Origin: Sinohyriopsis cumingii
Lineage: Eukaryota > Mollusca > Bivalvia > Unionida > Unionidae
NCBI GenBank assembly: GCA_028554795.2
Contig: CM068831.1
Coordinates: 29,974,659 to 30,038,658, forward strand
Reading direction: 5' to 3'
Length of the DNA stretch: 64,000 nucleotides
Positions 1 to 64,000 of the stretch are shown piece by piece. The position numbers and the translations under genes were made by a program. The notes beneath the pieces are model-generated. The model did not search any database. It was not told the DNA's origin and was given only the letters and a program-made list of their open reading frames with translations. Positions within the stretch are counted from its first letter, which is position 1. Each line of letters opens with the position of its first letter.

Positions 1-3000
1 TTCTTCTTTTGTTTGTTGTTCTTTTGTTTGCTTTGTTATTGTTTTTGTTCTTGTTTAAATTTCGCATTTGTCGAATTAACACTGAATTTATAGTCTAATA
101 AGTCGTGAAGAGAGATAAGCAACAACGCCTGCACCAGTAATACGTGTCTAACACCGTTATAACTACAAATCCTTTCCAGAACAATCAAATATGTTAAAGA
201 TGTCTTTGGTGCATAAACCGACAGATAATATAAATGTCATTCAAACAATTTTCAATGTGCAGATTCAAATACAATTTTGACTAGTTGGATGCTGATAACG
301 AAAACAATAAACCTATAATATGATAAACTGAAAACAGCAATCGATAATAATCCAAGTAGTTAGTATTAGTCTAAAAACAGTAATTACAAAACATTAATAT
401 CGACCATTTGTAACATTGCCTACACGATGCTTAGGAGTTTAAGCTAGAAAGACAATCTCCCTCGACAATGAGATTTCCATTATGATAGCCTATAAAAAGT
501 GCATGAGCATGAAGAGGACAGTAATTAAAATTGTTCCAATAATGATAGAAATCTAAAACAAATTTTCAAGGCGGTGTTTCTCAGCAGGAAACAATGCGGT
601 TTGTACAGTAACCATTGAGTCAAATCAAGTCAAAGTTTGAGTTCCATTTTACGAAAGTTTGGGCAAGAAGAGATTAATATAATTTCTATTCGACTTTAAT
701 GCCACCGTGTTATTTATATATATTTGTGTGTGTGTGTTACATTGGTAATTATGCGAACATTGATTTTGTGCTTGAGATGCACTGGAAACGCAAAGTGTTA
801 CGTAGCATAGAGACAAAAGGTACACGTGTGTTTTGCTCCGAGTTGTATGTTCCGAGGCCATACCAACGAGTTATTTCCCCTTACTTATTGATATCCTATC
901 CCCTTTGTATTCACACATTCTTTTTGTTAATGAATACTTTTCGAAAGAATGAATTAAGAATTTGGCATTTTATGAAGGATATTGTACAAACCTCTGAAAT
1001 ATCTTATGTGCGTAACCGGGGCTATGTCTAGATCAATGCTGCGTACTTGCATCATCGGTCTGTCTTGTATATGTTTATTTACTATCCGGCTTTGAATTTT
1101 TAAAAATGCTGTATAGAACACATGAAACTAAGGATATTTTCCTTACGTTTCAATTGCAGCATAATTTTGAACCAACAAGAGATCCTGTTTCTTACACCAT
1201 ACCTACTGAATACACTGTACAGTCTAGCAAATTTCTGGCAAATTTCAAAGAAAAACAATAATTAAATACATTAAATTTTATACAGAAAAATCACTAATTT
1301 ACAATAATTTCAACCGTTCTAGCTTTATGCATTTATTTAATACAAGGATTTGTTTATGCATTGAATTTAATCGTGATAATTAAAGCATATATTTTTTGAT
1401 AAGACGAAGATTCGCTCCTTTCCAGCAAGCCGTCTAGCTTATTTTATTTTTTTAAATCCATTTAAAAGAAAATTCTAAACAATAGCGTTCTGCTTTCTTC
1501 TCTTAATTTTCTACTTGGACCGTCGCAAGAAATTAAAAGCAAAACTACAAGCGATTAAAAAGTCTCAACAATATTTGATCTAATTTAATTCTTCTAGATT
1601 AGTCTCACAATTAAAGCAGCTGCTTCTATATGTGTTACATCTGCCCGTGTGTTGCAAACGTTTGTCGGTTTTATCTTAAGTTTTGCTAAATAAATTCGTT
1701 GCTTAGTTGTGTAAGACTTCCCTTTCGGAGAATATTGATGCCTACAATATTTTGCGTCTCAGGTTACATCTGGCCGCCCATGACAATTAACATTTTTGCA
1801 AACACCATTAGACGGACAGTCCCAAGGACACCTAAAGTAAATACCTTTGAAAGGCAGATTTGATTTACAGAATTAGGCGTATGAATAAACGCTGTACCAG
1901 ACTACGTATCCAGCTTGAATAATTAGCATACCGCTGTCTTAACACATTGAAACCACCGACTTAGCCATACATAATAATTGGGTATTAGAGTTAGATAAGT
2001 GAAAATGACAAATTATATTATGAGGTCTTTTATGTCATATTAGGAAAATGTATGTGGGAAATAGTATGTACATATTTGGGCCGCGTATTGATATTGTTAC
2101 AAATCATATAGCTCTTCATTTATTTGGTAAATTTTCCATCTCGTTTTCTGCTATTCCATTCTAAATTTTGCAAAATCTAAACACGTAAATGATGTGCTTC
2201 GTTCATTCCATCATTGCTAAGATTTTAACTCTAATTGCTAATTTATACACATTTAAAACGCACAATACACTTTCTGCACTCGCATACTGCTTTTCATTAT
2301 CATGTACATATCAGCAGAGAGCTATTTCTATCTCCAGTTTACCTTCTATTTACCTTATTTCATATGCTATTCCTACACACCACATACCGTAGGAATCAGC
2401 TTATAGGTGTCGATCAATGTGCTGTTATGTTTATCCGTTGGGGGGCTAGGGGCGGCCTAGCCAAAAGGTAATTTTCTCAGAAATGAGACATACTTCCACT
2501 TTTGAAAAAGATACAGGATACGTTTTCATACCAATATTAAGTGTTCATATTAAGTGTTCTTCAGTGTTACAATCTGTCATGTACATCTAATTTGTATTAT
2601 TTTTTAGATTTTTCCCCCATGATTTCCAAAATTAACTTTATTGTGTACCTTACTAGGGACACTAATTTTTTATATATTTTTTAATCAAATAATACATAGT
2701 TAATACCTCCCTACGAGTGTGAGTTAAATATTAGCCAATTATCAATAGAGGTAAACATGCTTATTTTCGTCTGTGTTGAGGTTATTGGGTATTCCCCAGG
2801 GATGTTGTACATGACGATTCACGTGTTTTTATTATAGTTTTAGTAACAGATTGTATATGTTTAATATTTAGAATTTTCTAAAAATTACCTTTGGACACAT
2901 AACCTGGCTCTCCTTTTGTGTCTTATACTTTATATAACCTTGTTACCTTGAAAAATTATTCATTCATGCGATAACATCAGAAGCAGAATTATTTGTATTG

Positions 3001-5600
3001 TTGTATTTTTATTTGGGTGGAAGTATTATTATTCTCTGAAATTACAAGGTGCTCAATAATATTCATGGACAGAAATATTAATTAGAATTATAGTGAATTC
3101 AGACGAGGACATCTTGAATTATACAACTCTTGTTAATTAGAAGATTGTTATCACATCATGACACTTCAGGCCACTGGTACGCTAATAATCCAAGACTACA
3201 AGCAAATCAACACATTCAGCGCTGGATCTTATTTCGAATACCTTTGGAATTTAACTAGAACTGTATTAATTAGGACTCTTCATAGAACGTTTTGGACTGT
3301 TTGGGATTTCAATTCGCTAATCTGCAAGTTCTTTTTAAATTTCAACTTTCTCTAAACTATAGAAAGAAATTATTTGTTGAATGCACAAAAGTTGTTGTTT
3401 TCCCCTTTCATGTATTATTTAGTTTAAGACTTTAGAGTCGTAACAAAACGTAAGAATCTTTGTATTAGTTTTGATGCTTGAAGCAACCACCATAAATAAT
3501 AAGATATAGAGAGATTATCTGCTTGATATGTGGATGCTCCAGTGTAGAAATTGGGTAAAATCTGATTGTGTATATGACTTTGTGTAATAATACCGACATT
3601 CTCAACTGGAATATAGTACAAATGCATAGATTCGTAAATTAGTACCTATCAAATTTCTTAAATTAAGGCGATCTTGTGACTTCTTTCGCTATTATTGTAT
3701 AATAATGAAGATATTGACATATTTGTGAATTAAGTGTCTTAGGCTTATGTTGTACTCGACAACGATGTTGGGCATGTACACCTTGCATAGTTTTTTCTAA
3801 AGTATCTAGAGAGTGAGATACCAGTAGACGTCGAGAAAGCGGAGCTAAGCACCTCTATAACAACATATATGTGGGTGTAAATCAAGTTGAATATCTCGAA
3901 TACGATCCGGATAAAAATCAATTTTGAATTGCAGGATGCTGTTTCAGACACAATATGTTTTATCATAGATAAAAGTTGATTGCATTTGCACTGTAAGCAT
4001 AGTTGTCTGTCACAAATGACTTTCGGCCATGAAATGCGTGTGAAAACATGGGGCTGTGGTAAACTTCTCTTTCAATTAGCTTCCATTGACTTTTTCAAGG
4101 CAAAAATATTATATAGACATATTTTGATTTATTGAAGCTTTCCAAATTTATAGTCCTTTTTGACATTATTAAGGTACTTTATTGTTCATTTTTATGTTTT
4201 TTACTTTTATTTTAGACCTTTGAACATGGCACCAAATTTGTTCACTGGAACTGTCTCTATCACCCTATGTAATTAGCATAACTCGATAAGAGTCTTATCT
4301 GACATGATATTACATTCCATTGGCTGAACTTCCTGTTTGTTTATACGAGATGGGATAAAGTGTCCAGTAGATAGAAAATTTCCACCTAGTTTATTTATAT
4401 AACGAAGACGATGGAATAAAATGTAATAATAATCCATGCTCTATTTTTAAAAAGTCTTTAACAATTTTTTTTGTTATAAGAAATGAAAAAGTAAATAACA
4501 ACAGATATTGCCTGTTGTTATATGTTATGTTCATGAAATGTTGGACCAACAATATATACAGGAAGGTCTTAGAAACTCATGTATTTGTCAGAAGGATAGA
4601 AAGGAAATTCACTCGACATCAATAGCAATAATAGAATTATTGATATCACTCCTGTTTTAATGTTTCTACTTGTTTACTTTGCTCTCTGTATATCATTAAA
4701 TCTCATGTTGTAAAAGTGCGTAGACATAGGTTCTTCTTGCAATGCTTACACAAGTTGAGGACTCAGGCTATTTGCAAATTTAAAAATATGGTCATAAATG
4801 CAATATGTAATAAATGTTTATTATATTGTTATTCGTGTTAGCTCTGTTATTTCTCTATATTGATCTTGTTGTTTACAAGAACTTGACTGGATTAAGTATG
4901 TTCTCAAATCTGACAAGACTACGCACATACCAAAACCTGCAAGGGATAAAATCAATATCATAGTTCTTATTATATAATCCTTCATTGAATGTTTTGTACT
5001 TTGTGTTCAACAGCTATACCTAGCAGAGTAAACATTCATGAATAGGAAATATATCGTTAAAAATAAGATATAACATCTCGAAAGAATACTTTATACATGA
5101 TGAACGCCCTACAAAATAAATAGTATGGTCTTTCAAAATATAAATTCGGTATACAATGTATTTAGACCATGCTTCTAGATCATGAGCTCAGCAAAACTAT
5201 ATTAAGCTCATCATTAACAATTGCATTAGAGCATCTAATATAATTTTATTTGCCTGAGTTGTTTATTTTACCCGAAATATCATCGTTTTTAACAGCATTG
5301 TAATTTTTGTCAAATTTTATTAAACGTAGTAAGTCCTAAACTGTTTTCCGTGTATTTGTATTAATTGGAATATAGCTTTACAACTAAAACATAACTACAC
5401 TGAGACTAAGAATCCACCGGTTTAGTTAAAAATTTCGGATGACAGTTAAGAGCAAATGACTTTATTGATAACAGGTGCCTTGCAATGAACATATCGCCAT
5501 ATAGACTATGTATCTTGCATAATCTATCCACTTGATTGAAACGTTGCCGGCTTTTATGCAGTAACGTTGTATATAATCTGAATTCATTTCCTTATGGATA
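1..5600. other. AT-rich non-coding host DNA
   Basis: No open frame in this stretch shows a recognisable family, codon bias or motif. All frames are short (under about 110 codons), low-complexity and scattered over both strands. No tRNA-like or rRNA-like structure was noticed. It is best read as intergenic or intronic host sequence. Confidence 0.6.
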
Positions 5601-5610
5601 TTGCAAGTAA

Positions 5611-5810
<200 letters not shown>

Positions 5811-5819
5811 GATGTGTTA

Positions 5820-7424
<1,605 letters not shown>

Positions 7425-7526
7425 GTGTGTGTGTGTGCAGGAAATAAATGCCTATAAGTGTATTAGTCAAGAATGTACATGGCTTTTGTGTTGACAATTA
7501 TTATTCAAACTAAGCTGATGTAACAT

Positions 7527-7528
<2 letters not shown>

Positions 7529-7599
<71 letters not shown>
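7529..7599. repeat. (AT)n microsatellite
   Basis: About 71 bp of pure AT dinucleotides, a little over 100 bp downstream of the larger array. Confidence 0.97.
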
Positions 7600-7601
<2 letters not shown>

Positions 7602-8159
7602 AATGAATAGTGTGAAATAATGTAAAAGCAACCACGGGTCCCATTTACTTGAAATATATTTAAATCCATTAAAAACTACCGAATAACAATTTAGTTTATA
7701 AATGGCACAATTGTCCTCATCTTTTTCATTGTCGTATTTTTCACACTTCATCATTGGTCGTGACGTTAGAGTAATTTAGGTAACACTTGAAGAGGTTTAT
7801 TTCTTGTTTCTGTTGGGTCGGTTATTTCAGGTCACTTGTGTCGACCTCCTCGAGATACCAACGTTCTAAGTTCCAGCAAAATACTACATTTGTGACATCC
7901 AATTTCAGCTCTAAGAGCTTGATCATTTCAATTTCACGAAACAATGCATCGATTGTATGCCAACAGTTTATAACACCGATTCAAAAATCTATCCCTTTTA
8001 CTAATAATTAATGGGTAACAAAATATGACTTATATAACTGTTGAAACTAAAATCCCAATCTGAGAATAATCTTATGCGTGTTTCTGCTAACCAAAAGACA
8101 AACGACGAATCCCCTATAATATGATTTCCTTGTATCATCCATATGAAGAAATTGACTCC
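7600..8159. other. Non-coding host DNA
   Basis: No supported gene. The one open frame of 74 codons at 7787-8011 has no recognisable motif. Confidence 0.5.
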
Positions 8160-9255
8160 CTTACTTCCTTCTTCCTTTGGATTAGTAGCTTTTCTCGGTC
8201 GACGCGTGAACAGCGTGTGCTGATATTTTCTGATGCAGGCTATTATGTAATTAACAAACCATCGCCTGAGAACCTGACGTCAGTTTCTTGAACACCGATG
8301 CCGATTTGCATGTCAGCAATTGGAAACATTTAGGATCATTTAATTTTCCGTTTGGAGATAAAAATGGGCGTTTTTTTCTGCAATTCAGGCCTCCAAATAG
8401 CTTTAAAAATTACTTCTCTATTTGCTGAAAACAAGAACTTATTTATTAACACGTGAATTGTCATGAAAAATAAAGCGCTCCTTCTCAAAAGAAAATTCCA
8501 AGCTACATCAACTGTCTCGAGTGTACAGATCACTCACACTTCTCTCCTCTCTCCGCCTAGGTTCCAGTCACTGCTCGACCCACGTGGAAATGTGAGAAAG
8601 TTTGCCAGTAGTTTCCGGTGGGTTGGTGGTACCTCCCAAGTTTGTGCCGGTTCTTTCTGCACCCAATATGCTGGCCGCTATGTATAGCCTATCATGTTCT
8701 GAACGAATGGCGTTAAACATCCTAAGAAAAATCCAAACCCACCCCACATCCCTCTGAAAAAATTAAATGATCGCTTCCTAAAGGAAGAAATAAAGTGAAT
8801 TTATATGTCTGTTTCATGCAACAATAAATCATAAATTGATAGAAAATGGGTAACAAATATAATCAATGTTAGGTTTGGAACCGAGTCAAGGGAATTCTAT
8901 TATTAGCTGTACAGTATGCCTATTGCTCAGCAGATCATACCAAAAGGCAAATTAGATAACTACTCGAATGGGATTTACTCGTATTTTTGCCAAACCTTAC
9001 TTAGATCATACCTGTCTTATGTCGAGTCCTATGAAAACTTATACTTTTACATGGACTAGACTTATGTTAGTGTCTTAACAATATAATATTTCACACTGTC
9101 CATTAAATACTACGAGATCATTAAACGGATTGCTAATAGGAAAGGTTATCATCACGGCTTCATTAAAGGAGGAGCAAATGGAGCAACTGTTATAGGTTCC
9201 ACAATGAAGTAATGTGTTGGTTATTTTATTTTCATTATATTTTGGTCAGCCCCCC

Positions 9256-9274
9256 TTTTATTTATTTATTTTGT

Positions 9275-9305
<31 letters not shown>

Positions 9306-9338
9306 TGTATTTATTTGCTTGTTTCTTTATTTATTTTT
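9256..9338. repeat. (TTTA)n imperfect microsatellite
   Basis: Imperfect TTTA tetranucleotide repeats with a few GTTT and GTAT variants, inside host duplication copy A and absent from copy B. Confidence 0.9.
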
Positions 9339-11635
9339 AGAAGGGGGTGCGATATGATGTGGGGGGCGATTCTAGATCAATTTCAAAACCTTGCTCCATG
9401 CAGGTTCTACTGGTTCCCCTATGTGATGACTGTGTAATATATTCTTGTATCCCATCCAATTCGAAACATGAAATAATGATCACTTTCATAAATATCACTT
9501 CCAACATATATGATGTTCTTTTGTTACTCACTTAAACATCTTATTGTACCGCATGATGTATGGATTTCTATAAGGGGCCAGTGACCTGTATTGCAAATAA
9601 ACACATTATTATTAGTATTAGTATTAGTATTGATGGCATAAACATTTTATAACGAATAAATGTTATACTTGCCCAGTAAAAATGATAACAACGATATAAT
9701 TCTTGATATTATCAGGTGGGAGAAAGGAATCATTTATATGCATCAGTGTTGGATAGGAAACTTACACCAAAGACTTATACATCGTATACAAAATGCAGAT
9801 TTTTCTTGTCCAAAGTCAAAACAGTGAATAATGATGCAACTTTGAAACAAGTAAAACACTCTCTGTAAATTTACACACCCTAAGATAGAGCGTAAATAAT
9901 GTTCAAACATATTTCCAAAACTTTTCGGTTAATCTGCCAATCAACGAAAGAATTAGCCGTGGTGGTTCGAATGAGATTGTCTTCCTTTACTGAAAGTGCT
10001 CTTCACAATTTCGTACTTTGCATAGCGCTTAATTTTTTTTAAACAAAAGTAATTTTTTCGGTTCTCCTCAATGGCTATCGTAGCTATTTTAAAACAAAAG
10101 ACCTTGCATATCTTAGATAGTATTAAAGGAACAGTTAATTAACATAATTCTGTTTATGATTTGATGGGCATAATTTATGTTATAGAGTATACAGCTTTGC
10201 CTCACTTCAGATGTCCCCATCTCAAAAACACGACAAGCACTGCTTGGTCTTTTTCACTTCCTTGACTTCAAACGTAAATTGTAATCCAGTCGTTGCATTT
10301 GAGAGGCTGGTATTACCTGTTCTTTCAAAATTGTTTTCCCTGTTTTAATACAGTCGTTGAAATGTGAGAAATTTCTATATTTCATAACATCGCTCTGGAT
10401 ATTCTGATATAGTATTTGACACATAAGCTCAGATAAACAATTCAACAGCAATGGAGCAATTATGTAAGACACATACAGGCCTGATAGAGCCACTGAATGA
10501 CCTACTAGCTGTCATTGTTCTGTAAATTCATACAAATGAATTGTATGATTCAAGACCTACATTACCTCAACATGTGTGCCTCTTGAAATAACAAAGTCTC
10601 TATAACTTAGATTAACTTTCTGTCCATCCGACATTATCAGTCCGTACAGAAACTTCAGTTTTTGTTGGGTTTGCTCTTGTCTTTTGTTTCATTAATTGTT
10701 TATTTCATTCCATCAACCTGTCCTGTTAATATTATACATCTTGAAATCTTGAGTTGACGTTTGAAAGTGATTTTAATTTTACAGGATACACTATAACCTT
10801 ATTCAATGATCATGTTTGTATGTCTGCCTGTCTGTCCGTATGTTGGCATTTTCTCTTTGGTGTCCATATAGACTTTTCTCGGAAGTCCCAATTTGTGTGC
10901 TGTTCAATAGGTACGTATGAAGCACTTTCAAGTACAAGTGCGTGTAATCGAATGCTCTAATCAGTCTGCACACCATGCAAAACCTATGGATATGAATTGA
11001 AACCAACATGTACTAATACCTCTAAACTTGCATTAGAACCTCCCCTATAAGTAATGCTACTATGTTCAGACATAATCGAAAACAACAAGGTGGCTATGAC
11101 ATAGGAAGTGTTTACCTTATATCGAGTATGGTAAATGTATTATGCTGGTTCGTATGTACCGTTTTGCAGGTTTAGGATCAGTATCAATCGAATCAAACTC
11201 GGCAATCCCAGTATTTAACATCAGGTCATTACCAAACCAACTGTTTAGTAATATCTCTTGTTCTTTCACAATATGATTTTTGCAACATCATGTCATTTAC
11301 AAACAATGTGTCATTTTAGTTAATAGGGACAACCCGAATTAAATGATAAAAGAAGCTAATTGTGGTAGTCATTGGTATGTTGTTAGGAAAGGGTTTCCAT
11401 CCGTCGGACTACCTGATAATGAGACTTCGTTTAAAACAAAAACAACAAGTTAAATGTATTCCATTGTCAAGCTATGCTGGATGCACTAAGATAATTATTA
11501 TATGAAATGAAATATATCGATGAATTTTGGGTTTAAATTGCTGATATTAGTTTTGTATATCAATCAGACTGAGCATGGACAGGTGAAGTTCATTTTCTCT
11601 ACATACATCTAAGGTATATGATAATTCGATAGTAC

Positions 11636-11638
<3 letters not shown>

Positions 11639-11693
<55 letters not shown>
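11639..11693. repeat. (TC)n microsatellite
   Basis: About 54 bp of TC dinucleotides. A second (TC)n tract occurs in duplication copy B at 33194-33235, but at a different relative place. Confidence 0.97.
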
Positions 11694-11696
<3 letters not shown>

Positions 11697-12268
11697 GACT
11701 TACTATATGTAGGACTTTGATCTTGATATAGATCCTGTACGGGTAATGCATTAGTATGATTTTTCAAAACAGGTTTGTTCAGTTCATCATATAGAAACCG
11801 TTTGCACAATAACCTCACGTGAAATGGTCTTTACTTATTGAGATTTTCAATAGGAGAGAAGAGAATGTGTTACATGCATTTGAGTGTGTTCAGCGTGTCT
11901 TAGTCTTCATCGCCACCCGTAATCTACTCTATACATTTGAATTTATAAAAATGAAGTCTTATACACGATCCATGTGTCCGCTTTTTTTCGGGGGGAGGTT
12001 CAGATATATGGTAGTACTGTAATATTTGGGCCACTCACCGAACCGGATGCTCTCTAATAGAATGCAACGTGCTGGGTTGCGTTACATAGCTGCATTAGCA
12101 ATATTCTTCATAGCTGTGTGAGATTTAAGATGTTAGTCGGTATTTTCCAAGCTCAATTGTTTCCAAAATGAAATCATGTAGTTATAATTCTCAAAATATA
12201 AATGAGAACGTTGTAGACAAGATGTAATTATAATCTTTAGTATTCATTCTAGAAATATTGAATATTAA

Positions 12269-12273
12269 AAAAT
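12269..12273. other. Candidate target-site duplication, left of element 1
   Basis: AAAAT immediately precedes the left terminal repeat and AAAAT (25601-25605) immediately follows the right one. Polintons normally make 6-bp duplications, so this is a 5-bp match or a 6-bp one with a change. In AT-rich DNA a chance match is possible. Confidence 0.45.
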
Positions 12274-12424
12274 AGCAGCAGAGGGCGAACAGACTCTAAT
12301 TTACTCACATTCGAATTTCAAAAATAAGCCTTCCTGAAAATCAAAAAAATAATCGCGGGGGAGGGGGGTCGCGGTGATTGGGTGCCGAGTAGGAGACTTC
12401 GTCTTCTCTGCTGCTATTAATTAT
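12274..12424 (+). repeat. Left terminal inverted repeat of element 1
   Basis: Imperfect reverse complement of 25450-25600. Shared blocks include the AGCAGCAGAG end, 'gcgaacagactctaatt', 'aataagccttcctgaaaatc', 'tgccgagtaggaga' and 'tctgctgctattaatt'. The repeat is itself bracketed by inverted copies of an AGCAGCAGAG-type motif at its outer and inner edges. Confidence 0.9.
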
Positions 12425-13078
12425 AAATTGTATCAAGACTTATATGATATCGTGACCGTGGATCATACAAGTTTATTGTTATGAAACCATGTGGGGATAA
12501 CTGAGCCTGACTAAATAAATTTTTAAACTGATTATAATCCATATTACCGCTACACCAAGTTTGATGAATATTTCGCAGAGGATGTGTATCAACTCCGTTG
12601 AATACCGCTAAAATATTGCAGTTATCTCTGATCACTTTTGATATTTGAGTATACCGCTGAGTACCATAAATCACGTATGCGTTTTTATGTCTACCGCGTG
12701 AAAATATTCTAGCTGGATTGGACTGTTTGTCCACCATTACATCGTCGTATACAACTAAATTATTAATATCAATATCATCTACAGATGGCGCTTCATTAAT
12801 ATCAGTAATAAATTTAATTACATCATTACCGTTTTCATTTAACAACTTTGCGCGCTCATTAAATTCTTTATCGCTTCGTAGCATCGCTGATCATCTGCAG
12901 GTGGAGCTACTAAATACAACGTATCCCATTTCAACCACCTCATTATCAAATTAAGCAGCAGTTGTGTTTTACCACTTCCAGGTGGACCTATGATAATCAT
13001 TCGGATAGAATTTGGTAACGCAGAATGATGCTTGACAGACTCTTGTTTTCTTGTCGCTGAAAAATCAATTACATCCAT
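12417..13078 (-). pseudogene. A32/FtsK-like genome-packaging ATPase (Polinton)
   Basis: The N-terminal part, in the frame starting at 13078, carries a clear Walker A (GPPGSGKT) followed by a hydrophobic helix. The C-terminal part is in another frame (12884-12417) and carries a Walker B-like LVVYDD and a FSRGRHKN segment typical of the family's arginine/sensor region. A frameshift near 12.84-12.88 kb separates the halves. The family pumps viral DNA into capsids. Its place at the terminus, with the stop inside the terminal repeat, fits Polinton layouts. It is divergent from the PLA2 gene that starts at 13102. Confidence 0.85.
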
Positions 13079-13101
13079 GTTGTAGAAGTATAATAAATAA
13101 T

Positions 13102-13613
13102 ATGGATTTATATTGCGTGAAATGCAGGGTGCGTACTCCCACAAGTGGACTAACAAATATTACAACAAAAAATAACAGATCAGCAGTTACAGGTAAGTGT
13201 GAACAATGTGGTACAAAATAATTTAAATTTATTTCTAATCCAAACAATATAAAAAGAGGAGGTGATATTGCCGCCCAGTTAACGATGTTACTAGGAACTC
13301 CATGGGGGAAATACCCAGGAGAAAAACACCTTCCATGATATAAGTATTGTGGTCTTGGTACTCGACTTGATATCCGACTTGACAGCCAAGATCAACCAAA
13401 ACCCGGTGAGTATCCAATTAACGCTATTGATAAAGCGTGTCACGCTCATGATGTAGCTTATAAAAGTAAAAACTTACAAGATAGACATATTGCAGATGTA
13501 AAATTAATTCATGCGTTAAATTCCATAAAAACAAATCTTTCAAAGACTCATTAGCTAATTGGTTGGTGGGATCTGCGATGAAGGGTAAGCTTGTATTAGG
13601 AGTTTGTAATTAA
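13102..13613 (+). pseudogene. Zinc-ribbon plus phospholipase A2-like protein (parvovirus VP1-type PLA2)
   Basis: The start ATG opens a short zinc-ribbon domain with paired CxxC motifs (CVKC and CEQC), similar to the DUF5679 type. It is followed in the same frame by a phospholipase A2 domain with the calcium-loop motif YCGLGT and the catalytic helix motif DKACHAHDVAY. In animal viruses such PLA2 domains act on endosomal membranes during entry. Two in-frame stop codons interrupt it, one right after the zinc ribbon and one just before the calcium loop. A frameshift near 13545 separates the C-terminal part, which closes at 13611-13613. The gene is clearly dead. Confidence 0.82.
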
Positions 13614-13632
13614 TAAACCGATTATTATTATA

Positions 13633-14597
13633 ATGGAGTCGATTTATTATAGCCCAAGAGGATAGTGGAGGGGTAGAGCAGCGATTATTAAATTCGCTGA
13701 AGCAGCAGGTGTCGAACGTGTTGTTGCTGAAAAATGGTTAGCACGTCAGGCAATATGGCAAATTTTATTTACCACCACCCAAAACAATAGAATATGCACA
13801 TTTTCATGTTAGCGTGCCAAATGAAGTTCATCAGGCTAATATTTTATTTTTACATCATGATGCTATCAAAATTGGAAGACGTCGATTAACGTACATATAT
13901 GCATTAACTGTCGTTGATGTTGCAAGTAGATACAAGGAAGCAGATCCGTTATCAACAAAAACAGCGACTGAAGTAGCTTCTGCGTTTTAGCGAATTTATC
14001 GACGTGGACTTTTGCAATGGCCACAGCTGCTACAAGCTGATCATGACAGAGAAATTCAGGGCGTAGTATCATCGCTGATGAAAAAAAATAATGTCAAAAT
14101 CAGACGAGGACATACTGCAATTCATTGTGATCAGGCAATTGTTGAGCGACTTAATCAAACACTTGCTGAGCGGTTATTTGGATATCAATACGCTAAGGAA
14201 ATAATCCAAGACAAAAGATCTCGGGAATGGGTTGCAAGATTACCAAATGTGATAGCTGCATTAAATAATGAAATTATTTGAACAACTGCCATGGAAACTA
14301 TTTAAAAAAATCAAAAGAACATATACCTGTACAACGAAGTGATTTTTCAACACAACCGGTATTGGGTAATGTGACTGTCAGGTATTTATATAAACCTGTG
14401 AACTTAAAGGTGGTACAAAAAGAGCGAGTGGTCCTATCTGGAGTATTATCACACATGAACTTTCCAGCGTGACAAGATCCACGGGTAGATCCGCAATCTA
14501 CAGACTAGATTCAACTGCTCCTCAACGTAGATTTACACGTGAACATTTACAAGTAATTCCTGAAGATACACAGTTACCACCGCGATCACTTAACTAG
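13633..14597 (+). pseudogene. Retroviral-type (rve, DDE) integrase of Polinton
   Basis: Pieces in several frames give the order expected for a Polinton integrase. An N-terminal basic part is followed by a core with the first acidic site changed (HQANILFLHHD, where Polintons usually have an Asp in place of Asn). Then come a second site (LQADHDREI) and the catalytic Glu context VERLNQTLAERLF in the open stretch 14012-14281. The C-terminal domain ends around 14597 with a PxDT..PP-type tail. The enzyme joins element ends to host DNA. At least four stops or frameshifts are present, so the product cannot be made. It lies 20 bp downstream of the PLA2 gene on the same strand. Confidence 0.88.
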
Positions 14598-14841
14598 CAC
14601 CCCTACGTCGATTACATTCAAGACAGGTCAGCATCACATTTTCGCGCGTATGGCCAAGACTACTATCTTTTCTATTTACGGTTAATTGTTTTGGATTATT
14701 ACTCGAGTACTGCCACAACATTATACAATTACAACTTGCACAATGATGATTTTTTGTTGTTGTTTTAGCATTATGACAAATTTAACATCGAGATCAAAGT
14801 CGCGTTTGTTGGGGTTTTTTGGTCACTTTATTTATAACCAA
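14598..14841. other. Spacer between convergent integrase and helicase remnants
   Basis: About 240 bp between the 3' end of the integrase (+) and the 3' end of the PolB-helicase (-). It contains T-rich runs. No gene is supported. Confidence 0.5.
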
Positions 14842-17001
14842 CTATTTTTTTCTTACTATATCACTCTCATCGAGGACATCATTGATGGTTTCTGTAGAGT
14901 CTATGACAATTCGCCGCAGCTGAGGTGTTCTTCTGACTCGAGACACTGCGAGATAAACTAAGCTTGACCATTCGACACGATCATCGACAATCCAAACCCA
15001 TCCGTATCAGAGATGGTTAACGCCTGTGATGAGTGAATTGTTATTGCATATCCTAACGTCCATGGATATTTATCCGTACTCAGCGCATCCACAACAACAC
15101 TGGCATCAACTGCGACAACATCATTTAATAATTGATTCTGTTTTTCAGTCTGTCCTGGTATTTCAACGTCGATATTCTGTCAAAATGTTTGCGCTGTCGT
15201 CGTCTATCAGCTGGTCTATAACACAATGATACACGTAGATCTAAAAACTTTTCTTTATGCAACTGAAATAACCGCTGTTGAAGTGTATCACGAACTATCT
15301 TACTACTTGCCACTATTAAATCATTTGGTCTCCACGTTTGCAGACAATCATTCATAGAAGTTTCTGAAATTATTTTACGCATTACTTCACATTGAATTGT
15401 ATTCAGTTGTAGTCTGATTCTTGTTTTGAATTCCCTTAATTCTACATCAAGATATGTATGATCATCAGTGATCTCCTCGTAATAATCCACTAAATTGTTT
15501 AACCACCCGTGCGGAGACAACCCAACAAACGGCGGTGGTTAACCATGATCGCCGCACATGATCACAGCTGTATTTTTCAATAACAACCAATCGAGAAACA
15601 TTTGTAATGTATCAAGCGACAATGTGCATACTTCATCCCAAAAAACAATTTTTGGAATATATTTCTCCCCCATTCGGTCAGGAGTCCATGTGTCACCCTT
15701 GTATCGAAAACAGCTATGATAAGTACATGATTGCACTCATCGTTGTTTCATTGCTCTTGCCAGTCTGTGTGTAGGTGTTAAAACAACCATATCATCCGAA
15801 CTCTGCCGAAATAATTTGACCTCCCGGTCCGTTTAGATAGACAGTCTTGTGTTTGTATACTGGATCATACACAGATGACGCAGACGATAGTTCTGATGTC
15901 TGGTTATTTTGTAATAAATATCTTTAATCGTAAAATATGCGGATTCAGAATAATTATATAACATTTCTTGTTTTATTCTCCATTCCCCCATGATGCATCA
16001 GTGGTTGTAAATTGTGTCAGCAATTCTGTATATTTTTTCGATATAAAATGAATCCGTACGAACTCTGACTGCAGTGGTAGGGAATCTTATTATCATCGAT
16101 AATACATTTATAGAAACATAAGCGAGCATTCAAGATCTTAAATGAGTAAACTGAGGTGACTCACCATCATATAACCAACAATTGTATATAATCGTGTTAC
16201 GTTAGAAAAGTAGGCATTTTCCCGACTGGCAAATATGTCTCTCTTCGTTGCATTGGCGATTATAAAATCATATGCAACATCGTCTATGATTAATCGTGCA
16301 TAATGTCGTTTATGATCATATGCCCCACCTTGAGTAATTTACCGATTATTCTTCTACCGAGATCTTTTGCGGTTTTATCATCAGGTAGTGATAACCAAAC
16401 TTTGGTCTGCTTCCGATATGATATAATTGCTTCACTTACAGTCAACGATATTAATATTTTACAATCAAACATATATCGTAACAGCACTATTAGTACCCAG
16501 CGTTTTTCTGAACAGTGCCTACCAAACCAAACATTAACAAATAGGATGAATAATTATAGCAAACTCGAATGATACAATACGAGAGAATCCAGTCAGAGTA
16601 AACTCAGGTAGTGGTCCATTAATCGATACTCTAGTCATCTCGTGTGTGGGGTGTCCAAATCTTTTAAAATATCTAGAACATTCTCCGTAACCAAGAAAAC
16701 TTCCCGGATAACACGCGACCATATCAACTGAGATAACTTCGCTGTAATTATACTTAGTATTCCACAATCCACCGTGTCCGTATTCACAGCAACTTAGTTG
16801 TAGGTCTTCGAGAAATTCAGATCGTGTTGGCAGACGGAAACGTAAAGTAAAAGTATAAAGAATATATCTTTGCTGTGCCTGCGCTGATATGTCTGTGTTT
16901 GTCTGATAGCTGTCATCAATTACGTCACATACAAGATTGACCGCGATCACCAAGGTTATATTTACGATTCCCGGAGAAATATGACGGCCCGTGTTGTCCA
17001 T
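14842..17001 (-). pseudogene. Protein-primed PolB C-terminal half joined to SF1 helicase
   Basis: Read 5' to 3' on the minus strand, 17001-16534 holds a family-B polymerase palm with motif A (VDMVACYPGSFLG). 16487-16290 holds the following conserved RKQTKVWLSLPDD block. 15850-14842 holds an SF1 helicase: a degraded NGPGG Walker A, a PTHRLAR motif, Walker B IVFWDEVC, a CGDHG..PPP motif, and near 14.95 kb a C-terminal AVSRV motif. The pieces are in order with no intergenic gap, consistent with one PolB-helicase fusion gene. Stops (for example inside the GDHG motif at 15541) and frameshifts break it throughout. The exonuclease half expected upstream of 17001 is missing. Confidence 0.78.
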
Positions 17002-17164
17002 TGTTGTATCTGAGAATGTTATCCTGGGGTGGTGTTATCTTTCTGCACTCGGCGAGTATTTTAGGGAAAAACACATCGACGATATTATTGACTGATTTTT
17101 TAACTCGTCTGGGTTATACCAGGGAAGTTTAAAATTCGGTAGATCGTGCTTTTTTACAGCAAAT

Positions 17165-17310
17165 ATGGTGCACTGTGTTGCATATGGATGTAACCAAAAG
17201 AGTGATGATGGGAAAAAGCGTTCTTTCTTTTTCTGAAAAACCATGATTATCAGAAAAAAGTGTATTTAAACTGTGGGATCGAATAGGGGAGGGATGGGAA
17301 AGTTGTATCA
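17165..17310 (+). pseudogene. THAP-type zinc-finger N-terminus fragment
   Basis: An ATG at 17165 opens a frame reading MVHCVAYGCNQKSDDGKKRS, the start of a THAP domain: C-x4-C near the N-terminus, then a basic Phe-rich strand. It stops after about 24 codons, and a THAP-like continuation is seen only in another frame. THAP domains are DNA-binding C2CH fingers common in P-element-derived and host proteins. It lies next to the broken PolB, so it probably arrived with non-viral DNA inserted into the provirus. Confidence 0.5.
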
Positions 17311-18037
17311 TTTATGCCGGATTATAGTTAATTTGGCCCAAAGACAATTCAGCCCAACTCGAAATGCAATTCTGCCAAACTTAACAATAGTTTGTACGTT
17401 CTTTTTCTTCAACAACAAAGAAAGTAGATGCTACGTAAGATAGGTTTTAGGGGAAAAAACTAAATTTAAGCCAACTATTTTGATATTCTTTGAAAGAAAA
17501 TAATCATACTTCGTAACGTACATATTTATGAGAGAAAACACAAACTGACATAAATTGCTTGTTCTAATTAAAATATTTATATACATTTTGTTATGCTAAA
17601 AAATATATGCATCTGCACAACGACATTCTCAATTTAAGTCCTCCGGTCAGATTATCAATAATCATTTATAAAACAAAAATACGTAACAGATAATATTCTA
17701 CAGAATACGTATAAATGTTGGTAAGGGTAGTGTACAAGAGATATTATAACAAATATCCTTAATTTTAGGTTTCACGTTGTAACACAGCTGCATACAAAAC
17801 AAACTAGATTACACATGAGAGAGAAAATAATGTTGAGAATTTTGTCAGTATTTAGTTGCTTCAATACGAACCTCTTACCAGTTAATTTTATTGTTTGTTT
17901 TTCTTTTTCAACTTGTCTTAGTGTTTGCGCGCGTAAATTAAAAGCTTGTCATTACTGATCAATATCGTCAATCATATTTGCTCCATTATTCCGTGCAAGT
18001 TAGAAAGGAAATAATTTTGTGTTTAATTTGTGCCCCT

Positions 18038-18093
<56 letters not shown>

Positions 18094-19402
18094 ACGGTAC
18101 AAAATAAATGGATAAACATACAACATACATTTGTTTGAAAATAAAATGAAAGAAATTAACCTTGCATTGTTATCATATATTCCTTCTTTTTTCATCATGC
18201 GAAAATTATTTTTTTAAAACATATATCCACGAACTCCGTATATGTAGCTGATGCCAGCTTGCGTATGCATCCTTAGTGTATCGCTTATGTCAAATAACAA
18301 AATCGCAAATGAGACAAAAGTATCACCCAATTGCTTGAAGGCACCTGCCATTTACGCATGATAAGTTACTTAATGCAAACTGATCCAGATTGTATTATAT
18401 CCAGGTGAACTATAAGTCCGTATCTCGCAAATAAAAAAATCATTATTTTAAAATACATTCATTGTAAGTGCAAATAATAATCTTTTTGCTAGCATGAGTT
18501 ACAAAAGTATTATTAAAGCAAGTTATTATTGTGTATACTATTTGCCCTGCAAACATCAATTATGATTACATATGGCAAACAAATAGAAACACACCTGGCA
18601 GGGAGCAATAAACTCATTGTTTAAACTTACCGACAGATACATAGGTTATTTTATTACAATGCAAACCAGCCTCAGAAATTTGACTTTGGTATCTTTTTAG
18701 TGTGTCGATTTTTTCTTCTGAAGTCGGCCGACAAAAATAAGTCAAGTCTGGTTCCTTTGGATTCTTTACCGATTTCTTTCATTTTTTTTTTTTTTTAAAG
18801 TCTGCCGACACAGGGAATCCAGGATTGATTCATTTTACCTGTATTAACTGGAATTTTGAAAATAAATTGTAACAATGGAACAATTTTGAAAGCGATTCAA
18901 TCTAGTACGTCGTGCACGCATACCAATATAAGGCTGAACAGTAAATTAGTTTTCATTAGTTTCATCTAAAATATTCCCTATCCGTAGTTTATAGTGTTTA
19001 ATTTTTGACAACAAGAAGCATTGCATTTCGTCTTGTAGGGATAAGTGTACGTCATTTCCGGTTGCGTCATCTATAGGTGGGAAATCGTAACTAAGGGGAA
19101 GTAACAGCGTTCTATACTTCTATTATTTATGCTTTACACTTGATATTTTTTTTTGTTAATTTTGTGCGAGTATAACTATTTTGAATCATGTAATGCAAAT
19201 CTGATATAAATAGGAAAATGTTGGAGTATGACCGGTGACCTTTAAGAAATTCTAGCTTGGGTTTTTTTCTGACTTAACTACAGTTTTCACAAGGCTTTCG
19301 TGAATAAATTTAAAATCAAATAAAATTAGATTTGATATTTCTATCTGTTTGATGATTTATTTTCTCGGCGATGACAAATCAAGAAGATATTCTGTAAGAC
19401 TC
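17311..19402. other. Non-viral DNA inside element 1
   Basis: About 2.1 kb without any Polinton-like reading frame. It is AT-rich and resembles the host background. It contains a (CA)n microsatellite and a T-rich run near 18782-18797. It occupies the position where the N-terminal exonuclease half of PolB should be, so it is likely a secondary insertion or replacement. Confidence 0.6.
18038..18092. repeat. (CA)n microsatellite
   Basis: About 50 bp of CA dinucleotides with one small interruption near the 3' end. Confidence 0.97.
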
Positions 19403-20222
19403 TCATATTTTTTCTTGATATTGTTGGTGTTTTTCTTTAATTACACCGAATAAGAAGTCAAAACTTGAAATACCACCACCCGCTCTATTGGTGCTACCGT
19501 CAATGGTAATGTACTCCCAATCTAAATTCCTCTCACTGAACAATAATTTACCGTTACCATCAGAATCATTAATTATTGCTTTATAATAAGTTTTTAGGTA
19601 ATATTCTGGAAGAGTTCCCCAGTACGAGCTTTTATCCAAAGTAAATTCAGCTCGGGTTGGTTCAGGTATTCACTGTGGTGCCTCCGGGGAAGCTTCAGAC
19701 CATCCTAGAACTGATTTGATCAATGACTGATAGATATCAACGACGTAATCCGGAGAATTTATCTATATCACGGTGCACATTGTTGGTTCATGAACTGTTA
19801 TTGTTATCTTGGATACTTTCTCGGTAATATATTTTATTCTGCGCTGGAATTCATCATTGATCTGTTCGATTTGATAACTGACTTTCAGTATTCTGACAAC
19901 TACCCAGTCAGGTGTTCCATCTGGTTCATTTTTTTATTGTGCAAATACCAACGAATTATTCGATTGTAGATCGCCGAATGATCTTGACCTGATATTTGGC
20001 CAACTGTACTATACTCGCAACTGCGCAAAGGCGATTTCGTTTACTGGAATCGCGGTTGGAAAATTAATACTGAATACAGGTTTGTTGAACTCGTTGATAT
20101 CATCGTGGTTCTCAATGGACTTGTATTTGCGACTATCTGCTGAAGTAGTTATGTCATTATTTAAATTTCCATTTTCCAAGAGGGGGTTATCTAAATCAAT
20201 TACTTCATTTTATGTCTTAACC
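19403..20222 (-). pseudogene. Polinton virion-block protein of unknown function
   Basis: A single minus-strand frame of about 270 codons is readable from 20222 to 19403 but contains several in-frame stops; the last 78 codons (19639-19403) are uninterrupted. The visible sequence is acidic and mixed, with no motif I can name. Its position after the membrane-segment protein, and its codon use like the neighbouring virion genes, indicate a structural or accessory virion protein, possibly the C-terminal part of the gene starting near 20517. A penton-like role is possible but not shown. Confidence 0.55.
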
Positions 20223-20517
20223 ATTATATCAAATTCATAATCTGATATCAAGTATCATCAAGACTTGATGATATCAGCAACGATAATTTAAAGTACGCGT
20301 TTGTTGCCGTGTGTAATTTTACAACATAGTCGTGCAATTTTGTACTCGTGCACGTGGATATCTTTTTCGCGATAATATTAAAAACCCCAGCGATGGCCGC
20401 CGATGATGAAACACATATCGTCGCTATTGCTACCGTTAATGGTGTTAGCCTGATAACACTACGCAAGTGGGCACAACGAGTGCAGATACCGAGTACACAA
20501 TAACATCGATGGCACAT
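20223..20517 (-). pseudogene. Polinton protein with hydrophobic segment and Lys/His-rich helix
   Basis: The frame beginning at 20517 has a hydrophobic stretch (about residues 24-50, Ala/Ile/Val-rich). It is followed by a basic helix and an ending like LLISSSLDD. That order resembles a conserved Polinton/adintovirus-associated protein in which a membrane-like segment precedes a KH...LISKAL..IS..EF module. The IS..EF part (ISDYEF) appears just downstream in another frame, so a frameshift separates them. The function is not established; a membrane-interacting virion role is inferred from the hydrophobic segment. Confidence 0.5.
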
Positions 20518-20632
20518 ACACGTCTTCGGTATATTTTTTATACCTTCGTTGTATACTTGACAACGATGGTTTTACTGCTGTTTGCCATTCACGTACTTAA
20601 TCATATCTAAATTTTTGAACGTTCATTATACT

Positions 20633-21549
20633 TTACACAGTAACCAATTGAGGCGTTTCAGCAACAAATTCCAGACACCACCAGTAAGATGTTGCGGTTA
20701 ATTTCTTATCAGTTGCTTCCAGTATAAATGTTTATTTGTTGCCGCTATTTAAGACAACAGACACAACCCCGCTAAACTTATCGGTTGAATGCCGCCAGGG
20801 ATATGTAGTGTATAAACTAAATTTTGCAGCGCTGAACACAGACAGCCTGTACACACCAGTGATTTCTGCCGTATGTTTGATAGCATTATTGTGCTGTGAC
20901 CATGTTGAGAATCCGGAAGACACTGGATACTACATTGGTAATCTGTTTGTGAGGAATTTTAATCAGATTAATTTTGTTAACGATACCTTCTAGTGTTTTT
21001 TAATTGTTTCAATGCTCGTCTTGAAATCAGAGAGTTTCACGTCAGCGGTCCAAGGGGTGCCAAAGAAATGATCTGCGATTTCATTAAGTTTTCTATGGTT
21101 TCTACGGAGTTTAGTAAAAGGACTTACATGAACATCATACTCGGCCCGCAACGTGGAAAATTTACTATCTACTACTAGTTAACGTCTACATATTTTTTTG
21201 TTGAGGCATCTTCGTCGGATGTTGAATGTCTGAGCACTACTATTTTGTTTCCGTTCATGCTGAGTTCACCTGTGTCGCCGGTATTCTTCAAACGATTAGC
21301 AACTTTTCTTGCAATTTCATCTCTGATGGTTATAAACGATATATTTGAATCTCTGATTCTACCGCCGTCAGTAAACACAGGGATGCTATCCGTGGTGACA
21401 CCGAGAACTCTACGAATTATATCATTCCATTTGATATTGCTCGTTTTCAAAACGCCGTATTTATCCTGAAAAACAACAACCTCGTCTCGGTCAACCCCAT
21501 AGAAGTTCATGATATCAGCGACTTCGTATTTAGTCGCGTAATTTGACAA
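20633..21549 (-). pseudogene. Candidate fibre/attachment-type virion protein
   Basis: The first 124 codons (21549-21175) are open and end with ASTKKYVDVN, a motif common at the base of phage- and adenovirus-like fibres. Beyond the stop, the other frame continues with a heptad-like charged stretch to about 20995. A terminal part (20923-20732 and on to 20633) is rich in aromatic and Ser/Thr residues, as expected for a knob. The length, order and place in the virion block suggest a trimeric fibre. It is broken by stops and at least one frameshift. No specific receptor can be inferred. Confidence 0.5.
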
Positions 21550-21770
21550 ATCTATTTCGTCGAATTTTTTAAACTCTTAGTATTATCACCGCGGGATCTT
21601 CCTTAAATATCTACCATTATTCTTCTCTTTCTGATCTAAGTCAATGATTTCTCAAACTGTTGACTTGTATAATTGTGCACAACTGTGTGAGGTGGCAATG
21701 ATGGCGTCGCTGACACAGCGTTAAGTAGAGCAATTGCTTCACTGACGCATATTGGTGGATCGGTTACTGT

Positions 21771-22102
21771 TTATGTTGGTAGCGTTGAGTAAAAGATTGG
21801 AACTCTGTGTACGACTTTGTACGGCGTGACATTGTTGATAAATTCCTGCAGTGGAGCTAACCCATACGAATCGAAATAAACAATTCCACGGGGATCAATC
21901 GCGTATGCTACCCAATGAGTTCCAGGTCCAGTGCTGTTATCGAGATTAATAATACCGGTTTCAATATTGTTTGGTCGTTGTGGTAATTGATCTCGCATAA
22001 AAACACCTCTAAACAAATTATTTTTATTTGTTTAGCAGCATCAAGTAAATCAAAATTTGACATCGGTAGGATCACTAGCAGTCCCATCAACGAAGTGTTC
22101 AC
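21771..22102 (-). pseudogene. Adenain-like cysteine protease (maturation protease)
   Basis: The open part (22016-21771) carries FRGVFMRD, then GTHWVAYAI with the catalytic His, and YFDSYGL with the catalytic Asp. These are the hallmarks of the adenovirus-type C5 protease used by Polintons to mature capsid proteins. An N-terminal stretch lies in another frame up to 22102. The downstream block that should carry the nucleophilic Cys (Q-x-x-x-S-x-x-C-G) was not found before the next gene, so the enzyme is C-terminally lost as well as frameshifted. Confidence 0.85.
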
Positions 22103-22518
22103 GGAAGTCTTAGACCTTTTCTTCGATGAGTTCCGGGAAGTCTTAAGCCCTTTCCCGTTGATTGTTTTAATGCCATTTCAGCAGCTGTTCCAACAGCACC
22201 TAACGCGGCTGCTTTTGTAACGGCTGGTGCTGCAGCAGCTATCAGTGCTGGTATTGCTCCAAGAAGTGGGAATATACCGCCTGTCTTAGCAATATCTTTA
22301 ATGGTACCGGCAGAAAGTTTAAGTCGTATTCCAGTCTCGGATTGTTTAGCTTTATCAAAATGTTTGCGCTGACTTTCCGTCAACGACAGTTTATTTTCAC
22401 CGCCTGTGATTTGTGTTTTACCGTTATTGTGGTCTCACATTTTTTTTGCTGATGCGGTTTGTAGCTTCTTGATCTGACCAGGAGTCAGACTGACACTAAC
22501 AAGATGATATGATGACAT
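22099..22518 (-). pseudogene. pX/pVI-like minor capsid protein
   Basis: The start at 22518 gives an N-terminus with an SLTPGQIKKLQTASA repeat. After a frameshift, the open part (22383-22099) repeats the theme (TESQRKHFDKAKQSETG..RLKLS). It then has a glycine/alanine-rich hydrophobic helix (about residues 36-68) and a basic GKGLRLPG tail. This is the usual make-up of Polinton/adintovirus proteins compared with adenovirus pX and pVI, which are packaged core or membrane-lytic proteins. It lies between the protease and the major capsid gene, as in related elements. Confidence 0.75.
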
Positions 22519-22552
22519 TTTATAAAATACTCGTGTTTCTAAATAACGTCGA

Positions 22553-23916
22553 TTAAGGTAACACATTAAGATTTTCCACTGGTGCATCAACGAGTCTCAT
22601 TCGACCACTACTACCTTCAAAGGATATTGCTTTGTCACTGAGTATGACCGTGATTGCTCTGTAATTAAGACCACCACCTGTATTCACGCTGGCTTTGCAG
22701 TGTTTGGATACAGATGCTCCAGCGAAAGTAATAGATCGCATATCGAGTTTTAAAATTATGCTGTGAGATCTGTAAACCAGTATCTATGTTTTGATCACGT
22801 CCCATAAACGTTATTAACCGATGGTATGCACGTGCTATACGAGTTTGTTCATAATTCATTAGTATGTTTCTGTTGGTTCTTGTTGTCCGTTTATCCGTAA
22901 AGAAACCTCGTTAACACCCAGTCTGTCAAATATCGTATGGGGGTGAGTTTGTGAGTTCAATCGATCATAATTCTGAAATGCAACTAGTATATGTCGTGGC
23001 GCAGAAACACTTTGCTGTGATGCTATTTGCCTTGTAAATTGACCGTTGATATCAGTTTGTATACTATCCGGGGTTGTTGTCAACCATGACATTAGTGATA
23101 TACCACCTGTGTCCATAAAAGATAATAGTCGCTGTTCTTCTGCGATCGTTGGAGTCATTATTGACATCCACAACGAAAGTTTTATCAGTATTACCTTACC
23201 AGGACCAAGAGCTCTCCATATAGCATCGTTGTCGATAGCCTTTCTCGCAAGAGCAACCGTGTGTTTAGCTCCAAAGTTAACTTTTCTAACATTTCTGCAA
23301 TATTCAAAGATATATGACGACCTTGCTCCAACATTGCACGGCGTGTTGCAAATCCTTGGTTAAATTCTGGATTACTACCATGAACCACCGGCCACACATC
23401 AGCGTCAGCGTTATTTGCATTGTTTTTGTTTTTATTTTGTCGTCTTGTAACATACTGATCGTCGTTGGGGCTATCAGAATTGTCTGTCATCATTGTGGGG
23501 CCTGCTGATTTTGTATTATCATCAGAGTATCTTGCCAATTCTATTATTGTTGTAGCAACGTCAACATCTTTCTGAATTGTCTCGATGTATTTTCCATCGA
23601 TCGTATAGGTGGCGCTATCAAACAATGTCATGATGCCGTTGTTGACAAAACCAAATCGTACCTCATTTGCATATACATTATCATCTGTTTTTGTAATTTC
23701 TTCTTCTACCTCACTAAAAGCCTCAGCGGGTAAAATGTATATGCTTGTATAACAGATTTGTAATTCAATTCTTCCACGCTGATTTGATAGTCGTGCGCCG
23801 TGAGAATACAAATGATAATCACGTTCAGACTCATCGTTAAGGACTGGTGCTTCGGTATTAGATGCTGTGTCGGGTATGCGCTTAAACATTTTTATTATAA
23901 TTTTTTCATCTAACAC
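22553..23916 (-). pseudogene. Double jelly-roll major capsid protein (hexon-like MCP)
   Basis: The coding trail runs over four overlapping frame segments: 23916-23191, 23173-22859, 22859-22665 and 22741-22553. Features match Polinton MCPs. There is an early block with FGFVNNGIMTLFD, the conserved EFNQGFATRRAML region near 23.35 kb, then GGISLMSW. Near the end come an NYEQTRIARAYHRLITF segment and a glycine-rich strand NTGGGLNYRA. Total length (about 450 codons) fits the family. At least three frameshifts are present. It is the largest gene of the virion block and the strongest evidence that the element once made virions. Confidence 0.8.
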
Positions 23917-23948
23917 GAGGATTACCGCCTTCGGAAAACTTCGCTTCC

Positions 23949-24362
23949 TTATATTAAACTTGAAATATTACGTCCTGCTTCACTGGGTCCTTGCTCTACT
24001 AGCGATACCAGTTTTTTATTTGCAGCTTGATTTATTATTTTACTGACATTTGCAGGCATAAATTCAGTGCTTGGTAATTTCACTGTTTGTGATTTTCGTC
24101 GTATTAATCGTATTAGTCTTTCTTTAATTGCCGAGAATGCTTTACCAGCAACGTAGACGATTGCACCAGGAGCTTTTTCAGGAACAACGTCAAGAGCTTT
24201 CATTGATAATTGTTTTGCAACAGGTGCTACTTTTGGAGCTAACCTTCTGAATAATCCCTGAACAACATCAAGTCCATCTCCGTAAATCGCTCTGTAGGTT
24301 GGTAATCGTGAGTTTATTACTCTGACCATTACAGGTCCACGTTGACTATTGTGTACGATCAT
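23949..24362 (-). CDS. Small basic Polinton protein of unknown function
   Basis: An uninterrupted frame of 137 codons in a block where most neighbours are broken. It is basic, with an Arg/Lys-rich stretch around residues 80-96 (IKERLIRLIRRKS) and an alanine/valine-rich amphipathic middle. This suggests a DNA- or membrane-binding core or minor capsid protein. It lies 33 bp upstream of the MCP on the same strand. I do not recognise a named family. Confidence 0.6.
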   Translation of the reverse strand: MIVHNSQRGPVMVRVINSRLPTYRAIYGDGLDVVQGLFRRLAPKVAPVAKQLSMKALDVVPEKAPGAIVYVAGKAFSAIKERLIRLIRRKSQTVKLPSTEFMPANVSKIINQAANKKLVSLVEQGPSEAGRNISSLI

Positions 24363-24409
24363 CTTATTTTACTTGCCATTTATCTAATCATTGTGACAAC
24401 TAGTCACTT

Positions 24410-24912
24410 AGTCAAGGTCGTCTACGAGTTCATCAATAAGTTCCCGGTAAATGCTAATATCCATGATACCATCTGTGAGTAATCGTTGACAAATATCAGC
24501 TGCTTCACTAATTATTTCTGGAGAATTATTACCAGCACGTTTTCCTCCTATGAGAACTTCTAGTCGGCGTACATCAGAAAGAATATTGTTAAGGCATGAA
24601 GTAACAAGACCACTGCCAGTAAAACCACTTCCGATTGATCCTTCCTCATCCCTTGTTGTTTTCCGCGCTTTTCTTAAATAGTCTTAAGGATGATCTTTCT
24701 ACTTCTGCTTTCTTAAGCAGTTCTCTAGACCTTTCAAGTTCCGACATCAACCTGTGCTGCGGTGAAGAAGATTGTTGTTCTTCTATTTGTTGCTGCAGTG
24801 GTGATGGAGAAGAAGGTCGAGAAGGTTGTGGTTGTTTGTTCAGTTCTGTATCAAGTCTTCTTATTTCTTCAACAAGTGCATCGTATTTAACATTTAATAA
24901 AATTGTCATCAT
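24410..24912 (-). pseudogene. Small coiled-coil virion-block protein
   Basis: The open part 24912-24646 (88 codons) has an N-terminal helix, a Pro/Ser/Gln-rich linker (around residues 30-52) and a charged Glu/Arg/Lys coiled coil. The frame then stops, but another minus frame continues with a plausible helical C-terminus (…RLEVLIGGKRAG…) to about 24410. The start ATG overlaps the stop of the preceding gene by 4 nt, as in compact viral genomes. The family was not recognised. Confidence 0.55.
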
Positions 24913-25244
24913 TTATAACCGCGGTTTAATATTCTAGATTTATCATACACGCCAAGTAACATTTTTTTAGGTAAATCACGTTCTTTAGTATTTTTGATAT
25001 CTTCAATAACACCCTCCTTAAATTTTTAAATTAATTCAATATTTTCTTTTTTTACTTTGGATTTAGGAGAAAGTTCTTGTTGTATGCCGGCAATAGGTGT
25101 TTCTTCACCTGCATGAGGTTGAGCTGCAGCTATTTCAGTTGGAAGTGCTCATAAAATCTTTTTTGTTAGTTTAGTTCTCGCCGCTATTTTTTTCAGTTTT
25201 CTCAGAGTTTGTTGTACTGGCGCAAGTAGACCTTCAGTAGCCAT
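24909..25244 (-). pseudogene. Small Polinton protein with two in-frame stops
   Basis: Starts at 25244 and ends at 24909 in a single frame of about 110 codons, with two internal stop codons near 25148 and 25024. The N-terminus is basic (KLKKIAARTKLTKK). The C-terminus reads KKMLLGVYDKSRILNRGYK. It shares a 4-nt overlap with the next gene. No family was recognised; the position suggests a virion or packaging accessory protein. Confidence 0.5.
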
Positions 25245-25249
25245 TGCGA

Positions 25250-25430
25250 CTCTTCAGGAACTGTTGTGATAGGCTTAAATAATTGTTATGTGCCTGTAGC
25301 GTATTCAACTTGGACTTCTTGCCGTTCTTGTAGTTTTTTCTGATATAATCTCTCGCGGAAAGAAATTTCTTAATTGCTTCTAGTCGCTCTCGTGCTAGAC
25401 GTGCAGTGTAAGATTCCGGATAAACTATTA
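25250..25430 (-). pseudogene. Fragment of a small basic protein at the right end of element 1
   Basis: A minus-strand open stretch of about 60 codons, rich in Arg/Lys with Tyr and Asn (…ARERLEAIKKFLSARDYIRK…), runs from about 25430 to 25255. It lies between the right terminal repeat and the preceding gene. No clear start codon or family was seen. Confidence 0.35.
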
Positions 25431-25449
25431 TTTGTTATAACAATGATTT

Positions 25450-25600
25450 TAATTAATAGCAGCAGAGAGGGCGAAATCTCCTACTCGGCATCAAGTCACC
25501 GCGATCACCCCCCATAGTGATTTATTTGCGATTTTCAGGAAGGCTTATTTTTCCAATTCGTAGGTGAGTCAATTAGAGTCTGTTCGCCCTCTCTGCTGCT
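25450..25600 (-). repeat. Right terminal inverted repeat of element 1
   Basis: Reverse complement of 12274-12424 with scattered substitutions and small indels. Both its inner edge (25458) and outer edge (25600) carry the AGCAGCAGAGAGGGCGAA-type motif in inverted orientation. AAAAT follows directly. Confidence 0.9.
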
Positions 25601-25909
25601 AAAATGGAAAACATACTTAAAGACGTGTAAAGCAAGGCGCAGAAAGTGTTAGGAGATCAATAGAATCAATACTGGGGTTTGCTCTGAGACAAACAATGTA
25701 ACACTGCGATAGGGATTCCCTTGTCTTGGTACAAACATCGACCTAGACTACTTTTCTCACCCATTTTTTTCACTTAAAATAAACCTGATTTTTCGCTATA
25801 TAGTTAGCAGCTTCAGAACATTTAGTATTAATCACTTACTATTGTCTCTCACTTTGTATATAGGTCATTAGGTCCTGCACTCTTATAAATATCTGAATAA
25901 TTGTCTAAG

Positions 25910-28380
<2,471 letters not shown>

Positions 28381-30900
28381 GAGGCCGTAATTGAGGAGTG
28401 GGTTGTAAGTTGATTTCGAGTAATATTTCCCTGGGAGCATATTAATCACTGTGCCTGTTATCGCACGTTTCAATGAGTGGCTTCTATAATACAGAATTGG
28501 CTGAACGCATTACTCGCGAGTAGATACCATCAGCCAGTTCCTATTCCCGGGCGCAAGCTTGAACTTTTCTGCATCTAAGGGCTGTATTAACCATCGCATT
28601 CATGGACCAAATACAGTTCCTACTCCAATACAGACGGGTCGGCGTGTTGAACATTGTGTTCCAGTCCTGCCCGACTTTGGATGTCGTCAGGACAGAGTTG
28701 AAGAGGTTGTAAAAAATATTGCGCCACCATGTCAGAACTATTATACTGAAAATTAATACCTTTGCACTTCGCAATACTATAGCAAAAGGACCTCCAGACA
28801 ACATTAGGGAATTGAGCTGACTTAATTAAGTCTCGTTCAAAATGCGCAAATGGAGGAAGCCGTACTAGGCTAGCAAAGCGTCGACGACGAACAAGAAGAA
28901 CAATAGATCATAAATGAAACCAGCCTACATTCGTAGTGATCCAGGCGTCATACTGGGAACTGATGACAGCAGTTGGCTGCCCAAGCTAACATAGACATAT
29001 TGAAGCACACTTGAAAAATATGCGCGATATGTTTGGATGCGTTTTTATGCTTGACCTCTTTGTGTTGCAGTGCCTTCCATTTTGTTCTTGAGGTTACATT
29101 CCAACACCAAAGTGCTCACTGCCTATCCTATCGGCTCTCTACTCAGCAGTCAACAATGATTATTGGTTTGGCATGTACCGCCAACACCTTGGCGAGCTTG
29201 ACTTTAGATGCAGTTTTGTTAGCAAGTTTGAACACCACAACGAATCTAATGCAGTTAACTTACTTGGATGGAAAAATGGCCTATATCTCCTGAGTAATAA
29301 CGAAGAAGCCAGGCAACACACTGCAGACCTACTGCTAATGCAACAAATCATCCTCTGACACTAAACCTCCATATTGCAGTGCAAATACGGTTAACACCGC
29401 TTTCATCAGGAGCTTTGCTGGCGAGTTGTATGACATCTAATAGGTGTTTCAAAATTTGGTTGACGTTATTGTACATGGAGATGACATCAATGCTTTCCAG
29501 AAATAAACTGACTGCCATATATGTGGAGAATCTTTGCAATGACGAGAAGTTTATGAACAGCAGCCCGGTAGACCTGGTCAAAAAGATAACACATGGGTCG
29601 TTTCATATCACAACGATGCACACAGTGCTCGACGCCGATACGAGAAGATCGGCAGCTAGGAAGTGGAATGTCATCGACGAAACGCAGCTGCTTTCAACAT
29701 AAACATTGTACAGCCGGATCGACGTGCGAGCATGAACAAAGAAGACTACAGGCACGCCAGGACCGTTTAGTTAGCATGCTGGTGGCCATGACATGGGCAA
29801 TCAACACCAACTCAAAACCGCCGCTATAGGATGTTTCCAAGGCGTTTCGAGACACAGCTCTTGCAACTTATTGCAAATACTCGGCCTTCTAAAGCTGTGC
29901 ATGGAAGCCTCAACTCACTCAACTCTAGCTTCTAAGGGACATCGACATACACCGTTTTATTGAAAATGGAATCAATCGCGGAACTCCTTTATTGAGCAGG
30001 CGCCAGGCGAGGGCAAACAACCCGAAGTGCCCAATTATGAAAGAAGAAGGTCCACAAGATGGATCACCTATCTCAACACCTTTATGATTGGACCATGATG
30101 CAGAGCCTTCCAACTGTTGATTTTAAGTGTGTAGACAACTTTACAGCACTCTCAATAGACGCTATTCTAGTGGACCGCCCGAAGAGCTCCATATCAGAGT
30201 CGGCCTGAAATATCCAGAGTTGTTATACGATGCGCACAGCTTTTATCATCTGACCGCGGTAGCGTTGGTCGCCAGAGGATTAGCTAGGCTACCGGCAGTG
30301 GTCCAGTGAGCCAACTTGGTGGATGGGTAAGTTCAGTGAGTTCAGCAAACTAGTCTCATGCATGCGTAATAAGCAACGATATGTGGTTCACAACTGCAAC
30401 GTCCGCCTGTACTCGAGGCTTGAGCTCGTCTTCATAAAGGTAATAATTGATGGCCCACGGAATCAAGATGATTCTGACCTGGTGACCAGGGCGACGTCGA
30501 ATCTTGAAAACGAATACTCAGACTCATGAACAACTCCGTCTTTGAAAAGACCATGGAGTGACCGCAGAATTGAATTGGGGTGGATTTTTAGATGCCTTAG
30601 GATAGGGAAGAACAGCTGCGCCGCGTGAAATCAGACCCAGCGTTAATGACTCGGAAAACGTTTTGCTGTTAATTGTACAAACGACCTCGTAAAACGTGGT
30701 CAGCCTGTCTGCACCGGGCAGGCAATTATCGACGTGAGAAAGTTCTGCATGAATGGCCTATACTAGGGGCATATTACAGTGCGCTATTACGATAAACGGG
30801 CCATTCTACACACAAAAATCGACAGTATCTTGCTCAAGTTCTAGACCAATGATTACTATGAAGTTAGACCAATGCTTTTCCAAAATTCAAGTAAACACGC
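28381..30900. other. GC-richer, coding-like but unrecognised segment
   Basis: This stretch is noticeably less AT-rich than its surroundings. It has a higher density of overlapping open frames of 60-107 codons on the plus strand (29033-29293, 29173-29358, 29379-29702, 29593-29829, 30127-30309, 30323-30529). Neighbouring frames hand over to each other as in a decayed gene. No conserved motif could be named. It is probably a degenerate transposon or retrogene; identity unknown. Confidence 0.35.
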
Positions 30901-31109
30901 TGCTTACAAATCATTAAGATATTAAAACATAATCTACAATCAAGGATACAAAATAGCTGTCTAATATGTTGTTTACAAACAATCATTCAAATCTACAATC
31001 ACGGAAAAAAGTTAAACTCACAAGATATATATACATAATAATACAAGTAATTTAGCTCAGAGAATAGGATATCATAGTATCTTCCATTTGACAGAACAAT
31101 CATTTGAGA

Positions 31110-33189
31110 TTGAGACCGTTACCTTTTGCCTTGGTTCGGTATCTTGGTTTAGTCTTCGCGTGAGCAGCACGTCATGATAAGTCGCAGTTGTCGATTATAT
31201 TATGCAACTGATAAAAGGCTGCCTGGGATATCTACATTTCAGTTTCATGAAAAATGATGCCGTTGTGCAATGTCAGCAATTAAAAGCATTACGGGAATTA
31301 CCAATTCAGTGGGGGGATTCTGGGCTTTTTTGTTTTGTTTTAGTATATTTTTAAGTCCGCCCCCACCTCCAACCCAATAGCATGAAAACAATTTCTTCCT
31401 CTGATTTTAGAAAACAAGAACTTATTATACTCTTTAAATTAATTTACGAAAAAAATATTATCTTGAGACGAAGTAAAAAGAAAACAATATCTTGGTCACT
31501 TGAAAATTGCTACCGGTGTTACGAAGTGGTCTCATGGTCTTTCCTTTACAGATCAGTCACATATCTCATCATTAGCTTCCCATGTGTCGGCAATTATCCC
31601 CATGGTCTGGTTCTTTCTCAAACATCTATATTGGGCGCTATATATAGACTAGCTTTTAATGATAAATTGAATTAAGCCTACAAAACCAAACCAAAACCCA
31701 AATTAAATGATCGACCCCTAACAATGGATATAGAACGAGTTCATATGACTGGTTCATACAATGATAATAAGGAAAGCAATAAGAACGTGATACATATTAT
31801 CATTGTACAGGGTTGTAGCGAGTAAAGGGAATCCTATTCAGAGCGGTGTATTCTGCTTTTTGCTGAGCAGAACATACCAAAATACAAATTATATAACTCC
31901 TTGAATGGGAGTGCCTTGTCTTGGTGCCAAAACTAACATATATTATACGTATCTTATGTCAGGTTCACTGAGAATGTATAATACTTTATTGAGTAGACTT
32001 ATGTTATCGTCTTTGTCCGCTAAAGAACATTAAATGTATAACTAGTATTCGGGGCTATATGCATGGCCGCATTAACGAAGAAGCCAGTGGAATAGTTCCT
32101 TCTAGGTATGGCAAAGCAGTGAAATGTTATTCTTTTCTTATTATACAAATACTTTTTGTCTATTTTCCTTTTTTTCGGGGGGTCCTGGACTTCTGGACAA
32201 TCACCTTAATTCCAGTCTAAGTACCATTGTTTACAGGTAAATCCCTGTGATATCATCAGTGTACATTCTTCAAGCAGGTAATAACAAAACACTTCAAAAT
32301 GTATTACTTGCTTGAAATTTGGGCTGTACACATAAGTAACCGAGGTGGTTCGAATTTGATTTTCTTTGTGAACTGATACTAAATTGTGCGATGATAGAAA
32401 TGTGACCTTTGATCTATAATTAATTTGATAAATACTAATGAGATGCTATTTAAGAAATAAATAAGTTTCAACAACGGCCTTTTCGACTCGATGTCGGACA
32501 ATATGATTATCTACATGTAGCTGGTCCATCAGTGCAAAACGTCCTCTTTGCGTGACACTAGTTCAACCCTTCACGTTTTACAAAGTTAGGTTTGGTTGGT
32601 AGAGATCAGAAAATGTTTGCAGGTTTATAAGCACTTATGATCGCAGTATAAGATCACATCATGAAAGACATCAGTCATGTGATGAAAGATTGAAATATTT
32701 CTACACAGGAAAACCCTATCCAGCAAAAGGTGAAACGCGAGAAATGTATATATTATACAGCAATAATACGGTTAGTCTGATCTTTTATCTGGTATATCAG
32801 TTCAGATACCTAATATTAAAGCAATCAAGCAATTATGTAAGAAATATTATTGTTTGGTAAAGTCCCTGTAGGACCAACCAGTTATCATTGTTCTATATTT
32901 TTCATGAAGTTTAAGTTTCGGGATCTACATGGTCCCAACATTTTTTTTCTCTCAGCGTATCAAACTCTCTATTACTCAGGTTAACTTTCTGTCTGCCCAT
33001 TCAACACCATCAATCCGAACATAAAGCTCCTTTTTGGTTTGCTTTTCTAGTTTGTTTCGCTAATTTAAAACTATCAGTCCTGTTACTAATGTACATGTTA
33101 ATGTTTAGAATTAACGGTTGAAAGTGATTTGAACTTTTTAGCTGTCGCTACTGAGAGACTTTACTGCATCCACTATAACCTAACTAATT

Positions 33190-33238
<49 letters not shown>

Positions 33239-34930
33239 GAGTAGATACATATGTTTTGGGGAAGTACCATTCAATGTGCTGTTTAATATGTACGTCTTTT
33301 TGCACCCTCAAGTACATATGCCCGTAATCAAATGCTGTAAATATTCTACGCACCATGCAAAACATATGAACGTGAACCGGGAACCTACCTGTACATGTAC
33401 GGCACAATTTGTATTAAACGAATCTAATAAGTAACACAATCATGAACAGGATTACTCGACAAAAACAAGGTGGTTACGTCAGAGGAAGAGTTTACGTTAT
33501 ATTTAGTAAAGTAAATTTCTCATGCTGCTTAGAGTATACCTGTTGCTGTTTCGTATAAACCTGTATGAAAGATTAGGATCAGAAAATATATTATATAAAA
33601 CTTAGCAGTCCCATTATTGAACATTTTGTCATAACCAAACAAAACGTTTAGTAATGTCTCTTTTCCTTTCACAACTTTTATTTTCAAAATAACGCCATTT
33701 ACAAACAACTTAATTAATCCTTTTGATATGACAAAATACATTTCGGATAAAAATTAATTGTCGATGTCCTAACTAGATTTGTTATGAACGTGCTTTGCTG
33801 CGTCAGACGGGCCACGTCAACACACTTCTTTTAGGAAAATAAAACCTCATCTTTATCTAATTTTCTAGTTATGCTGTAGGCATTCTGATAAATTCTGGTT
33901 TTCTTGGTTGTTTTAGTTTCCACCAGGGAGCTTGAAGATCTATAATAAACGCACATTACAGGGGACGAACACATTTACCGCTCTGAATGTGATAGGCCTA
34001 TTTTTAAATGAGTTTAGAATGAATTTGATAAGACTTATTTTACATACATTCCAATATAGCAGAATATCCACATCTAATTAAAATCAGTAATAGTGAAAAT
34101 CTTTAGAATGTGTATTAGTAAATAACAATTTATGAGCAAATTAGAGCTAAATATAGGTCTCTATAACTAGATATGCTAATTTTATATTTGAACTGAAACA
34201 TTTATATGTTAGTATATTATTCAAATATTAAATATTTTCCGTTTAAATTATTCATATTAGTTTTGTATACACATCACACTAAGCATTTGAAAGGGCCAAT
34301 TCATTATACTTACTGGCAATATTATGTTTCGATACTCATTACCTCTCCCTCTCTCCCTCTCTCATTTATATTTTACTATGATAACTTTCCATATAATATA
34401 ACGTTAATTATTTCTGACTCGCATGATATACATATATGACATTAGTATCGTTCTTTCAATAACGTTTATCATTTTCTCTGTTCTCTTCTTTTCATTACAC
34501 ATCAACTGTTTCTACCATTGCCTCAAGTAGCATAATCTTGATTTATTCACATTCATCATAGTTGAGAGCATAATTACTTTTCCATAATTTCATATTTAAT
34601 TTGAATCAAGATTCACGATGCCTCGTCACCATGGATTGTGAGGAAATTGTAAATCGGATGTCTACAAATTACCGTTTATCACATTTTTTTTTTCTTAAAA
34701 GACCGACGTTACGTTTACATGAATTAAATCAGGAAATTGGCATGTATTGGAGCGTGATAAAAAACTGAGATAGCCTTCCTTTCCACTATAGTCTATACCT
34801 TCGAATTCGTAGAAATGAAGCATGAAGTCTACTAATATGATCTATTTATCGATTTTTTCAGTCGTATCAACATATTGTAGCTGTACTACATCTGTTCTTT
34901 CACGCATTCATATTTGAAAATGAAACTATG
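31110..34930 (+). repeat. Host segmental duplication, copy B
   Basis: Collinear, diverged direct copy of 8160-12190 (landmarks are listed under copy A). It lacks the (TTTA)n insertion. Its (TC)n tract lies within the part matching 10.8 kb rather than 11.6 kb. No coding potential is conserved between the copies, so this is duplicated non-coding DNA or an old unclassified repeat family. Confidence 0.75.
33194..33235. repeat. (TC)n microsatellite
   Basis: About 42 bp of TC dinucleotides in duplication copy B. Confidence 0.97.
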
Positions 34931-35361
34931 TGCAAATAATTCTTCAATATACACTAGACCTTGCTTTAGTTATCTTGAGGATGTAACTGTAACTTTGAGG
35001 TTTCATTAATACAATGTAAAAGAGATTAAAAATAAAAAAAACCTAAAAAAAAAACGTTGTAAGATGTAGTAACAAGGGCGAGGTAAATACAAGAAAAGGG
35101 ATGGGTGATAGGCCAGTTGCAGTTTACGCAATTTTGTCTTTATTGATCAAGGTCTATTCACTCCATTTGCCAACTGCGGCTGTGGTTCGTGTATTTCAGA
35201 TTAATGGTTTCTATAATGTCCATAAGTCATAGTATAACATCATGAACTGGAGAACATAATAACTGTATAATTTATATATCACACCGGTACATATCGGTAC
35301 AGATTAATTGGTTCCACAAAATTAGTTTAGAGTTGCAAACCACTTTGGTGTAAGCATTTCT
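34931..35361. other. Non-coding spacer between duplication copy B and element 2
   Basis: AT-rich with an A-run near 35030-35052. No gene seen. Confidence 0.5.
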
Positions 35362-35366
35362 TTTTC
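35362..35366. other. Candidate target-site duplication, left of element 2
   Basis: TTTTC immediately left of the left arm is matched by TTTTC at 50466-50470 immediately right of the right arm. If the final T of the right arm is shared, a 6-bp TTTTTC match is also possible. It is T-rich, so chance cannot be excluded. Confidence 0.5.
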
Positions 35367-35672
35367 AGTAGTATAGAAGATTGGGAATTCAAACACAGAT
35401 GACCCAACGAGACTGCTGCAAGGGAAAACAAGGGCTTGGGGGGAGCAATGAGAAACCAAGTAGAATGAAAAAATAAGAAAACTAGATGGATATACAAGGA
35501 GACCTAGATTAAGGAAAACCGTGGGGGAAATGAGAGGAAATCAAGAAGGAAATCGATGTTGGAAACAACTAGGACAACTACGGGAAAGTGAGATCTGATG
35601 CTGCGATGGGAAAACAGGTGATTTGTATGTATGAGAAACCAAGTATTAGAGAAACGGATATAAATATATAAA

Positions 35673-35680
35673 TATAAAAG
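35673..35680 (+). promoter_or_regulatory. TATAAAAG directly before the primase start
   Basis: TATAAAAG abuts the ATG at 35681. A similar TATA-like motif sits within 0-9 nt of other start codons in this element: 39388 (TATAAG), 40779 (TATAATG, overlapping the ATG), 45622 (TATAAAGG), and minus-strand TATAATATAGA before the PolB ATG at 45369. This suggests start-proximal promoters or very short leaders. Confidence 0.45.
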
Positions 35681-36562
35681 ATGCACCAGACAAAGATGTA
35701 CGAGTGCTATCGAACTGTTGCTGAAGCTGAACAATCATTGGTCCGAGATGGGAAATTTACATCGAAACCGATTGTGCAATGTGGGCGAGAATTTCATGTG
35801 TGGAACGGAGAGTTCACCGAACGAGAATTCAATGAGTGCTATCGCGGAAAGACATTTGTCAATGAAATCATTCCGAGATGCTGTCGACGGCGGCTAGTTG
35901 TTGATCTCGATGAAAAGAAACCAACGTTGGAAGTCAAGGCGATGTTCGCGGTGGAATATCCGGGGAAGAGAATCGAAATTGCTACGACGACGAAAGGCCA
36001 TCATGTCGTTGTGCCGGAAATCATCGTTGGTTACCAGCGGCATAAAAACATATTGGAAATGCTGGCGAGGAAATATGGCGAGAAATATGTTGATGCCAAC
36101 GCGGGGTTAAACAGTTTGAAACTGATGACAACGAAATCTGGGAAGGCAGGCAGTGTATGCAAAACATTATTGGACGGAGTATCGGCGTGGGACTCATTGG
36201 TGACCGTGCATGAAGAAGTAGATTATGTTGACTGGCGAGCTGAGCGAGTTATTGACACGGAGGAAATCGATCGGGATGACATTGAGCTGATATCTGCGGC
36301 GTTGACTGGCGAGCGAGGGCAAATAACTGGGATGATTGGGACGAGTGGACGAGCGCTGGTATATTCGAAACGACCAGGGCATTATTGTGAAATTTGTAAA
36401 CGGAGACACGGATACGAAGGAAACTATATCGCGGATAAATGTGATAATTGTATGATCTACGTTTACGATGATTGCTACAGAGTGAGATGCTGCAGAAATG
36501 GCACAGGAAAATATGTAACTGTTAATCGGCTGGAAACTGACGCTGGAAAAAAGCAAATATGA
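35681..36562 (+). CDS. Archaeo-eukaryotic primase with zinc ribbon (left arm)
   Basis: 293 codons. Motif I is the DxD in LVVDLDEKKP (Asp 75 and 77). Motif II is the sxH-like TKGHHVVVP (about 105-112). Motif III is VDANAGLNSLKLMTTKSGK (about 137-155), the D...N..LK pattern of viral primases. A C-terminal zinc ribbon follows: CEICKRRH (236-244), CDNC (254-257) and CC near 270. Such primases make primers for lagging or restart synthesis. The frame ends 20 codons into a region also open in the helicase frame, so primase and helicase probably formed, or still form, one chain. The start has a TATAAAAG directly upstream. It is duplicated in the right arm. Confidence 0.78.
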   Translation: MHQTKMYECYRTVAEAEQSLVRDGKFTSKPIVQCGREFHVWNGEFTEREFNECYRGKTFVNEIIPRCCRRRLVVDLDEKKPTLEVKAMFAVEYPGKRIEIATTTKGHHVVVPEIIVGYQRHKNILEMLARKYGEKYVDANAGLNSLKLMTTKSGKAGSVCKTLLDGVSAWDSLVTVHEEVDYVDWRAERVIDTEEIDRDDIELISAALTGERGQITGMIGTSGRALVYSKRPGHYCEICKRRHGYEGNYIADKCDNCMIYVYDDCYRVRCCRNGTGKYVTVNRLETDAGKKQI

Positions 36563-36710
36563 GAAATACGTGCGAGGCTGGTCGAAATATCCTGGGGAAT
36601 TTACGTCGAGAACACCTGATGAGGAATACAGTGAACCGCCAGCACATGAATCCGGGAAAGGTTGCAAACGAATATATGACAGAGACTACATCGATGGATC
36701 TTACTGAGGT

Positions 36711-37901
36711 ATGGGAAAATCTGAGGCAGCATGGGATGTTATTCACGCGAATGAATCAGCGGTGATATTCACGTATAGAAAAACACTGTCGAGCAAGATC
36801 GCCGCAGACAATAAGTGTGAACACTATCGGGATATTATCGGTGATATAAAATTTAAACCAGGCAGTAATAGACGAGTTGTGGTACAAATAGAATCAATTG
36901 GGCGAATAAGTGGAATTCCTGATAACGTTTATGTGGATGAACTTCACGGAATTTACAGGCATATCTTTGCGAAACGGGCTAGTGAGAGCCGCCGAATATG
37001 GGATGGATTTAAGACACTTGTAATGCTGGCAAAACAATTTATAGCGCTAGATGCTGATGCTGATGATGTTGATGCTAAGATATTTCGGTCAATGGGAAGG
37101 AATGTGACATTTGTAATCAATAAATATAAACCAGACCACGGGAAGAAGTTTATTGTAATAAATTCGCATCAAGACAACATCGATGCGATGTGGAAATATC
37201 TAGAAGATAATCTAGAGGCGAAAATAGTTGTATTTGCTCATCGGAAACATAAAAATAAATTCTCTGTAGAGGAAATTGCTAAGGAAGCACAACGACGAAG
37301 AATAACAGTGAAGTATTATCACGGAGACACAAATAGGGCACAAAAACACGCTGATTTCAGTGACACCACGCGGGCTTTTGATGAGGCAAGAATTGTAATT
37401 TACAATCACACGCTGGAAGCCGGAGTAAGTATCGTAAACGAGAAATTTAATCGGTGTTATGTGTTTTCCAGCGAGATGAATTCGGCCGAGGCAACAAAAC
37501 AAGCTATTCATAGATTCAGAAATGTAAGTGAAATATATTATTCGTCAGCACGAACAGGACCAAAATCGGGATATTTGGATCTGACCGAGCAGGATATCAT
37601 CGCGCGAATTGTACAAAATGAGGAAATGATGCCAGTGGAAAAAAGAAACATAAGAATACCAAGAATCGCAGACATCGAAGGCAGTTATGGAATCGCCTTT
37701 ATCAAGACGATGATAGAGCTGAACAACTCACGGAAATACTTCACTGCGAGATTAATCAAGATGATGGCGGAAACGGGATATGAGATCATAGAAACACCGC
37801 CAGACAGTTATGAGGTTTGGCTGGAAAAACAAAATGCCGCTAAATACAAAAAATGTTTGGTGACTGGCAAGATGATATCAACGTTGACCCGTGGCTGTTA
37901 A
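36711..37901 (+). CDS. UL9-like (herpes origin-binding type) SF2 helicase (left arm)
   Basis: 396 codons from the first internal ATG. Helicase motifs appear in order: the end of Walker A (GMGKS), Ia-like FTYRKTLSSKI, Ib-like VVQIESIGRI, a DExH box (VDELHG, about 74-79), III-like FIALDAD, IV-like VVFAHRKHK, V-like NHTLEAGVSI and VI-like QAIHRFRN. Spacing and wording are those of Herpes_ori_bp helicases, which unwind origins. The frame is open upstream to at least 36543, but a TGA at 36705-36707 sits inside the P-loop. This is either a true lesion shared by both arms, a recoding site, or a splicing problem. It follows the primase. Confidence 0.75.
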   Translation: MGKSEAAWDVIHANESAVIFTYRKTLSSKIAADNKCEHYRDIIGDIKFKPGSNRRVVVQIESIGRISGIPDNVYVDELHGIYRHIFAKRASESRRIWDGFKTLVMLAKQFIALDADADDVDAKIFRSMGRNVTFVINKYKPDHGKKFIVINSHQDNIDAMWKYLEDNLEAKIVVFAHRKHKNKFSVEEIAKEAQRRRITVKYYHGDTNRAQKHADFSDTTRAFDEARIVIYNHTLEAGVSIVNEKFNRCYVFSSEMNSAEATKQAIHRFRNVSEIYYSSARTGPKSGYLDLTEQDIIARIVQNEEMMPVEKRNIRIPRIADIEGSYGIAFIKTMIELNNSRKYFTARLIKMMAETGYEIIETPPDSYEVWLEKQNAAKYKKCLVTGKMISTLTRGC

Positions 37902-38644
37902 AATCTGTAGGGGAACGAATAAAATATTCCATGAGCCCAAAAACGGATGAGGAATTGACGCGATATGACGATGACGACGAATATGATATTTTAGAGGATC
38001 TTGACAACTACGTTGAGCCACAGGAGAAAATTGGATATTACAGGTATAATCCAGAAAAAAGGTATGATGATCCGTATCAGGACAAGCATATGTTTCTGTG
38101 TTACTTTTATCAACGGAATATCGACAAAGATTCGCCGGAAAAGATTGAGAAAATGTATAAGGAAACTAGCATCGTAACAAGAAAACGTAATAAAAGGATT
38201 TCCGAATACACGGACAACGATGACATTTATGACCCGGAAGATGATCATAGTGTAAAGCTCTATACAGGAGCCATAAATAAATTAGTCAAGAAAGTGCTCG
38301 ATGATTGTGGACTTCCCGACGAGATAAGTTGCGGCCAAGAGAGTGTGAAAATTGACCTTGATAATGCGGCGAAAAAGATAATCAGTGAACCCGCGGATTA
38401 TCAGCAGTTAATAAAATATAGAATCATCCCACGAAGAAATAAAATGTTAACGGTGAATTCTGTTCGTGGCGGACTGAAGCAACTATACAAGTATTACGGC
38501 GGAAAGGTCATCGGGGAAAGAATCGATCATAAAAGCGCCGCAGACTACACGTTATACTATATACGCGAGCAAAAACCAGATTGTTTTGATATGAAACTCT
38601 GGCGAGAAACTCTCATCGAGGACGACAGGCAGGAAAAGACATAA
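37853..38644 (+). CDS. Acidic protein overlapping the helicase 3' end (left arm)
   Basis: 263 codons, overlapping the helicase by 49 nt in the -1 frame, with its ATG at the end of an A-run (37848-37853). The N-terminal 60 residues are very acidic (Asp/Glu/Tyr-rich). The rest is mixed and basic, with no motif I can name. It is most likely the C-terminal region of the primase-helicase polypeptide, reached by -1 slippage on the A-run or separated by an indel. Alternatively it is an overlapping gene. Compared with the right arm, an 8-bp deletion near 38626 ends this copy about 35 codons early. Confidence 0.55.
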   Translation: MFGDWQDDINVDPWLLKSVGERIKYSMSPKTDEELTRYDDDDEYDILEDLDNYVEPQEKIGYYRYNPEKRYDDPYQDKHMFLCYFYQRNIDKDSPEKIEKMYKETSIVTRKRNKRISEYTDNDDIYDPEDDHSVKLYTGAINKLVKKVLDDCGLPDEISCGQESVKIDLDNAAKKIISEPADYQQLIKYRIIPRRNKMLTVNSVRGGLKQLYKYYGGKVIGERIDHKSAADYTLYYIREQKPDCFDMKLWRETLIEDDRQEKT

Positions 38645-38754
38645 TTGCTGTTGATGACGAGACCGCATGGTTAAAGTTTTATATCTGGATGGCCAATAAG
38701 TGGTTTCAACAATATGATGATGACATAGAAAGGTTTGTTTATTAAAATAATATC

Positions 38755-38805
38755 GGGGAAAAGTGCTAAAATTAATATTTTTTATAGAATTTTACACTTT
38801 TCCCC
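38755..38805. terminator. Long hairpin downstream of the primase-helicase block (left arm, copy 1)
   Basis: The inverted repeat GGGGAAAAGTG(C)TAAAATT / AATTTTACACTTTTCCCC has an 18-bp stem, one bulged base and a loop of about 14 nt. A second near-identical copy lies at 38967-39018. Its position after the last codon suggests a 3'-end or processing signal, but a replication role is equally possible. Confidence 0.6.
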
Positions 38806-38966
38806 AAGGGTCTGACGGTGAAACTGACCCTTCGTTGATCGCCGAGAAATACATCGCGAGGTGACAAACAAAAATATGTTGATGACGCGGACAGCAACGC
38901 TGTCAATGACGAATAGACACTTCGTTGGCCATTGATGACTCCGGGAAGTGAATGTTTGTCGAAATC

Positions 38967-39018
38967 GGGGAAAAGTGCTAAAATTAATATTTTTTTATAG
39001 AATTTTACACTTTTCCCC
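38967..39018. repeat. Second copy of the GGGGAAAAGTG hairpin (left arm)
   Basis: Same stem as 38755-38805 with one extra T in the loop, 160 bp downstream. The spacer between them holds further GC-rich short repeats. Confidence 0.7.
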
Positions 39019-39398
39019 TTTTATGTGATAACTCTAATACTTGTGGTGTTCTGAGGCCGTTATGTCGGCGGAATTCCTCGATGAAATGTCGCGAGGTAAC
39101 AAGCAAATAACCCTTCGTCGTTGTTGACGTCGCGAGGTAATGTGTGTTGATTAAAATAAAGCGGGGCAAAGTCGCAGAAATGCAACATATATATGTTTTG
39201 CGACTTTCGCCACTTTGATAGAGGCCTTATCGCGGTGTTCTGACACCGTTATCACGGCCGATGACGTCATCAAACTGGCGTCGTCGCGGTGTTCTGACGC
39301 AACGATGACTGCTGGCGGCGGTGAGAGAATCATTTATGAAATTACCTCGCGGTCGTCGCCGTTGTTGTAATTAGATATCACATGTAATATAAGAGATA
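39019..39398. other. Intergenic region with repeated GGTGTTCTGA motif (left arm)
   Basis: It contains three copies of a GGTGTTCTGA motif, two of them followed by CGTTAT (39047, 39233, 39286), and CpG-rich text such as tcgcgaggta. A third hairpin is at 39161-39210 (GCAAAGTCGCA pairing with TGCGACTTT) preceded by AATAAA. The GGTGTTCTGAGGCCGTTATG version recurs near 41733 in the unique core. Confidence 0.55.
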
Positions 39399-39827
39399 AT
39401 GATGAACCCAGCACACCTCATTGTTCATCGACCAGGTGAAATCCCGCATGAAATTCACAGCAATCTTAGCGGCTATGATTTGTCTCATGTGAAAATAAAT
39501 AAAGATTCTCGAGACGGCCCCGTCGCTGAAAGAAAAATACCCGATGGTGGAAAACTCAATTTCTATCCTGTCGTTGACAGATCGGTAGAAGCAAGAAAAA
39601 GACTGGCATGGAAGAATTATGTAAAAAATCTCAATTGCGCCGACGACAAGGACAAATATCGAAATAGTGTTCCTGATGATAAAATGTTTCTCATGTTTCG
39701 ATTTAACGTTGATGGGTCTTGTATTTTAACTTATGAACCCGCACCGTGGATACCCAAGCATCAGCGCGCGCTATGGACGAGTGAATATCGCAATTTCATT
39801 ACGCGATGTTTAGCGGCGCGAGGCTAA
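39399..39827 (+). CDS. Small protein of unknown function (left arm)
   Basis: 142 codons, intact, almost identical to the right-arm copy (two or so changes near residues 77-80). It has an N-terminal MMNPAHLIVHRPGEIPHEIH segment, a central lysine/arginine-rich part and an aromatic C-terminus ending with CLAARG. No transmembrane segment or known domain was recognised. A TATAAG lies 5 nt before the start. Its 3' end overlaps the convergent cysteine-rich gene by 18 nt. Conservation of the open frame in both arms argues that it is a real gene. Confidence 0.6.
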   Translation: MMNPAHLIVHRPGEIPHEIHSNLSGYDLSHVKINKDSRDGPVAERKIPDGGKLNFYPVVDRSVEARKRLAWKNYVKNLNCADDKDKYRNSVPDDKMFLMFRFNVDGSCILTYEPAPWIPKHQRALWTSEYRNFITRCLAARG

Positions 39828-40087
39828 AAAAAACAAAATCGCGCGAAGATTAATGAGCAACAATTTCAACTTGTTGCTGTTGTGTTTTTTTTTCGGCCGA
39901 TAATTCGCGAGGAACTCTTCCACGGTCGGTGTTTTCGTGTTCCAGTCAAGTGATCTCAATTTTCTGTTGCTGTAATAAGTAAGCGCTGCCCGGTAAGCAT
40001 GACGACCACAACCGCTACAAATTGGTATTTTGCCGCGGACTCCAATCCCGCATTTCAAGCATGGTTTCGCGCCGGCGTTAGCTCCCG
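39810..40087 (-). pseudogene. 5'-truncated copy of the cysteine-rich protein gene (left arm)
   Basis: The left-arm version of the gene that is complete at 45630-46010. The palindrome boundary at 40087 removes its first 34 codons, including the first cysteine cluster and the start. What remains is the CLKCGIGV...CSGCG half and the basic C-terminus. The truncation is structural, not a point mutation. It shows which arm carries the original arrangement. Confidence 0.8.
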
Positions 40088-40378
40088 CAGTTTCTCATTT
40101 TCCGCTGACAAGTATTTTAACGCCTCGATGAGTTCATCGATGGCATCCAACGATGATTTATTCGCTGCGATTATTGCTTTGCTCTCGGCAGGTTCTCGTC
40201 GTAAGTCGGCCTCAGTTGTGTTTTCGGCGACAGGAGGATCCACAGAAGATTTCCAAATTTGATAAATCCGATCAAAACTGATTTTATATTTACGGGCGAT
40301 TGTCGATATTGAAATTTTATTTTTGCTTGCTATGATATCGTTGATATCATCTTGATTTAACAGCACACGAAAGGGCAT
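40055..40378 (-). CDS. Helix-turn-helix protein running into the arm boundary
   Basis: 107 codons. The N-terminal 43 residues form a homeodomain-like/transposase-type helix-turn-helix (ISTIARKYKISFDRIYQIW). A linker and a predicted coiled coil follow. The last 10 or so codons cross the palindrome boundary at 40087 and read the arm in a new frame (…RNHA, stop), so the natural C-terminus was replaced. It is paralogous to the protein starting at 40783: both begin MP.R..L, share I.RRY/RKY..I…R.Y.IW and have a coiled coil. Likely a DNA-binding regulator or replication protein. Confidence 0.6.
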   Translation of the reverse strand: MPFRVLLNQDDINDIIASKNKISISTIARKYKISFDRIYQIWKSSVDPPVAENTTEADLRREPAESKAIIAANKSSLDAIDELIEALKYLSAENEKLRELTPARNHA

Positions 40379-40782
40379 TTTATGATAATCGCGGCATTAA
40401 TTGAAATAACAATAATAATTTCTCGCGCGGGGATTTATATCGTTAATTGGTTTTTCTTATTCTGAGTTATATATCGCGCGGTGATGAGATTATAGCATAA
40501 ATCTTGGAATCGGCGAAAACAATAGAATCCTCGGAAATTATAGCGCGTCGAAGTATTTCCAGTGTTTTATCGTCGTTGATGAAAAACCTGGTTTTCCGTG
40601 AAACACTGGTTTTATTCACAACTCCATAATTGCCGTTGCCGTCATGTTTTCGCTATAATTTTCCACATGATTATTTCATAATATTTCCATGATTTTTCCA
40701 ACGTGATTAACAAACGCCGATAATTTTCATCGTTGTTGATGTTGCCGTAATTTTTGTCATAATTTTTCTTATGATTTTTATA
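40379..40782. other. Intergenic region between divergent HTH genes
   Basis: About 400 bp, AT-rich with CpG-containing patches (tctcgcgcggg, tatatcgcgcggtga). No open frame was seen. As the space between two divergent DNA-binding-protein genes it is the best place for their promoters, and perhaps for an internal origin. Confidence 0.4.
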
Positions 40783-41637
40783 ATGCCTGCCCGAGCAACA
40801 TATCTATCACCGAAACAAGAGCTTGAAATATTTCAACTGCGCGGCAAATGCAAAGTTATGGACATTTGTAGGCGCTATCATATTGGGACGCGACGATGCT
40901 ACGAAATATGGGCGCGCGATAACAGCGTTGTTGAATTTCCTGCTGCGTAGAAAGGGATTACCGGAGGCGGCAGCGAACGAGCCAATGCGGCCAAAGATGC
41001 CATTAATTCCCTTGATGAAATATTGTCGCTGCAACAGTCAAAACTTGCCGCGATGAACTTGCGCAAGGTCGCGTTGGAGAATAACATTGCTGTGCGAGAA
41101 ATTACAATCAACGAACTTGAACAACTTAACATCGACCGAGAACAAGTAGCGCGTGAATTAACTGCGGCCAAGAGCGCCATTGAGGAACTTGCTGCGTTAC
41201 AACAACGGGTTCGTGACAGTGAATCAACCGCGGATGAACTAAACACACGGATGACTGCGCTGACCACGAAGATAGCGCAACAACAAGAGGATCTCATCGA
41301 TAACACGGCTCAATTTGATCGGTTAACGCAGATATCACATGAGAAACGCGACGAGATTAATGTTATCCGCGGCGATATTGACCGAAGTAATGATGAAATT
41401 GCGAATCTTCTTCAGCAGAAAACGGCGAATAAAAGTCGTATCGGTAAACTGCGGGGAATTATTGAAAAGCAAGCAATAAAAATCAACGACGGAGAAAAAA
41501 TAATCGCAGAAAATCAGAAATTTATTGATGACCTTCATTGGAAACAGCGAACACAACAACAGGTGCTAATAAAAGAATCAATCGAGGATATTCTGACGTG
41601 GACGTTGATAGATCAGAGCCAGGCAATGATGAATTAG
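40783..41637 (+). pseudogene. Helix-turn-helix plus long coiled-coil protein, interrupted by one TAG
   Basis: One frame of 285 codons with a single in-frame amber (40948-40950). The N-terminus is a helix-turn-helix paralogous to the 40378 gene (DICRRYHIGTRRCYEIW). After the amber comes a long heptad-type coiled coil (41023 on) rich in Glu, Gln, Leu, Ile and Arg, then a short C-terminus ending DQSQAMMN. TATAATG overlaps the start. Either the amber is a recent nonsense mutation, or it is read through. Otherwise two proteins are made, with 41023 as the second start. Confidence 0.6.
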
Positions 41638-41670
41638 CGCGCCATGGAAGTGTTTGTTGATTAAAATAAA

Positions 41671-41723
41671 GCGGGACAAAGTTGGAGAAATTCATTATAT
41701 ATATGTTTTTGCCACTTTGCCCC
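41671..41723. terminator. Hairpin between the convergent coiled-coil and PolB genes
   Basis: Imperfect inverted repeat with a GCGGGACAAAGT left stem, an ACTTTGCCCC right stem and an AT-rich loop, preceded by AATAAA (41664-41669). It lies between two convergent stop codons and is related to the arm hairpins at 39161-39210 and 46610-46659. A bidirectional 3'-end or termination signal is the simplest reading. Confidence 0.5.
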
Positions 41724-41775
41724 TTTTGTTATTTTGGTGTTCTGAGGCCGTTATGTCGGCGTTTTGGGAGTTGTT

Positions 41776-44700
41776 TCAGCGTTGCCATAATGGCCCAGTT
41801 GTGTTAATTCCGTCGCGGGTAAATCTCTTGTCGTCAAAGTTATTTAGTCCAACTTTTGTAATTTCGTCGGTGACGACTTCATGACGATATGATCTGAAAC
41901 CTCGCGTCGTTACAGTTTGTAATGCAGCACCAGGAGTTCTCGCCAACGCGTCCAAGTAATCATCGAAAGTTAGTTTGGTTTTGACATAGAAGTTATTTAC
42001 TCCTTTTGCCTTCTTCACGACGGCATCACCGCGAAAATCCGGCGAATTTTCCGTGACAATCGCATACATTTTTGACCTGAGTCCGCAGAATTCGCGAATT
42101 GGTCTAAACGCAAGCTCATCTTTGAATTTACCAATTACTTTCTTATTTGTTGCATCATGAAATTTCCCGTTCACGTCTGACAAATCAAACAACTCGCGAC
42201 AGTCAAATATTTCTTGATAAAGATCGTCACAGACAACCTCATACACGAGTGAATCAGTGTCTGTCATTAACAACGTTGACGCCGGAAACTGCTTCTTGAA
42301 AAATCCATAGTGAAAATCATACATAATTGTCTTTGACAGATCTAGTATCGCCGCGCCAACATAAATCGGTTTGTTCAGATTTACTGTCCGTTGTTTTCTT
42401 GTGATCAGCGTCAGTCCATCAGATATTATCTTCGTGTGCTGAAAACTGTTGTCACGAACTAGTTTATTGCGCCTGACAACGTTATTTACGATCTCGACGT
42501 TGACTCGCCTGTGCACGTTTTCCATGGTCTTCCCGAACACAGAATTGTTCATCAGCTTGAAGAAGTCTTTTTCGAAGTCTGTCTTCGCCGCAGTTCTTCG
42601 CGCGGTATTCGCGTCAATATAAGATTTCAGCCAACAACGCTGATTAAACTGCAGCACACGATGAACTTTCTTCAGAACAAGACCAGCGTCTAGTGCCTGT
42701 TTCAACAACGCCCAATGGCAAATGTAATTGCGCTTATCGAATAAACTCGGGACTAATTTGTTATACGGGCAACCTCCATTTGTTCGCAGCGCCAATTGTT
42801 GCCGCGACAACATATCATCTCGTATTACAAGATGTTCTGGCAAAAATGGATAACAATTATGATAATCATATAGCGTGGCCGGATATTCAACGTCGACCTC
42901 AACGAAATAACCAACGTCGGGATCATCTTTCGTCGCGGCATTAAATTCTTCCGGGGTGATCCATTTGAAACCGCCGTATGGCAACGGCGCCGACATAGCA
43001 GCTTCGTAAAGATTATTCGTGTCTATGTAACAAATATATTTGCTGTCGCTGGCAGGATCAAAGTCGTGCAGGTATTTGTTGTTGGCGCAGGAATATTTCT
43101 TTGTTATCACGGAAATTCCCCCGCGAGTCCCTTTCTCGATGAACAAGTACATGTCAGGATCTGTGAGCAGCTCAAGCTTGACCTGCGAGTGTTTCAGCGC
43201 TGCGTCCCAAGAAAGTCCAGGCGCAGAGAAATAATACGCGGGATCAAGTCGGTACTGCGTCGCTGATGTTACCCTGAATTCCTCGAAAACGTCAGTCAAC
43301 AACAACACGTCCAACTGCAGATAAGCGTCGTGATAATCGCCGAAGTTCTCGCAGTGAAAATTGTCCCACGTGGTAAGTGCTCGTTGATACTGTTCGTCGG
43401 TGATATCACTGTTGTACAGCGAAGAATAAAATGCTAGTCGCGGCGGAAGTGAACGCTCGTGGAAGATCCAAGGTCCAGTGAAATGCTCATAAGGGAATAT
43501 TCCCTTGAAGATCTTTTCGTCGCAGAATTGCTCAGGAAAATACTTCTTGGTGTATCGCAAATTACTACAGTTTCGCGCCAGATTATCCAACGAAGAATTC
43601 AGGAATTGTATACTGTCAATGAATCTTAACTTGCCAATGGTCAGCGATAACAATTTCTCAGAATTGTTTGGAATACAACTAATCTTGATGTTGTTGTCGT
43701 TGCAGTATTTGATTGTCTCAACATGACCAAGCGCGCGAAGAATGAAGTGTCCGTCATAACCTCGCAGATTATGAAATACAACGGGAATGAACTTTTGAAA
43801 TTGCCTACAGCGCTCATGAACAGCTCCGATATATTTGTCCGCGAAAACATCAGCAAGAGGAACTTTCTCTGCTGCCGCCAATAGTTTTCTGCAGCAATAA
43901 CACGTATTTGCAGATTTGTATGATCCAAATTTGCGATACTTTTCGCCGACGTCAAGTATCTTTTGTATTCGCGCCTGTTCCGCAAACAGATATTTCAACA
44001 TATGCACTTCTGGCGGCAAATCGTGGCCGTGATTGACACGATAAGCAGGAGATAGCGCTGAGTATTTGTCGTCGACGCAGACTGTATTCAGACAATAACT
44101 CGCAGGAATATGTTGTTGAACGCGTCTAGTATATCGCGACCTGCGGTTGGAATTCACCGGGACAATAAACGATTCAAAGTCGCCATAGATGATAAATGGC
44201 ATTTTGATCTCGCGCTGTTGTCGTCGAAAACATAGAATATTGTTGTTGACTGGCGGAGTAGCCACTGCGGGTTGTTCATAACAGTATTTGTTATGTTCGG
44301 CAAGTTTCTGCGGACTGGCATGTCCTGTCAAGCAACTATAACAGAAATACATCTTACCGTGATGAGCTGTCACTGATGAACTTGCAAATCGACTAAAATC
44401 TTTTATCCAGCAGTAATGATTGTTCCACAACAGTAGATTAATCGCCGAGTCATCAATGACATGCTTGGCCGTAGGAGAAATATCGTACGGAACTGGTTTC
44501 AGCGACTCACTAAGGGTATAAACGTTTATACCACTGGGAAATAACTTCTGATTTTGTGCTTCGATTTGTTTGACTTGTTCTACAGGCGTCGGAAATTTAA
44601 TTCCTGTCAAATCAAGCACGTGCTGATGTTGCACATATTTGCTGACGCGATTAGCATTTTTCGCCGCGGGAAATAGCGCAGATAAAAGTGCCCACATCAC

Positions 44701-45369
44701 ACACTTCTGGTCGCTGTTCTTCACGTTCACGCAGGCTCGTTTTGCAATTATAACATCTGGTAACGGCAAATAACTTCCAACACGGGTCATACTAAACGCA
44801 GACGTGGTAACGTTAATACTGTTGACTTCGTCGACAGCCCAACCAGATCCTGGTATTTGATGTTGCTCAAATCGTCTTTCAATCTTGTGATGAAACACGT
44901 CAGCAACGCGATCAAGATCACTTGCTGAATAAACGGTTTGACCATTCGCGTTAAGATCTCGTTGTATCTTCTTTGTCGGATCACTTAGCGCTCGCATTTC
45001 AACGTCGTAAGTGACACTGACTTTTATCACTGGATGCTTCTTCAGCACCGGAGGTAGCACAGTCTTGATGATCTTTCGAAGATCTCGCTTGTCGAATCTG
45101 TTATATTTCGCCGAATCAGGAATAAACTTAAAAGATTGATCCAGACCACTGAATGATTGTTTGAGTTGAAATTTATCAAGTCTGTGTTGCTCTTGATGTT
45201 TGAATTCGGCCACAACACGGCGTTGTTTTCTGAGAAATTCTATCTTGGCCAGCATTTCTGCAAGTTGGGCATTTGATTTTGGCCACTCGGGTTTACCAGG
45301 AATAAGGTTTGATAGTGCATTTACGGCGTCACGGCGACGTTGCATTGCTGCCTTGATTCCACTTGACAT
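41776..45369 (-). CDS. polB: Protein-primed family-B DNA polymerase (Polinton type), intact
   Basis: 1197 codons without interruption. There is an N-terminal region of about 340 residues, then a zinc-finger-like CYSCLTGH...HNKYC (about 343-363). Exo I is GDFESF (about 396-401), Exo II NLRGYDGHF (534-542) and Exo III YLQLDVLLL (about 683-691). The TP-contact GTRGG lies near 747-751. Motif A is YIDTNNLYEAAM (781-792), motif B KLMNNSVFGKTMEN (938-951) and motif C TDTDS (1036-1040), followed by the conserved GLRSKMYA. All catalytic residues are present. The enzyme replicates linear DNA from a protein primer. TATAATATAGA lies just before the ATG. It is the only gene of its size here and it is intact, which argues for recent activity. 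Confidence 0.95.
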   Translation of the reverse strand: MSSGIKAAMQRRRDAVNALSNLIPGKPEWPKSNAQLAEMLAKIEFLRKQRRVVAEFKHQEQHRLDKFQLKQSFSGLDQSFKFIPDSAKYNRFDKRDLRKIIKTVLPPVLKKHPVIKVSVTYDVEMRALSDPTKKIQRDLNANGQTVYSASDLDRVADVFHHKIERRFEQHQIPGSGWAVDEVNSINVTTSAFSMTRVGSYLPLPDVIIAKRACVNVKNSDQKCVMWALLSALFPAAKNANRVSKYVQHQHVLDLTGIKFPTPVEQVKQIEAQNQKLFPSGINVYTLSESLKPVPYDISPTAKHVIDDSAINLLLWNNHYCWIKDFSRFASSSVTAHHGKMYFCYSCLTGHASPQKLAEHNKYCYEQPAVATPPVNNNILCFRRQQREIKMPFIIYGDFESFIVPVNSNRRSRYTRRVQQHIPASYCLNTVCVDDKYSALSPAYRVNHGHDLPPEVHMLKYLFAEQARIQKILDVGEKYRKFGSYKSANTCYCCRKLLAAAEKVPLADVFADKYIGAVHERCRQFQKFIPVVFHNLRGYDGHFILRALGHVETIKYCNDNNIKISCIPNNSEKLLSLTIGKLRFIDSIQFLNSSLDNLARNCSNLRYTKKYFPEQFCDEKIFKGIFPYEHFTGPWIFHERSLPPRLAFYSSLYNSDITDEQYQRALTTWDNFHCENFGDYHDAYLQLDVLLLTDVFEEFRVTSATQYRLDPAYYFSAPGLSWDAALKHSQVKLELLTDPDMYLFIEKGTRGGISVITKKYSCANNKYLHDFDPASDSKYICYIDTNNLYEAAMSAPLPYGGFKWITPEEFNAATKDDPDVGYFVEVDVEYPATLYDYHNCYPFLPEHLVIRDDMLSRQQLALRTNGGCPYNKLVPSLFDKRNYICHWALLKQALDAGLVLKKVHRVLQFNQRCWLKSYIDANTARRTAAKTDFEKDFFKLMNNSVFGKTMENVHRRVNVEIVNNVVRRNKLVRDNSFQHTKIISDGLTLITRKQRTVNLNKPIYVGAAILDLSKTIMYDFHYGFFKKQFPASTLLMTDTDSLVYEVVCDDLYQEIFDCRELFDLSDVNGKFHDATNKKVIGKFKDELAFRPIREFCGLRSKMYAIVTENSPDFRGDAVVKKAKGVNNFYVKTKLTFDDYLDALARTPGAALQTVTTRGFRSYRHEVVTDEITKVGLNNFDDKRFTRDGINTTGPLWQR

Positions 45370-45629
45370 TCTATATTATATGTTATACTATTATTCAAAT
45401 GGAATTTTATCATTTTTCAAATATCTATTTGATCCATCAGATCGGATAGCGAATAGTGCTATCAACGACAACACAGCATCACCAACAAAAAGTTCCCAAT
45501 GTAAGGTCGTCACGGGATATTTTGCTGATCTAGAATTGCATTTACCTCGGCAATAGTTGCTTCGGAAATATAGTGAATAATTATTATACCATATTTCTTA
45601 TTAAATATATATAACAGTTATTATAAAGG

Positions 45630-46010
45630 ATGCCTGAAAACAGATGTAAATGGCTATTTGTGGGTTCGACAGTTGTATGTGAAAAACCATGCGTCAATGA
45701 ATATTGTGCGATTCACGCATATTCGATGAGAACGGGAGCTAACGCCGGCGCGAAACCATGCTTGAAATGCGGGATTGGAGTCCGCGGCAAAATACCAATT
45801 TGTGGCGGCTGTGGTCGTCATGCTTACCGGGCAGCGCTTACTTATTACAGCAACAGAAAATTGAGATCACTTGACTGGAACACGAAAACACCGACCGTGG
45901 AAGAGTTCCTCGCGAATTATCGGCCGAAAAAAAAACACAACAGCAACAAGTTGAAATTGTTGCTCATTAATCTTCGCGCGATTTTGTTTTTTTTAGCCTC
46001 GCGCCGCTAA
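45630..46010 (+). CDS. Cysteine-rich, zinc-ribbon-like small protein (complete copy)
   Basis: 126 codons. There are two cysteine clusters: one near residues 6-29 ending in an EYC..H pattern, the other CLKCGIGV...CGGCGRH (about 44-62). Together they suggest one or two zinc-binding folds. A basic C-terminal half follows (KLRSLDW, then KKKHNSNKLK). The first 34 codons are in the unique core and the rest in the right arm. TATAAAGG directly precedes the ATG, and a longer TATATATAA lies 17 nt further up. Convergent with, and overlapping by 18 nt, the 142-codon gene. Function unknown; nucleic-acid binding is likely. Confidence 0.65.
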   Translation: MPENRCKWLFVGSTVVCEKPCVNEYCAIHAYSMRTGANAGAKPCLKCGIGVRGKIPICGGCGRHAYRAALTYYSNRKLRSLDWNTKTPTVEEFLANYRPKKKHNSNKLKLLLINLRAILFFLASRR

Positions 46011-46421
46011 ACATCGCGTAATGAAATTGCGATATTCACTCGTCCATAGCGCGCGCTGATGCTTGGGTATCCACGGTGCGGGTTCATAAGTTAAAATACA
46101 AGACCCATCAACGTTAAATCGAAACATGAGAAACATTTTATCATCAGGAACACTATTTCGATATTTGTCCTTGTCGTCGACGCAACTGAGATTTTTTACA
46201 TAATTCTTCCACGCCAGTCTTTTTCTTGCTTCTACCGATCTGTCAACGACAGGATAGAAATTGAGTTTTCCACCATCGGGTATTTTTCTTTCAGCGACGG
46301 GGCCGTCTCGAGAATCTTTATTTATTTTCACATGAGACAAATCATAGCCGCTAAGATTGCTGTGAATTTCATGCGGGATTTCACCTGGTCGATGAACAAT
46401 GAGGTGTGCTGGGTTCATCAT
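45993..46421 (-). CDS. Small protein of unknown function (right arm)
   Basis: 142 codons, the mirror copy of the 39399-39827 gene, differing near residues 77-80 (LSCVDD versus LNCADD). The frame is intact in both arms. The stop overlaps the convergent cysteine-rich gene. No domain was recognised. Confidence 0.6.
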   Translation of the reverse strand: MMNPAHLIVHRPGEIPHEIHSNLSGYDLSHVKINKDSRDGPVAERKIPDGGKLNFYPVVDRSVEARKRLAWKNYVKNLSCVDDKDKYRNSVPDDKMFLMFRFNVDGSCILTYEPAPWIPKHQRALWTSEYRNFITRCLAARG

Positions 46422-47074
46422 TATCTCTTATATTACATGTGATATCTAATTACAACAACGGCGACGACCGCGAGGTAATTTCATAAATGATTCTCTCACC
46501 GCCGCCAGCAGTCATCGTTGCGTCAGAACACTGCGACGACGCCAGTTTGATGACGTCATCGGCCGTGATAACGGTGTCAGAACACCGCGATAAGGCCTCT
46601 ATCAAAGTGGCGAAAGTCGCAAAACATATATATGTTGCATTTCTGCGACTTTGCCCCGCTTTATTTTAATCAACACACATTACCTCGCGACGTCAACAAC
46701 GACGAAGGGTTATTTGCTTGTTACCTCGCGACATTTCATCGAGGAATTCCGCCGACATAACGGCCTCAGAACACCACAAGTATTAGAGTTATCACATAAA
46801 AGGGGAAAAGTGTAAAATTCTATAAAAAAATATTAATTTTAGCACTTTTCCCCGATTTCGACAAACATTCACTTCCCGGAGTCATCAATGGCCAACGAAG
46901 TGTCTATTCGTCATTGACAGCGTTGCTGTCCGCGTCATCAACATATTTTTGTTTGTCACCTCGCGATGTATTTCTCGGCGATCAACGAAGGGTCAGTTTC
47001 ACCGTCAGACCCTTGGGGAAAAGTGTAAAATTCTATAAAAAATATTAATTTTAGCACTTTTCCCCGATATTATT
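46422..47074. other. Intergenic region with three hairpins (right arm)
   Basis: Mirror of 38756-39398. Hairpins lie at 46610-46659 (GCGAAAGTCGCA/TGCGACTTTGC type), 46802-46853 and 47015-47065 (GGGGAAAAGTGTAAAATT / AATTTTAGCACTTTTCCCC). The GGTGTTCTGA-type motifs recur in reverse. No gene is seen. Confidence 0.6.
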
Positions 47075-47974
47075 TTAATAAACAAACCCTTCTCTGTCAT
47101 CATCATATTGTTGAAACCACTTATTGGCCATCCAGATATAAAACTTTAACCATGCGGTCTCGTCATCAACAGCAATTATGTCTTTTCCTGCCTTTCCCGT
47201 GTCGTCCTCGATGAGAGTTTCTCGCTAGAGTTTCATATCAAAACAATCTGGTTTTTGCTCGCGTATATAGTATAACGTGTAGTCTGCGGCGCTTTTATGA
47301 TCGATTCTTTCCCCGATGACCTTTCCGCCGTAATACTTGTATAGTTGCTTCAGTCCGCCACGAACAGAATTCACCGTTAACATTATATTTCTTCGTGGGA
47401 TGATTCTATATTTTATTAACTGCTGATAATCCGCGGGTTCACTGATTATCTTTTTCGCCGCATTATCAAGGTCAATTTTCACACTCTCTTGGCCGCAACT
47501 TATCTCGTCGGGAAGTCCACAATCATCGAGCACTTTCTTGACTAATTTATTTATGGCTCCTGTATAGAGCTTTACACTATGATCATCTTCCGGGTCATAA
47601 ATGTCATCGTTGCCCGTGTATTCGGAAATCCTTTTATTACGTTTTCTTGTTACGATGCTAGTTTCCTTATACATTTTCTCAATCTTTTCCGGCGAATCTT
47701 TGTCGATATTCCGTTGATAAAAGTAACACAGAAACATATGCTTGTCCTGATACGGATCATCATACCTTTTTTCTGGATTATACCTGTAATATCCAATTTT
47801 CTCCTGTGGCTCAACGTAGTTGTCAAGATCCTCTAAAATATCATATTCGTCATCAGCGTCATATCGCGTCAATTCCTCATCCGTTTTTGGGCTCATGGAA
47901 TCTTTTATTCGTTCCCCTACAGATTTTAACAGCCACGGGTCAACGTTGATATCATCTTGCCAGTCACCAAACAT
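47075..47974 (-). pseudogene. Acidic helicase-associated protein with amber codon (right arm)
   Basis: 300 codons in one frame from the ATG at 47974, interrupted by a TAG at 47225-47227 where the left arm has a Trp codon. The final 50 codons (to 47075) are Trp/Tyr-rich. They are out of frame in the left arm because of its 8-bp deletion. It overlaps the helicase by 49 nt in the -1 frame after an A9 run. Each arm therefore has a different lesion in the same 3' region, and neither copy is complete. Confidence 0.6.
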
Positions 47975-49119
47975 TTTTTTTTGTATTTAGCGGCATTTTG
48001 TTTTTCCAGCCAAACCTCATAACTGTCTGGCGGTGTTTCTATGTTCTCATATCCCGTTTCCGCCATCATCTTGATTAATCTCGCAGTGAAGTATTTCCGT
48101 GAGTTGTTCAGCTCTATCATCGTCTTGATAAAGGCCATTCCATAACTGCCTTCGATGTCTGCGATTCTTGGTATTCTTATGTTTCTTTTTTCCACTGGCA
48201 TCATTTCCTCATTTTGTACAATTCGCGCGATGATATCCTGCTCGGTCAGATCCAAATATCCCGATTTTGGTCCTGTTCGTGCTGACGAATAATATATTTC
48301 ACTTACATTTCTGAATCTATGAATAGCTTGTTTTGTTGCCTCGGCCGAATTCATCTCGCTGGAAAACACATAACACCGATTAAATTTCTCGTTTACGATA
48401 CTTACTCCGGCTTCCAGCGTGTGATTGTAAATTACAATTCTTGCCTCATCAAAAGCCCGCGTGGTGTCACTGAAATCAGCGTGTTTTTGTGCCCTATTTG
48501 TGTCTCCGTGATAATACTTCACTGTTATTCTTCGTCGTTGTGCTTCCTTAGCAATTTCCTCTACAGAGAATTTATTTTTATGTTTCCGATGAGCAAATAC
48601 AACTATTTTCGCCTCTAGATTATCTTCTAGATATTTCCACATCGCATCGATGTTGTCTTGATGCGAATTTATTACAATAAACTTCTTCCCGTGGTCTGGT
48701 TTATATTTATTGATTACAAATGTCACATTCCTTCCCATTGACCGAAATATCTTAGCATCAACATCATCAGCATCAACACCTAGCGCTATAAATTGTTTTG
48801 CCAGCATTACAAGTGTCTTAAATCCATCCCATATTCGGCGGCTCTCACTAGCCCGTTTCGCAAAGATATGCCTGTAAATTCCGTGAAGTTCATCCACATA
48901 AACGTTATCAGGAATTCCACTTATTCGCCCAATTGATTCTATTTGTACCACAACTCGTCTATTACTGCCTGGTTTAAATTTTATATCACCGATAATATCC
49001 CGATAGTGTTCACACTTATTGTCTGCGGCGATCTTGCTCGACAGTGTTTTTCTATACGTGAATATCACCGCTGATTCATTCGCGTGAATAACATCCCATG
49101 CTGCCTCAGATTTTCCCAT
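47926..49119 (-). CDS. UL9-like SF2 helicase (right arm)
   Basis: 397 codons; mirror copy of the left-arm helicase with the same motif set. It differs at a few residues (for example ALGVDADD, SYGMAF, YENIE) and has one extra Lys at the A-run. It shares the TGA within the P-loop (49123-49125), so that codon predates, or was spread by, arm homogenisation. Confidence 0.75.
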   Translation of the reverse strand: MGKSEAAWDVIHANESAVIFTYRKTLSSKIAADNKCEHYRDIIGDIKFKPGSNRRVVVQIESIGRISGIPDNVYVDELHGIYRHIFAKRASESRRIWDGFKTLVMLAKQFIALGVDADDVDAKIFRSMGRNVTFVINKYKPDHGKKFIVINSHQDNIDAMWKYLEDNLEAKIVVFAHRKHKNKFSVEEIAKEAQRRRITVKYYHGDTNRAQKHADFSDTTRAFDEARIVIYNHTLEAGVSIVNEKFNRCYVFSSEMNSAEATKQAIHRFRNVSEIYYSSARTGPKSGYLDLTEQDIIARIVQNEEMMPVEKRNIRIPRIADIEGSYGMAFIKTMIELNNSRKYFTARLIKMMAETGYENIETPPDSYEVWLEKQNAAKYKKKCLVTGKMISTLTRGC

Positions 49120-49267
49120 ACCTCAGTAAGATCCATCGATGTAGTCTCTGTCATCTATTCGTTTGCAACCTTTCCCGGATTCATGTGCTGGCGGTTCACT
49201 GTATTCCTCATCAGGTGTTCTCGACGTAAATTCCCCAGGATATTTCGACCAGCCTCGCACGTATTTC

Positions 49268-50149
49268 TCATATTTGCTTTTTTCCAGCGCCAGTTTCCAG
49301 CCGATTAACAGTTACATATTTTCCTGTGCCATTTCTGCAGCATCTCACTCTGTAGCAATCATCGTAAACGTAGATCATACAATTATCACATTTATCCGCG
49401 ATATAGTTTCCTTCGTATCCGTGTCTCCGTTTACAAATTTCACAATAATGCCCTGGTCGTTTCGAATATACCAGCGATCGTCCACTCGTCCCAATCATCC
49501 CAGTTATTTGCCCTCGCTCGCCAGTCAACGCCGCAGATATCAGCTCAATGTCATCCCGATCGATTTTTTCCGTGTCAATAACTCGCTCAGCTCGCCAGTC
49601 AACATAATCTACTTCTTCATGCACGGTCACCAATGAGTCCCACGCCGATACTCCGTCCAATGATGTTTTGCATACACTGCCTGCCTTCCCAGATTTCGTT
49701 GTCATCAGTTTCAAACTGTTTAACCCCGCGTTGGCATCAACATATTTCTCGCCATATTTCCTCGCCAGCATTTCCAATATGTTTTTATGCCGCTGGTAAC
49801 CAACGATGATTTCAGGCACAACGACATGATGGCCTTTCGTCGTCGTAGCAATTTCGATTCTCTTCCCCGGATATTCCACCGCGAACATCGCCTTGACTTC
49901 CAACGTTGGTTTCTTTTCATCGAGATCAACAACTAGCCGCCGTCGACAGCATCTCGGAATGATTTCATTGACAAATGTCTTTCCGCGATAGCACTCATTG
50001 AATTCTCGTTCGGTGAACTCTCCGTTCCACACATGAAATTCTCGCCCACATTGCACAATCGGTTTCGATGTAAATTTCCCATCTCGGACCAATGATTGTT
50101 CAGCTTCAGCAACAGTTCGATAGCACTCGTACATCTTTGTCTGGTGCAT
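49268..50149 (-). CDS. Archaeo-eukaryotic primase with zinc ribbon (right arm)
   Basis: 293 codons, intact. It is identical to the left-arm primase except for about four residues (TSLDG, TEKID, GRSLVY, LETGAG), none of them in the DxD, GHH or cysteine motifs. A TATA-like stretch precedes the ATG but is altered next to it: the left arm has TATAAAAG, while this copy has the sequence complementary to 'cttttatatg'. Confidence 0.78.
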   Translation of the reverse strand: MHQTKMYECYRTVAEAEQSLVRDGKFTSKPIVQCGREFHVWNGEFTEREFNECYRGKTFVNEIIPRCCRRRLVVDLDEKKPTLEVKAMFAVEYPGKRIEIATTTKGHHVVVPEIIVGYQRHKNILEMLARKYGEKYVDANAGLNSLKLMTTKSGKAGSVCKTSLDGVSAWDSLVTVHEEVDYVDWRAERVIDTEKIDRDDIELISAALTGERGQITGMIGTSGRSLVYSKRPGHYCEICKRRHGYEGNYIADKCDNCMIYVYDDCYRVRCCRNGTGKYVTVNRLETGAGKKQI

Positions 50150-50465
50150 CTTTTATATGTATATATTTATATCCGTTTCTCTAATACTTGGTTTCTCATA
50201 CATACAAATCACCTGTTTTCCCATCGCAGCATCAGATCTCACACTTTCCCATAGTTGTCCTAGTTGTTTCCAACATCGATTTCCTTCTTGATTTCCTCTC
50301 ATTTCCCCCATGGTTTTCCTTAATCTAGGTCTCCTTGTATATCCATCTAGTTTTCTTATTTTTTCATTCTACTTGGTTTCTCATTGCTCCCCCCAAGCCC
50401 TTGTTTTCCCTTGCAGCAGTCTCGTTGGGTCATCTGTGTTTGAATTCCCAATCTTCTATACTACT

Positions 50466-50470
50466 TTTTC
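50466..50470. other. Candidate target-site duplication, right of element 2
   Basis: TTTTC, matching 35362-35366. Confidence 0.5.
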
Positions 50471-50515
50471 TCTTCTTTTTAAAACAATATTTACGCTACA
50501 TTCGTGTTAAAGAGG

Positions 50516-51836
50516 AAAGTTATAAAACAACCTTATGGAGATAGTCATAACTGAAAACAATAAATTTATTGTAATAGGGAATATTTTATAACATGTAATT
50601 ATTGTACGTTTTAATATAAAATGCGATCCCAGCCGCAACAAGTGGACAATGCTTTGAGCTTGAGCTTGCTAAAATTTGTTTGACTGAAGCCTCGTGCTCT
50701 TCGTCAGGTCTTACATAAACGTGTCCTTACTCATGTAGACTATTGTCACCTCTCCATAGTAATGTGTGACTTTCACCTGCGATGTGCAAAGGATGTCCCT
50801 GGTCTCTACAGCATGTGTTTAGGCCACCTCTCCTATCCAGATACTTGATAACCGTCTTCAGGATGAATTGGGGCACTTCGCAAACCTTGTCTCAAAATTA
50901 TTACCCCACGAAAAGATTTCTAATTAATTCACTCTGGCGTCCACTATTTTGGCCACTGAGGCTGAAGAGGCTGCAATATATATGTGCGATCGATGTGAAT
51001 TTGGAGGGTCGGTGCAAGTAAAAGTAACTCTACATGCGAGATACCATATTCGCATTAGTAGCGTTCTCGTAGTAGGGGCGATCAAAAGTATCAAAGTCGT
51101 ACATCATTTACTGTTTTAAGGCTCAAAAGTAGAATGGTTTCAGCATCTCTACCCTTTGTCATTTACGTCAAACTATTGACATCTTATACAGAACCTCCGT
51201 GCTTGAAAAATGTTGAATATTTTGGTTTCTAAGAAATATATTTTAGCTTTGATACTATAAATTTCTTTTTGTATATTTTAAACTGAAACCCTTCTGCACC
51301 AGAGTAATGTGCAAACTTTCTCGGTTTTTTATTACTAATGCATTGAACTGTTAATGAAAATGACCAAGCGAAGCTAGCAGCTTTTTTTGCGTAGATGCAA
51401 CGTTGAAGTAAGGACAAGCTGTATCTTCCATAACCAAATTACAACCATCAATCATGCATCAATAATGAAGCTAATTAAATGTTCTTTTTGCATATAAACG
51501 GCATGACCCCTAAACTTTAGGATTTATTCCGCTGGTGCGTCATAATAAGCTGTATTGGGTGGGGTTCAAATAAAAATGTTTCTGTCTTACCAGGTGGAAG
51601 TCTATACTCGACCAGAATGTGCTTTACTGTCTGTGGACATTGGCAGGGTAATAACTCTGGTCGAGGTTCACCCTACATGAAGTGTACAAAGTTCAGATAT
51701 GTGGATTGAAAAGGGGAGGATTTGTAGAAGACTGTTTAACTGGCAAACACCAAATATTAAACCAAAAAATTCCCAAATTACAATAAATTTATTGTTTTCA
51801 GTTATGACTATCTCCATAAGGTTGTTTTATAACTTA
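50516..51836. mobile_element. Candidate MITE-like element with about 55-bp terminal inverted repeats
   Basis: 50516-50574 and 51781-51836 are inverted copies of each other (the block ends in the self-complementary caataaatttattg and contains 'ttatggagatagtcataac'). They enclose about 1.2 kb with no convincing gene. A plus-strand frame of 79 codons at 50782-51021 has no known motif. This looks like a short DNA transposon or foldback unit next to element 2. Confidence 0.5.
51488..51763 (+). repeat. 276-bp inverted repeat, left copy
   Basis: Near-perfect reverse complement of 52463-52738. Shared text runs from 'ttgcatataaacggcatg' through 'gaccagaatgtgctttac' to 'caaatattaaacc'. Confidence 0.9.
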
Positions 51837-52462
51837 GGATATACAAGATTTTTTAAATAACGAGTATAACCATTGAGGAAAACCTAGAAAATTATTTTTT
51901 TACAACCTAATATTATGGAAATTACGAATCTGAAGATTGTCACTATATTAGAAACGTCGGGAATAAAAGAAAACAAACCAAAAAATTCCAAAAACACAAC
52001 AAAACCAAAACCAAGATTTAGTATGAGTTGTGGGAAACTCAGGTTGAGGAGCAGACCATAAGGTTTTAGTAAGGTCTAAATTTGACTATGGCTTGATTGT
52101 TTGCAAACCAGCTTGTAAATCTTTCTTGCATATGCTTGATGAAATACACAATCAGTAAGTTATACTATGTGTGGATTCATAACTTTCCCTTGAGAAAATA
52201 TCATGTTGAAGTAAACGGTCACTTGCTTTACCTCCGACGAGCAGAAGTGAGACTTTAATGCAATACCGAACTATCTTATAATAAATCTAATCCCGCATGA
52301 GATATCAACTTTAGGAAAACATACCAGACGTTGCTCTCAGAACCAAAATTCATTCCACTGTTTGGCATGCAAATTTATCCAGTCTTAGAAACAGCAATCA
52401 CATTTTATTGTTGGAAATGCCGTAAAGTTCTATTTTCTAAAAGCATCGCTTTAAATCCGCTA
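51764..52462. other. Loop between the 276-bp inverted repeats
   Basis: About 700 bp, AT-rich, containing the right terminal repeat of the putative 50516-51836 unit (51781-51836). No gene recognised. Confidence 0.5.
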
Positions 52463-52738
52463 GGTTTAATATTTGGTGTTTGCCAGTTAAACAGTCTTCT
52501 ACAAATCCTCCCCTTTTCAATCCACATATCTGAACTTTGTACACTTCATGTAGGGTGAACCTCGACCAGAGTTATTACCCTGCCAATGTCCACAGACAGT
52601 AAAGCATATTCTGGTCGAGTATAGACTTCCACCTGGTAAGACAGAAACATTTTTATTTGAACCCCACCCAATACAGCTTATTATGACGCACCAGCGGAAT
52701 AAATCCTAAAGTTTAGGGGTCATGCCGTTTATATGCAA
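52463..52738 (-). repeat. 276-bp inverted repeat, right copy
   Basis: Mirror of 51488-51763 with only a few changes (for example agcatattctgg versus agcacattctgg in the matching strand). The pair is probably two copies of one transposon in opposite orientation, the second truncated. Confidence 0.9.
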
Positions 52739-55700
52739 TATATACTGCCTTGTACGTCTTTCTAACTGCAAAGACCCATATATGTCATTGCAGTTTGTAC
52801 GGAGCAATCAGCAGAAAGAACAACATATACCATGATCTGCAGGCGAGTATATTCGGTAAATATTTTGCACATTATGATAGTACATGTTTTATGGTATATA
52901 CTTCTCATGGACTTTTTAAGAATTTTTACTTTCAAATGGTATCTTGTACTTTATACTACAAGTCATTTGGAAGGGCTGATCTTCCTAAATTGTTCATGCC
53001 GTTTTTCGTCGGTACATTGTTAGAACTTTACTTTGAATTATAACCATATAGCCAATATTGTGCTGAGGTGTTGTTAAACAATATGTACATACATCTCACA
53101 AAATTGAAAAATCTGTGAGTTGTAGATTCCCGTTATAATATGCCGAAATTAGCAGATTCGGGATGGCAGACAGCCACATTAATTTGCTGTAGACAGCTCT
53201 CACCCTTTCACATTATTTCGCTGAAATACGTTTGTTCTGACGACTGCATAATCTTAATTTTGATCCATATTCCCTGTTCACCAGTACATTCGCGTATTGG
53301 CTAGATCCTACCTTACTTTTCGTATTACGGTCTCAAATCCAATCAAAAACAACTGAAAGAGAAGCAGATTGTACATAATAGCTTAGACGCGCTTAACATT
53401 AATGTTACAGATCTACTCTGACGTCAGGATCGAGCAACCGTCAACATCAACATCCCGGTGCTCCACCAATATAAGTAAATAGTTCATGACACTTCCTTCT
53501 ACGTATGATCTTTCAAGTTTGAACAAAAGGCTTAATATACAAAAATGTAATTGTAGCTCATATAATCTAAACTAAATGTAATTCTGTTATCAAAGAATAT
53601 GGTTTCCTCCAAAGGACATTTTGCCACCTGGAACTGGACCTGGAAGCTATGCACGTTGAATCCTGAACCATTACTCATAGAGTTAAACTCGATAATGCTT
53701 GTGCCACCTTTTCTATATAGCTTGTAATATGAACCTCAGTCATATTCAAACTTCACCCATCTGCTCCTGCTTATGTTTATCAGTGCCACTTTCCTCACAG
53801 CTGGGAGGCTTTCAACGCTATGTCATAAGTCGTTGTGCTAGCATCTCCTTCACTGCCATATTCGTGCTTTATATGTCAAACATTTTTATATAATATTTTT
53901 ATTGACGATAATGCCGAGGACATTCAGTTTATTTTATATATTTCATGACACTTGGACCTTAATGTTTTCTTAAAGATTCTATGATTCAAAAGTAGTATAT
54001 AATTTAAGTGAAACACGGACAGTTTTTTTAAATGTCTACGGTTTGTGTGGTTAATGCGGTTTTATCAGCAATCACTGGTGATGTGATAGATCAGTTCGTA
54101 CATGGAATTAGTGACAGCAGGGTCAACTCTACCAGGTACTTAAGACTTTTTGCATGTGTTGTCAGTTGGCATATTGTTTTGATTGATAGAATATGTGTGT
54201 ACTTATACAGATATTATACTGTTAAAAAGAGCAGAAAAATGGACACTGCTTACTTAGCCAACGCTGAAGAGGATCATATGATATTCTAGGCAGATAAGCA
54301 AACAGACACTTCTTACACTGGAATGCCTATGAAAGATATTCACGTGTTACCAGCCATTGCCAAATTTGCTTTCAATTTTTCCCTCTGTTTGAACGCAATT
54401 TTTATTCCAGATCTGTTTTTCGGAAACTGTGTTCTCTCATCAGTTAACGAGGGCAATGTGGAAAAAAGGATGCAGAGAATCAAGAATCCCATTGTCAGTT
54501 CACCTATCTATGACAAATATATAAGGCCCATGCTTACGAATAAGAACAAAATTAAAACGTATCGTATACGAAATGGGCTTATTATGTGTTTCTGCCCAGA
54601 GCTGCGCATGTGTGCCGGATTTACGCAAAATAGATGCAGACAGCGCCGTTGATTATCAAGATTCATAAATATCGCTAATAAGCAAGACATGACAGAATAC
54701 ACTCCAAACTCATAGTACTACCTTATACTACAAATCTTTTGAGAACGTAAAATTTATAACTCAGATTCATAAGCACGATAGATTGCAGATTTTCTAATTT
54801 ACACATATAACTTTACAGTAGAATGTAAGAGTTTCTATGTAAAGAACGTGATACATAAACAAGACGGTGTGACACGACGTCTGCGAATGATAAAGAATAA
54901 ATGGGTGTCTTGAAATTGTTGGAAACACATCAGATGACCGTTCGAGAAAAAAGTGTATTTTATTCATATAAACTATTTTGAATTATTGGTCGAGGTGCAC
55001 TTAAGATGAGTGTGTGTAATAAATGTGAGGTTCAGGAGGATGAATGAAGCAGATGTATTTGTTTTGATGCCAGGAAATCAAGGGACAATCAAGGAGACTT
55101 GGATATTTTTTTGTGAAAGCAAAACAACATCAATCATTACTGTGCCCAAGGTGTGCATGTTTTACTTGTCATTTCCCCAACTTGGGTAATGAAAAACGGA
55201 TCAGAATGACATGAACATATTTATATTTATTAAGTTCGTGTCAATTTGTTTAGATGCACTATCGAATGCTATTTTATAAATATTGACGTACCTAAAAATA
55301 TAATGTTGATCTGTCATTTAACGTTTATTTCATATTTTGAAATTATAATTATGTCAGATTCAACGAATTTAAAACGTTAAATGTTGTCATTTAACTTGAA
55401 ATCTAGCCGGGGTGGATGATCCGTTTTCTTCCTTTTATTTTAGGTTTCACATTGTTTGGCAATGTATACGAGTATCTGGTAGCTCATGGAGAAGAGTTTT
55501 GTTTTAACGAAGATTGCTCCCTGGCAGCGCAGTTAAGCATGGTGGATTTGTTTGTATTAAATTTAAAATCACACCAGAAATAAAAAATGTAAAATTTCTA
55601 TCTTTGACACCGAGACTCATGAATAGGAGATACTGATCAGGGCTGGCTATAACTCTGAAAAGCTGTTTTAGTCTAGAAACATGCATCTTCGACTATAATG

Positions 55701-55740
55701 CAACGTCTGCTTTTATGTCATTAAAAATTCATTAATGGAA
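52739..55740. other. Non-coding host DNA
   Basis: Short open frames only (for example 54032-54289 and 54323-54652 on the plus strand) without motifs. No repeat or RNA gene recognised. Confidence 0.45.
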
Positions 55741-55769
55741 GTGAAAAGAAGTGAATCCAGGCAACAAAG

Positions 55770-58035
55770 AATTTGTGTCAAGCCCGCAAAATGTTGAGCA
55801 ATATTTACACAGCTATACATTCAACTCTAACTGGCTACTGTTCGGCTTTCGTTGTTGCAAGAGGTTTGCATTTTACTGATCTAACGTATCCACTGCTGTG
55901 GATATATTTCCGTTTCAGAGGACGACCAGGGAAGGTAGGCTGTTGCTCCACGGCTAAGTGTCCTATCAGATCGAATTGATCTTCTAAAGTGGATCTCTGA
56001 GATAAAATCTGGATAAAATGATTCTCGTCCCAAGTAATGGATAATACCAGTTACAGAACAGTTTCACTCATATGTAATGTTTGTAGCGACCGCCTAACTC
56101 CTTGAGCCAATATAGGCAGCAAATTCCTTTGATGTGTGTTCTTTTCCGATATGCAGAACGAATAACTCACCTTATCCAGAGCGAAAGTGACCATGTTATT
56201 ATTCTGTCCTGTCCCTCCGTATGAGGGGGAGGGGAAAGGTGAGAAGATGAGTGATCTCATTTGACACATCGTCTCTGTCTGATGGAGGGTACCAGTGATC
56301 ATGGAACGGTAGATGTAATTAACATTATCGTTTTCTCGTCCGACAGTGGCATTGTAGGAAGGTAGCTACATAGGTACTGATACTTGCAGTGGTATACAGT
56401 GTTGTTGTGCCCACCACTGACGATATTCCATTTGTCTTCTTTTGCCTTTAAACTGGAGAGTCATATCGCTTGAGCGATTGCTCCACCATTGACTACGAGA
56501 ACTCATTGTTCCCGAAGGCTTGTTACATAAGACCAAGACGTGCAGGTTCAGCAACTCTGGACTGGGATAAAATATCAAGAGTCATGGTTACTTGAGTATA
56601 TCTCGATTTACCTGATGATTCTGTTGCATGATTCATCGGGTCGTCCATCCAATATTTATCACAGTTGAGCGGATCAATCAGGATGAGATAACATTCCGAT
56701 TCTCTTGCTTTCTGTATCGCCTCTGGATACGTCCAGGACGATCAAATATATAGAAAAGGTATTATCTATCCAGGCCCTCTTATACGAGACTTTTGAGATA
56801 AAGGATGGTAGTCTGGCATTCTGTCTTGTTGCAGATAAGTCCACCATTGATTGATACTATCGGGCATATATTGCGTGAAAACCTAGCGAAGAAGAGACCA
56901 GTCAATTTATATTAGTTGGTTCTTCCGAAACGGGTCCGCAATTACCTTTCGTCAGCCAAGAATATGACAAACATGGACATTGAGTTTGGCGTTGATGGTA
57001 CTACTTAGAAAATGTCAAACAAGACTGCAAAGGTCCGAGAATTCGGTTCCAACTTGCCGTTTGAGATCAACCAAACAGTGGACTTTTCTGAAATAATGGT
57101 ATGTTGATTCTCCTGCCACAAATGAATAGCTTTTGAAATGGTATTCATCATTAGAATGTTGATATGTAAATGACGATCCCGAGGAGGGCCACACTCAACT
57201 AGGTTGTCTGAATGACGGAATGAGGCGTGTCGCCAGTGTTCTTTTCTCAATCCATACAGACTGTGATTTCGTGACTCAAGTGAGGTTTCTTTAGCTTCGA
57301 TCTGGAACGTCAATAGGTACAGATTGGGAGAACTTGATCTAATGGGAAAAGGCTCCGCCTCCATTTGGACAACATACTCACTTGTATGAGTGCATAAGAA
57401 GTAACGTAGGACTAAGACATCCTGCTACCGCATTGATCAAGCCCAGCAGGTGAAAGAATTCTTCGGCGGGTGGATTGTCCCTGAGGGAGACATACCGTCT
57501 TTACTTGCGTGTTGAACGCTAGACATAAATAAACAGACTCTTCAGATGTTACAAGGTCGGAGATATCTTTATTGAACGCAAGCCGGGGTAGAGAAGTACA
57601 GCAACAGGAAATGTCATCTCTTGCTCCAAGGTATAACTCAACCCCTATTTTTGAAGAATGTAGTCTTTGTGGGCGAGTCGAAAAAAAAATCCCGGAAGCT
57701 TCGTGATTGGGATATCAAGCCACGCATTTTGCAAGTCCACAGTGATTGCGTAATCTATCCAGTGGAGGCCATTTAAAACCATTGTCAACCAGGGTGGAAA
57801 TGAGTTCATTGAGTTTGATAGTTTTCCGAGATTGTAGGTGAGGATGTGCTCTGAACGTGATACCCACTCCCTCGCAAACCACTTGTCGGGTCAAAAGGTC
57901 GTAATAGCAAATCTTTTCGGGCAGTAAAGGAATTGAGCATGCCTTAAGGGCTCTATGATAGGGGTATTTTGAAAATGATGTGATTTTAAATATGGTGGCT
58001 TCTGCGGAGAGAAACAGTGGCGGAAATGATCGCAC
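55770..58035 (-). pseudogene. Degenerate DIRS/YR-retrotransposon-like RT-RNase H region
   Basis: A GC-richer stretch with minus-strand frames in handover order 58035-57715, 57364-57005, 56578-56366 and 56302-56051. The 57364-57005 part reads like the RNase H region of DIRS-type elements: HINILMMNTISKAIHLW, then a STVW.ISNGK…NSRT block where DIRS elements have DNSTVVAYINKQGG. The pieces around 56.7 kb resemble the ILIDP...W segment downstream. RT catalytic motifs were not clearly visible. Family assignment is tentative; a decayed retroelement is the safer statement. Confidence 0.42.
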
Positions 58036-58039
58036 TCTT

Positions 58040-58325
58040 TCTGGCTTTGTCTGCGTATTCAGAAAAACTGTGGTTATTCATCACCATCATCATTGGCAGC
58101 TCAGTATCGAGAGATCATGCGAGTAGCGCCCTTGGAGCGTTACCTGTCTCTGGGGTTTTGGCATCGTCTGCTGTGGCTGTGCAGGCCTATGTGTAAGTGA
58201 CAGTCCCTATTGCAGTTGGTGCAGATATACTGGGAAGCCTGAGTTGCTAGGGTTGCTGCCGCGCTTTTCTTTCTCTCACGTTTCTCTGCCTCCAACTGGC
58301 CTCTCCTCACATCAGCGACTGCCAC
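58040..58325 (-). pseudogene. LINE 3' end: C-terminal zinc-finger fragment
   Basis: The frame 58325-58140 encodes a basic stretch followed by CTNCNRDCHLHIGLHSHSRRC, the C-x2-C...H-x3-C/H finger that closes many LINE reverse-transcriptase polyproteins. The stop is followed by a short 3' tail containing an atgatgatggtgatg-like run near 58078-58095, typical of such elements. Only this 3' fragment is present. Confidence 0.6.
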
Positions 58326-58329
58326 TAAA

Positions 58330-60738
58330 GTTACAGTGGTATGACCGTGGTATCATTATATCCAAGGAGTATAAGGTCATTGTGTGATTTTCAGATTTTG
58401 AAAGTGCAACTCAAATTTATATAAAGTCTTATGGATTTCCTATCCAATCTGTCAAGTGAAAGAAGATATATGAAGGAATCTGAATAAAATGATGCCTAGT
58501 TAACTAAACAATGGCTAATGGACCAAACGCCTCATGGTAAATTTTATTTTTATGGCATTTGTGAAATTAATACTAAGAAGTCATTTTAATATTATACAAA
58601 GATATGCATAATCATCATAATGTTTTCACAAACTTCAAAACTCACTCTGATGGGCATAGGTTCAAATTATTGATTACTATTACTGAAAGCTATCCATTAA
58701 TCTAGCATTTTTAATAATAGCGGTAATATATGCATGTGCACTGTTAGAACAACTAATACATAACTATGGGTACTACTGCTTCAATCTTATTAAAAGCAAT
58801 TTTTCAGTTGTGTCTCACATATACGTTATGAACATTTACAAATTCTTCACGTAGTAGAGTTGGGGTGTTAAAGAAGTAGAACTGGTGGATATTTAGCGAT
58901 GGATTGGAAGGATACAATACATGTGTGTACTACAGACGTGTTTTGCATTAATAATGTCAGGACCAGGACTATTCAAACTGCTACCACTATGGTAATATTG
59001 AAAGACCACAGTGAAGGGGTGCTATCTCTAGCTTCAATGACAAGCCACTTCATATTTTAGTGATTTCTTATATGTGCACATTTTCTTAGTGTGAGTGCAT
59101 TTAATATTCCGATGATTATAATTTCAAATTAACAGTCTATCGTTAATGGAAATGCGACGATGAAATGCGACGATGCTATTTTGAGATTTCTAAATGTCAT
59201 GGACTTTTAGAAGGTAATTATAATAATAAGACTGTCTTGAAATAATAGAATTTTAAAATGAAAATGTTCTCCTTATTATCATACTTTTTACGTCATTATT
59301 TAGCAACTAATGTTTCTAAGAACAAGCAATGTAGCAAAGATGCCACCCAGTCTGGCTTTAAAGGTACGAAAGAAACCAAAGACTACAGCTGAGTAAAGAA
59401 ACCATTGTGCGATTTTTAGGCCCAAAAGCAACGTAATGGATCAAAGTAGGACCACCTTACATCTAATGTATAAAATCTTGAATATATTGTATGTATGAAC
59501 TAAGCACATTAACAAGAACATTTTATAAAGTATTATGATGCAATGACTGTACAAGTGTAGATAACTGATTTTTCTGAAAGTCATTAAGCCTCCAAATGCG
59601 CTTGATAATTTGCTTAACTTTCGGTTTTGAAAAAATTGTAATTGAAGCTTAAAAGTCTCATAAAAGATGAAATTATGTAGTAACAATAATACAATCTTAA
59701 TTATATGACATCATTGCGATTATAAATGCCATTAGTTAAAGGTTCAATTTGGTGAAAATTCTTAATTTGCAAACTGTTGTTGCCTTTTGTAGAGCAACAT
59801 GAGTACATTAAACATTTGTTGCGTTGGTACAAATGACTCCCACTAAATTCGTAAATGATACGCATGCAGATTAGTGAGCGGTTAGATGGTGCAAAATTAC
59901 AGACTCTTTTATATTCCTTGACTTGAACTCACGGTTGGATGGGATGGATGGTGGCGTATCATTTGGTATGGATGTATACTCCCTCTTCTGGTGAAATATC
60001 TGTCTCAGTATGACTTTCTGTTCAGATGCAATGATGATATGATTTTTCAGCTGGTTGCGCTCTATGTTATGCTGGATGCTAGATTAGTAAACTCTTCATT
60101 TATCTCCAAGAGACATCAAAAGAGGTCTTCTGGCGAAGAATCCATATCAATATGAATTTCAAAGTGCAAACATAATCCTCCTTATTTGAACTTAAAAGTA
60201 TGTAAATAATTTTTTAGGTGATTAAAATACATAGTGCTTTTAGAACACTCAAGTTCAGCATTTACTGAACTCAAACTATTGTCCCTGTACTCAATTTCAA
60301 TATAACATATTTGGTAAACCTTTTTCTAATTTTATTACTTGCTGTTGATCATAAGTTACATGACATGTTCCTTACGTTACTTTCCAAAACGTTGAACCAT
60401 GTTCATGTGTAATAACCGGTACTGTTTGTTTCCATCAAGCAAACGTTGTATTGATTACAACTAGGTTTAGCTATTTCATTTGTAATTCTTCAAAACAATA
60501 TGGTTGTTTCTTAAGTTTTATAAATCACTGATAAAAAATGAATTAAATGACTGCTGGGCCATAATGACCATGTATATATCTGACTTGAAACATTTATCTT
60601 GACAGTGTGGATAACGTGGATACATCTGAGCCGGAATTTGACTACACTTTGATTGACATCCACGTATAAAACCCTGATTGGATTGATATTTGCAAACAAA
60701 TCTAGGGCAACTTTCACAGCAAATTTCCATTCTATTGT
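58330..60738. other. Non-coding host DNA
   Basis: AT-rich. No gene, RNA or repeat recognised in about 2.4 kb. Confidence 0.45.
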
Positions 60739-61251
60739 ATGAATATCCCCACATACAAGAATGTCCTGACACCATCTCCCTTTTACCCCTTCCACCTCAA
60801 CAATGACCCAACGTTTTTTATATCTCGGACCCCATCACATGAACAAGGGGAGATACCAATAAAGAATACACTTCTTAAAAAGAATTGCAATAAGATCCAC
60901 CTATTTACTAAGTTAGTTGAACTTCCACCTCACAGTTTAAGAGATGGTTACAGACAGCTCAGAGTAGATATTGTTTGCTCTGGTGTTTTACAGCACAGCA
61001 ACACATTTAATTTAGCTAACATTGATGAACAAAAAAATAACAGTATAAATAGTATGATGTTTGGTTTACATATTCCAGATAAATTTGTGAATCTCTCTAC
61101 ACTGAACTTTAAACCCAAAATCAGAAAGGAAGTACTGTCTGATAGGATGTGGAGGAATCCCCTGGAATATGCTGTGGTGGTCCAGTCACCCTCAGTCCCT
61201 GACTGGCTTCAGAATCTTTGTAAATCATCAAAAGGAATTCATCTTGTTTAA
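60739..61251 (+). CDS. Unidentified 170-codon open frame, possible host exon
   Basis: The longest clean host-like open frame outside the mobile elements. Composition is protein-like and not low-complexity: LPPHSLRDGYRQLRVDIVCSG in the middle and PSVPDWLQNLCKSSKGIHLV at the end, followed by a stop. A candidate splice acceptor (tttcacag) lies about 20 bp upstream of the ATG. It could be the terminal exon of a larger gene, or a retro-copy. I do not recognise the family. A cysteine-rich frame overlaps part of its 5' end on the other strand. Confidence 0.4.
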   Translation: MNIPTYKNVLTPSPFYPFHLNNDPTFFISRTPSHEQGEIPIKNTLLKKNCNKIHLFTKLVELPPHSLRDGYRQLRVDIVCSGVLQHSNTFNLANIDEQKNNSINSMMFGLHIPDKFVNLSTLNFKPKIRKEVLSDRMWRNPLEYAVVVQSPSVPDWLQNLCKSSKGIHLV

Positions 61252-63323
61252 TCATTTGTTCAGCTGAACACGGTTGTCTTGTTGGCTTACGTATACCCCA
61301 ACTGCCGCGGTGCCGCCCCTTTTTGGATCATGTAACGGTTGCTTTCTACAATTTTAGTGTCTCATATTATCACAACCTATTGTTGCAACCGATTTGATCT
61401 TTCTCGAACCTTATTAATGTTTAATGTAACCGATTTTTAAATGACATTATTGTTTCATGCAGCCGTGACTGACTTAAAACCAGTAGAACATAAGAACCAA
61501 ACTAACCTTTTCGTAAATATAGGAGTTAAAATAATATCGCTGGACAACTATTTTGAAATTTTATCTGTAAATAAACATATAGAGCTGTCATGGTATTATA
61601 TAGGTTTGTGGCTGTTTTTTGTGTCTGCTGGAATAGTATGATATTTATGTAATACCAATCCTGGTGGGATCATGAGATTATTTACGATTTATAAATCGAT
61701 GAATGTGGGTACCTCCTTTCCCGCAACAGTTTGGGGGATACAGAGGCCAAATCAGGTAAATTGTTAAAAATGGCATTATGTTTTTGTAGAACTCTTTATG
61801 TAATCACAAGAGAATCATTCGTCAAAGCTGATTTGCACAGTGCCTGAAATATCAGACACAGTATAATATAACTGGAATGGATTACAAATTGTACCTGCAT
61901 ACATAACAATTATATATTGGGATCCTAGACAAGAGGGATCCACTTGAACTGTGATGTTAATGTTAGTGTTTTCTGATATCTTCCTTCCTTTTGCAGGTTT
62001 TCTGGCACTGTCGGGGAGACATTTGTAAATCTATTTTAATAATATGTATATGTGGCTCTACAAACTGGCTATGTTTATACATTGTTTCACATATGGCACA
62101 TGATTATTCATTATTATGTGTAGCAGTTGTGATGTAGAAAAATCATGTTATGGTACATGACCTAAGCATTCTAAAGCAAGGTTGGTACTTGGAGGAAACT
62201 GTTTCCTCAAAAGACAGCTTACTTCCAGCAAAAGACTTTGGGGCCTGAGCACCTGTATTATTCTGCGAGGAAAAACAATAAATTAAGTTTGAAATGCCTG
62301 GACTCCCATTTGAACAGAGATATTGCTCCATACTTGTCGTAGAGCATGTAATTGGTGTAGATAAAAACAAGTTCTCTATCTGATTGTACTGGGTCAGGCG
62401 GGGTAGTTTCTGTTATCTGATATGGAACACAATGTATGTTGTTGTAAGGTTGTATAAGGTCTTTAGACAATCAAGTCTCATTATCACGAATATCCATGAG
62501 GTGTGCTTTTATTCTTGCGTGGAAGTCAAGTGGTTTCATAGCTGCAGACAATTGACTTGTCGTTCTCAAATAAGAAGGGTCTGATAGGTCTTGTCATATA
62601 ACTTTACGGGAATTTATGTTACATTTTGATGCAGAAATTTTGCTCCATTTTCTATACAAAAACTATGTCCTTTCTATTTTTTGCTTGAAATCTTAATTCC
62701 ATCAATAAATGTTCAAAACGGTACGTTCTGTATAAGCCTAAATGACGGACCATGTGAAATATTGTAAGGGATATCTGATTGAAATAACATACTTAGGAAA
62801 CATTTTAGCAAATTGTCCTAAAAATACTTACCTGATCATATTATTAGTCAGACATTACTCTCTGTTACCTCATAATCAAGCTGATCGTAAGAGATGAAAA
62901 ATACCTTTCTATGGATCATATAGAAACAGGGATTTAAGTCTTCCAGATTTCCTCCTGTTTCCACTAGGTGATCAATTGTATACCAGATATAAGCAATTTA
63001 AAAGTGAGCGAAACCTGTAACAGCAAGCTCGGATTTGCGGGATGGGAGGAAGGGATTGATAATGGGATCTGGTAAGCATTTTCATAGCCATATAATTTAT
63101 TAAAAACTTTCCTTTCTCTATCAAATACATTACCGGATGTCTTCAACATTAGAAAAATTGATTGAAGATCAAACACCTCGTGGGATGCAACACTTCGTTA
63201 TTGCCTTACAGTCAAACGTTTATCTGGCTAATCCAGCGAAAGTATCAGTGGCATGCTTAGGGCAGAGGGTGGTCTGTCGTGTACAGGACATGGAAACTGT
63301 GAGTGCAGTTACTTGTGGCCGAC
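61252..63323. other. Non-coding host DNA
   Basis: No supported gene. Small open frames at 61441-61641 and 62384-62584 show no motif. Confidence 0.45.
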
Positions 63324-63344
63324 AATAATAATAATAATAATAAT
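63324..63344. repeat. (AAT)n microsatellite at a LINE 3' terminus
   Basis: A short AAT run that, on the minus strand, forms the ATT-type tail of the adjoining LINE fragment. Confidence 0.8.
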
Positions 63345-64000
63345 GAGGACTATGTATAGCGCCTAATCTTTAGAAGCTCAAAGAATTTTACAACATTAGA
63401 CAACACACATAACATAAAAAAGAACATTTATAATGATATCATTACAAAAAACAAACACCATGAAATTAGAAAACATAAAAAACATGCTGAAAATATTTAA
63501 GGTAGGAAACATTATTAGGTCTTAAAGTTTGTTCTTGCACTCGACATAAGTGAGTTTTAAGAGCACTCTTGAATGGGTTCACTGTGTCTTTGTGCCTAAG
63601 TTCAGTGGGTAATCATTCCACGTTGCTGGGCCCTGGTATGCAAAAGGACTCTGTCCATATGACCTTGTTTTCATAGTGTGAATAATGAGAATACGATTGT
63701 CAGAAGAGGAGCGTAAGTATCTTGCTGGTTTGTACACATGGGTGAGTTCGGATAGGTATGTTGGACTGGAGTCCGTCAGTGAAACGTAGCACAGAGAACA
63801 AATTTTGTGTTTGATTTGGGATCGAATGGATAGCCAGTGTAGGGTATAGAGCATCGGGGAGGTGTGCTCTGATCGTGGTACTCTAAATATGATCCGAGCA
63901 GCTGTGTTTTGAACTTTTTGAAGTTTCTGGAGTAGATATTGAGATGAACCAGACAGAATTGATACCATAGTCCAGTCTTGAAAATACTAATGAACATACA
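63345..64000 (-). mobile_element. CR1-like LINE, 3' part, running off the window
   Basis: The minus-strand frame 63968-63579 carries the C-terminal signature of a large group of animal LINE reverse transcriptases: LQKVQNTAARIIFRV, then LHWLSIRSQIKHKI, SLCYVSL, PTYLSEL, a PARYLRSSS block and ATWNDYPLNL near the end. An overlapping frame (63997-63776) shows a frameshift near its start. The 3' untranslated part runs to the ATT tail at 63324-63344. The RT catalytic core would lie beyond the window. 5'-truncated or broken copies are the norm for such elements. Confidence 0.85.

Follow-up and report, generated by a model that had tools for sequence, protein, structure and literature searches.

The segment from 35367 to 50465 of a 64,000-nucleotide stretch of the Sinohyriopsis cumingii genome (hereafter the window) is a discrete mobile element. 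We regard it as probably a partly decayed copy from a superfamily of elements that integrate, carry only a replicon, and are typically built as long palindromes; the fusion of a primase-like domain to a UL9-like helicase is the commonest hallmark of that superfamily.

The original prediction had described 4.7-kb near-identical inverted arms around a 5.6-kb core. Indeed, the two arms are 99.2% identical over 4733 aligned columns, with 28 substitutions and 12 indel columns in three indel events. We set the ends of the element at 35367 and 50465 because a 5-bp target-site duplication (TSD), which the original prediction did not mention, abuts both; a longer duplication, CTTTTTC (6-7 bp), is an alternative reading, since the terminal bases of the element overlap it. 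The features are as follows.

35367..50465, no strand: whole element, 15,099 bp, termini AGTAGTATAG...CTATACTACT
35362..35366, no strand: left copy of the TSD, TTTTC, read outside the left end
50466..50470, no strand: right copy of the TSD, TTTTC, read outside the right end
35367..40087, +: left arm of the palindrome, compared with the reversed right arm
45733..50465, -: right arm of the palindrome, from the arm-arm alignment
35681..36562, +: primase-like N-terminal part, left arm, 293 aa, aligns with relatives
36711..37901, +: UL9-like SF2 helicase part, left arm, 396-aa frame, stop just before Walker A
37853..38644, +: primase-helicase C-terminal part, left arm, 263 aa, different frame
39399..39827, +: 142-aa protein, left arm, no family match
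39136..39216, +: hairpin-forming intergenic repeat, left arm
40055..40378, -: small HTH protein, 107 aa, weak HTH matches below cut-off
40783..41637, +: HTH-coiled-coil protein, interrupted by a single in-frame stop
41646..41726, +: hairpin-forming intergenic repeat, core, just past the PolB stop
41776..45369, -: PolB, 1197 aa, PF03175
45630..46010, +: cysteine-rich (zinc-binding-like) protein, 126 aa, kept in relatives
45993..46421, -: 142-aa protein, right-arm copy
46604..46684, -: hairpin-forming intergenic repeat, right arm
47225..47974, -: primase-helicase C-terminal part, right arm, 249-aa frame
47926..49119, -: UL9-like helicase part, right arm, repeating the left-arm stop before Walker A
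49268..50149, -: primase-like part, right arm

In relatives, the primase-like part and the UL9-like helicase constitute a single gene of about 1050-1100 aa, in which the C-terminal part continues the helicase frame. In contrast, the window copy is split by frame changes and by an in-frame stop just before Walker A, and the breakage falls at the identical place in both arms. The original prediction of a primase and a helicase per arm was therefore right that both parts are present, but they make up one gene in relatives and a broken one in the window. Each arm had also been credited with an SF2 helicase of the Herpes_ori_bp type. This assignment stands on the open-frame proteins of two relatives, C8 and C17 (E=2.8e-12 and 1.7e-11, 46 and 43 bits), whereas the window copy lies below the curated cut-off of 20 (E=0.0015, 17.1 bits). 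DxD, GxH, and a later D, which we take to be the AEP catalytic motifs, are invariant in 11 of 11 aligned primase-helicase members, and these motifs together with its position mark the N-terminal domain as a putative, motif-based primase. The proposed name of archaeo-eukaryotic primase thus keeps the backing of motifs and position but not that of Pfam (above cut-off), PHROGs or the PDB profile search, which returned no primase name. Of eight relatives recovered for the helicase, six belong to the mussel Sinanodonta woodiana. A search of IMG/VR for relatives of the primase-helicase confirmed none.

When the 2.9-Gb genome was searched with the helicase, at least 105 hits were scored of 719 candidates; among the matches listed, all 37 pairs within 25 kb were inverted (the window pair included) and 31 hits were unpaired. 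A search with the PolB-less type scored at least 43 genes (47 rows) of 1203 candidates, and here 16 of 16 pairs were inverted, 11 genes were unpaired, and 44 of the 47 match rows were without stops, again among the matches listed. The merged lists contain at least 135 primase-helicase genes and 50 pairs within 25 kb, every one of them inverted (24 convergent, 26 divergent), with 35 of the 135 scored genes lacking a partner within that distance among the matches listed. All ten genome matches to the terminal DNA of the window element likewise belong to inverted pairs, five in number, of which one is the pair of the element itself. Follow-up of one unpaired helicase match, at C17:119.49 Mb, revealed a second arm. 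At C5:126.24 Mb and C12:113.0 Mb, the partner arm was absent from 8 kb of sequence on the side where it would be expected, and one-armed copies may therefore exist.

Both ends were read in seven elements of about 12.4-16.0 kb with termini AG[T/C]AG[T/C], and all seven are bounded by exact 5-bp TSDs (TTTTC in the window, AAACT at C465, and TTATA, TGTTT, AGAAG, GTTTT, and CCCGA). Since these seven end at their arms and the TSD, we rejected the notion that they are fragments of a larger, capsid-bearing Polinton. The element at C8:20341674-20357502 has the plan seen in the window: its arms are 99.96% identical across the 4,751 bp aligned, each arm carries a primase-helicase frame of 1071 aa, and its PolB frame of 1206 aa is stop-free. 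In the four type-A elements measured, arm lengths range from 4,066 to 4,751 bp; at C7:52.15 Mb the arm extends over 5,759 bp within the sequence read. The element at C17:27.22 Mb is a near-complete palindrome in which tblastn with three PolBs found no PolB; depending on element type, PolB lies in the core, in both arms, or nowhere. The C465 element, with its own TSD, is nested in a Polinton-like locus whose DJR capsid match (E=3.6e-20) and below-cut-off adenoviral-protease match are both outside the element. This family of TSD-bounded palindromes supports the earlier suggestion of a possible new family of replicon-only, self-replicating elements. That suggestion did not include the forms in which PolB is lacking or lies in the arms, the disrupted primase-helicase of the window copy, or the homogenisation of arms element by element.

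The window PolB frame is open over 1197 aa and matches PF03175 (E=7e-23), as expected of the intact Polinton-type PolB that had been proposed. It contains exonuclease and polymerase motifs as well as an N-terminal DxxC...H motif in what is possibly a vOTU-like protease region. By family, the polymerase is probably protein-primed, and in a tree it forms one clade with its eight relatives from the same genome. Both HTH proteins of the original prediction were recovered: the small one (40055-40378) shares 38% identity with the L041 HTH protein, and the HTH-coiled-coil frame (40783-41637) is 59% identical to an open frame in L032. The reported lack of an integrase and of Polinton morphogenesis genes held among the ORFs scanned. 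No integrase or transposase domain was found in eight window ORFs (Pfam), in two primase-helicases and six other ORFs of C8, C9, C465, and C17, or in three further ORFs of C8 and C17, and the nearest to a recombinase in these ORFs were resolvase-type HTH (HTH_7) matches in the HTH proteins only. Neither capsid, packaging ATPase nor maturation protease was recognised in the same ORFs, and no protelomerase gene was seen among the ORFs scanned; the integrated ends are open insertion boundaries.

Inside an element, the arms are about 99.0-99.96% identical. The sister elements C465 and C9 agree at 84.7-85.1% in all four arm comparisons, versus 99.80% inside C465 and 99.05% inside C9; each element therefore homogenises its own arms. 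The lesions common to both arms, in the window and at C465, fit copying of an arm at replication as well as gene conversion between the arms once the element is in the chromosome, the process that keeps the arms of Y-chromosome palindromes identical. The high identity of the arms could likewise stem from such conversion. If continuing conversion, which easily explains such shared lesions, were the whole answer, the palindrome would have arisen once and would not be renewed by replication. However, arms with the primase-helicase, arms with PolB, and a near-complete palindrome are all palindromic, and these several arrangements indicate a recurrent palindrome-making step. The top identity (99.96%), moreover, belongs to an open-frame element, as expected of a recent insertion, in what is a small sample. 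We thus consider conversion after a single origin rather unlikely. Long palindromes are generally prone to misassembly, which could falsely duplicate an inverted arm, but 28 substitutions and three indel events separate the window arms, the TSDs lie beyond both arms in all seven elements, and the 50 inverted pairs are at separate genome sites. Judged from the assembly alone, an artefact is very unlikely indeed.

Polintons/Mavericks, along with Polinton-like viruses, resemble our elements in their PF03175 PolB, in AGT-type ends with terminal inverted repeats (TIRs), and in making TSDs, and the size of vertebrate Mavericks (12.7-24.6 kb) is comparable. The Polinton-like AGT repeats would suit deletion derivatives of Polintons, that is, fold-back products without capsid and integrase, comparable to defective viral genomes and moved by a full Polinton. 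So would the LPGTP.SWY motif, which was seen by eye both in a C17-type protein of 118 aa and in a frame next to the capsid gene at the C465 locus. In IMG/VR, a single PolB sequence found no match and an alignment query found two contigs; one of them (L001) favours such a derivation, as its PolB is adjoined by an A32-type ATPase (E=5.6e-11) and an rve integrase (E=6.4e-8), with a weak, below-cut-off capsid match, and in the other (L002) Pfam gives only weak P-loop matches for the neighbours of PolB. Our elements nevertheless differ from Polintons/Mavericks in a TSD of 5 rather than 6 bp, in arms of 4-6 kb as against TIRs of 46-1447 bp in vertebrate Mavericks, in the integrase, capsid, ATPase, and protease unrecognised in the ORFs scanned, in the added primase-UL9-type helicase, and in an optional PolB; the main text of PMC8097293, on vertebrate Mavericks, has 0 occurrences of primase or helicase. 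The other large PolB family of the genome is only about 23-26% identical over the matched stretch. Lineages with PolB identity as low as about 51% persist in the genome, palindromic wherever an inverted pair was seen; because divergent lineages keep the palindromic plan, it looks like a long-lived form. Derivation from Polintons by deletion is, in our judgement, improbable.

Protein-primed linear plasmids follow the same capsid-less, replicon-only logic with PolB, but they are mitochondrial or cytoplasmic rather than integrated with TSDs, and are not known to have a primase-UL9-type helicase. Capsid-less forms of their lineage are mentioned in PMC8097293. PHROG 4913 was the match linking the helicase part to phage RepA-type proteins, and the helicase part is related to phiHAP-1 and VP58.5 RepA at 22.8% and 24.7% identity. 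Both phages are hairpin-ended linear prophages; the RepA gene of phiHAP-1 lies near a gene annotated as protelomerase, whereas none was recognised in our elements, and where our protein has the DxD/GxH domain, VP58.5 RepA instead has PriCT-2 and Toprim parts. With the helicase part alone in common, phage RepA was rejected as a close relative. Casposons are not known to encode a capsid and have short TIRs. According to PMC4046053, they are self-synthesising transposons that likewise have PolB, TIRs, and TSDs, but are prokaryotic and use Cas1 as integrase. Teratorn (PMC6431247) shares mobility, long inverted repeats, and replication genes with our elements, yet it measures 41-182 kb and combines a herpesvirus with a piggyBac-type transposase whose TIRs span 18 bp. 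Alike in architecture, a primase-like N-terminus fused to a UL9-related SF2 helicase, are the AEP-SF2 (UL9-like) primase-helicases that PMC11253617 places in mimivirus (R8), ASFV (F1055L), Ostreid herpesvirus 1, and some yaraviruses; the protein described here differs in its length of about 1070 aa and in being encoded in a small integrating element. Titles and abstract openings among the matches listed, in literature outside Repbase and subscription papers, describe no such element, and within that scope the family is apparently undescribed. That the element fits no known class, as originally proposed, holds within the scope of our literature and database searches.

We propose that such elements exist, at some stage between insertions, as linear DNA outside the chromosome, which the primase-helicase would open and prime and PolB would copy. 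Replication could copy one arm onto the other through fold-back (copy-back) or panhandle intermediates, renewing the palindrome. PolB cannot be an engine encoded by every member, because PolB-less members exist. Integration might depend on an integrase supplied in trans or on an element protein of unrecognised kind, for which the HTH-coiled-coil protein is a candidate, and defective copies such as the window element may be carried by proteins from other copies. More tentatively, and with some doubt on our part, these could be a new superfamily of palindrome-obligate eukaryotic replicons in which the mirror is remade in each cycle, the primase-UL9-type helicase serves as hallmark replication protein, PolB is an optional partner that element types share in trans, and a new element-encoded enzyme integrates with a 5-bp TSD.

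The finding extends the few known kinds of DNA element that copy themselves by a palindromic, replicon-only class, and it provides a concrete case of a transposable element in which PolB and a primase-helicase occur together. A union of polymerase and primase as a source of new elements has been the subject of speculation in a review (PMC6431247), the polymerase there being nucleic-acid-primed. Given that a single genome yielded at least 135 scored genes, those of the C17 type mostly stop-free, the making and upkeep of palindromes become testable, as do precise-TSD insertion by an element without a recognised integrase and the exchange of replication genes among Polintons, linear plasmids, and large DNA viruses.

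The two near-identical inverted arms that the original prediction described are real: 35367-40087 and 45733-50465 of the window align over 4733 columns, with 28 substitutions (18 of them transitions) and 12 indel columns at three places. GC skew has opposite sign in the two arms, and G+C content is 0.39-0.44 in the element against ~0.32-0.37 in its immediate flanks, a value of 0.44 also being reached elsewhere in the window. The element starts with AGTAGTATAG and ends with the reverse complement of this sequence, TTTTC adjoining it on both sides; because terminal bases overlap, this duplication can also be read as 6-7 bp. Just beyond the element lie two inverted-repeat pairs, 51488-51763/52463-52738 (276 nt, 100%) and 50517-50587/51765-51835 (71 nt, 93%), perhaps small nested transposons. 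The flanking host DNA contains long simple repeats (ATT/AAT trinucleotide, AT and CT runs) at ~5590-5810, 7260-7600 and 11640-11690.

The polymerase had been predicted to be intact, which holds:

41776-45369, minus strand: PolB, open frame of 1197 aa, PF03175 E=7e-23

This PolB carries exonuclease and polymerase motifs. A DxxC...H motif at its N-terminus is listed as invariant in an alignment of 18 sequences; according to an excerpt of PMC12721341, protein-primed PolBs have terminal-protein and vOTU domains in N-terminal position. The arm gene and the HTH-coiled-coil gene are not intact. In relatives, the arm gene is a single frame of about 1050-1100 aa, comprising an N-terminal domain in which DxD, GxH and a later Asp are invariant and a Cys-x-x-Cys element is present (11/11 members), a Herpes_ori_bp-type SF2 helicase (E=2.8e-12) and a C-terminal part. 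Since Pfam, PHROGs and PDB profile searches gave the N-terminal domain no name, we infer a primase from its motifs and from the fusion of archaeo-eukaryotic primase with UL9-like helicase known, from the part of PMC11253617 consulted, in mimivirus R8, ASFV F1055L, Ostreid herpesvirus 1 and yaraviruses. The helicase type claimed for each arm was correct, but in the window the gene is broken: the putative primase and helicase parts lie in different frames and the C-terminal part in another, with an in-frame stop immediately ahead of the Walker A motif at the same position in both arms. A single in-frame stop interrupts the HTH-coiled-coil frame. Uninterrupted copies of both genes are present elsewhere in the genome. 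Hairpin-forming intergenic repeats occur at window 39136-39216, 41646-41726 (one lying just past the PolB stop) and 46604-46684, at 243869-243963 and 246765-246858 in the C465 stretches (L043/L044), and at five places in L046 from C17:27.22 Mb. Each element has several of its own kind, with stems unlike between elements; they are possible 3'-end or replication signals.

The window occupies C8:29974659-30038658 of the genome assembly (2.9 Gb, 1138 contigs), a search of which revealed elements of three types.

Element types, named by contig
Type A: window, C8, C9, C465; arms with primase-helicase, core with PolB and HTH genes
Type B: C7:52.15 Mb; each arm with a PolB, arms 99.9% identical over 5759 bp
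Type C: C17:27.22 Mb; nearly the entire 14-kb element palindromic, carrying primase-helicase and HTH genes

The C8 copy, at 20.34 Mb, has arms 99.96% identical over 4751 bp, a 1071-aa frame in each and an open PolB frame; in C9 the primase-helicase frames are open and PolB is interrupted. No primase-helicase was found in the type B stretch tested (L039, mirrored by L040), and further inverted PolB pairs lie at C6:4.06, C7:110.40 and C10:3.70 Mb. Type C, with two stops in one of its two primase-helicase copies, gave no match to three PolB queries. A PolB locus, L041, links the types: its HTH protein shares 69% and its 118-aa protein 46% identity with the type C counterparts. By eye, the 118-aa protein has an LPGTP.SWY motif and a likely signal peptide; a similar motif occurs in a frame that neighbours the capsid gene at C465.

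All seven elements with both ends read, the window's included, are flanked by 5-bp duplications.

Target duplications of the other six elements
C465: AAACT
C8: TTATA
C9: TGTTT
C17:27.22 Mb: AGAAG
C17:119.49 Mb: GTTTT
C7:52.15 Mb: CCCGA

The left terminus starts with AGTAGTAT in six of the seven and with AGCAGCAGG at C17:27.22 Mb; the right terminus at C17:119.49 Mb is AGTAGTAA. We delimited the C8 element by its AGTAGT terminus, which lies a few bases within the aligned arm.

In protein databases, the helicase part matched 8 proteins (E up to 0.01, 2350 candidates), six of them from Sinanodonta woodiana; the whole C8 primase-helicase matched one (E up to 0.001, 4764 candidates; 1071 aa, 52% identical), and the window PolB at least 31 (E up to 1e-5, 8000 candidates scored). 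Within the own genome the helicase gave at least 105 scored matches of 719 candidates. Those listed form 37 pairs within 25 kb, the window's included, every one inverted: 24 are convergent and 13 divergent, and there is no tandem pair. A further 31 matches have no partner. By the PolB matches listed, at least 7 of the 24 convergent pairs enclose a PolB, and none of the 13 divergent ones does. The PolB-less C17 type as query gave at least 43 genes (47 rows before we merged split ones) of 1203 candidates, and those listed form 16 pairs, all inverted and divergent, with 11 genes unpaired. Merged, the two lists hold at least 135 genes, with 50 pairs among them, all 50 inverted, and 35 unpaired. 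The terminal 634 bases of the window element match 10 places, which form five inverted pairs including its own. Some unpaired matches are list artefacts: at C17:119.49 Mb there is a second arm, whose helicase is interrupted; C2:18.49 Mb is paired in the C17-type search; and for C7:125.24 Mb a terminal stretch that matches lies at a distance of 28 kb. At C5:126.24 and C12:113.0 Mb, 8 kb were read on the far side, where a partner arm would be expected, and contained none. Near the unpaired copy at the latter (L055, C12:112992001-113000000) are an integrase-like frame (rve E=4.2e-6, below cut-off) and a phospholipase A2-like frame (E=1.9e-10).

With one script used throughout, identity between the two arms of an element is 99.80% for C465, 99.05% for C9, 99.13% for the window element, 99.46% for C8 (counting short internal repeats) and 99.06% for C17:119.49 Mb (over 1698 bp). 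By contrast, an arm of C465 and an arm of C9 share 84.7-85.1%, whichever of the four combinations is taken. Arms are therefore homogenised element by element. In the window element and C465, lesions common to both arms must be older than the last homogenisation; either broken elements were copied with the help of others, or arms were converted after insertion.

Could these copies be fragments of larger, capsid-bearing Polintons? The C465 element does sit within a Polinton-like locus, with a DJR capsid domain (PF21738, E=3.6e-20) and a below-cut-off adenoviral-protease match on one side and a fibre-like frame (by eye; no Pfam name) on the other, but it is bounded there by its own termini and duplication. 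As originally predicted, neither integrase nor capsid set was found among the element ORFs scanned, and the arms depart from Polinton TIR length; all of these, like the 6-bp duplication, are traits that define Polintons. The 5-bp duplication also speaks against a Polinton integrase making 6 bp, the vertebrate Maverick figure (PMC8097293, in part). In a quick PolB tree of 35 rows (omitting rows below 860 aa, L031 and L040), the window and eight own-genome relatives form one clade (SH-aLRT 100), five of the eight (L034, L035, L036, L037, L039) coming from loci with an inverted pair seen. A second large PolB family of this genome is ~23-26% identical to the window PolB over the matched stretch; it has frames up to 1363 aa and at least 75 scored matches of 21,499 candidates, and eight of its loci (such as L003-L010), distant from the window PolB, are ~94-96% identical among themselves. 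Of two IMG/VR viral contigs with related PolB, L001 encodes an A32-type ATPase (E=5.6e-11) and an rve integrase (E=6.4e-8), with a below-cut-off capsid match; L002 has weak P-loop matches only and a capsid-like frame without match.

Capsid-less relatives of the Polinton virus lineage are already known (PMC8097293, in part), and the portion of a review consulted (PMC6431247) considers that a polymerase and a primase might become joined in transposable elements. Because text searches of the literature, with Repbase entries outside their reach, yielded no description of a palindromic primase-UL9-helicase element, we rate the class as new within that scope.

We propose that the element would pass through a linear extrachromosomal phase, in which PolB would synthesise DNA with the help of the primase-helicase and copy-back or panhandle intermediates would renew the palindrome; we lean towards such renewal at replication. 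Insertion may rely on an enzyme supplied in trans or on a so far unrecognised element protein, and we entertain only tentatively that the element encodes this enzyme itself. Insertion as a unit with 5-bp duplications, palindromy, homogenisation per element and replication genes are established, and these elements almost certainly constitute a discrete palindromic mobile family.
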